Of a DNA stretch of 64,000 nucleotides, positions 1 to 64,000 are shown one piece after another (the stretch's first letter is position 1; each line of letters starts with the position of its first letter). Position numbers and translations under genes: made by a program. Source of the DNA: Hanleya hanleyi (lineage: Eukaryota; Mollusca; Polyplacophora; Lepidopleurida; Hanleyidae); the NCBI GenBank assembly GCA_036873755.1, contig JAVTVY010020301.1, positions 17,419 through 81,418 on the forward strand. Direction: 5' to 3'. The notes beneath the pieces are model-generated. The model made no database searches. It was not told the origin of the DNA and saw only the letters and a program-made list of their open reading frames with translations.

Positions 1-505
1 AGTGCTGAAGAGTGTACCTGCATCGTTCAAGAAACAAGCTGGCCTGGTATTACAACGGATGAAACAGAATCCTAACATGACTTGGAATGATAAAGGCGAA
101 CTACTGGTACAGAATCAGGTGGTACCCGGTACCCACATGACGGATTTAGTGAATGACCTGATGCGTCAACGCAGGTCGCACACGGATCCTCGAGGATGGG
201 AGGTCTTCGCTCAATGCTTGAAAGACATGCATGTACCACAGGAGTTGGTGGGGAACCCCCACCGCTGGGCCTTTATGCAACGAACCCAGCAATCGCCGAA
301 TGGGCCACTACCTTCTTGGGAATCCGAATGGGAACCGGAGTCACCCCCCAAAACACCACCACCACAACGGGCACCTTCTTTTCAGACCTTTAAAAAACCA
401 TCCTTGATCAGGACACCCAACATCTCCAGAGCCGTGACACGTAGCAAGTCAACGCGACGAACACGACGCTGGACACAACCACCCAAGGCCTGGAACACCT
501 ATTAA
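1..505 (+). CDS. Conserved Polinton structural-type protein, C-terminal part
   Basis: Open from the window edge in frame 2 and stopping at 503-505, so the N-terminus is missing. The homologue in copy B (49572-50379) shows that about 110 residues precede the visible part. The fragment has a compact N-terminal region (LKSVPASFKKQ...), a 'PGTHMTDLVNDLMR' segment, and 'GWEVFAQ.LKDMHVPQELVGNP', then a proline-rich stretch and a basic tail ending RRTRRWTQPP. I recognise it as an ORF that commonly sits upstream of the penton-like gene in invertebrate Polintons; its biochemical role is unknown to me. The basic tail would suit nucleic-acid or core binding (inference). Copy B carries a frameshift where this copy is open. 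Confidence 0.6.
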   Translation, partial: VLKSVPASFKKQAGLVLQRMKQNPNMTWNDKGELLVQNQVVPGTHMTDLVNDLMRQRRSHTDPRGWEVFAQCLKDMHVPQELVGNPHRWAFMQRTQQSPNGPLPSWESEWEPESPPKTPPPQRAPSFQTFKKPSLIRTPNISRAVTRSKSTRRTRRWTQPPKAWNTY

Positions 506-538
506 AACCAACAGCAGCAGCAGGACAGCTCAGTCGTC

Positions 539-1327
539 ATGTTTTACCTCACTCTACCCAGTAACAGTTCGCTGGATGTGTTTCCTGACATCACCTTGGC
601 CAAGTACGTGACCCAGTTACCGCAGCTGTTGCATGTACCTGGGCGCTGAGAATGTGGCCTCGTAGATATCCAATATCCTTACTCGTGGTACAACGTGCGA
701 GCCAATGAAGTGTGGTACGAGGTGACCTACGAAGGAAAAGACACCCGACTCACCCTCCTCGAAGGCCAATACGATACCCCCAAGGAGTTCATCGGTGGGC
801 TGTCAAGACTGTTGCATTATAAGGTTCTACGGGAGGTCACGAATACTTCAAAACTCATCAAATCCTTTCCCTTCAAGAATCACGTGGACTTCGATTACAA
901 CGCACATAACGACAAGGCACAGCTTATCGTCACCGCCAACGCGAGTGTCGTACTGAGTTCTATCCTACAGCAAATGCTGAGTTTCGATCTACGGACGTTC
1001 GTTGGTCCCACCGCCCACCAAGGCGAGATCCCGATTGATATGAAGTCGGGTATGTACGGACTCTACGTCTACTCGGACGTGGTGGACAACCACATCGTGG
1101 GCGATATCAACACACCTCTGTTACGGGTGGTCCCCATTAAAAAGTTGTATGGAGATCAAGTCACCCACAGTTTCACCCACATGCTCTACCTACCCGTACG
1201 ACAAACCCACATCAACGCTATCACGGTGAATATAACAGATGACACGGGACGACCGGTGGCATTCGAACGCGGGAAAGTGGTGCTGACACTTCATTTTCGA
1301 CAAGCACGTGCTCCCCACTTTGTATAA
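539..1327 (+). pseudogene. Penton-like minor capsid gene with one in-frame stop
   Basis: ATG at 539 opens a frame starting MFYLTLPSNSSLDVFPD and continuing to the stop at 1325-1327, about 262 codons, interrupted only by TGA at 647-649 (codon 37), where copy B has TGG. The N-terminal block (LPSNSS...FPD...YVTQLPQ...IQYPYSW) is a familiar signature of a Polinton ORF located just upstream of the capsid genes; position and size fit the single-jelly-roll minor capsid (penton) protein, but I infer that role from context. The stop codon of this frame overlaps the ATG of the next gene by one base (TAATG). Copy B is broken at a different codon, so each lesion is independent and recent. Confidence 0.55.
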
Positions 1328-1731
1328 TGAAGGTGCCTTACGAGTACGATGCACGCAACTATATGGACTATTATGCCCAACAGGCCGGCGGTGGCCTTCC
1401 GGTTTTCAGTGGTGCACGCATGCAACGAGGACATGGACTGGGGAACATACTCGGCAGCATCGTCAAAACGTTCCTGCCCTTGGTGACGCGTGGGGTGATG
1501 GCAATCGCCAAACAAGCGGTACGCAGTGGACTGCAAGTGGCCGGTGATGTCTTGGGGGGTACGGCACCCAAAGAAGCCTTGAAACGGCTGGCCAAAGAAG
1601 CGGGTGGCGTCTTGGTGGCCAAAGCACAACGTACCGTAGGGAATAAAAGACCTGCACCACCGAGACCACGCACCAGTCGACGACCGACCCAGCGACGACG
1701 CACATCGAAGACCCAGGATATCTTTTCTTAA
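1327..1731 (+). CDS. pVI/pX-like virion protein (134 aa)
   Basis: Intact 134-residue ORF whose ATG overlaps the stop of the penton-like frame. It has a tyrosine-rich start (YEYDARNYMDYY), a glycine-rich segment with QRGHGLG, a hydrophobic/amphipathic helix around residues 38-60 (NILGSIVKTFLPLVTRGV), a second helix, and a strongly basic proline/arginine-rich C-terminus. This layout resembles adenoviral precursor proteins pVI and pX, which are cut by the maturation protease and act in membrane disruption or core packing; function here is inferred. Three bases separate it from the capsid gene. Copy B's orthologue (48319-48723) is also open and differs at few positions, unlike most neighbouring genes. 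Confidence 0.6.
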   Translation: MKVPYEYDARNYMDYYAQQAGGGLPVFSGARMQRGHGLGNILGSIVKTFLPLVTRGVMAIAKQAVRSGLQVAGDVLGGTAPKEALKRLAKEAGGVLVAKAQRTVGNKRPAPPRPRTSRRPTQRRRTSKTQDIFS

Positions 1732-1734
1732 AAC

Positions 1735-2991
1735 ATGTCCTTGATCCACACCGAGTCCTGCCCCTCCACCAACAGTGAATTTGATTTGTGGACCGTGCCG
1801 CCCACACAGACCAGTGCCGAACAAGGATTATGGGTGGAGCATCTCCCGCTCTCCAGCATCAACGCAACAGGGCCCATCGAGTTCACCATCAGTAATGCGG
1901 ATACGGCCTATGTGGATTTAGCCCATACATACTTGTATGTGAAAGCCAAGATCGTCAATGGAGATGGCACCAGAATCGCCGACCAAGCAACGGTGGGCCC
2001 CACGAATCTCTGGCTGCACTCGATGTTTCAACAGGTGGATATATTTCTCAGCGACAAACTCATCAGTGACTCGACCAACACGTACCCCTATCGAGCCTAC
2101 ATCGAGACGCTGTTGTCGCATGGGCGAGAGGCTAAAAAATCTCAACTGACAGCCGCGTTATTCTACCAGGACAAAGCCGAGCACATGGGCGCAGAGAACG
2201 ACAATACGGGATATAGCAAACGGAAGGCTTTGACCGCGAACGGCGTCTCGGTGGATCTCATGGGTCGACTGCACGCAGACATGTTCATGCACGACCGGTA
2301 CCTCTTGAACAAGATCCCCATCAAAATCCGACTGATACAGGCGCCTCCGACCTTCGACTTGGTGGCAACTAACGTAAACGGGCATGCAGCTGACTATAAG
2401 ATTGTCATCGAAGACGCAGTCCTTTATGTCCGAAAAATGAAACCGAATCCAGCCGTACAATTGGGACACATGAAAGCCTTGGAAACAAAACCAGCCCAGT
2501 ACCTTATCCGACGTGTGCAAACCAAAGTGTTCTCTGTGTCTGCTGGAAATATGAGCGCCAACAAAGAAAACCTGTTACTGGGGGAACTACCCAAGCGATT
2601 GATCCTGGCCTGTGTGGAAAATACCAGTTTCAGCGGAGTCTACCCAGAGAACCCGTTTGATTTTAAACATTTCGGCATCAATTTTGTGGCCCTGCATGTG
2701 GATGGACAACAGGTCCCAGCCAGGGCCTTAACACCGAACTTTGGGCGCGCGAATTTCATTCGAGCCTATCAGAGCCTGTTTACAGCCACCGGTCAAATCA
2801 ACCAGGACGAAGGGAATTTTATCAGCCGGGAGGACTACGTGAACGGATACACGTTGTCCTGTTTCGATTTGACCCCCACCTTAGAGAACGACCATCAGCT
2901 GGCCTTCGCCAAGCAAGACAATTTACGGTTGGAAATTCACTTTCAACGAGCCCTCCGGAGCACCGTCAATGTAATCTGCTACGCCGAGTAA
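1735..2991 (+). CDS. Major capsid protein, double-jelly-roll candidate (418 aa)
   Basis: Open frame of 418 residues starting three bases after the pVI/pX-like stop. It matches the capsid protein typical of Polintons and adintoviruses: acidic N-terminus with SEFDLWTVPPTQTS, a first beta domain with 'TYLYVKAKIVNGDGT' and 'FQQVDIFLSDKLIS', a central linker, and a second beta domain rich in aromatic strands ([28 protein letters not shown]). Compared with copies B and C the C-terminus is shortened: about 35 bases are missing after ..ICYAE (2989), so the last 20 or so residues (ending NVLCDFST in the others) are absent and a new stop is used. Otherwise this is the only capsid frame in the window without an internal break. 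Confidence 0.85.
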   Translation: MSLIHTESCPSTNSEFDLWTVPPTQTSAEQGLWVEHLPLSSINATGPIEFTISNADTAYVDLAHTYLYVKAKIVNGDGTRIADQATVGPTNLWLHSMFQQVDIFLSDKLISDSTNTYPYRAYIETLLSHGREAKKSQLTAALFYQDKAEHMGAENDNTGYSKRKALTANGVSVDLMGRLHADMFMHDRYLLNKIPIKIRLIQAPPTFDLVATNVNGHAADYKIVIEDAVLYVRKMKPNPAVQLGHMKALETKPAQYLIRRVQTKVFSVSAGNMSANKENLLLGELPKRLILACVENTSFSGVYPENPFDFKHFGINFVALHVDGQQVPARALTPNFGRANFIRAYQSLFTATGQINQDEGNFISREDYVNGYTLSCFDLTPTLENDHQLAFAKQDNLRLEIHFQRALRSTVNVICYAE

Positions 2992-3017
2992 CTTCCTGTG
3001 TGACTTCTCCACCTAAC

Positions 3018-3480
3018 ATGGATACAGATCAGAAAACCACCGTGCTGGAGAATGACCCAGAGACACGTATGGTGTTTCAAGGGGTGTTCGCCCGAGATGT
3101 GTTTCCATTAGACCGTATGTATCCTGCTGCTTACGTTCTCAACACGGACCCGATGGATCGGTGAACATTGGGTGGGCGTGTACTTGACAGAACAGCAGGG
3201 GGAATACTTTGACCCGTACGGCATGCCACCCCTCCATCCCGATTTAACAGACTTCATGGATCAAGGCACAGAGACGTGGTGTTGGAACAGTCAAACGTTG
3301 CAAAGCCTAACCAGTAGCGTGTGCGAACAATATTGCTTGTTTTACCTGTACCATCGATGCCGAAGAAGATCCTTATCTACCATCGTACAGATGTTTGACC
3401 CCAAGGTAGAGGACCGCGATGTACTCGTATATGACTGAGCCGCCCATCATTTCAATGTACAAGCCCCGTTCTGGGCTTAA
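3018..3480 (+). pseudogene. Adenain-type maturation protease remnant, copy A
   Basis: Starts at ATG 3018, 14 bases after the old capsid stop position. The catalytic histidine block (GEHWV), the acidic FDPYG block and the cysteine block (Q-x6-C followed by EQYCLFYLY) are recognisable, as in adenovirus protease/Ulp1-fold peptidases. It is broken by a loss of bases just before the histidine block near 3163 (frameshift), a second small deletion after QMFD near 3399, and TGG to TGA at 3436-3438. The family cuts capsid and core precursors during virion maturation. The intact relative in this window is at 21885-22358. Confidence 0.8.
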
Positions 3481-3595
3481 GTTCTTTCAATGTATACACG
3501 CCCGCAGTTCTGGGCTTAAGTTTACAAGCCCCCTGTTCTGGGCTTCAGTTCTTTCAATGCACAAGCCCCCTGATCTGGGCTTCAGTTTTCACGTG
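3454..3595 (+). repeat. Tandem stem-loop repeats after the protease gene
   Basis: Four degenerate units of the form ACAAGCCCC-n-GTTCTGGGCTT-(A/C)AGTTCTTTCAATG. Each unit can fold AAGCCC against GGGCTT. The first unit is the end of the protease reading frame itself, so the array looks like amplification of the 3' coding end. Equivalent arrays follow the protease in all four protease copies (20508-20665, 22330-22460, 46505-46690), with different copy numbers. Confidence 0.8.
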
Positions 3596-3622
3596 GTTGT
3601 TCTCACGTTGTTGTTGTTACTG

Positions 3623-3628
3623 AATAAA
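3623..3628 (+). terminator. Polyadenylation signal of the capsid-side transcript
   Basis: AATAAA lies about 145 bases after the old protease stop, right after a GTTGTTGTTGTT run and the stem-loop array, and is followed by a T-rich stretch (GTCTTGTGTGTTTTATTC). The same arrangement is conserved at 22496-22501 (+), 20463-20468 (-) and 46469-46474 (-). Confidence 0.6.
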
Positions 3629-3639
3629 AAACAAAATGA

Positions 3640-4389
3640 GATCTCACCAAAAAACCCTGTCTTGTGTGTTTTATTCATAATGCATAAATGCCCAATGTGG
3701 AGATTCAGTCAAACTAAAATCAGTGGTGTAGGATGGGGCCAAAATATAACCCATCAATGTTAGAATGCAAGAGCACTATAGTAAAATAGAGAGCCAATGA
3801 AATCAGCCCACAGACCAAGTACGTGTTTTGGTCTAGGTTTGGAGCGGGCATTTCATTGAGGTGCGTGTAAAGGAAGACGGTGAGTGAAGACTCGTCCATA
3901 ACGTATAGATTAAGTTTATTACTATAAGTTCTATGTATATTTAAATATGGAAAAACCCGGATGTAAGATGAGAACCTGGATGTAAAACCGCAGTATCCAG
4001 ATGGAAGACGGAAATAACCCACTGGGAAACTCGGATGTTGAGAAGAACCCGGAAGTAGGCGCGGACGTAGGCGAAAGCATCCTAGTACCCGGATGTAGGC
4101 GCAGACGTGTACCTAGTACCCGTCCATTGGTCGTCGCTATATAGCTGAAATATTGCTGAATGCGACGTTAAACCCTAATTCTCTCGCTCTCTCTCCCGTC
4201 CATTCGTTCTTTTATCGATCGCTCATTGGCTCTTTTTTCTCGACCGCTGATTGGTCCAAATGGAACTGCCCATCCTTCCCAGGTTAATTTACAATCCCCT
4301 TTTGGGGTTCAAGCTCTGACTATCGATGCCGCAACATTGTCGCCGAACCTTGCCGAAAGGGAGACCTTGGACCTTTTGACCTGGATGTG
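3640..4389 (+). other. Non-coding end region of copy A, inner part
   Basis: No credible gene. Contains sequence shared with the 3' flank of the other protease copies (AGTGGTGTAGGATGGGGCC..., CCAAGTACGTGTTTTGGTCTAGG) and degenerate CCAAT-box repeats near 4205-4262 (TCATTGGCT, TGATTGGTCC on +), the weakened counterpart of the tandem CCAATCAG arrays in the other copies. Confidence 0.55.
4119..4204 (+). mobile_element. Short retroposed tail with 10 bp target duplication
   Basis: A 66 bp segment (4129-4194) containing ATATTGCTGAATGCGACGTTAAACCC and a CT-rich end is flanked by CCCGTCCATT on both sides (4119-4128 and 4195-4204). The core resembles the 3' tail of SINE/LINE repeats abundant in gastropod genomes. 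The related end of copy B lacks the insert, so it entered after the element. Confidence 0.55.
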
Positions 4390-6347
4390 ACCTTTAACCT
4401 TTTGACCCGACATTCAGCCACGCACTTCCGGAGAACCCGCGCGCGGGCGCGCGCTGCGGCCGAAGAACCAGCGCTCGCGCGCGCTGCCGCCGAAAAACCA
4501 GCGCTCGCGCGCGCTGCGGCCGGGGCGGGCCGGGCCGGGCCGGGAAAGGTGGAGGTAGTGTTTGAGCATTCTGAAAAACCGGAAGTGACGTCACACACTT
4601 GCTCAGACCCACCAAACCACGTGAATGTTAGTCCAGGTGGATGCTCCCCCACCTAGGCTTCACATGGATACCGCATTCGACAAAATAGGGCCATGAGGGG
4701 CCCACCTAGACCACAAAAACATCAATTTGCATACCCTTTGGTTACCGCGCATGTGCAGAATACCCTATTTCTACCCCTCATCCACGCCATCAGATGCTCC
4801 ATTACATAGGCTTCACATGGATACCTCACACGACCCATTGGAACCGAGAATAGCCCATCTCTAACCCCAACACACCCACATACACCCCCAAAAATGCATG
4901 CTTTCGATGCTACGGCATGCTACGGTTGGAAAGTAGATTTCCAACCGTAAATTGCCTTGCTTGGCGAGGGCCAGCTGATGGTCGTCCTGTAAGGTGGGGG
5001 TCAAATCGAAACAGAACAACGTGTATCCGTTCCCGTAGTCCTCCCGACTGATAAAATTCTCTTCGTCCTGGTTGATTTGACCGGTGGCTGTAAACAGGCT
5101 CTGATAGGCTCGAATGAAATTCGCGCACCCAAAGTTCGGAACCATTAGTGTAGTCAAGTGCTCCTGCATGAGAGCTTCACAATGCTACCTCACTCGACCC
5201 TATCGGACCATTAGTGGCCCACCTAGATCCCAACACGTTCGCACCGTGTGGACCTATACACACATTGCCATGCAGTATAGGCCTATGGGCCTACCCAGGT
5301 CTCGGTGACTTTTTTCAAAAATATCACCGTTTCGTGCCGGGACACTTCCTATCATGTTTGTCTTGACGAGACTAAGAAAACAAATCCAAACAACCATACC
5401 GCAAATGTCTAGAAGTAGGTTTCCCACTGGGCAAACATTGGTCCTATACCCCTAGTATGGGACTATATGGGTCTCCCTGAACTTTTTCCAAAAATTTCAA
5501 CGATTCGCTCCGCGACACTCCCTATCATGTTTGTCTTGACGAGACTAAGAAAACGAGACCCCACAACCTATACCGCAAATGTCGAGAAGTAGGTTTCCCA
5601 GAATGGTCCTATACCCCCCATACCCCATATAGGCATTTTCCCGTAATTTAGGATAAAGTCCGTGTTCCGTTTTTTTTTAGGAAAATTTTTACATACACCC
5701 ACCCTGGAACTAGGGGGAGATAACTCTATTGATAGGCACTGCCCGCTAAGCCCGGCGACCTATATACCCCCATACCCCATATAGGCATTTTCCTGGATTT
5801 TTCGATAAAGTCCGTGTTCCGTTTTTTTTTCAGGAAATATTTTACATGCACCCACCCATGACTGGATGCCCCTTCACATAGGCTTCACATTGATACCTCA
5901 TACAACTCCATCGGCCCATTAGGGGCTCCCCTAGGTCCCAAAACGTCTATTTCCATACCCTTGGTCCACCGCGCATGCGCAGAATGGTGACAACGCCCGA
6001 GCCGCTAGTCCAGTCAGATGCCCCTTCACGAATGCTTCACATGGATACCTCATATGACCCCATTGGACCATTAGGGGCTTCCTAGCTCCAAAACGTCTAG
6101 TTCATACCCTTTGGCCACCGCGCATGCGCAAAATGACACTAGTTCAATCCCACACCCAGCCCATCAGATGCCCCTGGACGAATGCTTCACTTTGATATCT
6201 CACTCGACCCCATCGGTCCACTAGGGACCCACCTCGATCCCAAAACGTCTATTTAGGTATAGAGTGTATAGATGACGCTACCATCGGAAGTGACGTCATT
6301 TTCACATCCGGGTGAAAGTTACCCCCATTTAGCCTTTCCCTACTACT
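4390..6347 (+). repeat. Terminal inverted repeat of copy A (right end)
   Basis: About 1.95 kb that matches, in the same outward direction, the outer end of copy B (about 54990-57022), as expected for opposite ends of one element family with long TIRs. Order outward: GC-rich block with runs of GCGC (4420-4545), ETS-CRE composite CCGGAAGTGACGTCA (4579-4593), two tandem units of about 185 bp containing CTTCCTATCATGTTTGTCTTG (5330-5640), paired blocks with GATAAAGTCCGTGTTCCG (5640-5860), three tandem units of about 150 bp carrying NRF1-like GCGCATGCGC (5870-6240), a last ETS-CRE site (6284-6298), and the terminus ATTTAGCCTTTCCCTACTACT. Confidence 0.75.
4925..5139 (-). pseudogene. Antisense capsid gene fragment inside the TIR
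   Basis: 215 bp on - encode the part of the major capsid gene corresponding to roughly 2739-2943 of copy A ([34 protein letters not shown]). It replaces about 50 bp that copy B has at the same point of its TIR (an NRF1 palindrome at 55586-55597), with TIR sequence ACCATTAGTGTAGTCAAGTGCT resuming immediately after. The fragment is therefore a secondary capture, inverted relative to the capsid gene. Confidence 0.85.
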
Positions 6348-6353
6348 ATGGTC

Positions 6354-6697
6354 ACCTGAGACGAAATCTATGAGGTCTGAAGCGTATTTACACGATAACA
6401 GGAACTTCGAACCAATATAGAATGAATACAAACGAATGATCAATGAATTTTAGTATCTTGCGAATGCTGTTTAACGAAATTACGAACGAAGATGTTTCCA
6501 GGGAATTATGAAATTCAATTACTATGTATCAATACCGAACTCTTTGCTAGGATCTTGTCTTGGCGTTATTGTCAGACCAACATAAGATACTCCTATCGAG
6601 CCACCCCTTTATGAACTCGAGTTAATATTTTACGACCAGAGTTTACAATTAAGCCGCGACTTATGCAAGGAATTTATGCAAGGAATAAATAGCATAC
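6354..6697. other. Host intron after exon 5
   Basis: No gene seen. On - this is the start of the intron that follows the 6916-6698 exon. A possible acceptor near 6590 (CTCGATAG) opens a short frame that stops after about 22 codons and lacks the features expected of the TMEM272 C-terminus, so I do not annotate it. Confidence 0.4.
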
Positions 6698-6916
6698 CTC
6701 CAATGAACCAGCCGAGGGAGAAACAAGAGATTGAACCAAGCCACCAGCCAACATAAGGTATTTCCTTCGGTTCTCTTTCGCACTGTGCTTTCTTGTAGCG
6801 ATTCCTTATTTCGACCAATAGTCTGATGACGAAAGCGAGTAGTGCGAAACTTCCGCTGACGATCAGGTATATAGGAATGTATCTCTCTGCCGGACAGTCA
6901 TTATTGTAAATAGAAC
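6698..6916 (-). CDS. TMEM272-like host gene, exon 5
   Basis: 219 bp exon on -, bounded by an acceptor TTCACAG (6917-6918 = AG) and donor GGAG/GTATGC (GT at 6697-6696). In phase with the previous exon (split glycine codon) it encodes GSIYNNDCPAERYIPIYLIV, a transmembrane helix, a basic linker and a second helix (SISCFSLGWFIGG). The DCP..(x)IPIYLIV block is the hallmark of transmembrane protein 272-like membrane proteins, whose molecular function is not established. The final exon is not found between here and the Polinton end at 6347; it is presumably beyond the left edge, so the element lies in this intron. Confidence 0.72.
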
Positions 6917-9611
6917 CTGTGAATATGGAATGGTAGATGATATAACCAACTAAAAGCATGTCGGAACTGTGGTGGTTAATACTTAAATCAATACACATAG
7001 AGACAGACATTATGGAGTAATCATTAATATTACATGCCCCCATTGTTGTTATCAAAGAAGTCAGCTGAAACACTTAACATTATTTATAGAGAAGTTTGGT
7101 AATTCTTGAAAGGTTTGATAGTATTTTCTTGCGAAACCACTCTGCAAAAGTTTCTCTGATATGTTGATCCCTCGTGTTTTTTTCTACAAGGTCTAGCCTT
7201 TACTGCTGGGTGAAATGTGTATACCCTATGTGCATTTTCTATGTCACAACATTGTAGAATCTGGCTAGACCATAATTTACCATCCAATGCTTGAAAATGC
7301 TTTTGTAAAGGGCATGTTTATAGTATTCGATCATTCGTATTCGGGAGGAGCAGGGACCATATGACAGTACCTAATAAGCAAGCGGTATTCAATGCCGAAC
7401 AAACAATCAGTGAAAATGTCCGACTGCGACACATGCAAACTGTTCACAAATGCGCGACTATTATCGGCAATGAATATCGCTATGGGCGACAACTGACTGT
7501 TTTATTATGCCCCCCACCCCCCGAGGGGGGCATATAGCGATCGCTTTGTCCGTCCGTCTGTCCGTCCGTCCGTCGGGGCGTCCGTCTGTCCGTCCGAGTT
7601 TCTTATCCGCGCGATATCGCGGTTAATATTTGATGGACAGGATTGAAACTTGCATGGAATGTGCCCAGTACCTCGTAGTTGTGCAGCGTAGAGTTTTTTT
7701 TCCGAGTTCCGGTATAATTTTCAAGAGTTATGGCCCTTTTCTGAAATCTCTACGAATTGGACTTGTCCGAGCTGGATCTTGGTTAATATTGTATGGACAA
7801 GTATGAAATTTGCACGATATGTGGTCAGTGCCCCACAGTTGTGCAGCGTAAAGTTTCTTCGCGTTTCGCTTATAGTTTCAAGAGTTATGGCCCTTTGTTC
7901 TTGAAATATCCATGAATTGGGACTTGTCCGGGCTGGATCTCGGTTAATATTGTATGGACAATTATGAAATTTGCAGGATATGTGGTCAGTGCCCTGTAGT
8001 TGTGCAGCGTGAAGTTTTTCCACGTTTCGCGTATATTTTCAAGAGTTATGGCCCTTTTTTCTTCAAATCTTTGTGAATCGGGACTTGTAGGGCTGGATCT
8101 CGGTTAATATTGTATGGACAAGTATGAGATTTGCAAGATATGTGGTCAGTGACCCATATGTGTGCAGCGTGAATTTTCTCTGCTTGCGATTATGTTTTCA
8201 AGAGTTATGGCCCTTTGTTCATCAAATCTAAGTGAATGAGATATATTTATTTGTCCAGGCTGGATCTCGGTCCATAACTGATTTGAACCAGGAAAACGGC
8301 TATATTATATGTTATTCTAAATTCCAAAGCAGACAACATAGGTCCTGAAGTATGAAATTGCCCCCAAAAGAGTAAATTGGGTGCAAAAATCAAAGTTCAC
8401 TGATCGCTTCGTAATTTCACCACAATATACTCCCAAGGAATGTAGGTCTCATAACCAGGTCACATTTTCGGATTTGGTGAAGCCCTGGTGACCATCTTGC
8501 ATCGAAACATCGTATTATCACTTGTTGGTTGATACTTGGAATATGTATTATGTAAGGCATGGCAAAAAAAGTGACAAACAGAATTTTATAACTATCCAAA
8601 TTAGGCCACCAACCAATACAGAACAGAACAGTGGCGGGGCAGTGTCGGATTAAAGCGGAAGAGGGGGGGCGGGGGGGGGGGGCATAGAATTGAGCACTCT
8701 CTGATTGCTTCTTTCCTGTGTTTAGGATTTGATACATTTTGAACAATTCTCAACATACTATGTGTTTGTATGCCCGGAATGTCAATCAGTTTCCAAATTA
8801 ATTAGCACTAAACACAGAAGCCGATGAAGTAACCTCCGATTCAAAGTCTATTCATCTGTTTCCGAAGTTTCCGAATTCCTGGATATAATATCGTCTCTGT
8901 TATGAATGGCATCACCTCATATATGACCATGGAGGACGATTGAGACGCGTTTCAGTGAGTAATCCTCATTTATGGACATAATTTCGTCCTTTTCAGCGAA
9001 AACCGATTCTGCTGGACTGAAAGGGTGGATGGTTTTATTTGTACAACATTCTTTATTCGAGTAAGCGAAACAATAAACAAGCGGTAAATTATTTAAAATC
9101 TTCTTCCAAAAGTTGGTATAAATGAATCCAATGTGACGCGGAACTCCTGTCCATTCTCCATCGCCAGGCTACCAAGAAACTGGAAAGATGTCCGAGTTCG
9201 TCGCTTGTCGCAAGCGCAAATTCTTCATCTGCTAGCATGTGGCAAACATAGTCTCGACCGAGCTAGATGAATAGAAAACTAATTAAATAACGCGTCGAAT
9301 ATAGTCATGGTTCTGTCCTACAATCATGGGAATTTATTTATGAGCAATTAAGAGGATATACCAGATACATCAGTACCTTTACGTATATGGAATTACAACA
9401 CATATAAGGGAAGTGGGAAGAGGTGCCGACAACATCTATCAATGTCCGATACGATACGCCAATTACTAGCCTGTCAGGAGAGGTCTATCATTCACCATAT
9501 TCTCCACTCCATGAGAGTTTACCTCGACCCGAACAAAAGACAAGAAAAAAGTATCAAATATTATTTCGTCAACAAGACACTTTGACAGTCGCGGACATTT
9601 GCTACACCTAC
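6917..9611. other. Host intron 4
   Basis: Intron between the exons at 9612-9671 and 6698-6916. It holds a repeat element at 7505-8290 and a G-rich run near 8663-8682. No other gene or exon was recognised. Confidence 0.55.
7505..8290. repeat. Hairpin, CCGT microsatellite and ~165 bp tandem repeats
   Basis: Begins with an inverted pair ATGCCCCCC / GGGGGGCAT (7508-7532), then a CCGT-rich run (7548-7596), then about four tandem units of about 160-165 bp. Each unit contains TATGGACAAGTATGAAATTTGCA..GTGGTCAGTG and CAAGAGTTATGGCCCTT. No coding capacity. The same architecture in reverse orientation is at 29800-30865. Confidence 0.75.
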
Positions 9612-9671
9612 CAATAACAACCATGGCGATGGGTATTGCTGTTCCAATCATAAGGCATACAAGAACACCAA
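9612..9671 (-). CDS. TMEM272-like host gene, exon 4
   Basis: 60 bp exon on - with acceptor TTTCTATTTCAG (AG at 9673-9672) and donor ATTG/GTAGGT. It reads GVLVCLMIGTAIPIAMVVIG, a transmembrane helix of the type found just before the DCP-IPIYL block in TMEM272-like proteins. Phases match both neighbours (two bases completing a codon at the start, one base left at the end). Confidence 0.75.
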
Positions 9672-10374
9672 CTGAAATAGAAATTAATGTACACGATTAC
9701 ATTGCTCTTATGCATATTGTTGCATTATGTATTCTGAATTTATTCAACCCAGACTGAATTGCAGTGCTGTTAAGCGAAACGTGTTGTGAATAGACATATC
9801 TCTACACACAATTCTTTGGATGGGGGTGAGGTAGATTTTCCAGGTCACAGTCTGCAGCCTTTCGACCAAAAGTGTTCCCGGCTATCAATGGCCGTTTGAT
9901 GTCGTCTAACTGTTTGTCAGTGATCCGGTGATATCATGACAAAGCGCTGGGACGGTTCTATCGAAATTGTGGCCGTTCAGTGATGACAAAATAGGCTCAC
10001 ACATATATAGTAGGATGTGAATTTGTATTTTACGCTCCCAGTTCCCAGTGGGTATAATATGACCTTTTAATTTTACGTTGTTCTAAGTCACTATGTGCAA
10101 CCCCATGGCTATCCTGACGGAGATTTACTACCTTCTAGCCTATTATGTCTTTAGGTTAACCTCAGTGACTCAAGTTAGCTCCTAAATTTCACGACCTATC
10201 AACTAAATGCCCATAACCGTACGGGCCGGACAAACAAACACACAGAGACAGTTATTAAATTATGGTAAGATGTGTATTCGCAATGATGCGGTTTTGGAAG
10301 GTAATCGCACTCTGCTTGTGTTCCTTTAATGCGGATTTAGACTATGCGCGGAATATAACATAACTTTCACTCAC
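9672..10374. other. Host intron 3
   Basis: About 0.7 kb between exons 3 and 4; I see no gene, repeat array or regulatory cluster in it. Confidence 0.5.
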
Positions 10375-10497
10375 CAGATCCACTGATGACAGCACAACAC
10401 AAAGTACAGGCGTTCCTGGCGAAATCCACATTTCCATCTGACTGCTCTTTAGCTTTTCTAATGTCGCCGTATAGGGACTTGTAGGATGGAGGAGGAT
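10375..10497 (-). CDS. TMEM272-like host gene, exon 3
   Basis: 123 bp exon on - with acceptor TAATTATTATAG (AG at 10499-10498) and donor GGATCTG/GTGAGTG. It encodes PPPSYKSLYGDIRKAKEQSD followed by NVDFARN and a cysteine-rich start of the first transmembrane helix. The PPSY..LYG.I..AK motif is typical of the cytoplasmic N-terminal part of TMEM272-like proteins; PPSY could act as a WW-domain ligand (inference). Phase agrees with exons 2 and 4. Confidence 0.75.
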
Positions 10498-13400
10498 CTA
10501 TAATAATTATAAAAACGTTTTAAGCATTATTCAGTTGTAAAATGCCGGCTTGATATGAATGAAAATGCGGCTAAAAGATCATGGATGGATTGGGTGGAAG
10601 AAGGGGGGGTGGAGGTGTAGAACTGTGTAGTTAGTAGAAGAACATCTCACATTTGATAACAAACTCATCCGAGCGACGATTCTTGAAAGACTGATATTGC
10701 TGTGAATGCACATGTCGTTTTCAGGAATTGAAAATGGAAATCAAACAACGGGTGAAATTTTATCAATTGACAATTTTATCTTTTTCCTTATTAAATAATG
10801 TTAAGCTCGAGATTTTGCACATTGAGGCAAATTATATGCATAGGGGCTATTCCTTATTCCGCTCTACTGATATCACTTCGGTGACATATTTAATCTATTT
10901 GCGTTATACGAGCACAATATCCGTGGGCTGATTGCTTCATTGCGTCACCCCTACGCCTTTGTGACCCCGCTCCCCTTTACAATAACATGTCATCATTTCT
11001 AAGATAAAAAAAATGCCATAGAGATCCACCTCCCCACCAGCAGCACCAGTTGACCTGATATATCACCACAAGTCCCGAGCCAGCGTATCTAATTCCGCTC
11101 AATTCGGTGCTAGGGGCCGTGTGGGTACTCCATAGTCTCTGCATGAACATCTGAACATCTGCAATAAAAACGCAGCTGATATACTAAGACTCACTCCAAC
11201 ATATTACCTGTATATGGTCGGATTCTGCTAATGGACTGTCAGTCCCCGCCAGCCCTAGCTCTGTACACGTTATTTGATAAATATAAGTAAGTTTATTTTT
11301 TTTGGTGGGAAATTAGAGCCGTACTTCGTCGAGCATTACAGGATAGTATTTTCTGGGGATTCTAGCATTTTTAATTTCAGTGCTGTTTCCTGTTTTTCAG
11401 TTCGGCAATGTATCCATACTGCTTCAACTGCTTCAACTGCGTCCATGCAATACTGTTTCAGAGTTGTTATAATTCAGTACTGTCCCAGTACTTGATAGTA
11501 ATGTACTGACGCAATACTGACTGTTTTGGATTATTGTACTGTTACAGTGGTTATATTTCAGTACTGTCTCAATACTTAATAGTAATGTACTGAAATTGTG
11601 CTGATTCTATTTAGCGAGTCCATAGCTTTAGCTAAATTTTATGGATTTGAAAATTGTTTCTCGTCACAGCTTCTCAGTCGCAGCGTAGGTCTCCTGAACC
11701 AAGCCCCTCCGACCGTATCCCCACCTCCAACCCTCATATATTCCGGAAGCTTACATCATGCTACAATAATCCAACCCATAATCCAACCCATGCACTACCC
11801 TCGGAGGTTTGTCCCCATCCATAATTTTGGACTTGTTTCCGTCCACAGCTTTTCACCCGAACCCCATGTTTCCTGAACTAAACCACGCCCCCCTGCATAA
11901 ACCCTGATATATTCTGGAAGCTTACAACCCGCTGCACTTATTCAGTCCATCCACTAACCTCGGGCACACTTTGGTGATAAATGGTCACTCTTGTCCAGCT
12001 GAATATTACAAAGTTAATTCGCCAAAATGCAGGTCTGACCTCTTTCTCTGCTATAAAACTATCATGTTATTGGCTTATTGGAAGTGGGACCTTACAGGAT
12101 CAATCCATGTCTGGGTCATACATGTACATAAGACCTGAAAATTTAAATTGATGCTTCCTGGCTTGGCACTAAGTATTAGGAAGTTACTTCAGGAACTGGT
12201 TGACACCGTGCCCATGATGATTCTGTGTAGTATCATGTTTGCTTACTCGGCTTCAACGAAGCAACTTTTGAATGGCGAAGCTGGGACCAATCTGTCGCAT
12301 GAAAGGCACACCACCATATCAAAAAATCATTGGCAGTGAGTCTGATGCTATTCACTCTCACTTGATTGTCTTTTTTTCTGAACAGATTTGATCTCTCACT
12401 TTTTCAGGATAGATAACAAGCTACAAATGTATAGAAGCCCTCTAAGATAGAATCAAACCACCTCAAAGGAAGAAGCAACTTAAGCCACTCCTGTCAATTT
12501 TTGTGGATAAAACGTGGGACTGTACAAGCATAACTGTGGTTATTCAACGTAGTTGCTTTTAGTTGTACCATATAGCATCGCGGGGTGTTATAGAGTCTTC
12601 ATCCGGTTTCAATACCTGCGTTTTCTTCAAGAATGTGGGGGGGGGGGGGGGGGTTAATTTGTTTTGAAGTAAACAACTCTCACGTCTGGTTATTTTACGA
12701 TGTGCTCTCAGAAAGCAAACAATTATGTTGTTTACCTAGTTTAAATGTAAACACTTAAGTATGTGTACGAATGAGGTAGCAAGCGTGTGGTTGAGGTAGC
12801 AGGTGTCAGATTTGGCATTCGATATTCAGCTATCATATATTTCTGCATCAATAATTGAAACAACTATTTCATGTGCCAAAATAAAATAATAAAACGCATG
12901 CTGGTTCCCTGTAAGACAGAAGCCGTCAAACAGTTTTCAGTGATGACAGCATAACGTCATGGTGTTCTTTACATGAAATCTTTAACCAAATGAATTTTCA
13001 AGTCGTTTCCAGAGTTTATATCTTAGTCACGCTTGGATTGGGCAATGGACCCTTGCCTCGGGTTAAGCGAAATTAGACCGCTATGAAGCACAGTGCCAGG
13101 AATCTTACAAACTACGACCGCATTGCCATCAGTGTACGATCTATATCACAGAATTTGAGGAACTTTTAGACATTTTTGTAGACATTGGTTATGTAGTTTG
13201 ACAACTTTCTGATAAGGAGCTTTTGAAATTTGGCGTTTTATTAAACAAGTATGCACGTGTGTATGAAATGAGAGCATTATAAATTAAGTAGGTGGGGTGG
13301 TATGTCGGTGTGTGTGGTGGGGGTTTGTAATAGTCACCAGTCAATCTGAAAGTCTCCTCGAACAAGTATGCTTGTGTTAGAATAAATATTTATCGAGTAA

Positions 13401-15378
13401 ATGTGTTACTTTTCTGTTTGGTTAATGCCTTCCGAATTCCTCCAGCCACCGATTTATATTGGTCAGAGATGCAATTACCTGTGCATGTATGTGGCATTTG
13501 TCCACGAGGCAATGGGTACATGCTCTCGGGTATTGGCCATTTTTGTTTTCAACCAAATTGATTATGGACAGCCCATGCCTCAGCCAGATGTATTGAATCT
13601 GCCATACATAAAAGGCAGGGGTGTAAAGGGATATCAAATTTGCTCTCTTGTTATATGGAATGTCCCTTGCATATGCCACACATGTATGGGCATGTATGGG
13701 GAAAGCAATTTTCCATACATTACCAATACATTACCTTTTTCTTATGCGGCATACATGGATGATATCATAATGTTGTATGGGCATGTATGAAGAACGCAAT
13801 TTTACATATATTGCCCATGCCCGATATTTTGCTATGCAGACTGGTCCATACATATGTAGCAAGTTTATGGAAGCTACCATTCGTCTTGTATGTGCATGTA
13901 TGGGAAAAGCAACTTTCCATACGTTACCCATATATGATTTTTCTGTTGGATGCATGGGCCCCATACATATGCCGCATGGGCATGTATGAGGAAAGCACGT
14001 TGCCATACATAAGCCATATATGATCATTAAATGGACAGTGGCCCATGCATTTGCCAGACATGTATGGAGTTCATTGACGAAAGGCATGTATGGGAATAAT
14101 CCTGTATGTGCATGTATGGGAAAAACAATTTTCCATATATTACCAATACGTAGTCGTTTTATATGGCAAATCTATACATTTACTAGACGGTATGGATTCT
14201 ACCATACATGCAGCAAGGCATGTATGGGAGTTATCTGGGTATGTCTTTTTATGGGCATGTATGGGAAAAGCAATTTTTCGGTACATTGCCCAAACGTGGT
14301 CTTTTAAATGGACATTGACCCAGACATGTATGGAGATTACCACACATGCAGGGAAGTATGAGAATATTCAAACACGCTATCACTGTTATATTATATATGC
14401 TGAAGTTGTACCAGCTATGATCTGGGTCAGATAAATGGTGCCTGTAAGCCATCGGCTGCACATTTCTGTCCGCTACTTCACATATTTGCTTAACAATAGT
14501 CCCATGAGTCAGAATAATCATGTACGCTACAATCAATATTAGGCTTAATAATTAACTGGCAGCTGGCTTATAGTTCTGGTATATTGATTATTTTTCATTA
14601 TGTTTATCAATTACGATGAAGCTGTGACAATCTCAATCCTAAGTCCACCTCGCGACATCTGTGTACCGGAGGCCTCTGCAGTTTGAGACATTTGATATTA
14701 TTAATTCGTCTTCTGAAGGTTAATTATATATTTCAAAATGTATCCATAACCATTACAAATTCAATTATCTGTCAATGGAGTATTGGAAGTTTACGACATC
14801 TTCAAAATAAAATAGTATATGTAATTCCTATTACTATTGTATTTTATTATACATTTGTGACGCACACTGGTATTATTTCCAGCGCGTTAAAGTAATTAGC
14901 ATCACAAAGTTTTCTAAATATTTAGTCACACTAAAAGATAAATGAATGGCTGATGTTAGTATTCTGTTCGTATATGACTCCTCCATATTTCATTTAATAC
15001 TTTTATAAGGCACAATCCATTGTTGGCCGGTCCAGGTTCATACAAATTCCAGTGCATCAAAGAATAAAGCTTTTTTACATTGGCTTATCATGAAATTTGT
15101 AAGACCATTCAATGACAGAGTTTCCGTAAAGGTCGCTTGTCATATGCAGCTCACTCATATTTCCTAACTTGAATGAAACAACTTGATTTGGCGTCAGAGA
15201 AAAGTCATGTTGTCTTGCTGTGGTTCACCGAGTCTAACATTTGAATAACATTTTGAAAATGAAAAATAAATGTGAAAATGTATTGTGATTATGGAGGAGT
15301 AAATTCTACATGGACGACGACTGCCTAGCGAATGTCAGATCTGACACTTGTACTAGCGAGCTTCTGATAAATACTCAC
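10498..15378. other. Host intron 2
   Basis: 4.9 kb intron. Contents: a fragment near 11090-11170 sharing TCTAATTCCGCTCAATTCGG..CTAGGGGCCGT with the 3' flank of the reverse-transcriptase fragment at 31200-31240; paired CAGTACTGT..AATGTACTGA repeats at 11475-11600; a G run near 12638-12655; a tandem array at 13680-14340. No exon recognised. Confidence 0.5.
13680..14340. repeat. Degenerate ~100 bp tandem repeat with GCATGTATGG..CCATAC palindromes
   Basis: Six to seven diverged units, each with GGGCATGTATGGGAAAAGCAATTTTCCATACATTACC, whose halves are near-complementary and could form hairpins. Copies of GCATGTATG start near 13690, 13782, 13893, 13981, 14082, 14109, 14218 and 14255. Short ORFs across it on both strands are by-products of the repeat. 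Confidence 0.7.
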
Positions 15379-15430
15379 CGTTCATAGCCTGATTACATGT
15401 ATATGTGGGCAGTGCATTCTCTTCTTTGTC
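15379..15430 (-). CDS. TMEM272-like host gene, exon 2
   Basis: 52 bp exon on - with acceptor CTATATTTCAG (AG at 15432-15431) and donor ATGAACG/GTGAGT. It encodes DKEENALPTYTCNQAMN, and its last base completes the aspartate codon that begins exon 3. Frame zero at the start matches the donor of the candidate first exon at 27523-27558. Confidence 0.65.
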
Positions 15431-15644
15431 CTGAAATATAGACACCACATAAATGTCACTGTAAATCATAGCCATCTAATTTAGCTCAATCTCTATGTAT
15501 ACCGCTACGAATTAGTTCATCTGTTCAAATTCCAGAGGAATTACTCCCTGGTTGACGGTACACATCACTGATTAGCCTGTTCGAAATCGGTTTGAAGCCA
15601 TTCTAACTGGCCTCAAAATGACAAGCAGAAGTATTATCTCTAAC
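15431..15644. other. Host intron 1, part left of the palindromic element
   Basis: 214 bp of intron between exon 2 and the AGTGGA target duplication. Together with 27281-27522 it makes an ancestral intron of about 460 bp. No other feature. Confidence 0.6.
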
Positions 15645-15650
15645 AGTGGA
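15645..15650. repeat. Target site duplication AGTGGA (left)
   Basis: AGTGGA directly precedes the terminus AGTAGTATAC and is repeated directly after the opposite terminus at 27275-27280. A 6 bp duplication is the length known for Polintons. Confidence 0.85.
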
Positions 15651-15748
15651 AGTAGTATACAAAGGCTAAATTGGCGTAATAGCGCCTCACTGCGCATGCG
15701 CAGAACCTTGTGTGACGTCATAAGTGTGTTTGTGCGCATGCGTGATGT

Positions 15749-16318
15749 GTGGGAGGTGGGTACAAGATGGCCGCGAGTGTGAGTGAGTGCAAGATGTGGG
15801 AGGTGGGTACAAGATGGCCGCGAGTGTCATGTGTGGGAGGTGGGTACAAGATGGCCGCGAGTGTGATCGCCAGTGTCATGTGTGGGAGGTGGGTACAAGA
15901 TGGCCGCCAGTGTGAGTGCAAGATGTGGGAGGTGGGTACAAGATGGCCGCGAGTGTCATGATGTGGGAGGTGGGTACAAGATGGCCGCCAGTGTGAGTGA
16001 GATGTGGGAGGTGGGTACAAGATGGCCGCCAGTGTGAGTGAGATGTGGGAGGTGGGTACAAGATGGCCGCGAGTGTTATTTGGTGGGAGGTGGGTACAAG
16101 ATGGCCGCCAGTGTGAGTGGAAGATGTGGGAGGTGGGTACAAGATGGCCGCGAGTGTTATTTGGTGGGAGGTGGGTACAAGATGGCCGCCAGTGAGTGCA
16201 AGATGTGGGAGGTGGGTACAAGATGGCCGCCAGTGTGAGTGGAAGATGTGGGAGGTGGGTACAAGATGGCCGCCAGTGTCAGTGAGATGTGGGAGGTGGG
16301 TACAAGATGGCCGCGAGT
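15749..16318 (+). repeat. YY1-like site array, left arm (14 units)
   Basis: Fourteen tandem units of about 40 bp with GGGAGGTGGGTACAAGATGG followed by CCGC(C/G)AGTGTGAGTG. CAAGATGGCCGC fits the YY1 binding consensus (core ATGGC). The last unit is followed by GTATAAAAGG at 16325-16334. Long reading frames through the array on - are repeat artefacts. Confidence 0.85.
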
Positions 16319-16324
16319 AGTAAA

Positions 16325-16334
16325 ATGTATAAAA
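16325..16334 (+). promoter_or_regulatory. TATA box next to the YY1-like array, with terminus-like sequence
   Basis: GAGTAGTAAAATGTATAAAAGGAGTCGATTTTTAGGG resembles the element terminus AGTAGTGTATAAAAGCTAAATTG and carries a good TATA box. It could drive transcription inward from the arm (inference). Confidence 0.4.
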
Positions 16335-16388
16335 GGAGTCGATTTTTAGGGAAAGGGGTGTATTCAATCTGACTTACCTGACCTGACC

Positions 16389-16445
16389 TGTCTCCCTGCC
16401 TGCCTGCCTGCCTGCATCCCTGCCTTGCTTGCCTGCCTGCATTCT
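16389..16445 (+). repeat. (CTGC)n microsatellite, left arm
   Basis: CTGCCTGCCTGCCTGCCTGC-type run; the mirror copy is at about 26450-26510. Confidence 0.7.
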
Positions 16446-16449
16446 GCCT

Positions 16450-16795
16450 GTATGGAATGCATGTACTGACTTGGTTCTGGTTTTTTCCATCACGGTTGTG
16501 CGCAGGTGTATGACGTCACTTCCGGTCTGCGTGAATCGGGTGTGACCTGGGACTATGGGATGCATGTACTGACTTGGTTCTGGGTATTTGTCATCACGGG
16601 GAGGTCACGTGATCAGTTCAAGGTCATATCCATTTTTTTCCATCACGGTTGTGCGCAGATGTATGACGTCACTTCCGGTCTGCGTGAATCGGGCGTGACC
16701 TGGGACTATGGGATGCATGTACTCACTTGGTTCTGGGTATTTGTCATCACGGGGAGGTCACTTGATCAGTTCAAGGTCATATCCATTTTTTATCG
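16450..16795 (+). repeat. ETS-CRE tandem repeats, left arm
   Basis: Two and a half units of about 150 bp. Each holds TGACGTCACTTCCGG (16511-16525 and 16664-16678), a CRE fused to an ETS site, plus GGTCACGTGATC (an E-box; CACTTG in the second unit) and CATCACGGTTGTGCGCAG. Confidence 0.75.
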
Positions 16796-16799
16796 ATAT

Positions 16800-17290
16800 G
16801 TCAACCCACACCCAGTCCATTAGATGCTCCTTCACCTCAGCTTCACTTTGATACCTCACTCGTCCCCATTAGACCATTAGGGGCTCCCCTAGCTCCAAAA
16901 AAGGCTATTTTCATAGCCTTCGGCCTTCGCGCATGCGCAGAATCACCCTAATTCAAGCCCACACCCAGTCCTATCAGATGCTCCTTCACGGCACCTTCAC
17001 TTTGATACCTCACTCGACCCGATTGGACCATTAGGGACGCCTCTAACCCCAAAAAGGCTATTTTCACACCCTTCGGCCGCTGCGCATGCGCAGAAGGCCG
17101 ATAGTTCAATCCCATACCCACCCCATTAGATGCTCCGTCACTTTACCTTCAATTTGATACCTCACTCGACCCCATTCGTCCATTTTAAAAATTTTTTTTT
17201 TTTGGCTATCTCCTACCTCCAAAAACGTCTATTTTCATACCTTTCGGCTACCGCGCATGCGCAAAATGCCCATAGTTCAATCCATACCCA
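16800..17290 (+). repeat. Subterminal ~155 bp repeats with NRF1-like palindromes, left arm
   Basis: Three units, each with CTTCACTTTGATACCTCACTCG, CCATTAGGGGCTCCC and a GCGCATGCGCA palindrome (near 16930, 17084 and 17253). Homologous units occur in the TIRs of copies A (5870-6240) and B (55420-56720). Confidence 0.8.
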
Positions 17291-17325
17291 ACCCATTACA
17301 TGCTATTTATAGGCAAGTGGGCTGA

Positions 17326-17548
17326 AGTGGGAGGTGGGTACAAGATGGCCGCGAGTGTCATGATGTGGGAGGTGGGTACAAGATGGCCGCCAGTGTGAGT
17401 GAAAGATGTGGGAGGTGGGTACAAGATGGCCGCCAAGTGTCAGTGAGTGTAAGATGTGGGAGGTGGGACAACATGGCCGCCAGTGTCAGTGAGTGAGTGA
17501 GTGAGTGCAAGCTGTGGGAGGTGGGTACAACATGGCCGCCAGTGTCAG
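17326..17548 (+). repeat. Second YY1-like array, left arm (5 units)
   Basis: Five further GGGAGGTGGGTACAAGATGGCCGCC-type units; in the last two the site is CAACATGGCCGCC. The mirror copy is at about 25346-25568. Confidence 0.8.
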
Positions 17549-18697
17549 TTAGTGCAACAATAGGCTTGCCCACAGTGTTTTTTTGCTGTGTTACTTAAGC
17601 ATAAAAATTTCCTATTTTTTCCGATAAATCCGTTTCAATTTTCACGGAATTATGATAACACTGTAATCCATAGTCTACACGTATTTGTTTAGCCAAGAAA
17701 ATCAATTTTATTTCGAATGTACCTGGTGTTTTCATTCTACCGTACACGAACTTTATGGTGCATAATTTCTTCGCCCTTGCAGCTACACCGGATGTTACTC
17801 CAGACGTCTATCAATGTTTTGACAATATATACACTGCATATTAGAAAATATGTTGAAACCACAAGATAAAGACAAAGAAGGCCCACTGTATAGTGCTGTG
17901 TTACCATCGCCCAAGCATTAAAATTTCCTAGTTTTATTTCGAATCATCAGATTTTAGTGCATAATATTGCTGAAATAATGCCAACAGAAAACTCAGAGTC
18001 AATTTAAATATTTATTTGTATTGAGCAAATTACAAGAATTTCGAAGAGAAAAGAGCCGAAATAATGTCTGTCTGTCCTGAAAATCAGCTGATCAGCAATA
18101 AATCGACATCTCCGTGACCTTCAAGGAGATTTTGACATTAGGTTTTACCCGCTTTTATCACAAATCATTATAAAGAAATTGTCACACCCGGTGAACTCCT
18201 GAAACCCACATCCTACCTGAGAGTTTGGTAAGATATTCCATTCATTCGTTACCGTGGAGTAGAATTTCATCCATCAGTTTTCACTGTTGTGGTGCCAAAC
18301 ACAAAAATTGACAAATTATACGGACTGCCACGATAAGCGAATGTATGCAACAAAATAGCGTTCCGTACTGCACATGTCCGATAAAATCCCTCCAGTCGTT
18401 ACAGAATGTTGATTCCACAAAACCTGTTCGGTGGCCTACATCATCGTTCAATCGCTGATCATAAAGGCTGCGTTCAGCTCACCAGAACTGTCTACACTTC
18501 GAAATCTGTGAAAGAATATCAATTTTCACGTTTCCTGTCTGATATCAGTCACACAAATTGATGCGTCCGCTGGAACACAGCACACTCCCTCGATTATAGT
18601 CTACGTGTTACATGCAGGCGATGCATGATGCAGATCACATTATTCATCTCAGCGGACACCGAAAGGAACAAAGTTCCGTTATAAACTGCGACAGAGA
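17549..18697. other. Unassigned segment of the left arm
   Basis: AT-rich, no gene recognised. Two related passages (TGCTGTGTTACTTAAGCATAAAAATTTCC near 17585 and TGCTGTGTTACCATCGCCCAAGCATTAAAATTTCC near 17895) suggest an internal duplication. The mirror lies at about 24200-25320. Confidence 0.4.
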
Positions 18698-19012
18698 ATG
18701 TTCCCCAGCTCAGAAAACAACACAATGATCAGTGAAATCGTCCTTCGTATGCAGGACGCTAACAAAACGCTAACAAAATGGCTACTGAAGACCAAAATTT
18801 GCCCGGATAATCGCGTCGTTCAAACCACAGCGCCACCTATACGCTTTGGTGCAAGGGAGACAACTCGGACTAGACCAATTCGAAGATCATGTCCGCTATA
18901 TTTGGCCTGTATGGGTATAGGGGTGGTCGGGTTTTTTTTTATGGCTTTTACTATGAGCTATGAGGTTGATCATGTAGAATACGATGGAAAAAACTATCAA
19001 AGTACCGCGTAG
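18698..19012 (+). CDS. Hypothetical protein in the left arm (104 aa)
   Basis: Open frame MFPSSENNTMISEIVLRMQD... with a charged first half and one hydrophobic segment (LACMGIGVVGFFFMAFTMS) near residues 68-86. I do not recognise a family. The mirror copy in the right arm is broken by one base in the same homopolymer (8 versus 9), so there is no evidence of constraint on both copies. It may be chance, or captured sequence. Confidence 0.25.
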   Translation: MFPSSENNTMISEIVLRMQDANKTLTKWLLKTKICPDNRVVQTTAPPIRFGARETTRTRPIRRSCPLYLACMGIGVVGFFFMAFTMSYEVDHVEYDGKNYQSTA

Positions 19013-19145
19013 GCTTGTATATAGATCCATATAGACCCATATACACTCATATACTGTATAAATCCATACGGGTGGACATGTTGGAGTCTAGGTGGAGCAC
19101 TAGTGGCCCGATGGGGTAGAGTGAGGTCTTATTTTAAAAGCTCTC

Positions 19146-19152
19146 GAGGAAA

Positions 19153-19183
<31 letters not shown>

Positions 19184-19185
19184 AA
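19146..19185 (+). repeat. (AAAT)n microsatellite, left arm
   Basis: GAAATAAATAAATAAATAAA-type run; the mirror is at about 23715-23755. Confidence 0.75.
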
Positions 19186-19308
19186 AAATCAAAAAAATCG
19201 GCGAGTAGTAGACGAAGGGAAAATTGGAAAGTATTGACCATGCCCCAGAATACTTCATATGCATATCACGGCCTTAAGGCCTATGTAAGATGTAATCTAC
19301 TTCACAGT

Positions 19309-19325
19309 TTAGTAGTATAAAAAGC
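19309..19325 (+). promoter_or_regulatory. Internal terminus-like motif with TATA box
   Basis: AGTAGTATAAAAAGCGCAATTC matches the terminal motif (AGTAGT..TATAAAAGC.AATT) but lies 3.66 kb inside the arm. It is followed within 100 bp by an ETS-CRE site, as at true ends. The mirror is GCGCTTTTTATACTACT at about 23570-23587. It suggests one element end nested in another, or an inward promoter. Confidence 0.5.
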
Positions 19326-19394
19326 GCAATTCACCTTGACCCTTCCAAAGAAATAAAATCGGCTCTATTTTACAGGAGTATATACGCAGGTGAC

Positions 19395-19570
19395 GTGGGT
19401 TGTGACGTCACTTCCGGGTTTTCACTAAACACTACCTCCAAACATACAAGAGTTCCAATGTTCAACCGCCGGGGTGTTTTCCCGCCCCAGCGCCCCGCAG
19501 CGCGTGCGCGCGCGCGCGTCATCTCGCGTCATCCCCGGCAGTGCGCGCGCGCGGACGCGGGTCAAAAGGT
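19395..19570 (+). promoter_or_regulatory. ETS-CRE site and GC-rich block, left arm
   Basis: TGACGTCACTTCCGG at 19403-19417, then CGCCCCAGCGCCCCGCAGCG and GCGCGCGCGC runs to about 19560. The same order is found near 4390-4593, 23340-23494 and 54990-55205. Confidence 0.6.
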
Positions 19571-19707
19571 CAAAGGGTCACCTCCAGGTCAGACGGTCCA
19601 ATGTCCAATGAGACAATGTTGCGGCATCGCTATAGTGAGAGCTTGAGCACAAAAAAAAAGGGGGGGATTCTAGATGAACCTGGGAAAGATGGGCAGTTCC
19701 ATGTGGA

Positions 19708-19811
19708 CCAATCAGCGGTCGAGAAAAAGAGCCAATCAGCGGTCGAGAAAAAGAGCCAATCAGCGGTCGAGAAAAAAGAACCAATCAGCGGTCGAACAAT
19801 CAGCCAATCGA
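19708..19811 (+). promoter_or_regulatory. Tandem CCAATCAG (NF-Y-like) array, left arm
   Basis: Four units of about 25 bp, each CCAATCAGCGGTCGAGAAAA, with CCAATCAG at 19708, 19732, 19756 and 19781, then CCAATCGA at 19804. CCAATCAG is the NF-Y consensus. Spacing of about 24-25 bp is close to two helical turns, so sites would lie on one face. Confidence 0.65.
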
Positions 19812-20462
19812 ATTGGGGTATTCACGGTGTGCTTTCGCTGACGTCCGCGCCTACATCTGGGTTCTTGTACACGCGGGTAATGTTTTTCTGGACATGGATG
19901 GGTTACCTTTGGCTCCATTCTAGGCCACTGATGGGCTAATACGGTGTTCAAAGCCACTTTCATGCATTATGCTCATAGAACTTATACAACATAATCTATA
20001 CGTGTTGGACGAGTCTCTTCACTCACCGTATACACGTACCTCAATGAAATGCCCGCTCCAAACCTAGACCAAAGAAACACGTACTTGGTCTGTAGGCTGA
20101 TTTCATTATTCTCTATTTTTACTATGGTCTTTCTTTGCATTCTAACCTTGTTGAGGTTACCTAGCACTGACCAGTCATAATCGACGTGTTGGACGAGTCT
20201 CTTCACTCACCACGTATACACGTACCTCAATGAAATACCCGCTCCAAACCTAGACCAAAAACACGTACTTGGTCACCAGCGGGCTGATTTCATTGGCTCT
20301 CTATTTTTACTATAGTGCTCTTGCATTCTAAACTTGATGGGTTACATTTTTGGTCCCATCCTACACCACTGATTTCAGTTTGACTGAATCCTCCACATTA
20401 GGCATTAATGCATCAGGAATAAAACTTGCACAAGACAGGGTTTTTTTGGTGAGATCATTTTT

Positions 20463-20468
20463 TTTATT
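20463..20468 (-). terminator. Polyadenylation signal, left-arm protease
   Basis: AATAAA on - after the stem-loop array and a GTTGTTGTTG run, as in the other copies. Confidence 0.5.
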
Positions 20469-20507
20469 CAGTGAACAACAACAACGTGAGCAACCAGGCG
20501 AAAACTG

Positions 20508-20665
20508 AAGCCCAGAACAAGGGGCTTGTCATTAACTGAAGCCCAGAACAAAGGGCTTGTCATTAACTGAAGCCCAGAACAAGGGGCTTGTCATTAACTT
20601 AAGCCCAGAACGGGGCTTGTACATTGAAATGATTCAAGCCCAGAACGGGGCTTGTACATTGAAAT
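20508..20665 (-). repeat. Stem-loop array, left arm
   Basis: Tandem units with GAAGCCCAGAACAAGGGGCTTG on +, three of them with spacer TCATTAACT, then two with a shorter loop (AAGCCCAGAACGGGGCTTG). Confidence 0.8.
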
Positions 20666-21106
20666 GATGGGCGGCCCAGTCATAGACGAGTACATCGCGG
20701 TCCTCGGCCTGGGGGCACTCGTCAAACATCTGTACGATAGTAGATAAGGGTCTTCCCCGGCATCGATGGTACAGGTAAAACAAGCAATATTGTCCGCACA
20801 CGCCACTGGTCAGACTTTGCAACGTTTGACTGTTCCAACACCACGTCTCTGTGCCTTGATCCATGAAGTCTGTTAAATCGGGATGGAGGGTGGCAGGCCG
20901 TACGGGTCAAAGTATTCGCCCTGCTGTTCTGTCAAGTACACGGCCACCCAGTGTTCACCGGGTCGATCCATCGGGTCCGTGTTGAGAACGTAAGCAGCAG
21001 GATACACACGGTCTAATGGAAACACATCTCGGGCGAACACCCCTTGAAAAACCCTACGTGTCTCTGGGTCATTCTCCAGCACGGTGGTTATCTGGTCTGT
21101 ATCCAT
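20634..21106 (-). pseudogene. Adenain-type protease, left arm (one-base frameshift)
   Basis: ATG at 21106 on -. The frame carries GEHWV (catalytic His) and YFDPYG (acidic residue), then loses one C in a C run after PYGLPP near 20885 and shifts. The downstream part (20634-20864) still shows the glutamine and cysteine block Q-x6-C-GQYCLFYLY. All catalytic residues survive, but the frame is broken. The intact sister copy is in the right arm. Confidence 0.85.
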
Positions 21107-21183
21107 GTTAGGTGGAGAAGTCACACAGGACGTTGCGCGCCTTGTCCACTTGAATGATGTTGTCAAACTCGGCGTAGCAGATC

Positions 21184-21807
21184 AAAAAATTCGCCTTGAT
21201 GGCCACTAACGTAGAGGGTCATGTAGCGGACTATAAGATTGTCATCCAAGACGCAGTCCTGTATGTCCGAAAAGTGAAACCGAATCCAGCCGTTCAATTG
21301 GGACACATGAAAGCCTTGGAAACAAAACCAGCCCAGTACCCTATCCGACGTGTACAAACCAAAGTGTTCTCTGTGCCTGTTGGAAATATGGGCGCCAACA
21401 AATAAAACCTGTTCCTGGGGGAACTACCCAAGCGATTGATCCTGGCCTGTGTAGAAAATACCAGTTTCAGCGGAGCCTACCCAGAGAATCCGTTTGACTT
21501 TAAACATTTCGGCATCAATTTTGTGGCCCTGCATGTGGATGGACAACAGGTGCCAGCCACGGCCTTAACCCCGAACTTTGGGCGGAGAATTTCATTCGAG
21601 CCTATCAGAGCCTGTTAACAGCCACCGGTCAAATCAACCAGGACGAAGGGAATATGATCAGTCGGGAGGACTACGCGAACGGATACACGTTGTTCTGTTT
21701 CGATCTGCCCCCACCTTAGAGAACGACCATCAGCTGGCCCTGGCCAAGCAAGGCAACTTACGGTTGGAAATCCACTTTGCACGAGCCCTGGCGACCACCG
21801 TCAATGT
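21184..21807. other. Asymmetric centre of the palindrome
   Basis: Not mirrored. Left edge: arm sequence ..GTAGCAGATC, then AAAAAA (21184-21189), then capsid gene sequence. Right edge: capsid gene runs on into the right arm without interruption (..GTGATCTGCTACGCC). The junction lacks homology between the joined segments. Confidence 0.7.
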
Positions 21808-21883
21808 GATCTGCTACGCCGAGTTTGACAACATCATTCAAGTGGACAAGGCGCGCAACGTCCTGTGTGACTTCTCCACCTAA
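21190..21883 (+). pseudogene. Major capsid gene, 3' fragment
   Basis: Encodes the second half of the capsid protein from LMATNVEGH..DYKIVI to the C-terminal NVLCDFST. It starts abruptly at the fold-back junction, and is broken by TAA at 21403-21405 (AAG/GAA context in the other copies) and by base losses near 21590 and 21705. The C-terminal 20 residues missing from copy A are present here. Confidence 0.85.
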
Positions 21884-21884
21884 A

Positions 21885-22358
21885 ATGGATACAGACCAGA
21901 TAACCACCGTGCTGGAGAATGACCCAGAGACACGTAGGGTCTTTCAAGGGGTGTTCGCCCGAGATGTGTTTCCATTAGACCGTATGTATCCTGCTGCTTA
22001 CGTTCTCAACACGGACCCGATGGATCGACCCGGTGAACACTGGGTGGCCGTGTACTTGACAGAACAGCAGGGGGAATACTTTGACCCGTACGGTCTGCCA
22101 CCCCTCCATCCCGATTTAACAGACTTCATGGATCAAGGCACAGAGACGTGGTGTTGGAACAGTCAAACGTTGCAAAGCCTGACCAGTGGCGTGTGCGGAC
22201 AATATTGCTTGTTTTACCTGTACCATCGATGCCGGGGAAGACCCTTATCTACCATCGTACAGATGTTTGACGAGTACCCCCAGGCCGAGGACCGCGATGT
22301 ACTCGTCTATGACTGGGCCGCCCATCATTTCAATGTACAAGCCCCGTTCTGGGCTTGA
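21885..22358 (+). CDS. Adenain-type maturation protease, intact (157 aa)
   Basis: ATG at 21885, one base after the capsid TAA, is chosen because the other copies share this start; an upstream in-frame extension only reads capsid sequence in another frame. Features in order: N-terminal helix MDTDQITTVLEN, VFARDVFPLDR, GEHWVAVYL with the catalytic His near residue 58, YFDPYG with the acidic residue, then Q-SLTSGV-C with the oxyanion Gln and nucleophile Cys seven residues apart, as in adenovirus protease, followed by GQYCLFYLYHRC. Length is somewhat below the roughly 200 residues of adenovirus protease. The family cleaves capsid precursors at virion maturation. This is the only protease copy in the window without a break. 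Confidence 0.9.
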   Translation: MDTDQITTVLENDPETRRVFQGVFARDVFPLDRMYPAAYVLNTDPMDRPGEHWVAVYLTEQQGEYFDPYGLPPLHPDLTDFMDQGTETWCWNSQTLQSLTSGVCGQYCLFYLYHRCRGRPLSTIVQMFDEYPQAEDRDVLVYDWAAHHFNVQAPFWA

Positions 22359-22460
22359 ATTATTTCAATGTACATACGCCCGCTGTTCTGGGCTTCAATG
22401 TACAAGCCCCTTGTTCTGGGCTTCAGTTAATGACAAGCCCCTTGTTCTGGGCTTCAGTTT
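22330..22460 (+). repeat. Stem-loop array, right arm
   Basis: Units ACAAGCCCCTTGTTCTGGGCTTCAG with variable spacers, beginning in the last codons of the protease. Confidence 0.8.
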
Positions 22461-22495
22461 TCACGTGGTTGTTCTCACGTTGTTGTTGTTCACTG

Positions 22496-22501
22496 AATAA
22501 A
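22496..22501 (+). terminator. Polyadenylation signal, right-arm protease
   Basis: AATAAA followed by an A run; about 140 bases after the protease stop, matching copy A. Confidence 0.6.
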
Positions 22502-23101
22502 AAAAAAAAAAATGAGATCTCACCAAAAAACCCTGTCTTGTGTGTTTTATTCCTGATGCATTAATGCCCAATGTGGAGATTCAGTCAAACTGAAATCAGT
22601 GGTGTAGGATGGGACCAAAATGTAACCCATCAAGTTTAGAATGCAAGAGCACTATAGTAAAAATAGAGAGCCAATGAAATCAGCCTACAGACCAAGTACG
22701 TGTTTTTGGTCTAGGTTTGGAGCGGCATTTCATTGAGGTACGTGTATACGGTGAGTGAAGAGACTCGTCCAACACGTATAGATTATGTTGATGACTATAA
22801 GTTCTAGGTAACCCATCAAGGTTAGAATGCAAGAGCACTATAGTAAAAATAGAGAGCCAATGAAATCAGCCTACAGACCAAGTACGTGTTTTGGTCTAGG
22901 TTTGGAGCGGGCATTTCATTGAGGTACGTGTATACGGTGAGTGAAGAGACTCGTCCAACACGTATAGATTATGACTATAAGTTCTATTAGCCAATCAGTG
23001 GCCTAGAATGGAGCCAAAGGTAACCCATCCATGTCCAGAAAAACATTACCCGTGTACAAGAACCCAGATGTAGGCGCGGACGTCAGCGAAAGCACACCGT
23101 G

Positions 23102-23195
23102 AATACCCCAATTCGATTGGCTGATTGTTCGACCGCTGATTGGTTCTTTTTCTCGACCGCTGATTGGCTCTTTTTCTCGACCGCTGATTGGTCCA
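23102..23195 (-). promoter_or_regulatory. CCAATCAG array, right arm
   Basis: Inverse copies CTGATTGG at about 23119, 23139, 23160 and 23182; one unit fewer of the repeated spacer than in the left arm. Confidence 0.6.
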
Positions 23196-23339
23196 AATGG
23201 AACTGCCCATCTTTCCCAGGTTCATCTAGAACCCCCCCCCCTTTTTTTGTGCTCAAGCTCTCACTATAGCGATGCCGCAACATTGTCTCATTGGACATTG
23301 GACCGTCTGACCTGGAGGTGACCCTTTGACCTTTTGACC

Positions 23340-23494
23340 CGCGTCCGCGCGCGCACTGCCGGGGATGACGCGAGATGACGCGCGCGCGCGCACGCGCTGC
23401 GGGGCGCTGGGGCGGGAAAACACCCCGGCGGTTGAACATTGCAACTCTTGTATGTTTGGAGGTAGTGTTTAGTGAAACCCCGGAAGTGACGTTA
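23340..23494 (-). promoter_or_regulatory. GC-rich block and ETS-CRE site, right arm
   Basis: GCGCGC runs, then CCGGAAGTGACGTTA at 23480-23494 (one base off the CRE palindrome). Confidence 0.55.
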
Positions 23495-23714
23495 CAACCC
23501 ACGTCACCTGCGTATATACTCCTGTAAAATAGAGCCGATTTTATTTCTTTGGAAGGGACAAGGTGAATTGCGCTTTTTATACTACTAAACTGTGATGTAG
23601 ATTACATCTTACATAGGCCTTAAGGCCGTGATATGCCTATGAAGTATTCTGGGGCATGGTCAATACTTTCCACTTTTCCCTTCGTCTACTACTCGCCGAT
23701 TTTTTTGATTTTTT

Positions 23715-23715
23715 T

Positions 23716-23746
<31 letters not shown>

Positions 23747-23755
23747 CCTCGAGAG
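23715..23755 (-). repeat. (AAAT)n microsatellite, right arm
   Basis: TTTATTTATTTATTTATTTA-type run mirroring 19146-19185. Confidence 0.7.
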
Positions 23756-23938
23756 CTTTAAAATAAGACCTCACTCTACCCCATCGGGCCACTAGTGCTC
23801 CACCTAGACTCCAACATGTCCACCCGTATGGATTTATACAGTATATGAGTGTATATGGGTCTATATGGATCTATATACAAGCCTACGCGGTACTTTGATA
23901 GTTTTTTCCATCGTATTCTACATGATCAACCTCATAGC

Positions 23939-24196
23939 TCATAGTAAAAGCCATAAAAAAAACCCGACCACCCCTATACCCATACAGGCCAAATATAGCG
24001 GACATGATCTTCGAATTGGTCTAGTCCGAGTTGTCTCCCTTGCACCAAAGCGTATAGGTGGCGCTGTGGTTTGAACGACGCGATTATCCGGGCAAATTTT
24101 GGTCTTCAGTAGCCATTTTGTTAGCGTTTTGTTAGCGTCCTGCATACGAAGGACGATTTCACTGATCATTGTGTTGTTTTCTGAGCTGGGGAACAT
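23939..24196 (-). pseudogene. Hypothetical ORF in the right arm, frameshifted
   Basis: Mirror of the 104-codon frame at 18698-19012. The T run before the hydrophobic segment is one base shorter, giving a premature end after FFLWLLL. No family recognised. Confidence 0.25.
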
Positions 24197-25320
24197 TCTC
24201 TGTCGCAGTTTATAACGGAACTTTGTTCCTTTCGGTGTCCGCTGAGATGAATAATGTGATCTGCATCATGCATCGCCTGCATGTAACACGTAGACTATAA
24301 TCGAGGGAGTGTGCTGTGTTCCAGCGGACGCATCAATTTGTGTGATATCAGACAGGAAACGTGAAAATTGATATTCTTTCACAGATTTCGAAGTGTAGAC
24401 AGTTCTGGTGAGCTGAACGCAGCCTTTATGATCGGCGATTGAACGATGATGTAGGCCACCGAACAGGTTTTGTGGAATCAACATTCTGTAACGACTGGAG
24501 GGATTTTATCGGACATGTGCAGTACGGAACGCTATTTTGTTGCATACATTCGCTTATCGTGGCAGTCCGTATAATTTGTCAATTTTTGTGTTTGGCACCA
24601 CAACAGTGAAAGCTGATGGATGAAATTCTACTCCACGGAACGGTAACGAATGAATGGAATATCTTACCAAACTCTCAGGTAGGATGTGGGTTTCAGGAGT
24701 TCACCGGGTGTGACAATTTCTTTATAATGATTTGTGATAAAAGCGGGTAAAACCTAATGTCAAAATCTCCTTGAAGGTCACGGAGATGTCGATTTATTGC
24801 TGATCAGCTGATTTCCAGGACAGACAGACATTATTTCGGCTCTTTTCTCTTCGAAATTCTTGTAATTTGCTCAATACAAATAAATATTTAAATTGACTCT
24901 GAGTTTTCTGTTGGCATTATTTCAGCAATATTATGCACTAAAATCTGATGATTCGAAATAAAACTAGGAAATTTTAATGCTTGGGCGATGGTAACACAGC
25001 ACTATACAGTGGGCCTTCTTTGTCTTTATCTTGTGGTTTCAACATATTTTCTAATATGCAGTGTATATATTGTCAAAACATTGATAGACGTCTGGAGTAA
25101 CATCCGGTGTAGCTGCAAGGGCGAAGAAATTATGCACCATAAAGTTCGTGTACGGTAGAATGAAAACACCAGGTACATTCGAAATAAAATTGATTTTCTT
25201 GGCTAAACAAATACGTGTAGACTATGGATTACAGTGTTATCATAATTCCGTGAAAATTGAAACGGATTTATCGGAAAAAATAGGAAATTTTTATGCTTAA
25301 GTAACACAGCAAAAAAACAC
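24197..25320. other. Unassigned segment of the right arm
   Basis: Mirror of 17549-18697; AT-rich, no gene recognised. Confidence 0.4.
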
Positions 25321-25345
25321 TGTGGGCAAGCCTATTGTTGCACTA

Positions 25346-25568
25346 ACTGACACTGGCGGCCATGTTGTACCCACCTCCCACAGCTTGCACTCACTCACTC
25401 ACTCACTGACACTGGCGGCCATGTTGTCCCACCTCCCACATCTTACACTCACTGACACTTGGCGGCCATCTTGTACCCACCTCCCACATCTTTCACTCAC
25501 ACTGGCGGCCATCTTGTACCCACCTCCCACATCATGACACTCGCGGCCATCTTGTACCCACCTCCCAC
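25346..25568 (-). repeat. Second YY1-like array, right arm
   Basis: Five GGCGGCCAT(C/G)TTGTACCCACCTCCCAC units, mirroring 17326-17548. Confidence 0.8.
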
Positions 25569-25599
25569 TTCAGCCCACTTGCCTATAAATAGCATGTAA

Positions 25600-26100
25600 T
25601 GGGTTGGGTATGGATTGAACTATGGGCATTTTGCGCATGCGCGGTAGCCGAAAGGTATGAAAATAGACGTTTTTGGAGGTAGGAGATAGCCAAAAAAAAA
25701 AAATTTTTAAAATGGACGAATGGGGTCGAGTGAGGTATCAAATTGAAGGTAAAGTGACGGAGCATCTAATGGGGTGGGTATGGGATTGAACTATCGGCCT
25801 TCTGCGCATGCGCAGCGGCCGAAGGGTGTGAAAATAGCCTTTTTGGGGTTAGAGGCGTCCCTAATGGTCCAATCGGGTCGAGTGAGGTATCAAAGTGAAG
25901 GTGCCGTGAAGGAGCATCTGATAGGACTGGGTGTGGGCTTGAATTAGGGTGATTCTGCGCATGCGCGAAGGCCGAAGGCTATGAAAATAGCCTTTTTTGG
26001 AGCTAGGGGAGCCCCTAATGGTCTAATGGGGACGAGTGAGGTATCAAAGTGAAGCTGAGGTGAATGAGCATCTAATGGACTGGGTGTGGGTTGACATATC
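25600..26100 (-). repeat. NRF1-like subterminal repeats, right arm
   Basis: Three units with TGCGCATGCGC palindromes near 25631, 25803 and 25955, mirroring the left arm. Confidence 0.75.
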
Positions 26101-26104
26101 GATA

Positions 26105-26440
26105 AAAAATGGATATGACCTTGAACTGATCACGTGACCTCCCCGTGATGACAAATACCCAGAACCAAGTGAGTACATGCATCCCATAGTCCCAGGTCAC
26201 GCCCGATTCACGCAGACCGGAAGTGACGTCATACACCTGCGCACAACCGTGATGGAAAAAATGGATATGACCTTGAACTGATCACGTGACCTCCCCGTGA
26301 TGACAAATACCCAGAACCAAGTCAGTACATGCATCCCATAGTCCCAGGTCACACCCGATTCACGCAGACCGGAAGTGACGTCATACACCTGCGCACAACC
26401 GTGATGGAAAAAACCCAGAACCAAGTCAGTACATGCATTC
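26105..26440 (-). repeat. ETS-CRE tandem repeats, right arm
   Basis: CCGGAAGTGACGTCA at 26217-26231 and 26369-26383. Both units keep the E-box GATCACGTGACC, while the left arm has lost one. Confidence 0.75.
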
Positions 26441-26449
26441 CATACAGGC

Positions 26450-26510
26450 AGAATGCAGGCAGGCAAGCAAGGCAGGGATGCAGGCAGGCAGGCAGGCAGG
26501 GAGACAGGTC
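26450..26510 (-). repeat. (GCAG)n microsatellite, right arm
   Basis: GGCAGGCAGGCAGGCAGG-type run mirroring 16389-16445. Confidence 0.65.
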
Positions 26511-26577
26511 AGGTCAGGTAAGTCAGATTGAATACACCCCTTTCCCTAAAAATCGACTCCTTTTATACATTTTACTA

Positions 26578-27176
26578 CTCGCGGCCATCTTGTACCCACC
26601 TCCCACATCTCACTGACACTGGCGGCCATCTTGTACCCACCTCCCACATCTTCCACTCACACTGGCGGCCATCTTGTACCCACCTCCCACATCTTGCACT
26701 CACTGGCGGCCATCTTGTACCCACCTCCCACCAAATAACACTCGCGGCCATCTTGTACCCACCTCCCACATCTTCCACTCACACTGGCGGCCATCTTGTA
26801 CCCACCTCCCACCAAATAACACTCGCGGCCATCTTGTACCCACCTCCCACATCTCACTCACACTCGCGGCCATCTTGTACCCACCTCCCACATCTCACTC
26901 ACACTCGCGGCCATCTTGTACCCACCTCCCACATCTCACTCACACTGGCGGCCATCTTGTACCCACCTCCCACATGTCACTCACACTGGCGGCCATCTTG
27001 TACCCACCTCCCACATCTCACTCACACTCGCGGCCATCTTGTACCCACCTCCCACACATGACACTCGCGGCCATCTTGTACCCACCTCCCACATCTTGCA
27101 CTCACTCACACTCGCGGCCATCTTGTACCCACCTCCCACACATGACACTGGCGGCCATCTTGTACCCACCTCCCAC
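26578..27176 (-). repeat. YY1-like site array, right arm (15 units)
   Basis: Fifteen copies of GCGGCCATCTTGTACCCACC followed by TCCCACAT spacers; one more unit than the left arm. ORFs of up to 177 codons through it are repeat translation with a THLP/SRPSCTH pattern, not genes. Confidence 0.85.
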
Positions 27177-27274
27177 ACATCACGCATGCGCACAAACACA
27201 CTTATGACGTCACACAAGGTTCTGCGCATGCGCAGTGAGGCGCTATTACGCCAATTTAGCCTTTGTATACTACT

Positions 27275-27280
27275 AGTGGA
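27275..27280. repeat. Target site duplication AGTGGA (right)
   Basis: Direct repeat of 15645-15650, immediately after the terminus GTATACTACT. Confidence 0.85.
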
Positions 27281-27522
27281 ACAGTATTCAAGAACCTGTT
27301 TAAAGAATAAATGTTTTAGAATATATTTAGCGTCCATGGGTTGATGGCAACTCTTTGAATTGCAAGTAGTAATAGCAAGCGTGCTATAGACCGCACATGC
27401 AGCTATCGAGCTTCCTGGGGGGAAAGGTTGGTAACCTCGATCACCTTCACAGGAAAATCATTTCTACGAGCAATGAGGAGAGATAAAATGACTTTGTTTC
27501 ATTATAAAATAGTTCAACTTAC

Positions 27523-27558
27523 CATCACCGTTGAGCTTACATCCCCAGTTGTGGTCAT
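27523..27558 (-). CDS. TMEM272-like host gene, candidate first coding exon
   Basis: ATG at 27558 on - with an in-frame stop 9 bases upstream; twelve codons (MTTTGDVSSTVM) end at a consensus donor ATG/GTAAGT. Phase zero fits exon 2. The short N-terminus is not diagnostic by itself, so the support is phase, donor and position just outside the palindromic element. Removing the element leaves a first intron of about 460 bp. Confidence 0.5.
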
Positions 27559-29799
27559 ATTATATTATCAGCTCTCATACAATCAAGATGATACGCAGAA
27601 TAGTTTTGATCGGAGATGATTATAACTGTTTAGAAGGGATAGACTTGGACCTGAAAGAGATAGTAACATATCTTTAGCATAAATAAAACTTGCAAGACAA
27701 TACTATTATGGGCGGATCCTCACATTTCCAGGGAAAAAACTGCTGATGACCTGATACCCATGTGTGTAATATGTATAGTGACCAATATCATGCACCAAAA
27801 TATCCCATATCCCACTAACACCAGAAGCATGTGCAAGTTCATCTATCATCAGCTGAAGATGATTTGGCTCATTTACCCGATATTGTTTCCAGGATTGAAA
27901 AAGTGTTATCATCCCGACCAAACCTCGTCTCTCTCTTCTGTAACATTATCATGTTTTCATGACAAGTGGTACACACCCTGTAGAGCCTCGTCTCTCTCTT
28001 CTGAAGGGAACATGTTCATGCCAAAACAGAGAACGTTGGAAAAATAAATTGCGTAAATGGTTCGTCATTACTGCGACAACAACAACATCCGATAATGCAG
28101 AGACCTAATTCATATGATATAGCATTAGCTTCAAATTAAAAGAATAAATCATAGCATACAGAAAACTAGGCTAGTTTCCCACGACAGATAAGTGGTCAAC
28201 AATATTCAATGTAGTCCATGGGCCAAGACATCAAATTTCACCGATCGGTACCAATTCTAGTAATGTTTTTCGAAGAGGTACATGTGTGTAGATGTCATCC
28301 ATATGTGATAACCGTTGCAGATCGGTAGCTTAACGGTAACAAAACATACTTTCTTAACCCCACCCCTGCCAGTAATCTTGAGGTAACAGATTCGGTTCAT
28401 TTTTTTGTAAAGGGCATTTGCATGCAAATGCTATCCATCTGGAAGAGCCGTTGTATATCGGTTGTTTACGGGTTGTTATAGATCATATTCCAGACCCTAC
28501 CTCTTTCTGTATTCTCAACCCAAGTTTACAGTTAGGGTATGGTCCTTCCGATATTTCCATTATGGTTGAAAAGCTGAAAAGTAGCAACCTGTGCCTCCAT
28601 GCATTATTTTTTTTATTGAAGCATCTATTGAAACATTCATCTAATGCTGTGATGACGTCACCGCGACTGAATAATAATGATGATAATTTTGGGGTTATTT
28701 TATTTTCTCATTTTTACTTGAACCAAATGAAGTGGTGAATCCTGTTATGTTTCTTCAAAGAGCGCAAGCGACGAAACATTGGCCGCACGGGAGACATGGA
28801 GAAGGACAGTTAAGGAAATATTCCGAGATATTGCGATATTTCCATTGATTCTCATCTTGACTACCAATCGTCTTTCCTGCCCTTATCTTCCCACCTAATT
28901 TTGTTCTTCTGTCATTATTGGTATGAATCTGACGAAATCGAACTTTCCTCTTAATCTACCATATATTCGGCCTCCAGATTTTCGTTATGATTGCAATTAA
29001 CCTTGAGGAGTACAAATACTTTCTCAATTTAGAAACGCTGCAGCATATGGTCACCCTTTTTGGTGACTTAATGTTTGCTACCTTAGAATTGGCATCGTTT
29101 TTTAGACGTTACCGTACCCTTTCTTCACATCTTGGCCACCGATTGTTTGCTAATCCAGGTTGGTCAACGTGGTATCCCAGCAAATTTTATGCTTTAGTCC
29201 TGCAAACGGGTTGTACGGGCAATTCACTCGGTGGTGCCAACTGCAAATTTGTTTCATAGCCAGAGATGGCCATATGTGTTAGGCATCTGTATTTGAAATG
29301 CGACGTTTGCTTTCTTAAAATGCATAAACATTGCCCTTTTAGAGCTATTCAGAAGGTTTTGATACCACCTTTACCTCTGGGCATTATCCCGTGAAAACTG
29401 TTGCCTGCTGGGAGCTGCAGAAAATAGAAATACAGAAAATCCAATACCACCAACATCGTCTCCAAACACACATGATAGACCTACCGATGAATCTGATGGT
29501 GGAAAAATACTACAGGCACATCTTATTTAGATCTCTGCCTCTACATGAAGCTGCGCTATCGAAACCCCTCGGCTCTGAACCCCAGCTATTATAATGTAAG
29601 GGTGTCTCTACCAATTGATTGGCTTGTGGGAAGAAATATTTACCCCTGGTACTGTAAGTGTACTTTCTTTGAAAAAAAAGAAAAGTTTTCCTCCCCTTAA
29701 ATTAATTTGTTTCTGGAATAAATTGAAAGAGCTGTATCGATGTCGCACCAAAACAACAGTACACATGGCTAGATAAATACAGTACATGTATACTAAATG
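27559..29799. other. Region upstream of the host gene
   Basis: Presumed promoter side of the TMEM272-like gene plus intergenic DNA. A short direct repeat CCTCGTCTCTCTCTTCTG occurs at about 27922 and 27986. No gene recognised. Confidence 0.4.
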
Positions 29800-30865
29800 A
29801 CACATGTATGTCATTTTCAAAACAGATTTGCAAGCATTCTTTGCATTGTCTAAGAAAATAAATCAATAAATCAGTCATCCAATCAATAAATATATGTGAT
29901 ACTATACTAACATGATATAGAAATAATATGCAAACTTAACATAGGAATTAGTGGATTTTGTTAGACAAGGGGCATACTTTCTGACACGACTCAGTTTTGA
30001 TAGGCATCTAGTGTCATTTTCAAAACAGATTTGCAGGCATTCGTCGCATTGTGTAAGAGAATAAATCAATAAATCAGTCATCCAATCAATAAATAAATGT
30101 GATAGTATACAAACATGATATAGAAATTATATGCAAACTTAACATAGGAATTAGTGGATTTTATTAGACAAGGGACATAACTCTGCAAAATACTTTCTGA
30201 CACGACTCATTTTCGATAGGCATCTAGTACGGGTCAAGAGAAACAACTGTATCATGTTAGGATGTTGTATTTGGAACGGTTCTGAAATTATCACAATAAA
30301 TCATAAATGGATTTTTATTTGTAAAAAGGGGCATAACTCTGCAAAATATTGTCCGAGATGACTCATTTTCGATAGGCTTCTGGTTTACGTGAAGATAAAT
30401 AGATGTAACAAGTTTGGTTGCCAAGCATGAAACGGTTCTGTAGATATCGCGGTAACGGATTTTATTAGACAAGGGGCATAACTCTGCAAAATACTTTCTG
30501 ACACGACTCATTTTCGATAGGCATCTAGTTCAGGTCAAGAGAAACAACTGTATCACGTTAGGATGTTGTATATGGAACAGTTATGAAATTGTCACAATAA
30601 CAAATCATAAATGGATTTTTATTTGTAAAAAGGGGCATAACTCTGCAAAATATTGTCCGAGATGACTCATTTTCGATAGGCTTCTGATTTACGTGAAGAT
30701 AAATAGATGTAACAAGTTTGGTTGCCATGCATGAAACGGTTCTGTAGATATCGCGGTAACGGACGGACGGACGGACGTACGGACATACGGACGTACGGAC
30801 GGACGTACGGACAGCCGTACATGATGACGACAATACCCCTAGGCCAAAGTTGGCCGAGGGGTAAT
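29800..30865. repeat. Tandem repeats, CGGA microsatellite and terminal hairpin
   Basis: Two units of about 202 bp (TCATTTTCAAAACAGATTTGCA.., from about 29810 and 30012), then two units of about 300 bp holding AAGGGGCATAACTCTGCAAAAT. These are followed by an ACGGACGGACGG run (30759-30818) and a hairpin TACCCCTAGGCCAA / TTGGCCGAGGGGTA (30832-30862). It is the reverse-oriented counterpart of 7505-8290. Confidence 0.7.
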
Positions 30866-30869
30866 AAAA

Positions 30870-31195
30870 ATGAAGCGGGCATTCTCTCTCGTCGACTTTA
30901 TGACAAAAGAGATGATTACAATTTCGACATCGTAAACTATCCCTTTCTGGATAGTAATATTCCTGTGGGGCCTGCATAAGGCGTATACATATCTCGCTTA
31001 GTAGCATTTGCTAGATCCTGTGTTAAATGTGATGATTTTAATCAACGTCACAAAACATTGTTGCAGAAGCTTATAAAACAGGGCTATTCCACCAAGCGCC
31101 TCCACTCAAAGTTTCTCAAATTTGGCGATACATATCGCATGCTGATAGCAAAATACGAACGTAGCGTGCAAGATCTATGGCGCTACGTTTCGTAA
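30870..31195 (+). pseudogene. Retrotransposon reverse-transcriptase fragment (C-terminal)
   Basis: One frame reads LYDKRDDYNFDIVNYPFLDS, then after a TAA at 30977-30979 (where a tyrosine is expected) continues GVYISRLVAFARSC...DFNQRHKTLLQKLIKQGYSTK..L..KF and stops at 31193-31195. This is a familiar C-terminal region of invertebrate retrotransposon RT proteins; I cannot name the clade with certainty. The N-terminal part is missing: sequence before about 30868 is the hairpin repeat. Confidence 0.7.
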
Positions 31196-33229
31196 CTTGT
31201 GTCTAATTCCGCTTAACCCGGGGCTAGGGGCCGTATGAACCCATGTACTTCAAGATCCTCATGGTACTCATATGCACAGTCACAATCAAAGCGTGACTGA
31301 GATACATCTTTTTTTTAGATGACGACTCTATAACGAATATTATGGATTAAGAATACTGATCAGCGATACGGATTTGATATTTTGGAACATCATGATGTCT
31401 TGCCGGCATCATTGAAAACTGTTGGCCGCTTCTCTCTTGCAGGAAACAAGCCTATGTTTATGTATACTTTTGTCTTTTTGAATTTGGTGCTAATACTGTT
31501 ATATGGAAATGGAATAGGTCTTTGGATTATGGACGCGGATATTCTCTAATGGACGACGGCTGGATTATGAATGACGGACTAGACGCTTGTAATCCAGGAA
31601 ATCAACAAGGTTATTCCTGCTTGACTCCAGCCCCCCTACCAGGCCATTCCCTCACAGTGTCTATCTCTTCTACTGTCGAGAGCCCCGGCAAACGGCTTTT
31701 TTGAACGTATATAATTCATTGATGACGTCGCCTACTCTGTCAGCCAATCAGGTGATTCGCTTTGCTTTGATCAAGGGCCACATGGTTTGGCGTCGAGGTC
31801 AGAATGCCAGTGTGCGCCATTCAGGATCTCAACTCGTCTCATGAATGTTAAGGTAGACCATGGTAGTCGCGATGATGATTCGTATCTGGATGTATAACTT
31901 TGGTCCGAATGAAAACAAACATGTTAAGGGAACCATGCATACGTGGTAACGTCATCATAGGCTCCATCATAGGCTCATCAATCGGATTGAAGCCTATACT
32001 CCATAGTGAAATGCTGTAAATCTGAAACTGGACTAACAGGCTGTGACACTGCTCGACTGGGATGGTTGCATATATCCTGCTGACATCATTGGTGGAATAT
32101 GAAAAATGTCAGCGCTGATGCAGAGAACATGTCTAAATCGTCAGTGGAAGACGGATAGTTCAATAACAATGTTCATAAGTGCCCTTATTCACAAGACACT
32201 AATAACTCGAACTTCTACACAGGCATAGCAAGGTAGTATTTTATGCAAGGAAATTGACAACAGTTTCGAATAATGCTGAAATTGAAGACATCATGCATGA
32301 TGTTCGTTTCATTCCATTAATCTGGTTGAACATTCATATGGGTCATATACTAAAATCTCCATACAGCCTCATCATTAATGTTCACAATTGTCGATTCCGG
32401 ATTGGTTCACTAATTGACACCAGTATCCATTTTACATCACATACAATGTATTATGGTTAGAAACGATTTCCAACTGACAAAACCGTTCAGCCGCATTTTA
32501 TTGACTTGAACAGAATAGTCTCTAGATTTGAATTCTTTGTAACTTTGGTGGTTAAATCTTAGACAGTCCCTTTGTCTCTTCTACTCACTGATTGTACCTA
32601 AAAAATACCACACCGAAACGCAATGGTAAAGTAACCCGAGCTTATCTACGTTGAAAACTTGACGGGAACATCGTCTGTGCTTTCAATCGTCCACGCTGAT
32701 GTTAGCAATCTACTCCTACCACATATTCGATATTCTATACTCTTGCCAACAAGATTCTGATTTCGTTCTTAACACACATTCAAGTTCTCACGCTGGGGAG
32801 AGATATTACCGAGTTGCCATTTGGGATGGACACTCAACAATCATAATACATGTTGCACAGGAAATGTCGAGCAGAAATTGTCAAAACAAAATAGTAAACT
32901 AAATCGGCAGTGTATTTTTACGCAACACTACCACGAGTTAGATTTGCTCTGGCTCCCCATCAGTTGTCATGTTCTTGCATCGAATAACCCACTATAGATT
33001 TAATCGATGGAATATTATCATTTTGATATAACTGTCATTCACCCCCAATGGTAAATAACACCTCCAGCTCACACTTATAATGAAATAGGAGATGAAAGAC
33101 ATGTGTATATGTGTTACTCTGGCGAGATACGATGATGTAATTCAACGTTGTATCAGTTTATTCAGCATTTTATCATAGCATAGGAATAAAATGTATAGGG
33201 AATAATCGTTTAGCTCTTTAGACATAGAT
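31196..33229. other. Intergenic region with 3' end of the RT element
   Basis: 31200-31240 matches the fragment at 11090-11130 (TCTAATTCCGCT..GGGGCTAGGGGCCGT), probably the 3' untranslated end of the RT element. The rest shows no gene. A segment at about 31340-31430 is repeated inverted at 34180-34265. Confidence 0.4.
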
Positions 33230-34290
33230 TTAAAGAAAATATCTGGTGGGCCATGCTCCGTCACCCCCAAGGTTTGACTTGGATTAAGGATGAGGCCAGG
33301 TTTCACAAAACGAGCTATAATTACCCTATAAGCTACTGGACTTAAGAGGTTATGACCTATGAGTAACAACTGCATAATAATACCACTTTGAGAACGTTGA
33401 TTTTCGTTAACAATCTGCTACCTGAAATGGCACCAACTGAATAGGAAATATGTATTGTCAATAGACTGAACGACCGGCAAAAACTGATTCCCGATTTATG
33501 ACGTCATAGTGACGTTCTCAAGAGAATTTAGTTAATTTGTGCTTACTGATTTCTATAAACAAGGTTCTAAACGTACTCTGTGGAAAATCTCAGCCCTCTA
33601 GTAGCAAGAATAATAAAAATATGCGAGGAACTATAACCCACCCCCCATATTTGGGTTAAGAATGGGGGCGGTGTAGGTTTCCGAAAGTGTGCTACAACTA
33701 CCCATAAGTTGCCGATCTGCAACTGTTATTCTATATGGGTAACATCTACATAGAAATACCTCTTCAATGAACATGAATCGAATCTTCTGTGCAAAGTGGT
33801 ACCAGCAGAATTTGAAAGGTCAATTTGAAAATGGACAAAAAATAGAGAATGAACTGTTCACTAGGTTATAACGTCACCAAATGATTAGGTGAAATGATGT
33901 TTGCTTGATTCAATAGAAGAGTACCTATACCCAATGTGTACGAGGTTTTAGATCTCCGGAGGTAAGTATAAGAAAAATATCCGAGGGACCATACCCCACC
34001 CCTAAAGTTTGGATTTAGAACTGGAAAAGGGGTAGGGTTGAAAAGGCGTGGTATACTACCCTTAAGCTACCGATTTGCAACGGTTATCACATATGGATAA
34101 CATCTACAGACAAATAACTCTTGAACAAACATTACTAGAATTTGCCACCTCAGGTGGTGCCAGTTTCGACTCTGGCCCATGGAATAATGGTGCCGGCAAA
34201 ACATCATGATATTTGAAAAATATCAAATCCGTATCACTGGCCAGTGCGCTTAATCCATGTGATTTTCGTTAACAACCTCGTTCCCATATG
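31335..34290. repeat. Diverged inverted pair (31335-31430 / 34180-34290)
   Basis: ATGGATTAAG..CTG..CAGCGATACGGATTTGATATTTT..ATCATGATGTCTTGCCGGCA on + at the left is matched by the reverse complement at the right (TGCCGGCAAAACATCATGATATTTGAAAAATATCAAATCCGTATCACTGGCC). It may mark the ends of an old non-autonomous DNA element of about 2.9 kb. Confidence 0.45.
33230..34150. repeat. Three degenerate tandem units (~360 bp)
   Basis: Units from about 33235, 33620 and 33975 share AAAAATAT(C/G)..GAGG.ACCATA.CCCACCCC, then TACCCTTAAGCTACCGATTTGCAACGGTTAT, then ATATGGATAACATCTACA. Non-coding. Confidence 0.55.
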
Positions 34291-34370
34291 CGTGAGCTCA
34301 TCAACTGTTCTCCACTGAACTTAATAATCCGTTTCTATGTTCATTAATTCCTATTTTCTGTCAACCTTTG

Positions 34371-34924
34371 TGTAGCAGCAGAAATTTCGGCACTGCTGAG
34401 TGTCGCAAATATCGCAAAGGAAGAAGTCAAGAGTTTTGTTGTATTACAGAAGCTGGTATATTATTGTACTCATCGTTCCCACAAATCGCCGTGGTAGTAG
34501 TACAAAGTATCGTTGCTCCGTGAAAACTACAAAATACAAATACAAAGTCTATGTAGCTTTCAAAATCGGTACATATCAGTGCGGTACCTATCAGTGTGTT
34601 TACAAATGATTACATGTACAACGTTACGCATACAAACGTCAGCTTACACTAAGAAATCATGCATCATGCATTCGATACCAGGCTTCAAGTTAAACAATAA
34701 ATTGTCCGCATAATACAACATGACAAAAGACATATACTAACCACATTGGCTTCTCGTAAGGCTCGCAAGAAACATTTATACAGCAACCCACTGTGTAACA
34801 AGCCCGCTCACACAGCTGTTTTTGGCGCAAAAGAAAGCGATAAAGAAAGCTCCTCCTTCGCTAAGGGAGCTCCAGAAAAGGGGGATAACTCTAAAGTACA
34901 AAATCATTCGTGACAACCATTACA
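34371..34924 (-). repeat. 3' LTR of the BEL/Pao element
   Basis: 554 bp starting TGTAGCAGCAGAAATTTCGG and ending GACAACCATTACA on +. It is preceded, in element orientation, by a purine-rich TTTTAGGGAGGTA likely to be the polypurine tract (34925-34937 on -). Confidence 0.85.
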
Positions 34925-35040
34925 TACCTCCCTAAAATTATACGCATATAATACGCGTACATGTCTACACAGATTTGGGCAAGATTAATATCAACTACTG
35001 GATGGGGCGTTCAAGGAAAGTTATCGGATGTGTGCGTCTC

Positions 35041-36655
35041 CCCTTACTATCGAGTGACGAGTCACCGACCATGAGCTTCAATTTACGCACGCGCTTGTCC
35101 TCATCGCGAGGCGCTTCGGAGATGCAGGCCAAAGGCCGGTGGCAGCGTGGTAGACTCGAATCATTGATAAAGACGATGTCACCTATTTCAAAGTTACGGC
35201 GCTCTTTGTTCCATTTTGAACGTACTTGAAGGGTTTGAAGATACTCCTTTCTCCATCTATCCCAACACTCATTGGCAAGGTACTGCACTCTTCGCCAGCG
35301 TTTTTGGCAGTACATATCAGGTATCTGGAAATCTCCAGGCGGTGGCTATATGATCTTACTTTTCATGGTCAAAATATGATTTGGCGTAATCGGTACAGGA
35401 GCGGTAGGGTCGTTGATATTCTCTACCGCAAGCGGTCGGCTGTTCACGATCGCGGCAGCTTCATGCATGAACGTTCTAAGGGACTCGTCGTCCAGTTGCG
35501 TGCCAGCGTGTTTCATCAGCGAGGAGAGCACACTACGGATTTGCCGTTCCCATACACCGCCCATGTGACTGGCTGACGGAACGTTCATCTTAAACTGAAT
35601 GTAGTCGCACTGTTTCTTTAGTACTGTTGAATACGGTCATGATCAAGCTCTGAAAGGGCCCCTCGCAGTTCTCTCTCTGCACCCACGAAATTGGTACCCC
35701 GGTCCGATCGCAGCTGTCTTATCGGGCCGCGAAGAGCAATAAATCGGCGCAAAGCATTGATAAAAGAATCAGTGCTCAAGGCATTTGAAGTCTCAATGTG
35801 AATGGCTCGGGAGGCCATGCAGGTGAATAATACCCCATAACGTTGCGACCTTCCTTGATTATCCATGAGCCAAAGAGATCAGTTCCACAAAAAGTAAATG
35901 GTGGGGTGGGCTCTAATCGATCCTCTTGGAGATCTGCCATTTTCTGTTCCTCAACTGGCCTACGCATTTCCTACAATGCACGCATTTGTGTATGACGCTA
36001 GACACCACAGAACTATATCCGATGATCCAGTAACCACTGCTTCTGATCTCCATTGTAGTCATACCACGTCCCTGATGTTCAACACCGTCATGATAGTGCT
36101 GCACCAGAAGCTCTGTAAGGTGGTGTTTCCTAGGCACAACCACCGGATGCTTGCATTCAGTTGGAAAGGTAGCTCTCTTGATCCGACCTCCGACTCGTAA
36201 GATACCATCGTGATCAAGATAGGGATCCAGCCATTCAGATCCCTAGCACGGTGAGTGGACGCTGATTCAGAGCTGTTGCTAGAGTCACTCAGGGTCTTGA
36301 TTTCATCTTCAAAAGATTCTCTCTGAAGCAAACGAATTACGTCTAATTCTGCCTTCTGAAGACCATCAACCGAGAGAGATTTGTACGATGAACATGTAGA
36401 ATTGTCGGCTAGGATTGGTGCATTGCCCTGTCTCTTAGTCTGTACACGAAGTCTAAGACGATGCTTCAGTTGACGGCAGACAGCCACAGCCATTCTCAAA
36501 CGATGCCAGCTGGAGAAACGTTCAAAGCGTTTCAGCTCGAAAGGCTGCTGTTTCGAGCAAGATGCGGTTGCTAGCACCTTCGCATGCTTTACTTCTTGAT
36601 CATCCGGGCTGACAGAAAATGCGGTGTCATCATCCTTCATGTGAATACTATTTTT
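35041..36655 (-). pseudogene. Duplicated integrase segment, distal copy with natural C-terminus
   Basis: Second copy, in element orientation, of the 1615 bp unit. Read on -: end of the linker after RNase H, integrase zinc-binding region (..[31 protein letters not shown]), catalytic core with CGTDLFGSW, LRSDRGTNF, and the DDE glutamate region NVPSASHMGGVWERQ, then DUF5641-like YCQKRWRRVQYLANECWDRW. It ends in the natural C-terminus near 34995. Frameshifts near 36240, 35880 and 35610 split the frame identically in both units. Confidence 0.8.
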
Positions 36656-38270
36656 CCCTTACTATCGAGTGACGAGTCACCGACCATGAGCTTCAATTTA
36701 CGCACGCGCTTGTCCTCATCGCGAGGCGCTTCGGAGATGCAGGCCAAAGGCCGGTGGCAGCGTGGTAGACTCGAATCATTGATAAAGACGATGTCACCTA
36801 TTTCAAAGTTACGGCGCTCTTTGTTCCATTTTGAACGTACTTGAAGGGTTTGAAGATACTCCTTTCTCCATCTATCCCAACACTCATTGGCAAGGTACTG
36901 CACTCTTCGCCAGCGTTTTTGGCAGTACATATCAGGTATCTGGAAATCTCCAGGCGGTGGCTATATGATCTTACTTTTCATGGTCAAAATATGATTTGGC
37001 GTAATCGGTACAGGAGCGGTAGGGTCGTTGATATTCTCTACCGCAAGCGGTCGGCTGTTCACGATCGCGGCAGCTTCATGCATGAACGTTCTAAGGGACT
37101 CGTCGTCCAGTTGCGTGCCAGCGTGTTTCATCAGCGAGGAGAGCACACTACGGATTTGCCGTTCCCATACACCGCCCATGTGACTGGCTGACGGAACGTT
37201 CATCTTAAACTGAATGTAGTCGCACTGTTTCTTTAGTACTGTTGAATACGGTCATGATCAAGCTCTGAAAGGGCCCCTCGCAGTTCTCTCTCTGCACCCA
37301 CGAAATTGGTACCCCGGTCCGATCGCAGCTGTCTTATCGGGCCGCGAAGAGCAATAAATCGGCGCAAAGCATTGATAAAAGAATCAGTGCTCAAGGCATT
37401 TGAAGTCTCAATGTGAATGGCTCGGGAGGCCATGCAGGTGAATAATACCCCATAACGTTGCGACCTTCCTTGATTATCCATGAGCCAAAGAGATCAGTTC
37501 CACAAAAAGTAAATGGTGGGGTGGGCTCTAATCGATCCTCTTGGAGATCTGCCATTTTCTGTTCCTCAACTGGCCTACGCATTTCCTACAATGCACGCAT
37601 TTGTGTATGACGCTAGACACCACAGAACTATATCCGATGATCCAGTAACCACTGCTTCTGATCTCCATTGTAGTCATACCACGTCCCTGATGTTCAACAC
37701 CGTCATGATAGTGCTGCACCAGAAGCTCTGTAAGGTGGTGTTTCCTAGGCACAACCACCGGATGCTTGCATTCAGTTGGAAAGGTAGCTCTCTTGATCCG
37801 ACCTCCGACTCGTAAGATACCATCGTGATCAAGATAGGGATCCAGCCATTCAGATCCCTAGCACGGTGAGTGGACGCTGATTCAGAGCTGTTGCTAGAGT
37901 CACTCAGGGTCTTGATTTCATCTTCAAAAGATTCTCTCTGAAGCAAACGAATTACGTCTAATTCTGCCTTCTGAAGACCATCAACCGAGAGAGATTTGTA
38001 CGATGAACATGTAGAATTGTCGGCTAGGATTGGTGCATTGCCCTGTCTCTTAGTCTGTACACGAAGTCTAAGACGATGCTTCAGTTGACGGCAGACAGCC
38101 ACAGCCATTCTCAAACGATGCCAGCTGGAGAAACGTTCAAAGCGTTTCAGCTCGAAAGGCTGCTGTTTCGAGCAAGATGCGGTTGCTAGCACCTTCGCAT
38201 GCTTTACTTCTTGATCATCCGGGCTGACAGAAAATGCGGTGTCATCATCCTTCATGTGAATACTATTTTT
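36656..38270 (-). pseudogene. Duplicated integrase segment, proximal copy
   Basis: Same 1615 bp unit as 35041-36655; offset exactly 1615 and no difference found in any translated segment. The copies join at CC shared by both edges (36656-36657 versus 38271-38272), a short microhomology. The proximal copy is cut at its DUF5641-like end and runs back into the linker region, so the product order is RNase H, integrase, linker, integrase. Confidence 0.85.
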
Positions 38271-39128
38271 CCTCCAAAGAAAGTCCGGTCCTATCGTCCA
38301 CTTAGATCGACTCACAAGTTCTTCAGCAGTAATGCCCCTGGATGCGTCATCTGCAGGATTTTCGTCAGTTTTTACATACTTCCACTGTGAGGGGTCGGTA
38401 TACTCCCGTATCTGTTGCACCCTATTCGCAACAAATATATGGAATCTGCGTGATTCGTTACTTATATACCCAAGCACAACTTTGCTGTCTGTCCAATATG
38501 TTTCTGTAACGTTGTCCAACTTGAGTTCATCTTGTAGGAAAGCAATAACTTTCACAGAAACCACAGCCGCAGTAAGCTCCAACCGCGGAATGGTAACGGG
38601 TTTTAGCGGAGTAACACGGGCCTTACCTATCACCAGCGAGCAATGGACGCGATTTTGATCATCAACCAAGCGCAAATACGAAGATTGCCCGTAACCCCGG
38701 GAGCTGGCATCAGGAAAGTGATGCAGCTCGGTGTGTTTCACCTTACCGAAATCCTTGGGTTTGAAGCAACGTTTCAGTTCTAAGGCTTCCCGATGGAAAA
38801 GATTCCCTCTCCAACGTTCCCACTGCGGACGCAAGGACTCTGCAACTGGGTCATCCCAATTAGCCTGTTCTAAACACATTTGCTGCAATATGTGTTTACC
38901 TGTCAGTATCACTGGGACCACGAACCCAAGTGGGTCATATATCGAGCTAACAGTTGATAAGATCCCACGACGTGTCAACGGTTGGTCCTTAAGTATGATC
39001 CTAAATCCATTTTTTTTCTTATTCAATGGATCATTGGACACCAAGAGCTCTTTCAACAGGTAGCATATCATGAAGTAGATTCTGGTTCTGTATTCCGACG
39101 GCACGGTCTTCTGGCGGAATCGCAGCAA
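37674..39128 (-). CDS. BEL/Pao Pol, A17-type region, RNase H and linker (484 codon ORF)
   Basis: Open stretch on - with [20 protein letters not shown], the Pao-type A17 domain signature, then an RNase H-like region ([39 protein letters not shown]), and a long charged linker. It enters the integrase zinc-binding region, where a frameshift ends it near 37850 (shifted residues to 37674). The upstream part of Pol is in another frame. It represents an enzyme remnant, not a complete protein. Confidence 0.8.
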
Positions 39129-40316
39129 TCACCTCTCGTGAGTTGGAAACGAACTTGTGGAGTTTCAATCCACCTCGAGCGCACAACTGTTTACTGTTTT
39201 CCATCAACTGGATCGCTTTCTCGATAGTAGCAGTAGACTTCAGACCATCGTCTACATAGAAGTCGTGTCGCACAAAGTCTGCAGCCTCAATGCCAAATTC
39301 AGCCTCATTATCATCTGCGGTCTGTTTTAGCCCAAAATTTGCACGACCAGGAGAGGAGACGGCTCCAAAAAGATGCACCTTCATCTTGTACTCCACAGGG
39401 CTTTGCATGTAGTCTGCATTGCTCCACCATAACAAATGGAGAAAGTTACGGTGTTCTTCGTTCACCTTAAATTGATAAAACATTTGCCGGATGTCGCACA
39501 CGAAGGCGACTGACTCACGTCGGAGCCTGCACAGCACACCTTGGAGGCCATTGGTAAGATCAGAGCCCTGCAACAGATGGTCATTCAGGGACTCGCCTTG
39601 ACATTTCGCGCTACAGTCAAATACTACTCTGATCTTGTCGGGTTTCTTGGGATGGTATACCCCGTGGTGGGGTATATACCATACCGTACCCTGATCGCCA
39701 CAGCTTTCGAGTCGGGTACCCTCTCTGCAAGGTCGTTGCTTATCACATCTTCCATAAAGGAAACGTAGTCACGAGAGTACTATGCATTGCCATGGCCTTA
39801 TTGTCAGGTAAGTTAGGTTCCAATTCTTTGAAAGGAAGTGGCATCTCATAGTGTCCCACCTCGCGCTTGTGGATGCCGGAGGAGATCTTGTCAATAAACC
39901 GGTGATCTTCCTGAGACGTTTGACGGGATTTTCTCTCGCCGAAATCCATCTCCATCATCCGCACAACATCCACAGGATTTATAACTTCCTTAATGGTGGT
40001 TCGAAATGCAAAGGAAACTGAAGTAGACTGCTCTCTGGATGATGCATACCCTTCGCTGGCATGATGATACATCTCAGGGGGCACTTCGTAAGTCAGAATT
40101 CGATGACTTAGGCCGATGTGATCGCAACTCTCAGCGCTGAGTTGTCTCTGATCAACAATACCCACAATGCCCAGCCGAGATCAGTACGTTGCCCGTAGGG
40201 TTCGTTCCGAGCAGTTGAAATAACTTCTCGTGGTGCCAGTGCACGCGAACAGTTGTAGCCAATCAATAAACCTACTGGTACATCGGCCAGTGGCAATAAC
40301 TTTGTGGCTATCGTCT
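39031..40316 (-). pseudogene. BEL/Pao protease C-terminus and reverse transcriptase, frameshifted
   Basis: Pieces on - in different frames: 40296-40108 (PVGLLIGYNCSRALAPREVI, protease C-terminal side), 40165-39743 (linker), then RT at 39573-39031 with [12 protein letters not shown] and the catalytic YVDD. At least three frame changes separate gag-pro from RT. Confidence 0.8.
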
Positions 40317-42551
40317 TCAGATGTGGCCATCGATCGGCAGTCTGCGGAGTCGGAATATGGTCACGATTGACCGGCAGGGTGGTAGAGGGGTTTGGAGATC
40401 GCTATCATGTCCACGCACAATCAAACCATCGATTTTCCGGCTGTCGATCATCTCATCATGGCAGCTCATCGTGGATAGTCGCAGCTTAACGGGAGGCCCA
40501 CTAATACCCAAGCTGTCGCATGTCTCGTCCAGGGCAAAGGTCGTATCGGACTGGGTGTCCAATAGGGCGTACACCATTTTCTCATGGTCTGGATTATCTC
40601 TGTGAGAAATCCATACAGGCACAATCATAGAGCTCTTAGCACTGATTGTCGACTGGTTAAGGTGACTGACCGCCGAATAAGAACTTGTCGCAAAAACTTC
40701 TCCCTTACTCTCGTCTTTGCTCTCATCCCGACGATCTCCATGGAGTGACGTGGGATGACGTTCAGAACAAACAGAACAAGTCTTCCTTTGTTTACACCAT
40801 TTTGACCTATGCCCTTGGCGTAAACAACCAAAACACAAGCCTTTTTCTTTGGCGAAGTCCTTCCGCTGTTGTACGGATTTCTGCAAGAGCGACTTACACG
40901 TATCAATGTCGTGACGCTGCTTACACAGAGGACAGGTGTTGGCATTATCGGACAATGGCACGTTCGTACCTGTAGCAAATGTGCTCGCGCCTGTGGATCG
41001 CTTCCTGTCGTATTTCTCAGTTTTCCAGGTCAGTTCTGATTCTGTGGACTTGCCTGTCTTAATTGCCTGTAGAGATGTGACAGGGTCACAGGCGATGGTG
41101 GCTTCTCTTACTATGAAGCTAACAAACTCTCCAAAAGGCGGGAATGCGTGTTGCCGATCTTTCCATTCAGACACTTTCCTACCCCAACGCAGAACAAGCC
41201 ACTCTGGTAGTTTCGCTAGAATCTTGCGATTTTCACGGTCGTCATTTAGAAACTGTAGACCTTGGATGGTTTTAAGCGCTGTGTTACACTGCCTCAGAAA
41301 ATCTGAGAATTTTCGAAGGGCTTGACCGTCTCGAGGGGGTATTTTGTTCCAGGATTCAAGCTTATCACGAAAAGCATTTGCTACAACAAACTGGTCGCCA
41401 TATTGCTGCTCTAGAAGCTTAATAGTTTCGTCGAAAGCTTCGTCATTGGTTAACAGAAAGTAACCCTCTACAGCCTCCTTGGCGGGTCCGGCCAGATATT
41501 TCTTCAAATAGAATATCTTTGCGGATGGTGGAATACCCTTCCGACCTATCAAAATGTCAAACGATGACTTCCAGATCGGATATGCGAGTGGGTCTCCAGT
41601 AAAGATACCAGGCTCAGGGGGCGAAAGGCGACCAATACTAATCTGTTCGGTCAAAGTATTCATAACATCGACCAGCGAATTATTTGGCTGAACCATATAA
41701 GTCGATGTTGGGTGTTGTACAGGCCATGTGTATGCGCTTCTGGGAACAAATTCCTCTAAATATACATTAGGGCGCATTGGAGTTGGTTCCGGAATTTCCG
41801 TTTTTGTATCTACTCGTGTCGCTGGTAACACGTTAGATCTCATCGGTGTTGACGCAGGAATATCAGCAGTTTCATTTTGACCTGAATGGGACTGTAGATA
41901 ACGAGTAATATTTTCAGTGGTAGTCATTTGCTCATTTGGCAACTGCGGTCTGGCATCGTTATCATGAAGATCGTCAAGTCTATCCACATTCGCTATAGCC
42001 TCGAGCTTAGCTTCAGCCATGCCCAGCTCCTTAATCGTTTTAGCACGCTCGAATTCAACTCGCTTCTGCTCAAGCTCAACTCGTTTTTGATCCTCTAAAT
42101 CCATATGCTTAATACTGTTGTCTAAACCATTGTCTGTCACTTCTTTTATGTGCTCAGACAGTCGCTTCGCCAATGAGTGATTTTTCCTTTCTTTAGCATC
42201 AAAATTTTGAACTATTTCTTCCCCATTGCTAACAGAAGGTAAACTACTATAGCGCTCGTACCAGTTGGTCACATCTTCCATAAGAGTACCCACCTTGTCA
42301 CGCTCCTGCTTCAATGCCACGGCGTCTCGCGATTCGGACATAACTGTTTCTAAGTTGGTCGCGCGCCTGGGCCAGGCCGAAATCGCTCTACGGAAATTTT
42401 GCTCATACTGGCCCACTTGCCACTCAATGTATTTCTGGGTAGGCACCCTTTGTCGCGGGTTAAGTTGCAAATTTTCATCAGGACACCCCGGAAACCCAGA
42501 ACCTGTATTTACCATGTCTACTTCCTCTTCAGGGCTTAGCTCAGATTTCAA
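40317..42551 (-). CDS. BEL/Pao Gag-protease (744 codon ORF)
   Basis: ATG at 42551. A coiled-coil-like charged region near residues 150-210 (VELEQKRVEFERAKTIKELG) is followed by a DUF1759-type Gag domain (PEPGIFTGDPLAYPIWKSSF, FYLKKYLAGPAKEAV). Next come zinc knuckles (CPLCKQRHDIDTC, CFGCLRQGHRSKWC, CSVCSERH), then an aspartic protease site LLDTQSDTTF near residue 668. Gag forms the particle and binds RNA; the protease would process Gag-Pol. The frame changes close to 40370, after which the protease continues in another frame, so this ORF ends prematurely. Confidence 0.85.
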   Translation of the reverse strand: MKSELSPEEEVDMVNTGSGFPGCPDENLQLNPRQRVPTQKYIEWQVGQYEQNFRRAISAWPRRATNLETVMSESRDAVALKQERDKVGTLMEDVTNWYERYSSLPSVSNGEEIVQNFDAKERKNHSLAKRLSEHIKEVTDNGLDNSIKHMDLEDQKRVELEQKRVEFERAKTIKELGMAEAKLEAIANVDRLDDLHDNDARPQLPNEQMTTTENITRYLQSHSGQNETADIPASTPMRSNVLPATRVDTKTEIPEPTPMRPNVYLEEFVPRSAYTWPVQHPTSTYMVQPNNSLVDVMNTLTEQISIGRLSPPEPGIFTGDPLAYPIWKSSFDILIGRKGIPPSAKIFYLKKYLAGPAKEAVEGYFLLTNDEAFDETIKLLEQQYGDQFVVANAFRDKLESWNKIPPRDGQALRKFSDFLRQCNTALKTIQGLQFLNDDRENRKILAKLPEWLVLRWGRKVSEWKDRQHAFPPFGEFVSFIVREATIACDPVTSLQAIKTGKSTESELTWKTEKYDRKRSTGASTFATGTNVPLSDNANTCPLCKQRHDIDTCKSLLQKSVQQRKDFAKEKGLCFGCLRQGHRSKWCKQRKTCSVCSERHPTSLHGDRRDESKDESKGEVFATSSYSAVSHLNQSTISAKSSMIVPVWISHRDNPDHEKMVYALLDTQSDTTFALDETCDSLGISGPPVKLRLSTMSCHDEMIDSRKIDGLIVRGHDSDLQTPLPPCRSIVTIFRLRRLPIDGHI

Positions 42552-44030
42552 GGGTCAGGTTTTACCTCCCCGTCAGCTATTGTAATCTTACCCTCATCAC
42601 CATAATGGCTTTGCCAATCATCACCAGTATACGACATGTTGGTATAAGTAGGGGATTATCCTGAATACAGTTAACGTGGTCAATACTTATAAAGAATATG
42701 TAAAGTGAGGGGCGAACAATGATATGCAGAAATAAATTACCTGTTCTGCACCGAAAGACAGAAATGTACCAACAATAAAAAATGCTGGAACTACAAGTGA
42801 TCACAAAGAATAATTCTATCGATGAAATTAATCAATATCAAATGGTATCAACTATTTCAATGGTACCGTAAACAAATCCAATTTGACTCAATTAATTCTC
42901 TCAGTCAATATCAGCTGCATATGGATTGAAATGTATACTTGAAATTCTAATTATATTTGATTCAATGTCACAGAATTATATTTCATGTATCGTGCAATAA
43001 TAATTCAGGAATCAAATTTAAATCACTCCGATCAGTTTCCGAACTTCGATTTAGTGCGACAGTGAATGTGGTTGTTTTCCAGCCTACCAATCTACTGTAG
43101 CTGTATAACCAAAATTGTCAGTTCAGGGGAGACAACTGCTGTAGGAATTTTACAACCTTCACTGCTGTGGTCCAAGCTTGGTCTAATGGTACCCTGTATG
43201 TCTGTGTTCTTCCGTCAACGACCGCATAGAAACCCGGCAAACATATCTTGTTGTTCGATGAGAACATTAAATATCAGGTGCCGCACAACACGATTGATCA
43301 CTGTTCCAAATTATGAGTGCACACTGGAGGACCGACATCTGATTTTCTTGAACTGTTACCTGAAACTGCTTATCTTGGTCAACAGGACTGTCTCGGTTTT
43401 CAGTCAAGGGTCCAGACCACTATTAAAATTTACATTGACGGCAATGTTAAAAACTGCTAACGTAATTGCATCTCCCCGATTGATTAATTAAGTCTAGACT
43501 CCCATATTTCGGCAAGAAGTACCTTTATTCAAGTGCTACAACCGGACAGGCTTCTTGACGGGGGTCGTCCTCGAAATTTTGAGTTATGCGCGCTCGTACA
43601 AATTACGTCACAATTTTGGCTTTTTTCTCTGCTTTCAAAAAGCGGTACACAGGCACCCAAATAGTTCCTCTTAGCAACTCCTTATTAGGCCTTGAGTTAA
43701 AATCAAACTCACAGCGGAACCAAACACATATCATACGCCAATCACACACCACTGGCCTTCAATTATTCCTCGCAAAAAGAGACTGGAAAAAATATTGAAA
43801 ACAATTCACTTCTCTGGCAGAGGTTGCCTAAAGGGGCTTAACGGATCGGCACTATTTTTAATAGTGGGCTGGTACCTCAACGATCATACAATTGTCATAT
43901 CCGTCTCTCTGGATATAACTCAACGAAGAGCGGGGCTCGCACATAAATCAACCGTTTTGGGAAAGTGTTTTACACTGGCCAGATGATTTTGCTGTTTTCT
44001 GTTATCCTTAACAAAGTGGGGTGTTTTCAC
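42552..44030 (-). other. BEL/Pao leader between 5' LTR and gag
   Basis: About 1.5 kb without recognised coding sequence. Directly inside the LTR the - strand reads GTGAAAACACCCCAC; I could not assign a tRNA primer site with confidence. Confidence 0.45.
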
Positions 44031-45453
44031 TGTAGCAGCAGAAATTTCGGCACTGCTGAATGTCGCAAATCTCGCAAAGGAAGAAGTCAAGAGTTTTGTT
44101 GTATTACAGAAGCTGGTATATTATTGTACTCATCGTTCCCACAAATCGCCGTGGTAGTAGTACAAAGTACGGGGCGGCGGAAGCGGGGGGGGGGGGGGAA
44201 TAATATATCAATAGGTTAATAAATATGCAATAGGTTGCCATAGGTTATCAGTGTAGATTTCATGGTAACCTGTTGAGAGGTTACCATCAGCACTCCTTAA
44301 ATTGAGGCCTGCCCCCCCCCCCCCTAGTTTGGAGAGGGTGGGGGCTCAGCCCCCCAAGCTTCAACAAAAGCTGGGTGACTTTTTCATGATTTTGGTCCCA
44401 ATGTGACCCGATATGCAGGCCGGAACTAGGTTTTCACGGAGCGGCGACTTTGCACCGACTGGAGGGGCACGTTGATATTTGGTTTAAAATGCTCTGATTT
44501 GCTCATTCTTGTTCCGTTCGCAATGACCAATAACTGATGTTTTAGATGTTAATTTACACAGAAATTGCATTAACTTTATTGGCCGATTAGCTGATTATCA
44601 AATTTAGAAATCAAAATTGCATTCATATTTTTTTCTTTTTTTGTGTTCACATATTTCTCTTCAAACGTGTCAGCGCTCTCCAACCCTCTACTGAAATGTT
44701 AATTTCTTCGAGATCACTGTGTATGATTCGAATTTTGGGAAGGAAAACTACTTTTTTTACATTCAAAAGTTATCAACTCAATTTTTCTTTTAAATGACGG
44801 GAAAAATCACAAAAACAATCTCAAAATGAAGTTGATTATATAGAGATGATATGTCGTTTTATATGCCAGAAATCGGCCAGAATGCGTCTACAGCCATCTA
44901 GGAGCGCAGAGCTTCCGGGGCCTAGGCGGCCCCCGGACCCTCGCCTAAAGTGCTATGATAGTCGACCCCCCTCACTTTTTGGGAGCTTCCGCCGCCGCTG
45001 AAGCATCGTTGCTCCGTGAAAACTACAAAATACAAAGTGTATGTAGCTTTCAGAATCGGTACATATCAGTGCGGTACATATCAGTGTGTTTACAAATGAT
45101 TACATGTACAACGTTACGCATACAAACGTCAACTTACACTAAGAAATCATGCATTCGATACCAGGTTTCAAGTTAAAACAATAAATTGTCCGCATAATAC
45201 AACATGACAAAAGACATATGCTAATCACCTTGGTTCGCATAATACAACATGACAAAAGACATATGCTAACCACCTTGGCTTCTCGTAAGGCTCGCAAGAA
45301 ACATTTATACAGCAGCCCACTGTGTAATAAGCCTGCCCACACAGCTGTTTTTGGCGCAAAAGAAAGCGATAAAGAAAGCTCCTCCTTCGCTAAGGGAGCT
45401 CCAGACAAGGGGGATAACTCTAAAGTACAAAATCATTCGTGACAACCATTACA
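44031..45453 (-). repeat. 5' LTR of the BEL/Pao element, interrupted
   Basis: Same ends as the 3' LTR but 1423 bp long because of an 836 bp insertion (44170-45005) and a tandem duplication of about 50 bp (CGCATAATACAACATGACAAAAGACATATGC at about 45190 and 45238). Several substitutions distinguish the LTRs, so the element is not new. Confidence 0.85.
44170..45005. mobile_element. Small DNA transposon (MITE-like) inside the 5' LTR
   Basis: 836 bp absent from the 3' LTR (which reads ACAAAGTA/TCGTTGCTCC at this point). Inverted ends: GGCGGCGGAAGC at 44173-44184 and GCTTCCGCCGCC at 44985-44996. Internal G and C runs, no ORF. Possible diverged 8 bp duplication AAGTACGG / AAGCATCG; the superfamily is uncertain (hAT-like by size of the possible duplication). 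Confidence 0.65.
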
Positions 45454-45458
45454 CTTTG

Positions 45459-45913
45459 AGCTGAATTTAGATCAATAAAATTAAAAAAAATGGTATTCTC
45501 AATTTTGCAGATAAGTTCTTTGGGAATTCGACTTTGTGACCCCTACATCATAGGGATTCTCCCCTTCGCTTTACAACGAAACTGTCCTATGCCCAATAAT
45601 AAGGCAAAAAGTGTCTTTGAAATATCTCTCAATCTAACATGTGAATAAAACTGGAAATTCTGAATATTTGGTGTATCCAACTTGGAAATCTGTTAAAATC
45701 CGAAATATACTGTATTTTCTATGAGAGTCACTTCAGAGATGTTGAGCCTTGCCAGTACTTGATCGTGAACAATGACATTCGTACATGTACTCTTGTGTTT
45801 ACTAATGAATTTAATTGAAGAACATGTATAGAGTAATCACATCAAATCGTATGACCATCGCCAGCTAATGTTTTGCTTCCTATCTCAGCTCCCAAAAGGA
45901 GACCACAATCTGT
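45459..45913. other. Host sequence between BEL/Pao element and Polinton copy B
   Basis: About 455 bp, no gene seen. Copy B homology starts at CAGTTCCATTTGGACC (45914). Confidence 0.5.
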
Positions 45914-45925
45914 CAGTTCCATTTG

Positions 45926-46015
45926 GACCAATCAGCGGTCGAGAAACAAGAGCCAATCAGCGGTCGAGAAAAAGAACCAATCAGCGGTCGAACAATCAGC
46001 CAATCGAATTGGGAG
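45926..46015 (+). promoter_or_regulatory. CCAATCAG array, copy B
   Basis: CCAATCAGCGGTCGAG-type units at about 45928, 45953 and 45977 plus CCAATCGAATTGG; the array abuts the truncation point. Confidence 0.6.
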
Positions 46016-46468
46016 TACTCACGGTGTGCTTTCGCCGACGTCCGCGCCTACATCTGGGTTCTTGTACACCCGGGTAATGCTTTCTGGACATGGATGGGTT
46101 ACCTTTGGCTCCATTCTAGGCCACTGATTGGCTAATACGGTGTTCAAAGCCACTTTCATGCATTATGCTCATATAACTTATAGTAATAAACTTAATCTAT
46201 ACGTGTTGGACGAGTCTTCAGTCACCGTCTTCCTTTACACGCACCTCAATGAAATGCCCGCTCCAAACCTAGACCAAAACACGTACTTGGTCTGTGGGCT
46301 GGTTTCATTGGCTCTCTATTTTACTATAGTGCTCTGGCATTCTAACATTGAGGGGTTACATTTTGGCCCCATCCTACACCACTGATTTCAGTTTGACTGA
46401 ATCTTCACATTGGGCATGATGAATAAAACACACAAGGCAGGTTTTTTTGGTAAGATCTCATTTTGTTT

Positions 46469-46474
46469 TTTATT
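46469..46474 (-). terminator. Polyadenylation signal, copy B
   Basis: AATAAA on - after the stem-loop array and a GTTGTTGTTG run. Confidence 0.5.
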
Positions 46475-46504
46475 CAGTAACAACAACAACGTGAGAACAA
46501 CCAC

Positions 46505-46690
46505 GTGAAAACTGAAGCCCAGAACAAGGGGCTTGTACATTGAAAGAACTGAAGCCCAGAACAGGGGGCTTGTACATTGAAAGAACTGAAGCCCAGAACA
46601 GGGGGCTTGTAAACTGAAGCCCAGAACAGCGGGCGTGTGTTCATTGAAAGAACTTAAGCCCAGAACGGGGCTTGTACATTGAAATGATGG
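46505..46690 (-). repeat. Stem-loop array, copy B
   Basis: Five units with GAAGCCCAGAACA(A/G)GGGGCTTGTACATTGAAAGAACT, the most regular of the four arrays. Confidence 0.8.
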
Positions 46691-46999
46691 GCGGCCCAGT
46701 CATATACGAGTACATCGCGGTCCTCGGCCTTCGGGTACTCGTCAAACATCTGTACGATGGTAGATAAGGGTCTTCCCCGGCATCGATGGTACAGGTAAAA
46801 CAAGCAATATTGTCCGCACACGCTACTGGTCAGGCTTTGCAACGTTTGACTGTTCCAACACCACCGGGTCCGTGTTGAGAACGTAAGCAGCAGGATACAT
46901 ACGGTCTAATGGGAACACATCTCGGGCGAACACCCCTTGAAAGACCATACATGTCTCTGGGTCATTCTCCAGCACGGTGGTTATCTGGTCTGTATCTAT
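46654..46999 (-). pseudogene. Adenain-type protease remnant, copy B
   Basis: The start codon position reads ATA instead of ATG (46997-46999 on -), and an internal deletion of roughly 125 bp joins ..NTDP to VVLEQSN near 46864. This removes the histidine and acidic catalytic blocks. The Q-x6-C-GQYCLFYLY block and the C-terminus remain. Confidence 0.85.
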
Positions 47000-47000
47000 G

Positions 47001-48315
47001 TTAGGTGGAGAAGTCACACAGGACGTTGCGCGCCTTGTCCACTTGAGTGATGTTGTCAAACTCCGCGTAGCAGATCACATTGACGGTGCTCCGGAGGGCT
47101 CGTTGAAAGTGGATTTCCAACCGTAAATTGCCTTGCTTGGCCAGGGCCAGCTGATGGTCGTTCTCTAAGGTGGGGGACAGATCGAAACAGAACAACGTGT
47201 ATCCGTTCGCGTAGTCCTCCCGACTGATCATATTCCCTTCGTCCTGGTTGATTTGACCGGTGGCTGTAAACAGGCTCTGATAGGCTCGAATGAAATTCGC
47301 GCGCCCAAGGTTCGGTGTTAAGGCCGTGGCTGGCACGTGTTGTCCATCCACATGCAGGGCCACAAAATTGATGCCGAAATGTTTAAAAGTCAAACGGATT
47401 CTCTGGGTAGGCTCCACTGAAACTGGTATTTTCCACACAGGCCAGGATCAATCGCTTGGGTAGTTCCCCCAGGAACAGGTTTTCTTTGATGGCGCTCATA
47501 TTTCCAGCAGGCACAAAGAACACTTTGGTTTGTACACGTCCGATAGGGTACTGGGCTGGTTTTGTTTCCAAGGCTTTCATGTGTTCCAATTGAACGGCTG
47601 GATTCGGTTTCACTTTTCGGACATACAGGACTGCGTCTTCGATGACAATCTTATAGTCAGCTGCATGCGCCTCTACGTTAGTGGCCATCAAAGCGAAGGT
47701 CGGAGGCGCCCGTATCAGTCGGATTTTGATGGGGATCTTGTTCAAGAGGTATCGGTCTTGCATGAACATGTCTGCGTGCAGTCGACCCATCATATCCACC
47801 GAGACGCCCTTCGCGGTCAAAGCCTTCCGTTTGCTATATCCCGTATTGTCGTTCTCTCCGCCCATGTGCTCGGCTTTGTCCTGGTAGAATAAAGCGGCTG
47901 TTAGTTGAGATTTTTTAGCCTCTCGTCCATGCGACAACAGCGTCTCGATGTAGGCTCGATAGGGGTACGTGTTGGTCGAGTCACTGATGCGTTTGTCGCT
48001 GAGAAATATATCCACCTGTTGAAACATCGAGTGCGGCCAGAGATTCGTCGGGCCCACCGTTGCTTGGTCGGCGGTTCGGGTGCCATCTCCATTGACGATC
48101 TTGGCTTTCACATACAAGTATGTATGGGCTAAATCCACATAGGCCGTATCCGCATTACTGATGGTGAACTCGATGGGCCCTGTTGCGTTGATGCTGGACA
48201 GCGGGAGATGCTCCACCCATAATCCTTGTTCGGCACTGGTCTGTGTGGGCGGGACGGTCCACAAATCAAATTCACTGTTGGTGGAGGGGCAGGACTCGGC
48301 GTAGTTCAACGACAT
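47001..48315 (-). pseudogene. Major capsid gene, copy B (one-base frameshift)
   Basis: ATG at 48315. The first 300 or so codons are open and closely match copy A. One extra T in the run after PENPFD near 47390 shifts the frame; the remainder continues in the new frame to the full C-terminus NVLCDFST and stops at 47001-47003. It keeps the C-terminal segment that copy A lost. Confidence 0.9.
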
Positions 48316-48318
48316 GTT

Positions 48319-48723
48319 TTAAGAAAAGATATCCCGGGTCTTCGATGTGCGTCGTCGCCGGGTCGGTCGTCGACTGGTGCGTGGTCTCGGTGGGGCAGTT
48401 CTTTTATTCCCTACGGTGCGCTGTGCTTTGGCCACCAAGACGCCTCCCGCTTCTTTAGCCCGCCGTTTCAAGGCTTCTTTGGGTGCCGTACCCCCCAAGA
48501 CATCACCGGCCACTTGCAGTCCACTGCGTACCGCTTGTTTGCCGATTGATTTCACCCCACGCGTCACCAAGGGCAGGAACGTTTTGACGATGCTCCCGAG
48601 TATGTTCCCCAGTCCATGTCCACGTTGCATGCGTGCACCACTAAAAACCGGAAAGCCACCCCCGGCCTGTTGGGCATAATAGTCCATATAGCTGCGTGCA
48701 TCGCACTCGTAAGGCACCTTCAT
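48319..48723 (-). CDS. pVI/pX-like virion protein, copy B (134 aa)
   Basis: Intact orthologue of 1327-1731 with the same length and layout: tyrosine-rich start, QRGHGLG, hydrophobic helix, basic tail ending TRDIFS. Its ATG overlaps the stop of the penton-like gene by one base, and three bases separate its stop from the capsid ATG. Persistence of an open frame in both copies is probably due to its short length; selection cannot be judged from two sequences. Confidence 0.6.
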   Translation of the reverse strand: MKVPYECDARSYMDYYAQQAGGGFPVFSGARMQRGHGLGNILGSIVKTFLPLVTRGVKSIGKQAVRSGLQVAGDVLGGTAPKEALKRRAKEAGGVLVAKAQRTVGNKRTAPPRPRTSRRPTRRRRTSKTRDIFS

Positions 48724-49511
48724 TATACAAAGTGGGGAGCACGTGCTTGTCGAAAATGAAGTGTCACCACCACTTTCCCGCGTTCGAATGCCACCGGTCG
48801 TCCCGTGTCATCTCTTATATCCACCGTGATCGTGTTGATGTGGGTTTGTCGTACGGGCAGGTAGAGCATGTGGGTGAAACTGTGGGTGACTTGATCTCCA
48901 TACAACTTTTTAATGGGCACCACCCATAACAGAGGTGTGTTGATATCGCCCACGATGTGGTTGTCCACCACGTCCGAGTAGAAGTAGAGTCCGTACATAC
49001 CCGACTTCATATCCATCGGGATCTCGCCTTGGTGGGTGGTGGGACCAGCAAACGTCCGTAGATCGAAACCCAGCATTTGCTGTAGGATAGGACTCAGTAC
49101 GACACTCGCGTTGGCGGTGACGAGAAGCTGTGCCTTGTCGTTGTGTGCGTTGTAATCGAAGTTCACGTGATTCTTGAAGGGATAGGCTTTGATGGGTTTT
49201 GAAGTATTCGTGACCTCCCGTAGAGCCTTATAATGCAACAGTCTTGACAGCCCACCCATGAACTCCATGGGAGTATCGTATTGGCCTTCGGGGAGGGTGA
49301 GTCGGGTGTCTTTTCCTTCGTAGGTCACCTCTTACCACACTTCGTTGGCTCGCACGTTGTACCACGAGTAAGGGTATTGGATATCCACGAGGGCACATTC
49401 CCATCGTCCAGGTAAATGCAACGGTTGCGGTAACTGGGTCACGTACTTGGCCACGGTGTTGTCAGGAAACACATCCAGCGAACTGTTACTGGGTAGGGTG
49501 AGGTAAAACAT
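48723..49511 (-). pseudogene. Penton-like minor capsid gene, copy B (one stop)
   Basis: ATG at 49511; the frame is open to 48723 except for TAA at 49334-49332 (codon 60), where copy A has TAC. Same signature blocks as 539-1327. In copy B codon 37 is tryptophan, where copy A has its stop. Confidence 0.55.
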
Positions 49512-49571
49512 GACGACTGAGCTGTCCTGCTGCTGCTGTTGGTTTTAATATGTGTTCCAGGCCTTGGGCGG

Positions 49572-50379
49572 TTATGTCCGGCGTCGTGTTCGTCGCGTTG
49601 ACTTGCTACGTGTCACGGCTCTGGAGATGTGGGGCGTCCTGATCAAGGGTGTTTTTTTAAAGGTTTGAAAAGAAGGTGCCCGTTGTGGTGGTGGAGTTTT
49701 GGGGGGTGACTCTGGTTCCCATTCGGATTCCCAAGAAGGTAGTGGGCCACTCGGCGATTGCTGGGTTCGCTGCATAAAGGCCCAGCGGTGGGGGTTCCCC
49801 ACCAATTCCTGTGGTACATGCATGTCTTTCAAGCCTTGAGCGAAAACCTCCCATCCTCGAGGATCCGTGTGCGATGTGCGTTTACGCATCAGGTCATTCA
49901 CTAATTCCGTCATGTGGGTGCCGGGCACCACCTGATTCTGTACCAGTAGTTCGCCTTTATCATTCCAAGTTAGGATTCTGTTTCATCCGTAGTAATACCA
50001 GGCCAGCTTGTTTCTTGAACGATGCAGGTACACTCTTCAGCACTTCGTCTTCCACCCACTGTGGGGCCGTGGGTGCTACCCCTGGTAATGGCGGCTGTTG
50101 GAGCGGTGCTGAAGTCGGCGGTGTGTCACGTGGTGGTGGTGGTGGTGGCGGTGGGGTAGAGAGGGTTTTGTATTGGTCCATGAACGTCATGTACCGTTGA
50201 AGCGTCTCATTGTACCGTTGTACTTTCTCACTGTCGCTTAACCACGGTCTCTGTAAGATCTGTTGCATCTCTCCATCGAGTGTGTTTATGGTCTTCACCG
50301 TAGATGGGACAGTGTAGGGTGATTGGAGGTTTTGAAGCAATCGTGGTTCGACGAGCACCATTTTTTTCGTGTGGTTCAT
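49572..50379 (-). pseudogene. Conserved structural-type gene, copy B (frameshifted)
   Basis: ATG at 50379 opens 139 codons: MNHTKKMVLVEPRLLQ, a helical segment, a run of eight prolines (PPPPPPPP), then LKSVPASFKKQAGLVLLRMKQNPN. Five bases present in copy A (ATGAC after CCTAAC) are missing near 49970, shifting the frame. The second part (PGTHMTELVNDLMR.., basic tail) continues at 49931-49572. Confidence 0.75.
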
Positions 50380-50828
50380 TGTCGGCCGAAGAGTCCACCC
50401 AATACTGGACCCAACACGGAAGCGGCCAACGGTGCTAAGATGGCCCCGAGAAAGCCGCCTTTCTGTAACACCTTTTTCTTTTGTGTTTGAGGGACCCGCT
50501 TCTGGACTAAGGTTCGGAGACCTGTCTTATGCTTGGCCAACTTGATCTTCTGAGCCGGAGTCAGTGGAACGTTGCCTTTTAACAGGTTGTACCCGATCTC
50601 GCACAGACAGCGTACACGGTCAGGGTCCGCACCGCGTACAATGGTTCGGACTAACTCGGGTGGGGCCGTCTTCAAGACACGGAGCGTGGGAGCGTGGGAG
50701 CGTGCTTCCGTACTCGCGCAGACATCATGTACAACTAATGCTAGAACCCACAACTCTGCTCTTTTTATCCACCTCAGAGACAAAGTCAACCCTGCGGTGG
50801 TATTCATTCTTTTCATTATCCCCATCAT
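50376..50828 (-). CDS. Basic protein with glycine-rich hydrophobic tail
   Basis: The confident part begins near 50680 on -: TAPPELVRTIVRGADPDR, LCEIGYNLLKGNVPLTPAQK, KLAKHKTGLRTLVQKRVP, a KKK run and a hydrophobic tail KGGFLGAILAPLAASVLGPVLGG. This ORF type is common next to the ATPase gene in invertebrate Polintons; its function is not established, and the tail suggests membrane activity or a core/vertex role (inference). The start is uncertain because the N-terminal 50 codons overlap the end of the ATPase frame. It ends four bases inside the next gene's start region. Confidence 0.55.
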   Translation of the reverse strand: MMGIMKRMNTTAGLTLSLRWIKRAELWVLALVVHDVCASTEARSHAPTLRVLKTAPPELVRTIVRGADPDRVRCLCEIGYNLLKGNVPLTPAQKIKLAKHKTGLRTLVQKRVPQTQKKKVLQKGGFLGAILAPLAASVLGPVLGGLFGRQ

Positions 50829-51483
50829 CAAACACACACATCCCAGCTGGGGGAGCCACTGTGGTTGTGTTTACATTATTTTTGCATGTACACGTGGTGG
50901 GCCTCTCCGGGAAAGATGCCGGTCCGTAGTCGAAGGTGCTCGGGGGTAGCTTGCTTGAGGTCGAAGAGCATATACCTTGCTGATGGGTTGTGGCATCTTT
51001 GAAATCTTCCAACGCAAACGGTGTGCGGCCGGGATACATCTGTCTCGCCAGGTGCAGCAGTTGAGTGGTATCTCTCGGGTTTTTGAAGACCACCAGGTAG
51101 TGGGCATTTAAGCTGATATTCCGATGTTCTTTGTTTTTACTGAACAGATTTTGCACAATGTAGATGATGCTGAGCCGTCGATGGTGGCTGCCTTTGGTAA
51201 AGAGTTGGGTGACCCGTGCATCCGTCTCCGCCATGAGATCATCCAGAACCAGCAAGGTGTCGGGTTCCAAATCGGCCAGGTTGGGTAGGCCTTCCACGAA
51301 CGTGATGTGGGGCATTGCTGCACACGCTGCCTGCCATTCTCCGTAACACCACACGACTCGGGCAATGGATGGGGTGATCATGCTGTCGGCGTGTTCGAGG
51401 AGCTTCCTGACGAAGTGCGTTTTGCCGGAACCCGTCGGTCCTGCGATGACGCAAGTGAAGGGATGCTGCCAACGGGGGTCCAT
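50725..51483 (-). CDS. DNA-packaging ATPase, FtsK/HerA (A32-like) family
   Basis: Intact 252-codon ORF from ATG 51483. Walker A GPTGSGKT lies near residues 15-22, the Walker B-type motif TLLVLDDLM near residues 75-83, followed by a sensor region IIYIVQNLFSKNKEHRNISL and the conserved FKNPRD segment. In Polintons and related viruses this enzyme pumps DNA into capsids. The last 70 residues are low-complexity and may be partly non-homologous. It overlaps the upstream mucin-like ORF by about 106 bp in another frame. Confidence 0.85.
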   Translation of the reverse strand: MDPRWQHPFTCVIAGPTGSGKTHFVRKLLEHADSMITPSIARVVWCYGEWQAACAAMPHITFVEGLPNLADLEPDTLLVLDDLMAETDARVTQLFTKGSHHRRLSIIYIVQNLFSKNKEHRNISLNAHYLVVFKNPRDTTQLLHLARQMYPGRTPFALEDFKDATTHQQGICSSTSSKLPPSTFDYGPASFPERPTTCTCKNNVNTTTVAPPAGMCVFDDGDNEKNEYHRRVDFVSEVDKKSRVVGSSISCT

Positions 51484-51908
51484 GGTTGGAGGTGTATCCG
51501 TTGTCGTGGTAACCCGCTCTTGTAAATTTGGTACGAGTGAACTGGAGTGGTGGGTACAACGTCGGTCGTCGTTGTCTGTTCACTGTCAGGGATGATGATG
51601 GGGGTGGGTACAACGTGGGTCGTCGTTGTCTGTTCACTGTGAGGGATGAAATCCGGTGGGTTTTCAGACGCAGTGGATGTACTTTGTGTAGGTGTGGAGC
51701 TTGGTGTGGAGCTCGACGTGGCTTGTACACGGGGTGTGGTGGTGGTGACTGGGTTCGATACGGGGTTGACTGGTGCTACCTGTAGATCGGTTTCACTGGT
51801 GGCTGGTGTTCTCAGTTGGTTAAGTAACGTGCTGACATAGGCTACGTCGTAAAACACACCTCCGTACAACACACTCAGCAGGGTTAGCAATATCACCACA
51901 AAGCCCAC
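51378..51908 (-). CDS. Membrane-anchored Ser/Thr-rich ORF without ATG
   Basis: 176 codons that follow the integrase TAA (51909-51911) directly and in the same frame, beginning GTG. A hydrophobic N-terminal segment (GFVVILLTLLSVLYGGVF) is followed by a Thr/Ser/Pro-rich mucin-like region with SEQTTTT.VVPT repeated twice. There is no ATG anywhere in the frame, so expression would need a non-ATG start, splicing, readthrough, or loss of an original ATG. Role unknown. Confidence 0.4.
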   Translation of the reverse strand: MGFVVILLTLLSVLYGGVFYDVAYVSTLLNQLRTPATSETDLQVAPVNPVSNPVTTTTPRVQATSSSTPSSTPTQSTSTASENPPDFIPHSEQTTTTHVVPTPIIIPDSEQTTTTDVVPTTPVHSYQIYKSGLPRQRIHLQPWTPVGSIPSLASSQDRRVPAKRTSSGSSSNTPTA

Positions 51909-53079
51909 TTACGCTTTGCGCGTTTTGGGAGACGCTGTGTTCAGAGGCAGCTGCTCTTTGTCCATAGCACTGTGGTCGGACGTGGAATGAAGGAGGACGG
52001 CAGTGGTGTCTGGCTTTATAGTCGTTTCACCTGGTTGGCAGCGACCCAGGAATTGAAGGAACTGGGTCAGCCTTGCCATTTGACGAAATGAAAGTTTGCC
52101 ACGTCGACGTTCCGTTTTCAAAATCTGCTCCACCGTGTAGTAGTCTTGCTGTGTTTTTACGACAGGCTGTAATTCCGTCTCGTAAAACGTCCCTAGCAAC
52201 GGTTCCCCTTGAAGATCTTCCAGTTCATAGACTCGCCGCTGTCGGGGTAGGCGCCGTTTAATCAGGAAGTGCTCATCGCTCCAGTTGGGCAAGTAACTTT
52301 TCTCGAACTTGCCCTGGACTTTACTGATCCGTACAGGGTCCCCGGCCTTGTACACCGCCTTCGTCGTTCGCTGCGATGGCCTGGGGTACAAGACACGCCG
52401 GACTTCATTGCGTTGGGTCACGGTAATGGGGGCTCTCTCTATACTCCGATGACAGACTCGATTGTAACCTCTCACAAGTTTCGGGAGAACATCGATGTAC
52501 CGCCTTGTATTCTTATAGGTGAAATATTTATACATGCGGCCTTTGAATGTCGTGTTGAACCTTTCCACCACGGAAGCCTTGGTCTCGATGTACGTAAGGA
52601 AGAAAAACACCTTCTGGGCTTTCAGAAACTGTTGGAACGGTCTGTTGAGGAATTCCGTGCCTTCGTCGCTTTGCAAATACAAAGGTTTGCGCCCGGTCTT
52701 GAAGATGTCTTTGAACGCCGCTATGAGATTCGCCCCCGTTTTCGTCCGGATGGGTACCACCCACGCATACTTGGATAGGATATCGATGCACGTCACGATA
52801 TACCGATTCCCATCGTTGTGTTTGGCAAAGGCGCTCATATCGACCAAATCCGCGTGCCACTGGGCATCTATTCCTCCCACGATGACCCGGTTCCGTAGAA
52901 AATGGCGACGGACAGCTCGATGTAAGGTGTAGGTGTTGTTTTCTTAACGAATCTCGGACTTGGGCACGTTGTATCCCCTGGGGTTTGGCCGCTCGATAGA
53001 GAGCCGACAATGCACTATAGGCCGCCAGACTGTCGGGACTGTAGTATAAGTTATCCAAGACTTTCTCCCAGCGCTTCAT
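51909..53079 (-). pseudogene. Polinton integrase (rve family), one frameshift
   Basis: N-terminal part from ATG 53079 (MKRWEKVLDNLYYSP..., AALYRAAKPQGIQ-type region) is separated from the catalytic domain by a frame change near 52944. The 323-codon distal ORF carries the DDE triad: D in HADLVDM, D in LQSDEGTEFLN, E in KASVVERFN. It also has the C-terminal SH3/chromo-like segment (KAGDPVRISKV, YELEDLQGE). The family integrates Polinton DNA and makes 6 bp target duplications. The gene sits next to the accessory ORFs at the outer end. Confidence 0.88.
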
Positions 53080-53107
53080 GGTGACAAAATGATGATGGAC
53101 TCTGGCT

Positions 53108-53578
53108 CTATCGTTTATTTCTAACGGGTATATCTTGGGCCGGAGTTTCTTTCTGATTTTCTTCGTTGGCTTGCAAAGTGTCCATGGTAAATGACCAGTC
53201 CAACTCGTCTGATGACCGCTTGATAAGCACTTCATCCACATCTACCACGGCATCTTCCAATGCAGACCATAGATCAGGGTGAAGGGCAAAATGCACTGTA
53301 CCCCCATCTAGCAGAGACAATTGAGCAAAGAAAGGGCCGCGTCGGATGTACACATCGTGACACAAGTGGATGAGGTCGCCGTCCAGTTCACCAGACAACA
53401 CCCGTTTGAATTTGGTCCAGCCCTCTCGGGACAGACGAATGTGAGCCGGGCACGGTTGTGTAGGGTCCGCATCACAGATGTCTCTCACCTCCTCCATGAT
53501 ATCGACCTTATCCGCATACACGTGCAGGAAAACCTCGGGGGTCAAGCTGAGATACGCCAGTGTTATATGCTGGGTCAT
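53108..53578 (-). CDS. Accessory protein, paralogue 1 (156 aa)
   Basis: ATG at 53578, 36-47 bases after a TATA box (53614-53625). Core: I-L-x4-GWTKFKRVLSGELDGDLIH..VYIRRGPFFAQLS...F.LHPDLW..LEDAV..VDE, then an acidic/charged tail. It is clearly paralogous to the next ORF. Two W-containing beta-hairpin-like blocks recall PC4-type ssDNA-binding folds, but I see this only as a weak resemblance. Function unknown. Confidence 0.6.
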   Translation of the reverse strand: MTQHITLAYLSLTPEVFLHVYADKVDIMEEVRDICDADPTQPCPAHIRLSREGWTKFKRVLSGELDGDLIHLCHDVYIRRGPFFAQLSLLDGGTVHFALHPDLWSALEDAVVDVDEVLIKRSSDELDWSFTMDTLQANEENQKETPAQDIPVRNKR

Positions 53579-53613
53579 GGTCAGTACGTGAATGGTACCA
53601 GATTTGACTGTCT

Positions 53614-53625
53614 CTCGTATTTATA
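53614..53625 (-). promoter_or_regulatory. Core promoter of paralogue 1
   Basis: TATAAATACGAG on -, followed by AGACAGTC. The identical 12-mer precedes paralogue 2. Confidence 0.6.
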
Positions 53626-53650
53626 GGGAGAACCCCGTGACATCAAAGGA

Positions 53651-54094
53651 TCAGGTGGTCATGTCACTGGGCTGACTGAGTCCAGCCGGGTAATCAATGG
53701 CATCGTCGTCTGGTTCATGGCTAGACAGTTGCTCATTGGGTTCTGCCGCCGCTTCTCTCAGGGCACGAGCCCACTCCAACTCGTCTGATGACCGCTCGTC
53801 CGGGGTAAACAGCTGGTCCACGATAGGCACCACTTTCTCGAAGGTTGTCCACAGATCGGGGTCTAGGGTGAAGCTTCGCGTAGGGTCTTGGTAGCGGCCC
53901 AGGCTTGCGAAGAAGGGTCCACGGTATACGTAGATGGCATTGTCTATGTGGATGACGTGTCCATCGAGCTCGCCGCTCAACACCCGTTTAAATTTGGTCC
54001 AGCCGTCACGGTGTAGCGTAACCGTTTTCGATACGGTCTCAGCGGGCGACCAGCAAACATTTCCACGGTCTTCCACGAGGGTGACTATCTTCAT
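53651..54094 (-). CDS. Accessory protein, paralogue 2 (147 aa)
   Basis: The first ATG in frame is 54094 (the open frame extends to a GTG at 54187). Core VTLHRDGWTKFKRVLSGELD and VYRGPFFASLG...FTLDPDLWTTFEKVVPIVD align with paralogue 1, including 13 identical residues (GWTKFKRVLSGEL). The C-terminus is acidic with SSDELEWAR, echoed as SSDELDWSF in the paralogue. It arose by tandem duplication. Function unknown. Confidence 0.6.
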   Translation of the reverse strand: MKIVTLVEDRGNVCWSPAETVSKTVTLHRDGWTKFKRVLSGELDGHVIHIDNAIYVYRGPFFASLGRYQDPTRSFTLDPDLWTTFEKVVPIVDQLFTPDERSSDELEWARALREAAAEPNEQLSSHEPDDDAIDYPAGLSQPSDMTT

Positions 54095-54198
54095 AGACGT
54101 GTAACCCCACCCGGCGTGTAAGGGGCAGGATGGCTCGTAGGACGGGTGACATGCTTGATCCAATGACGATCGTTGAATGACACACACTCTGTCTGACC

Positions 54199-54210
54199 CT
54201 CGTATTTATA
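54199..54210 (-). promoter_or_regulatory. Core promoter of paralogue 2
   Basis: TATAAATACGAG on -, followed by GGTCAGACAGAG. The ATG is about 105 bases downstream. Confidence 0.55.
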
Positions 54211-54219
54211 GTCCCACTG

Positions 54220-54546
54220 TCAATACCAGAGCGCTAGGGTCAATAGGGCACAGACCATGACTAGGCCAACCAGCCGTCGCTGGTTCCGGCGTGAGCGCTC
54301 GTGATCCATAGCCCGAGCATCAAGGATGGCTGTCATAGTCCAGTAGTGGTGAGTGATGGCACACCTCTCCATCGAGTGCACTCTGTCGAGGACCGCTTCT
54401 GTGAACTCGTTCAGGATCTGGCGTCGCCCCTCGTTGTCGTCGCCATCTGCAAACATGGACCGGACCACTGCTCGGTAACCCGTGAGTAAATTCACCACGG
54501 TGGTATGCTGTAAAATGCGAGTCGCATAGGGCTGGATCTCCGTCAT
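54220..54546 (-). CDS. Small tail-anchored membrane protein (108 aa)
   Basis: ATG at 54546; MTEIQPYATRILQHTT..., a helical body and a basic patch (HERSRRNQRR) just before a C-terminal hydrophobic helix LVGLVMVCALLTLALWY. The layout is that of a tail-anchored protein. CTATAAAAC on - near 54590-54602 is a plausible TATA box. No family recognised. It is the outermost gene before the TIR. Confidence 0.5.
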   Translation of the reverse strand: MTEIQPYATRILQHTTVVNLLTGYRAVVRSMFADGDDNEGRRQILNEFTEAVLDRVHSMERCAITHHYWTMTAILDARAMDHERSRRNQRRLVGLVMVCALLTLALWY

Positions 54547-54599
54547 GGCTCTGCAACCGTAGAAATGAAGGTGTGGGATCCAGAGAGACGTGTTTTATA

Positions 54600-57022
54600 G
54601 ACCATGTCATACATGCGCGCCTAGACGTCGGGTGTAGTCCGTGATACGTACTATTCTGATGGGTTAGTCCAAAAAAGAGAACAACAACAACAATAACACA
54701 GATTACAGATCAATCCTTTTATTATGCGTGAACATCATAGGAATGCATGTACTGACCTGTCTGTGGGGGGTTCCCACAATGGCGGTCACCTTCCGCCATT
54801 ATCCGCCATTTTGGAGCCGCCATTTTGGAGCCGCCATGTTGAAGCCGCCATTTTGGAGCCGCCATTTTCCAACAATGGCGGTCAGACAAGTCTGGACATG
54901 TCCAAAGGTCACGTCGCATTAACCCCAACCGGAAGTGACGTAATTTTTACATCAGGGTGAAATAGGCGTCGATTTAACCTCTCCCTACATTGACGCGGGC
55001 GCGCTGCGGCCGGAGAACCTGCGCGCGTGTGTGACCTTTTGTCCCGCGCGCGCGCGCACTGCCGGTGATGACGCGCGCGCGCGCTGAGGGGCCGGGCCAG
55101 GGTGCGGGCCGGGAAAGTTGGAGGTCGTGTTTGAGCATTCACCCAAACCGGAAGTGACGTTATTTTTACATCCGGGTGAATTCACCCAAACCGGAAGTGA
55201 CGTCACACACACTTACGCAACCCCAGTACATGACAAACACAGACAAGTCTGGACATGTCCAAAGGTCACGCCTCATTCACTCAAACCGGAAGTGACGTCA
55301 TTTTTACATCCGGAACTTTTGACCTGGGTCACGTGATATGCAAATTTCTGAGGTCAAAGGTCAATAGGGCTCGCCTAGACCCCAAACACGTCTATGTCCA
55401 TACCCTTGGGCTACGGCTCATGCGCAGAATGACCCTATGTCAACCCCACATCCACGCCATCAGAGACTCCATCACATAGGCTTCACAGGGATACATCACA
55501 CGACCCATTCGAACCGTGAATAGCCCATCTCTAACCCAAACACAACACACCCCCAAAAATGCCTGCTTTCTACACTACGGCCAGGCTGCGCATGCGCAGA
55601 CTATTGAACACGGACGAACCATTAGTGTAGTCAAGTGCTTCTGCATGAAACCTTCAAAATAAGACCTCACTCGACCCCATCGGACCACCAGGGACTCACC
55701 TAGGCTCCAACATGTCCACCCCGTATGGACCTATACACCCATAGCCATGCAGTATAGGCCTATGGGCCTACCCAGGCCTCGGTGACTTTTTTCAAAAATT
55801 TCAACGTTTCGTGCCGGGACCCTTCCTATCGTGTTCTAAATGACGAGACGTGAAAAACAAATCCAAACAACCCTACCGCAAATGTATAGAAGTAGGTTTC
55901 CCAGGGGGACAAACATCGGTCCTATACCCCAGTATGGGCCTATATGGGTCTATATGGGGCTATATCGTTCTTTTTCAAAAATTTCACCGATTCGCTCCGG
56001 GACACTTCCTATCAAGTTTGTCTTGACGAGACTAAGAAAACGAGACCCCACAACCTATACCGCAAATGTCGAGAAGGTTTCCCAGGATGGTCCTATACCC
56101 CCAGTATGGGACTATATATTAGGCTATATCGTACTTTTTCAAAAATTTCAACGATTCGCTCCGGGACACTTCCTATCATGTTTGTCTTGACGAGACTAAG
56201 AAAACGAGACCCCACAACCTATACCGCAAATGTTGAGAAGTAGGTTTCCCAGGATGGTCCTATACCCCCCATACTCCATATAGGCATTTTCCCGTAATTT
56301 AGAATAAAGTCCGTGTTCCGTATTTTTTCAGGAAAATTTTTACATACACCCACCCTGGAACTAGGGGGAGATAACTCTATTGATAGACAAGCCCCGTTAA
56401 GCCCGGCGACCTATATACCCCCCATACCTCATATAGGCATTTTCCCCGATTTTTCGATAAAGTCCGTGTTCCGTTTTTTTTCAGAAAAAATTTTACATGC
56501 ACCCACCCTGCCCATCAGATGCCCCCTCACCTAGGCTTCACTTTGATACCTCACTCAACTCCATTGAAGCATTAGAAACCCCGCTCGATCCCAAAACATC
56601 TATTTTCATACCCTTGGGCCACCGCGCATGCGCAGAATGCCGATATGTCAACCCCACACCCAGCCCATCACATGCCCCTTCACGAATGCTTCACTTGGAT
56701 ACCTCACTCGATCCCATCGGACCAAGCAGCGTATTTGCAGTCTAGGGACTACTTTTTCTCTGCGGAGGCCTTTTCCCTCGACCGCATCACCGCCAGGACC
56801 GCATCACCGCGGAGGAATACATCCCCGTTATCACAACATTCAAGATGGCCGCCAAGCGCACACCGCCTCAAAAATTCAAGATGGCGGCCAAACTCTGGCA
56901 GATCGAGTTGTCTCCCTTGCGTCCAGAGTGTACAGATGGCGCCACTAGTTCCTCCTCAATCCTCCCCGTGACGTCACTACATCCGGGTGAAAAGGGGCTC
57001 AATTTAGCTTTTATACACTACT
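54600..57022 (-). repeat. Outer end (TIR) of copy B
   Basis: Non-coding. Outward order: GCCGCCATTTTGGA repeats (54790-54870, YY1-like), ETS-CRE sites (54929-54943, 55148-55162, 55191-55205, 55286-55300), GC-rich block (54990-55110), NRF1-like sites (55586, 56624), three units of about 185 bp with CTTCCTATCATGTTTGTCTTG (55815-56265), paired GATAAAGTCCGTGTTCCG blocks (56300-56490), two CAAGATGGC sites (56843, 56878), a CRE (56969-56976), and the terminus CAATTTAGCTTTTATACACTACT. The part from about 54990 matches the copy A end. Confidence 0.75.
54912..54990 (-). repeat. Internal terminus-like block in copy B end
   Basis: On - GGGAGAGGTTAAATCGACGCC...CACCCTGATGTAAAAATTACGTCACTTCCGG parallels the real copy A terminus (GGGAAAGGCTAAAT..CACCCGGATGTGAAAATGACGTCACTTCCGA), 2 kb inside the element. 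Confidence 0.5.
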
Positions 57023-58170
57023 CAGATAGTATTGACAACAGCGTTATATCCTAAAAAGCTTTAAAAAACATTTTTTTTCAGGGGAAATACACATTTAGCT
57101 GATATTTAAACATCATTTTCAAGGGTACGCATGCTCCGGCGACAATTTACTGTAACAACTAGTACTACACAATTAATTTGAAATTACTACAAGACGAATT
57201 AAAACCACATTCGTTTGAATATACTATGATAGTAAGATCGTAATTGATCTCGAAAATATATTCCTAAAATCATCATCTTTGTGATTAATTTCGAGACAAA
57301 CTCTTCCAGCAAAATCGGTTGAGGGGTAGTGAAACTAAACAACTGCAAACATCTTGGCACAAACTGGATGTTCTCTAGTTAAGGTTTTCATACAAAACGT
57401 GCATGGTCAGGTATGGGCTGAGTCAAACCTTCCAACTTTGAATGGTATTTAGATGAACCTCATTAATAATCTTTAGCTTCGTCTACATCCGGGTACTGGG
57501 ATGCTTTCGCCTACGTCCGCGCCTACATCCGGGTTCTTGTACAATGGTATTTAGATGAACCTCATTAATAATCGTTAGCTTCGTGAATGTAGATGAAATG
57601 TCCAAATGTTTGAAGTCGTTTGATTTTCCTGGATCTGGGGGTTGACCTCGATTGTATATCGGATTAAACTTTGTCCAGCGGGATTGCATGATTCAAGTAG
57701 TACATTTTCCACATTGATTTCTGCGTTATTTCACTCAGTCGGGTGACTGGCGGTGTGCAGTCAAATTGAGTATTTTCAAGTACAACACAAAATAGAAATT
57801 AAATTACTCTTCTGTTCCTTCATAGCATTCGCATATCCAGATATCCATAGTGGATGGATCTACAAATTCACTTCTCAGACCATTGAGGAGACATCAGTCA
57901 ACGATTGACAAGGTCTGGGGAAATTCAGGTATGCAATTAGGGCACCCTCACCCCCTTAATATCGTCAGAGGAACCAGAAGATAATGACTGAACAAAGCTG
58001 AGCAAGTTATTCCGGTTTAGTTAAAATAGTTATATATTTATAAGCTGTTTGGTAGCCTACTAAAAGGTAAGTACATGTAGCTATATGACCTGGATGTACG
58101 TTTGCGGTAAGGTTTCATCACATTTCACTTATTTTTATCTGCATTAGTGCGCGGGATTCTGGGTTGTATG
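57023..58170. other. Host sequence beyond copy B
   Basis: CAGATA (57023-57028) is the putative target duplication, without a visible partner because the other end is truncated. No gene recognised; see the duplication at 57441-57583. Confidence 0.45.
57441..57583. repeat. 41 bp host duplication enclosing a captured element fragment
   Basis: AATGGTATTTAGATGAACCT... (41 bp) at 57441-57481 is repeated at 57543-57583 with one difference. Between them are 61 bp whose second half (CCTACGTCCGCGCCTACATC CGGGTTCTTGTAC) matches the Polinton end region (for example 19841-19869). Confidence 0.75.
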
Positions 58171-58179
58171 GCGCCAATT

Positions 58180-58505
58180 TGCAGGCCTAGAAGGAGTGCC
58201 CTGATGTGTTGGCCTGGGGGGCGTGCCCTTATGTGTAGACCTGGAAGGCGTGGCTTAATGTGTTGGCCTGGGAGGCGTGCACTAATGTGTAGACCTGGAA
58301 GGCGTGCCCTAATGTGTTGGCCTGTGAGGCGTGCCCTAATGTGTAGGCCTGAAAGATGTGATCTAATAAGTATGCCTGGAAGGTGTGCTCTAATGTATGA
58401 ACCTGGATGGCGTGTCCTACTGTATATGCCTGGAAGGTATACCCTAAGATGTAGGCCCGAAATGCGTTCCCTAATGTGCAGACCTGGAAGGCGTGTCCTA
58501 ATGAT
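58180..58505 (+). repeat. 27 bp minisatellite, in-frame
   Basis: About twelve units of ATGTGTAGACCTGGAAGGCG TGCCCTA with steady decay. Because 27 is divisible by three the array is an ORF of nine-residue repeats (MCRPGRRAL type, 58147-58509). I do not regard it as a gene. Confidence 0.75.
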
Positions 58506-59399
58506 TTAGAATCTGATAATCTCCAAAACTGATACCGTCGTCTGATCTGTCACATATATGATCAGCTAGATCCCCTAACGACCACCTCCTCCACATTCCT
58601 ACTGGAGATAGATGACTGGCAGTAACCCAGCAAAAACCAGATATGGCATGGAAGACGAGATGATGTAGCAGAAGAGATGTGGTGAAAAAAATGGCCCTTC
58701 ATTCTTCTAAACATTTCTAGGCAGAGTGTTTGAGCATTTTCAGAAATTTCACAGATAGCTTATAGAGATGTAATCAAACAAGTAAGGAATTTGGTGTTAC
58801 TGTGTTATATTGTCTGCACATATCTACATAATAATATTTCTAACTATTCGATATCAAACAAAACAATATATTGACTTAATTGGGATATATAAAGACTACA
58901 GCTGCGTGGCCCAGAAATATTCCCCAACGATGGCACGGTGGCACCCGACGGATTAGGAATGTACATGCCCCCCCCCCCGCCGATTTGCTTGGTCTTGGGA
59001 AAGACAAACAAACTTGCCGATAGAAATGACAAACATGAGGCACCAGAGGTGCTACAACTCCTCAGCCCCTTAACAGTCTAGACCAAGATGTTTTTATGAG
59101 TGTATAAGTTTGGATGAATAGCAGTGAGTTATGGCATGCGAAATGCAAACCCAAGCCACAACTGGGACAGATGTACGGATGGATAAACTGACACACGGAC
59201 GGATAATCGGAATCCAGTATACCCCCAACTATGTACAGGGGGTATAAAAAGTGACAAGGTATCCACATATCTGCAGGGAAATCGACCATAGAGGTCCATG
59301 TCCTCCGCTAGCAGCACCAGTTATAGTGGATTACTGGCACTGCTGCTTGATGATATCTCATATCATTGATGAAGAGTATGATTTGAAAATGGAGATATC
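58506..59399. other. Intergenic with a short hairpin/GGAC repeat fragment
   Basis: Poly-C run at 58969-58978. At 59165-59250 a GGACGGATAA-type stretch is followed by the hairpin TATACCCCC / GGGGGTATA (59217-59247), a further degenerate member of the 7505-8290 family. No gene. Confidence 0.5.
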
Positions 59400-61830
59400 G
59401 CCGATGAGCTTAACATAATCTAATATAGCGGATGGCACCCATATTTGATTATGCACATCCATAAAACATAATACCAACTGTCCTCTCATCAATGTCCATG
59501 CACTCTCCAAGTTTGAAGCAGATTGGTTGAATCGTTCTAGAGTTATTGTCCAGACAAAATATAAATGCTGAAAATCTAAGATGACTGTTGGTGGCCATCT
59601 GGATTACACAGGTAACTGAAAAGCAATGCCGACTGTCCTCTCACCGAAGTCAAGCCAAACTGCAAGTTTGAAGTCGATCAGTTGAATTATTCTAGAGTTG
59701 TTGTCCAGACAAGATGCAACTGCTTAAAATGCAACATAATCCAATATCCCTGGTTGATGGCAGCCACATTGGATTATGCTCGTTCATGAAACACAATCCT
59801 AACCGGGATCTCACCAAGGTCAAGGGACTCCCCAAGTTTGAAGTAGATCAGTTGAATCGTACTCCAGCTATTGTCCGGACAAGATCAAACTAAAATCCAA
59901 TGAAATCCAATATGGCTGATGGTGGCCATATTGGATGAAGCACGTCCTTGAAAAACGATCCTAATCCTCCTCTCAGCAATGTGAAGGCACTCCCCAGGTA
60001 TGAAGTAGATCGGTTGAATCGTTCTCGAGTTATTGTCCGGACAAGATCCAACTGCTTATAATCCAATATGGGTGACGGCGGCCATATTAGATTATGCACA
60101 TTGCTGAAAAACAATCCCAACAGTCCTCTCACCAATGTCAAGGCACACCCCAAGTTTGAAGTTGATTGGTTAAATCGCTCACGAGTTATTGTCCGGACAA
60201 GGAAATGTAAGATCCAACTGCTTATAATCCAATATGGCTGACGGCAGCCATATTAGATTACGCACATTGCTGAAAAATAATCCCAACCGTCCTCTCACCC
60301 CTGTCAAGACACACCCCAAGTTTGAAGTTGATTGGTTGAATCGTTCACGAGTTATTGTCCGGACAAGAAAATGTAAGATCCAACTGCTTATAATCCAAAA
60401 TGGCTGACGGCGGCCATAATGGATTATGCACATTGCTTAAAAAGAATCCCAACCGTCCTCTCGCCAATGTCAAGCCAAACTGCAAGTTTAAAGTCGATCA
60501 GTTGAATTATTCTATAGTTGTTGTCCAGACAAGATGCAACTGTTTAAAATGCAACATAATCCAATCTCCCTGGTTGATGGCAGCCAAATTGGATTATGCT
60601 CGTTCATGAAACACAATCCTAACCGGGATCTCACCAAGTTTGAAGTAGATCAGTTGAATCGTACTCCAGCTATTGTCCGGACAAGATCAAACTAAAATCC
60701 AATGAAATCCAGTATGGCTGATGGTGGCCATATCGGATTAAGCACGTGACGCCTTTAAAAAGCAATCCTAATCCTCCTCTCAACAATGTCAAGGGACTCC
60801 CCAGGTATGAAGTAGATCGGTTGAATCGTTCTTGAGTTATTGTCCGGACAAGATCCAACTGCTTATAATCCAATATGGGTGACGGCGGCCATATTAGATT
60901 ACGCACATTGCTGAAAAACAATCCCAACAGTCCTCTCGCCAATGTCAAGGCACACCCCAAGTTTGAAGTTGATCGGTTAAATCGCTCACGAGTTATTGTC
61001 CGGATAAGAAAATCTAAGATCCAAACTGCTTATAATCCAATATGGCTGACAGCGGCCATATTGTATTATGCACATCGCTGAAAAACAATCCCATCTGTCC
61101 TCTCGTCGATGTCAAGGCACTCCCCAAGTTTGAAGTATATCAGTTGAATCGTACTCCAGTTATTGTCCGGACAAGATCAAACTGCTTAAAATCCAATGAA
61201 ATCCAGTATGGCTGATGGTGACCATATTGGATTAAGCACGTCCTTGAAAAATAATCCTAATCCTTCTCTCAACAATGTCAAGGCACTCCCCACATATGAA
61301 GTAAATCGGTTGAATCGCTCTCGAATTATTGTCCGGAAAGGATCCAAATGCTTATAATCCAATATGGCTGACGGCGGCCATATTAGATTACGCACATTGC
61401 CGAAAAACAATCCCAATCGTCCTCTCAGTCTCACCAATGTCCAGGCACACCCCAAGTTTGAAGTTGATCGGTTAAATCGTTCAGAAGTTATTGTCTGGAC
61501 AAGAAAATCTACGATCCAACTGCTTATAATCCAATATGGCTGACGGCGGCCATCTTAGATTACGCACATTGCTGAAAATAATCCCAACCGTCCTCTCACC
61601 AATGTCAAGGCACACCCCAAGTTTGAAGTTAAATCTTTCACGAGTTATTGTCCGGACAAGAAAATGTAAGATCCAACTGCTTATAATCCAAAATGGCTGA
61701 CGGCGGCCATAATGGATTATGCACTTTGGCGAAAAACAATCCCAACCGTCCTCTTGCCAATGTCAAGGCACACTCCCAAGTTTCAAGTTGATCGGTTAAA
61801 TCGTTCACGAGTTTGTCTGGACAAGAAAAT
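59400..61830. repeat. ~160-170 bp satellite-like array
   Basis: About fourteen diverged units. Consensus parts: CCCAAGTTTGAAGTTGATCGG, CGAGTTATTGTCCGGACAAG, CTGCTTATAATCCAATATGG, CTGACGGCGGCCATATTAGA, CACATTGCTGAAAAACAATC, CTCTCACCAATGTCAAGGCA. Short ORFs on both strands repeat with the array. Confidence 0.8.
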
Positions 61831-62197
61831 CTTACGGAATTTCGGACACCGGTGTTTTCTTATTCTGAAATTCAAAGGAGATCTATTCAGAATCAAAACA
61901 AACCTCCAATACCTTACATGTTATTTTCATAGTGCCTAGTCACATTGTTACAACATTGCAAGCCCAACCTCATTGTGCTTTGAAAAAACAACCCCACGTG
62001 AGGTATAGATTTTCTTTGATCTTGAACAGATTTCCTTAAAAGTTCAGAATAAAAATGCACAAATTACATATAGATACTGTGGAGAATTTCACTTCTCTAA
62101 GAAAAACTGGCTCCGATAGCCGAAAATCACATCCCATCATAATGTGAGATATAAACTCCCCTGACGAATCTCCGTTGGTAATGCATTAGCGTCAGTG

Positions 62198-62229
<32 letters not shown>

Positions 62230-63540
62230 AACTTGCGTTGATTTATTGGGTTTGCCATACCTTTCGCTATCTTCCATTCTTCCATGATGTATATTTTAGA
62301 GGACTTGTTATGCGAGACACCCGTCGTACTGGCCGACGACCACAGTTCATTTTACAACTGAAAACTGAATTCCATCATCGGATGTGTTGGCAGGAGGCAC
62401 AAACACATGGGCACTACTTTCGTTTTTGACAATCTCACAGGTTCCTACAATTCTGTTACAAGACAAAGTACAAGTTGCCCTTTTCCGATAAAATAGGCGT
62501 TTATTATTGTTCAAATCCATTTTGATAACTTTTAGACGAACTAACAAGTCGATTTTCACAGTTTTAATGTCGGACTATTTTTTCTCAACAGCGTAGGGAT
62601 ACGACAATTAGCCGAGTCAGGCAATACCGTACTACTGAATATGCAGAGGAATATAGACTTCTAGACCAAACCAATGACCAGTCATTTACTACACTGAACC
62701 AATGGCTGAAATACAACTTTACTATGGAGCTCTTGATTGGCTACATGCCAGTAAGTGTATGTAAATCAGTATGAAAGTAGGCCTAATGTATGCATACTTG
62801 GAGATCCCTTTTTAGAAGACTGGAAAATGGTAGAAAAATAAAAAAAAATGTAAAAAAATAATTAATGACCGGTTAGACCTGAAAGTTTCAAAGGCACAAG
62901 TAAAAAATAAAAGGATCATAACCTGTAAGTTTCAAGAACTTTCTCGCAATAGTTTTCAAGATACGGCTCGGACAGACGGATAGACACACTGCTAGGACCA
63001 CAACAATACTCCTGAGCCTGTAGGGCTGCGGAGTAAAAAAACATGATTTGCATTCGAGTGAACCTTCATCTCTGGCATTCTGGATTCAGGCATAATGCTT
63101 TCTCATGAGGGTCATAAATTTTACCTAAATGTCATGCGGATTGTAAACATAATACTGAAGTGTACATGTATTTATCTACAATATATTAGTTTACACTCTA
63201 GTTTCTGAGAGTTAAACTTCTGAGCGATTTGGCTGAAATGCTATCGCCAAACAGATATTTGGAAAATAACCACTATACGAATATACCGAATAAATAAGGT
63301 AAAATTTAATAGAACTGTGACCTTTGATCAAGTGACCTGATAAGCAATTGACCGAGAAAAATTCCAAGATTGTATGTTCATTTCAAATTTGGAGTATCTT
63401 GAATCAAGAGTTTGTATATCGTGTTAACTCTACCTGGCCGGGTCCCAATACGCTCAAGGCAACCGGGATTAAGAAATAACCAGTTGTTCCACAGATTAGT
63501 TTAACATAATCTAAGATAAATGTAACTGCGTAGATTGAAG
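61831..63540. other. Intergenic
   Basis: No gene recognised. Contains (CAA)n at 62201-62226 and a fragment at 62930-63040 with GGACAGACGGATAGACACAC and the hairpin ACTCC / GGAGT, again of the hairpin/GGAC repeat family. Confidence 0.45.
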
Positions 63541-63554
63541 TCATGGTGGTACGT

Positions 63555-63598
63555 GATATGATACTATATTTCGGCTATAATTTATGCCATCATCAGGA
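63555..63598 (-). ncRNA. Possible hammerhead-like core
   Basis: On - CTGATGA (63596-63590), a short stem GGC..GCC, then GAAA (63572-63569). This is the arrangement of the hammerhead ribozyme core, as found in Penelope-like retroelements. Stem I pairing is imperfect (TACG/CGTA with unpaired bases), so this is tentative. Confidence 0.3.
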
Positions 63599-63639
63599 TC
63601 GTATGAGCACCAGTGTGCATAGAGAATATATATATACAG

Positions 63640-64000
63640 TGTGAAAACAATAGTATGACAAACAATAGTATGATAAACAATAGTATGACAAACAATAGTA
63701 TGGCAAACAATAGTATGACAAACAATAGTATGACAAACAATAGTATGGCAAACAATAGTATGACAAACAATAGTATGATAAACAATAGTATGATAAACAA
63801 TAGTATGACAAACAATAGTATGACAAACAATAGTATGACAAACAATAGTATGGCAAACAATAGTATGACAAACAATAGTATGATAAACAATAGTATGACA
63901 AACAATAGTATGGCAAACAATAGTATGATAAACAATAGTATGACAAACAATAGTATGACAAACAATAGTATGACAAACAATAGTATGATAAACAATAGTA
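63640..64000. repeat. 15 bp minisatellite AACAATAGTATGACA
   Basis: About 24 units with variants GACA, GATA and GGCA at the end of each unit, running off the window. A multiple of three, it gives hydrophobic repeat ORFs on -, which are not genes. Confidence 0.85.

What the first reader, a model, noticed from the sequence alone, without database searches (positions are those of the whole stretch)
15645..27280. Palindromic Polinton integrated as a unit with a 6 bp target duplication
Seen: 5.5 kb inverted arms, termini AGTAGT/ACTACT, and AGTGGA directly repeated outside both termini. Known: Polinton integrase makes 6 bp duplications at AG..CT-type termini. Inference: an inverted dimer of one element end existed before integration, like a fold-back defective viral genome, and was inserted by integrase supplied in trans. 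This would show that virus-like DNA forms other than full elements enter the germ line.
Basis: partly seen in the sequence, partly recalled or inferred. Interest (0 to 1): 0.88.

Follow-up and report, generated by a model that had tools for sequence, protein, structure and literature searches.

The report
Palindromic Polinton copy with target duplication
An 11.6-kb stretch of an animal genome is a virus-like mobile element (a Polinton) in which one end has been copied onto both sides as a mirror image, and matching 6-letter repeats outside suggest that this broken, two-headed form was inserted as one piece.

Summary
Window 15651-27274 is an imperfect palindrome: arms 5534 and 5468 bp, a 622-bp single-copy spacer, ends AGTAGT/ACTACT, AGTGGA directly repeated outside. 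It is Polinton DNA: the right arm holds an adenovirus-type protease frame, the spacer is capsid-gene DNA, and the ends recur across the same genome. Five complete copies read through share inverted sequence almost only within 1.6 kb of their ends. Here both ends are the protease end; at least 3.3 kb found on one side only of an ordinary copy is duplicated in inverted orientation, with one non-homologous junction. Of 7 copies with both termini seen, only this one and C52308 have a target duplication. The junction was found once (1 of 40 scored places, 904 candidates).

Formation before integration is favoured, not proven. A duplication dates the insertion, not the palindrome; remodelling of an integrated copy remains possible. 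Uneven arm divergence (0.2% at 16341-19150, 1.5-5% further in) does not fit the simplest fold-back. Misassembly is unlikely, but no reads were available. New variant of a known kind, seen once.

The parts
15645..15650 (.). target site duplication, left copy AGTGGA
15651..21184 (+). left arm: protease-side end of a Polinton, terminus AGTAGT outward
15651..16638 (+). part of the arm that integrase-side ends of ordinary copies also match (terminal repeat region with a 41-bp tandem array)
16639..17892 (+). arm part not seen at type A protease ends; holds a 152/153-bp repeat that also occurs near e1 and e2 and pieces shared with family B ends
17893..21184 (+). sequence at the protease side only of ordinary type A copies (17893-21184 in C47650, 18303-21184 in C35988, 19458-21184 in C7360, C26161, C26168)
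21185..21189 (.). non-homologous junction: a short run of A between left arm and spacer; other copies' matches stop at 21186 or start at 21189/21190
21190..21806 (+). single-copy spacer: C-terminal part of the major capsid gene, continuous with the right arm
21807..27274 (-). right arm: inverted copy of the left arm, terminus ACTACT at 27274
21810..22358 (+). open frame (182 aa, stop to stop) related to adenovirus-type protease (Peptidase_C5, below cut-off); the left-arm copy is broken (longest open stretch 102 aa)
27275..27280 (.). target site duplication, right copy AGTGGA
1..6343 (+). neighbouring Polinton copy e1 (matched span), cut by the window start, protease side at right; used for comparison
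45914..57543 (-). neighbouring Polinton copy e2 (matched span) with integrase (51909-52943), ATPase (50725-51579), capsid region (47383-48318, by 94% DNA identity to e1) and protease side; used for comparison

Best explanation
A non-autonomous Polinton derivative. The protease-side end of one element (terminus to the end of the capsid gene) was joined head to head with a second copy of the same end. This came about either by a replication strand folding back onto itself during extrachromosomal, protein-primed copying, or by end-joining of two broken sister molecules; the 622-bp unpaired spacer is the loop or overhang. Because each end carried a proper Polinton terminus, integrase made by a full element inserted the molecule, leaving a 6-bp duplication. 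Shown: palindromic structure, both ends being the protease end, proper termini, 6-bp duplication, one non-homologous junction. Inferred: palindrome before insertion, fold-back or end-joining, protein-primed copying, integrase in trans.
For: Ends and duplication. Ordinary type A copies have unlike ends, a protease side and an integrase side (C7360, C47650, C26168; integrase sides also in C35988 and C30160). In 5 complete copies compared piece by piece, inverted matches stay within about 1.6 kb of the ends, apart from 10 short ones (the three printed are 129-134 bp) in C13113; here they run 5.5 kb. Over 17893-19430 the arms are each other's nearest relatives among the copies compared: 9 differences in 1531 judged sites, against 97.5% identity to the nearest other copy, C47650. 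Arm identity shows no step where the part shared with integrase ends stops (0/487 inside, 3/662 just beyond), as expected if the whole end was duplicated at once. The junction lacks homology and was found once. Total length 11,624 bp lies at the low end of the 6 other complete copies (11,572-15,178 bp); a constrained size is reported for vertebrate Mavericks (PMC8097293, passage seen). Of 7 copies with both termini seen, the two with like termini (this one, C52308) have a target duplication and the five with unlike termini do not, so this locus looks like a clean insertion.
Against: Divergence is uneven: 6/2803 at 16341-19150 but 11/720, 34/665 and 8/534 further in, and 10/680 in the terminal array, where one-step fold-back predicts uniformity. 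In the inner part the right arm is closer to C35988 (98.15% of 1138 positions) than to the left arm (48 mismatches, about 3%), and the left arm has 27 private changes against 9. At 13 of 54 arm differences that other copies could judge, both alleles occur in those copies, a slight excess in two segments (P 0.03 and 0.055) and none when 19901-20650 is left out of the inner one (3 of 12, P 0.13). No second copy of this junction was seen, so nothing shows that the palindrome ever replicated or moved more than once. The duplication would survive remodelling after insertion. No ordinary copy seen carries 16639-17892 together with the rest of the arm.
Confidence: 0.55

Rival explanations
1. Remodelled after insertion. 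An ordinary Polinton inserted here with its 6-bp duplication. A later break destroyed its integrase half; the surviving left terminal repeat invaded a protease-side end (its own or another copy's), copied inward, and the new end was joined to the remaining capsid gene.
For: Keeps the duplication and both termini; explains the non-homologous junction and inner left-arm sequence that is more divergent and carries more private changes. A copy with a protease-side end grafted onto an integrase-side interior exists in the assembly: C39788 (98% to the protease end of C7360 over 1285 bp, then 98% and 99% to the integrase-side interiors of C7360 and C26168).
Against: If the left interior came from another copy, arm identity should drop near 16638, where the part shared with integrase ends stops; it does not (0/487 against 3/662) and stays at 0.2% to 19150. 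This does not speak against copying from the element's own other end. No remnant of an integrase half was seen: no match of left arm or spacer to e2 47698-54800.
Confidence: 0.28
2. End-joining of two similar but different parent elements, both broken in the capsid region, before insertion; arms then partly evened out by conversion.
For: Inner arms differ by about 3% and share alleles with different other copies at some sites.
Against: Outer arms are 99.8% identical over 2.8 kb while the nearest other copy differs by 2.5% where compared (17893-19430); both arms share a 186-bp duplication absent from e1 and e2.
Confidence: 0.09
3. Assembly artefact: inverted join of two copies or of one copy read twice.
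For: Draft assembly of 52,793 contigs with a repetitive family (2423 and 904 candidate places, 40 scored each); 5 of 7 copies with both termini seen lack matching duplications, so chimeric joins in this family are plausible; a noisy patch lies at 19901-20650.
Against: A misjoin would give identical flanking 6-mers about once in 4096; the join has no overlapping homology, which overlap assemblers need (general knowledge); the arms differ by 69 substitutions and 34 indels, so it is not one read folded on itself.
Confidence: 0.08

Closest known systems
Polinton/Maverick elements (vertebrate Mavericks, PMC8097293; passages seen, not the whole text)
   Same: (AGT)2//(ACT)2 termini, 6-bp target duplications, protease, capsid gene with double-jelly-roll relatives, retroviral-type integrase in sister copies.
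   Different: The reported terminal repeats are 46-1447 bp and the ends enclose a gene set; here the inverted repeat is 5.5 kb, both ends are the protease end, and no integrase or polymerase was found in it.
Defective adenovirus genomes with large terminal inverted duplications, and palindromic derivatives of protein-primed yeast linear plasmids (both recalled; the listings did not show a paper on them)
   Same: One end of a protein-primed linear genome present twice in inverted orientation.
   Different: Those are free molecules; this one is a chromosomal insertion, and protein priming in this family was not shown here (no polymerase seen).
Fold-back transposons and other non-autonomous derivatives with long inverted repeats (recalled)
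   Same: Long inverted arms, no recognised integrase, target duplication.
   Different: Here the arms are the end of a Polinton and include gene fragments; one copy seen.
Teratorn (PMC6431247, passage seen)
   Same: Virus-derived mobile element with long inverted repeats.
   Different: Herpesvirus/piggyBac fusion, not a Polinton, not an end duplicated onto itself.

Membership tests
Polinton/Maverick (as a derivative) | conserved 6-bp end motif (AGT)2//(ACT)2 | tested here: met
   15651 AGTAGT, 27274 ACTACT; motif from PMC8097293 (passage)
Polinton/Maverick (as a derivative) | perfect 6-bp target site duplication | tested here: met
   AGTGGA, 1 of 55 candidate pairs, 0.013 expected
Polinton/Maverick (as a derivative) | sequence shared with elements carrying Polinton hallmark genes | tested here: met
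   arm and/or spacer colinear with e1, e2, C7360, C26168, C47650, C35988, C26161; e2 has rve and an ATPase with weak A32/IVa2 matches; the 120 listed integrase relatives carry rve and nearly all a chromodomain; 1 of 4 capsid relatives scanned, P0012, hits DJR-like_dom; 2 of 8 protease relatives carry PF00770
Polinton/Maverick (autonomous) | own integrase gene | tested here: not met
   no match of left arm or spacer to e2 47698-54800, which holds the integrase; no integrase domain in the 10 of 10 palindrome frames of 120 aa or more
Polinton/Maverick (autonomous) | protein-primed DNA polymerase B | tested here: inconclusive
   no polymerase B hit in the window frames scanned, none in the palindrome's 10 frames; the window's other frames and the rest of the genome were not all scanned
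Fold-back defective viral genome | one genome end duplicated in inverted orientation around a short single-copy loop | tested here: met
Fold-back defective viral genome | formed in a free replicating molecule, passaged with a helper | not testable with these tools
   no reads of free molecules; only one chromosomal copy of the junction seen

The most novel reading that the evidence does not exclude
Polintons in this animal make fold-back defective genomes while free in the nucleus, as protein-primed viruses do, and their integrase inserts such molecules as readily as full ones; this locus would be a chromosomal fossil of a Polinton defective genome and thus indirect evidence of an extrachromosomal replication phase.
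Probability: 0.45. Interest if true: 0.75.

Novelty: new variant of a known kind. Interest (0 to 1): 0.52.

Why it matters
Replication of Polintons as free linear molecules is inferred mostly from their gene content (general knowledge). A palindromic copy with proper termini and a clean target duplication is what a fold-back error of such replication, followed by ordinary integration, would leave behind. A genome-wide count of such copies with their own duplications would make the question of an extrachromosomal phase testable in assemblies. It would also mean that the integrase needs only two termini, not a complete element.

Tried and rejected
Terminal repeats of 3.9 kb: at first the outer 3.9 kb of the arms looked like an ordinary long terminal repeat, because e1 and e2 share short repeats there. 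Copies from the same genome showed that integrase ends match the arm only from 16638 outward and that complete copies share inverted sequence almost only within 1.6 kb of the ends, so this was dropped.

Perfect fold-back with uniform arms: rejected in its simplest form by the uneven divergence. A patch at 19901-20650 (34/665) consists mostly of changes private to the left arm and may be assembly error or local conversion; it was not resolved.

Sister palindromes: the junction query found 904 candidates, 40 scored, 1 spanning the junction (this locus). Of 6 other copies with both termini seen, 0 are palindromic: C52308, C13113, C7360, C26168 and C47650 were compared along their length; C47170 was seen at its ends only, which are of different kinds. 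Of 18 further ends typed, 5 are integrase ends (C7168, C26335, C32490, C47170, C26375), 13 are of another family or mosaic, and 0 are protease ends. Palindromes with other junctions were not searched for genome-wide.

Relatives in other collections: none in viral contigs (30 stretches matched a pattern, 0 confirmed); 3 loci in bacterial MAGs (18 stretches, 3 confirmed). Papers: nine searches of the held library, listings partly capped (for example 20 of 44); no listed title or abstract start describes a palindromic Polinton, and 'palindrom' does not occur in the main text of PMC8097293 or PMC6431247. That covers only that library and those terms.

Not answered: the searches with the arm piece 17450-18050 and with each host flank (for an empty site) were busy at every attempt; a spacer search was busy and not repeated.

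Mended: the length shared by ordinary ends, and the part of the arm shown to be one-sided (17893-21184 instead of 16639-21184). 
Full report
OBSERVATION. The palindrome is real in the sequence given. Inverted arms run 15651-21184 and 21807-27274 around a 622-bp spacer. The outermost bases are AGTAGTATAC and GTATACTACT, with AGTGGA directly outside on both sides. In the whole window 55 pairs of AGTAGT...ACTACT lie 3-25 kb apart; one has identical 6-mers outside, this one, where 0.013 are expected. The search of the window's own genome (2.48 Gb, 52,793 contigs) returned 87 matches for the first 300 bases, from 40 scored of 2423 candidates. In 20 of 20 fetched loci the shared sequence starts at AGTAGT with different flanks, and its first 45 bases are identical in 19 of 20 (loci chosen by similarity to this end).

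WHAT IT IS MADE OF. The right arm has a 182-aa open frame with a sub-threshold Peptidase_C5 match (19.7 bits, cut-off 21.3); of 8 database relatives, 2 carry PF00770. The spacer and the arm's innermost bases are the C-terminal part of a capsid frame. The neighbouring copy e1 holds a longer stretch of it (1732-2991); it has 518 relatives in the protein database, and 1 of 4 of these that I scanned, P0012, hits the double jelly-roll-like domain. No Pfam domain was found in the e1 frame itself, and no solved structure matched it (best E 1.4). The second neighbour, e2, has an integrase core domain and an ATPase with weak A32/IVa2-type matches; nearly all listed integrase relatives also carry a chromodomain. 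The top-ranked relatives with an organism name are from molluscs (Littorina, Liolophura); lower ones are from other animals too; the host itself was not identified. None of the palindrome's 10 frames of 120 aa or more shows an integrase, ATPase or polymerase domain. The end motif, the 6-bp duplication and the gene types are those described for Mavericks in PMC8097293 (passages seen).

ANATOMY AGAINST ORDINARY COPIES. Along contigs of the same genome, type A copies run: protease-side end; protease; capsid; ATPase; integrase; integrase-side end (C7360, C26168, C47650, and in part C35988, C26161, C30160). The integrase-side end matches the arm only from 16638 outward. The protease-side end matches 19458-21184 in C7360, C26161 and C26168, 18303-21184 in C35988 and 17893-21184 in C47650. 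No ordinary copy seen carries 16639-17892 next to these; family B copies have 16801-17303 (up to 96%) and 17364-17757 (about 77-79%) in the same order, and the 152-bp repeat in 16794-17303 also occurs beside e1 and on the integrase side of e2. So the arm is a protease-side end of mosaic make-up, and the palindrome has that end on both sides: 3.3 kb (17893-21184) shown to be one-sided in an ordinary copy, and perhaps up to 4.5 kb, is duplicated in inverted orientation. As a control, 5 complete copies were compared piece by piece for inverted matches: in C52308 these reach 1.6 kb from an end, in C7360, C26168 and C47650 none reaches beyond 2 kb, and in C13113 ten short ones (the three printed are 129-134 bp) lie further in; none is palindromic.

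THE JUNCTION. The left arm stops at about 21186 and the spacer starts at 21189-21190, with a short run of A between and no long homology. The spacer continues smoothly into the right arm, as in ordinary copies. The query across this junction gave 40 scored places of 904 candidates; only this locus spans it.

ARM DIVERGENCE. There are 69 mismatches in 5402 positions: 10/680 in the terminal array, 6/2803 at 16341-19150, 11/720 at 19151-19900, 34/665 at 19901-20650 and 8/534 at 20651-21184. Fisher tests against the quiet segment give P = 9e-5 (19151-19900) and 5e-4 (20651-21184). There is no step at 16638 (0/487 at 16151-16638, 3/662 at 16639-17300). Polarised by other copies, the inner part has 27 left-derived, 9 right-derived, 9 split and 3 unjudged differences; 17893-19430 has 1, 4, 4 and 0. 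Split sites exceed expectation slightly (4 of 9, P 0.03; 9 of 45, P 0.055; without 19901-20650, 3 of 12, P 0.13). I read this as one duplicated end, later changed in its inner part by conversion from the many copies that share it, or by assembly error in the left arm. Two similar parent molecules are not excluded.

INSERTION OR REMODELLING. Seven copies have both termini in view. Two have like termini and a perfect 6-bp duplication: this one, and C52308 with GTTGGC. Five have unlike termini and no duplication: C13113, C7360, C26168, C47650 and C47170. The five may be recombinants or misjoins. The two ends of the palindrome therefore most likely belong to one insertion. Whether the palindrome preceded it cannot be settled from the duplication alone. 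Absence of a step at 16638 and a length at the low end of complete copies (11,624 against 11,572-15,178) lean towards insertion as a unit, though copying from the element's own other end after insertion would leave no step either. The end graft in C39788 shows, if correctly assembled, that ends are swapped in this family by some route, free or integrated.

VERDICT. A single palindromic, non-autonomous Polinton derivative, most likely formed from one element end before integration and inserted by an integrase supplied in trans. Probabilities: insertion as a unit after fold-back or sister joining 0.55; remodelling after insertion 0.28; two-parent joining 0.09; artefact 0.08.

Noticed in passing
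window 4929-5139: The neighbouring Polinton e1 carries a 211-bp inverted copy of its own capsid gene (2734-2944, 95%) inside its end region, in place of about 35 bp found in e2: another inverted copying event.
   Followed up: partly
L018 (C39788:15421-17874): A protease-side end of about 1.28 kb (98% to C7360) sits directly on an integrase-side interior (98-99%): an end swap, if correctly assembled.
   Followed up: partly
L007, L008, L009, L012, L014, L021, L022, L033: A second group of Polintons (integrase about 75% identical to that of e2 in the loci where it was seen) shares the same terminal sequence and pieces of the arm; ends look exchanged between groups.
   Followed up: partly
C13113, C7360, C26168, C47650, C47170: Five copies with both termini seen have unlike termini and no target duplication: recombination or misassembly.
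   Followed up: partly
window 35041-38272: Perfect tandem duplication of 1617 bp (100%) reaching into a BEL/Pao-type retroelement (37674-42554); possibly an assembly duplication.
   Followed up: no
window 59415-61830 and 63645-64000: Diverged 166-bp satellite array and a 15-bp array at the window end.
   Followed up: no
L001, L002, L003: Contigs filed as bacterial MAGs (tubeworm endosymbiont, Breoghania) encode Polinton-type capsid proteins, probably animal DNA in the bins.
   Followed up: no
window 19901-20650: Patch of clustered substitutions and many small indels, mostly private to the left arm: local assembly error, error-prone synthesis or conversion.
   Followed up: partly
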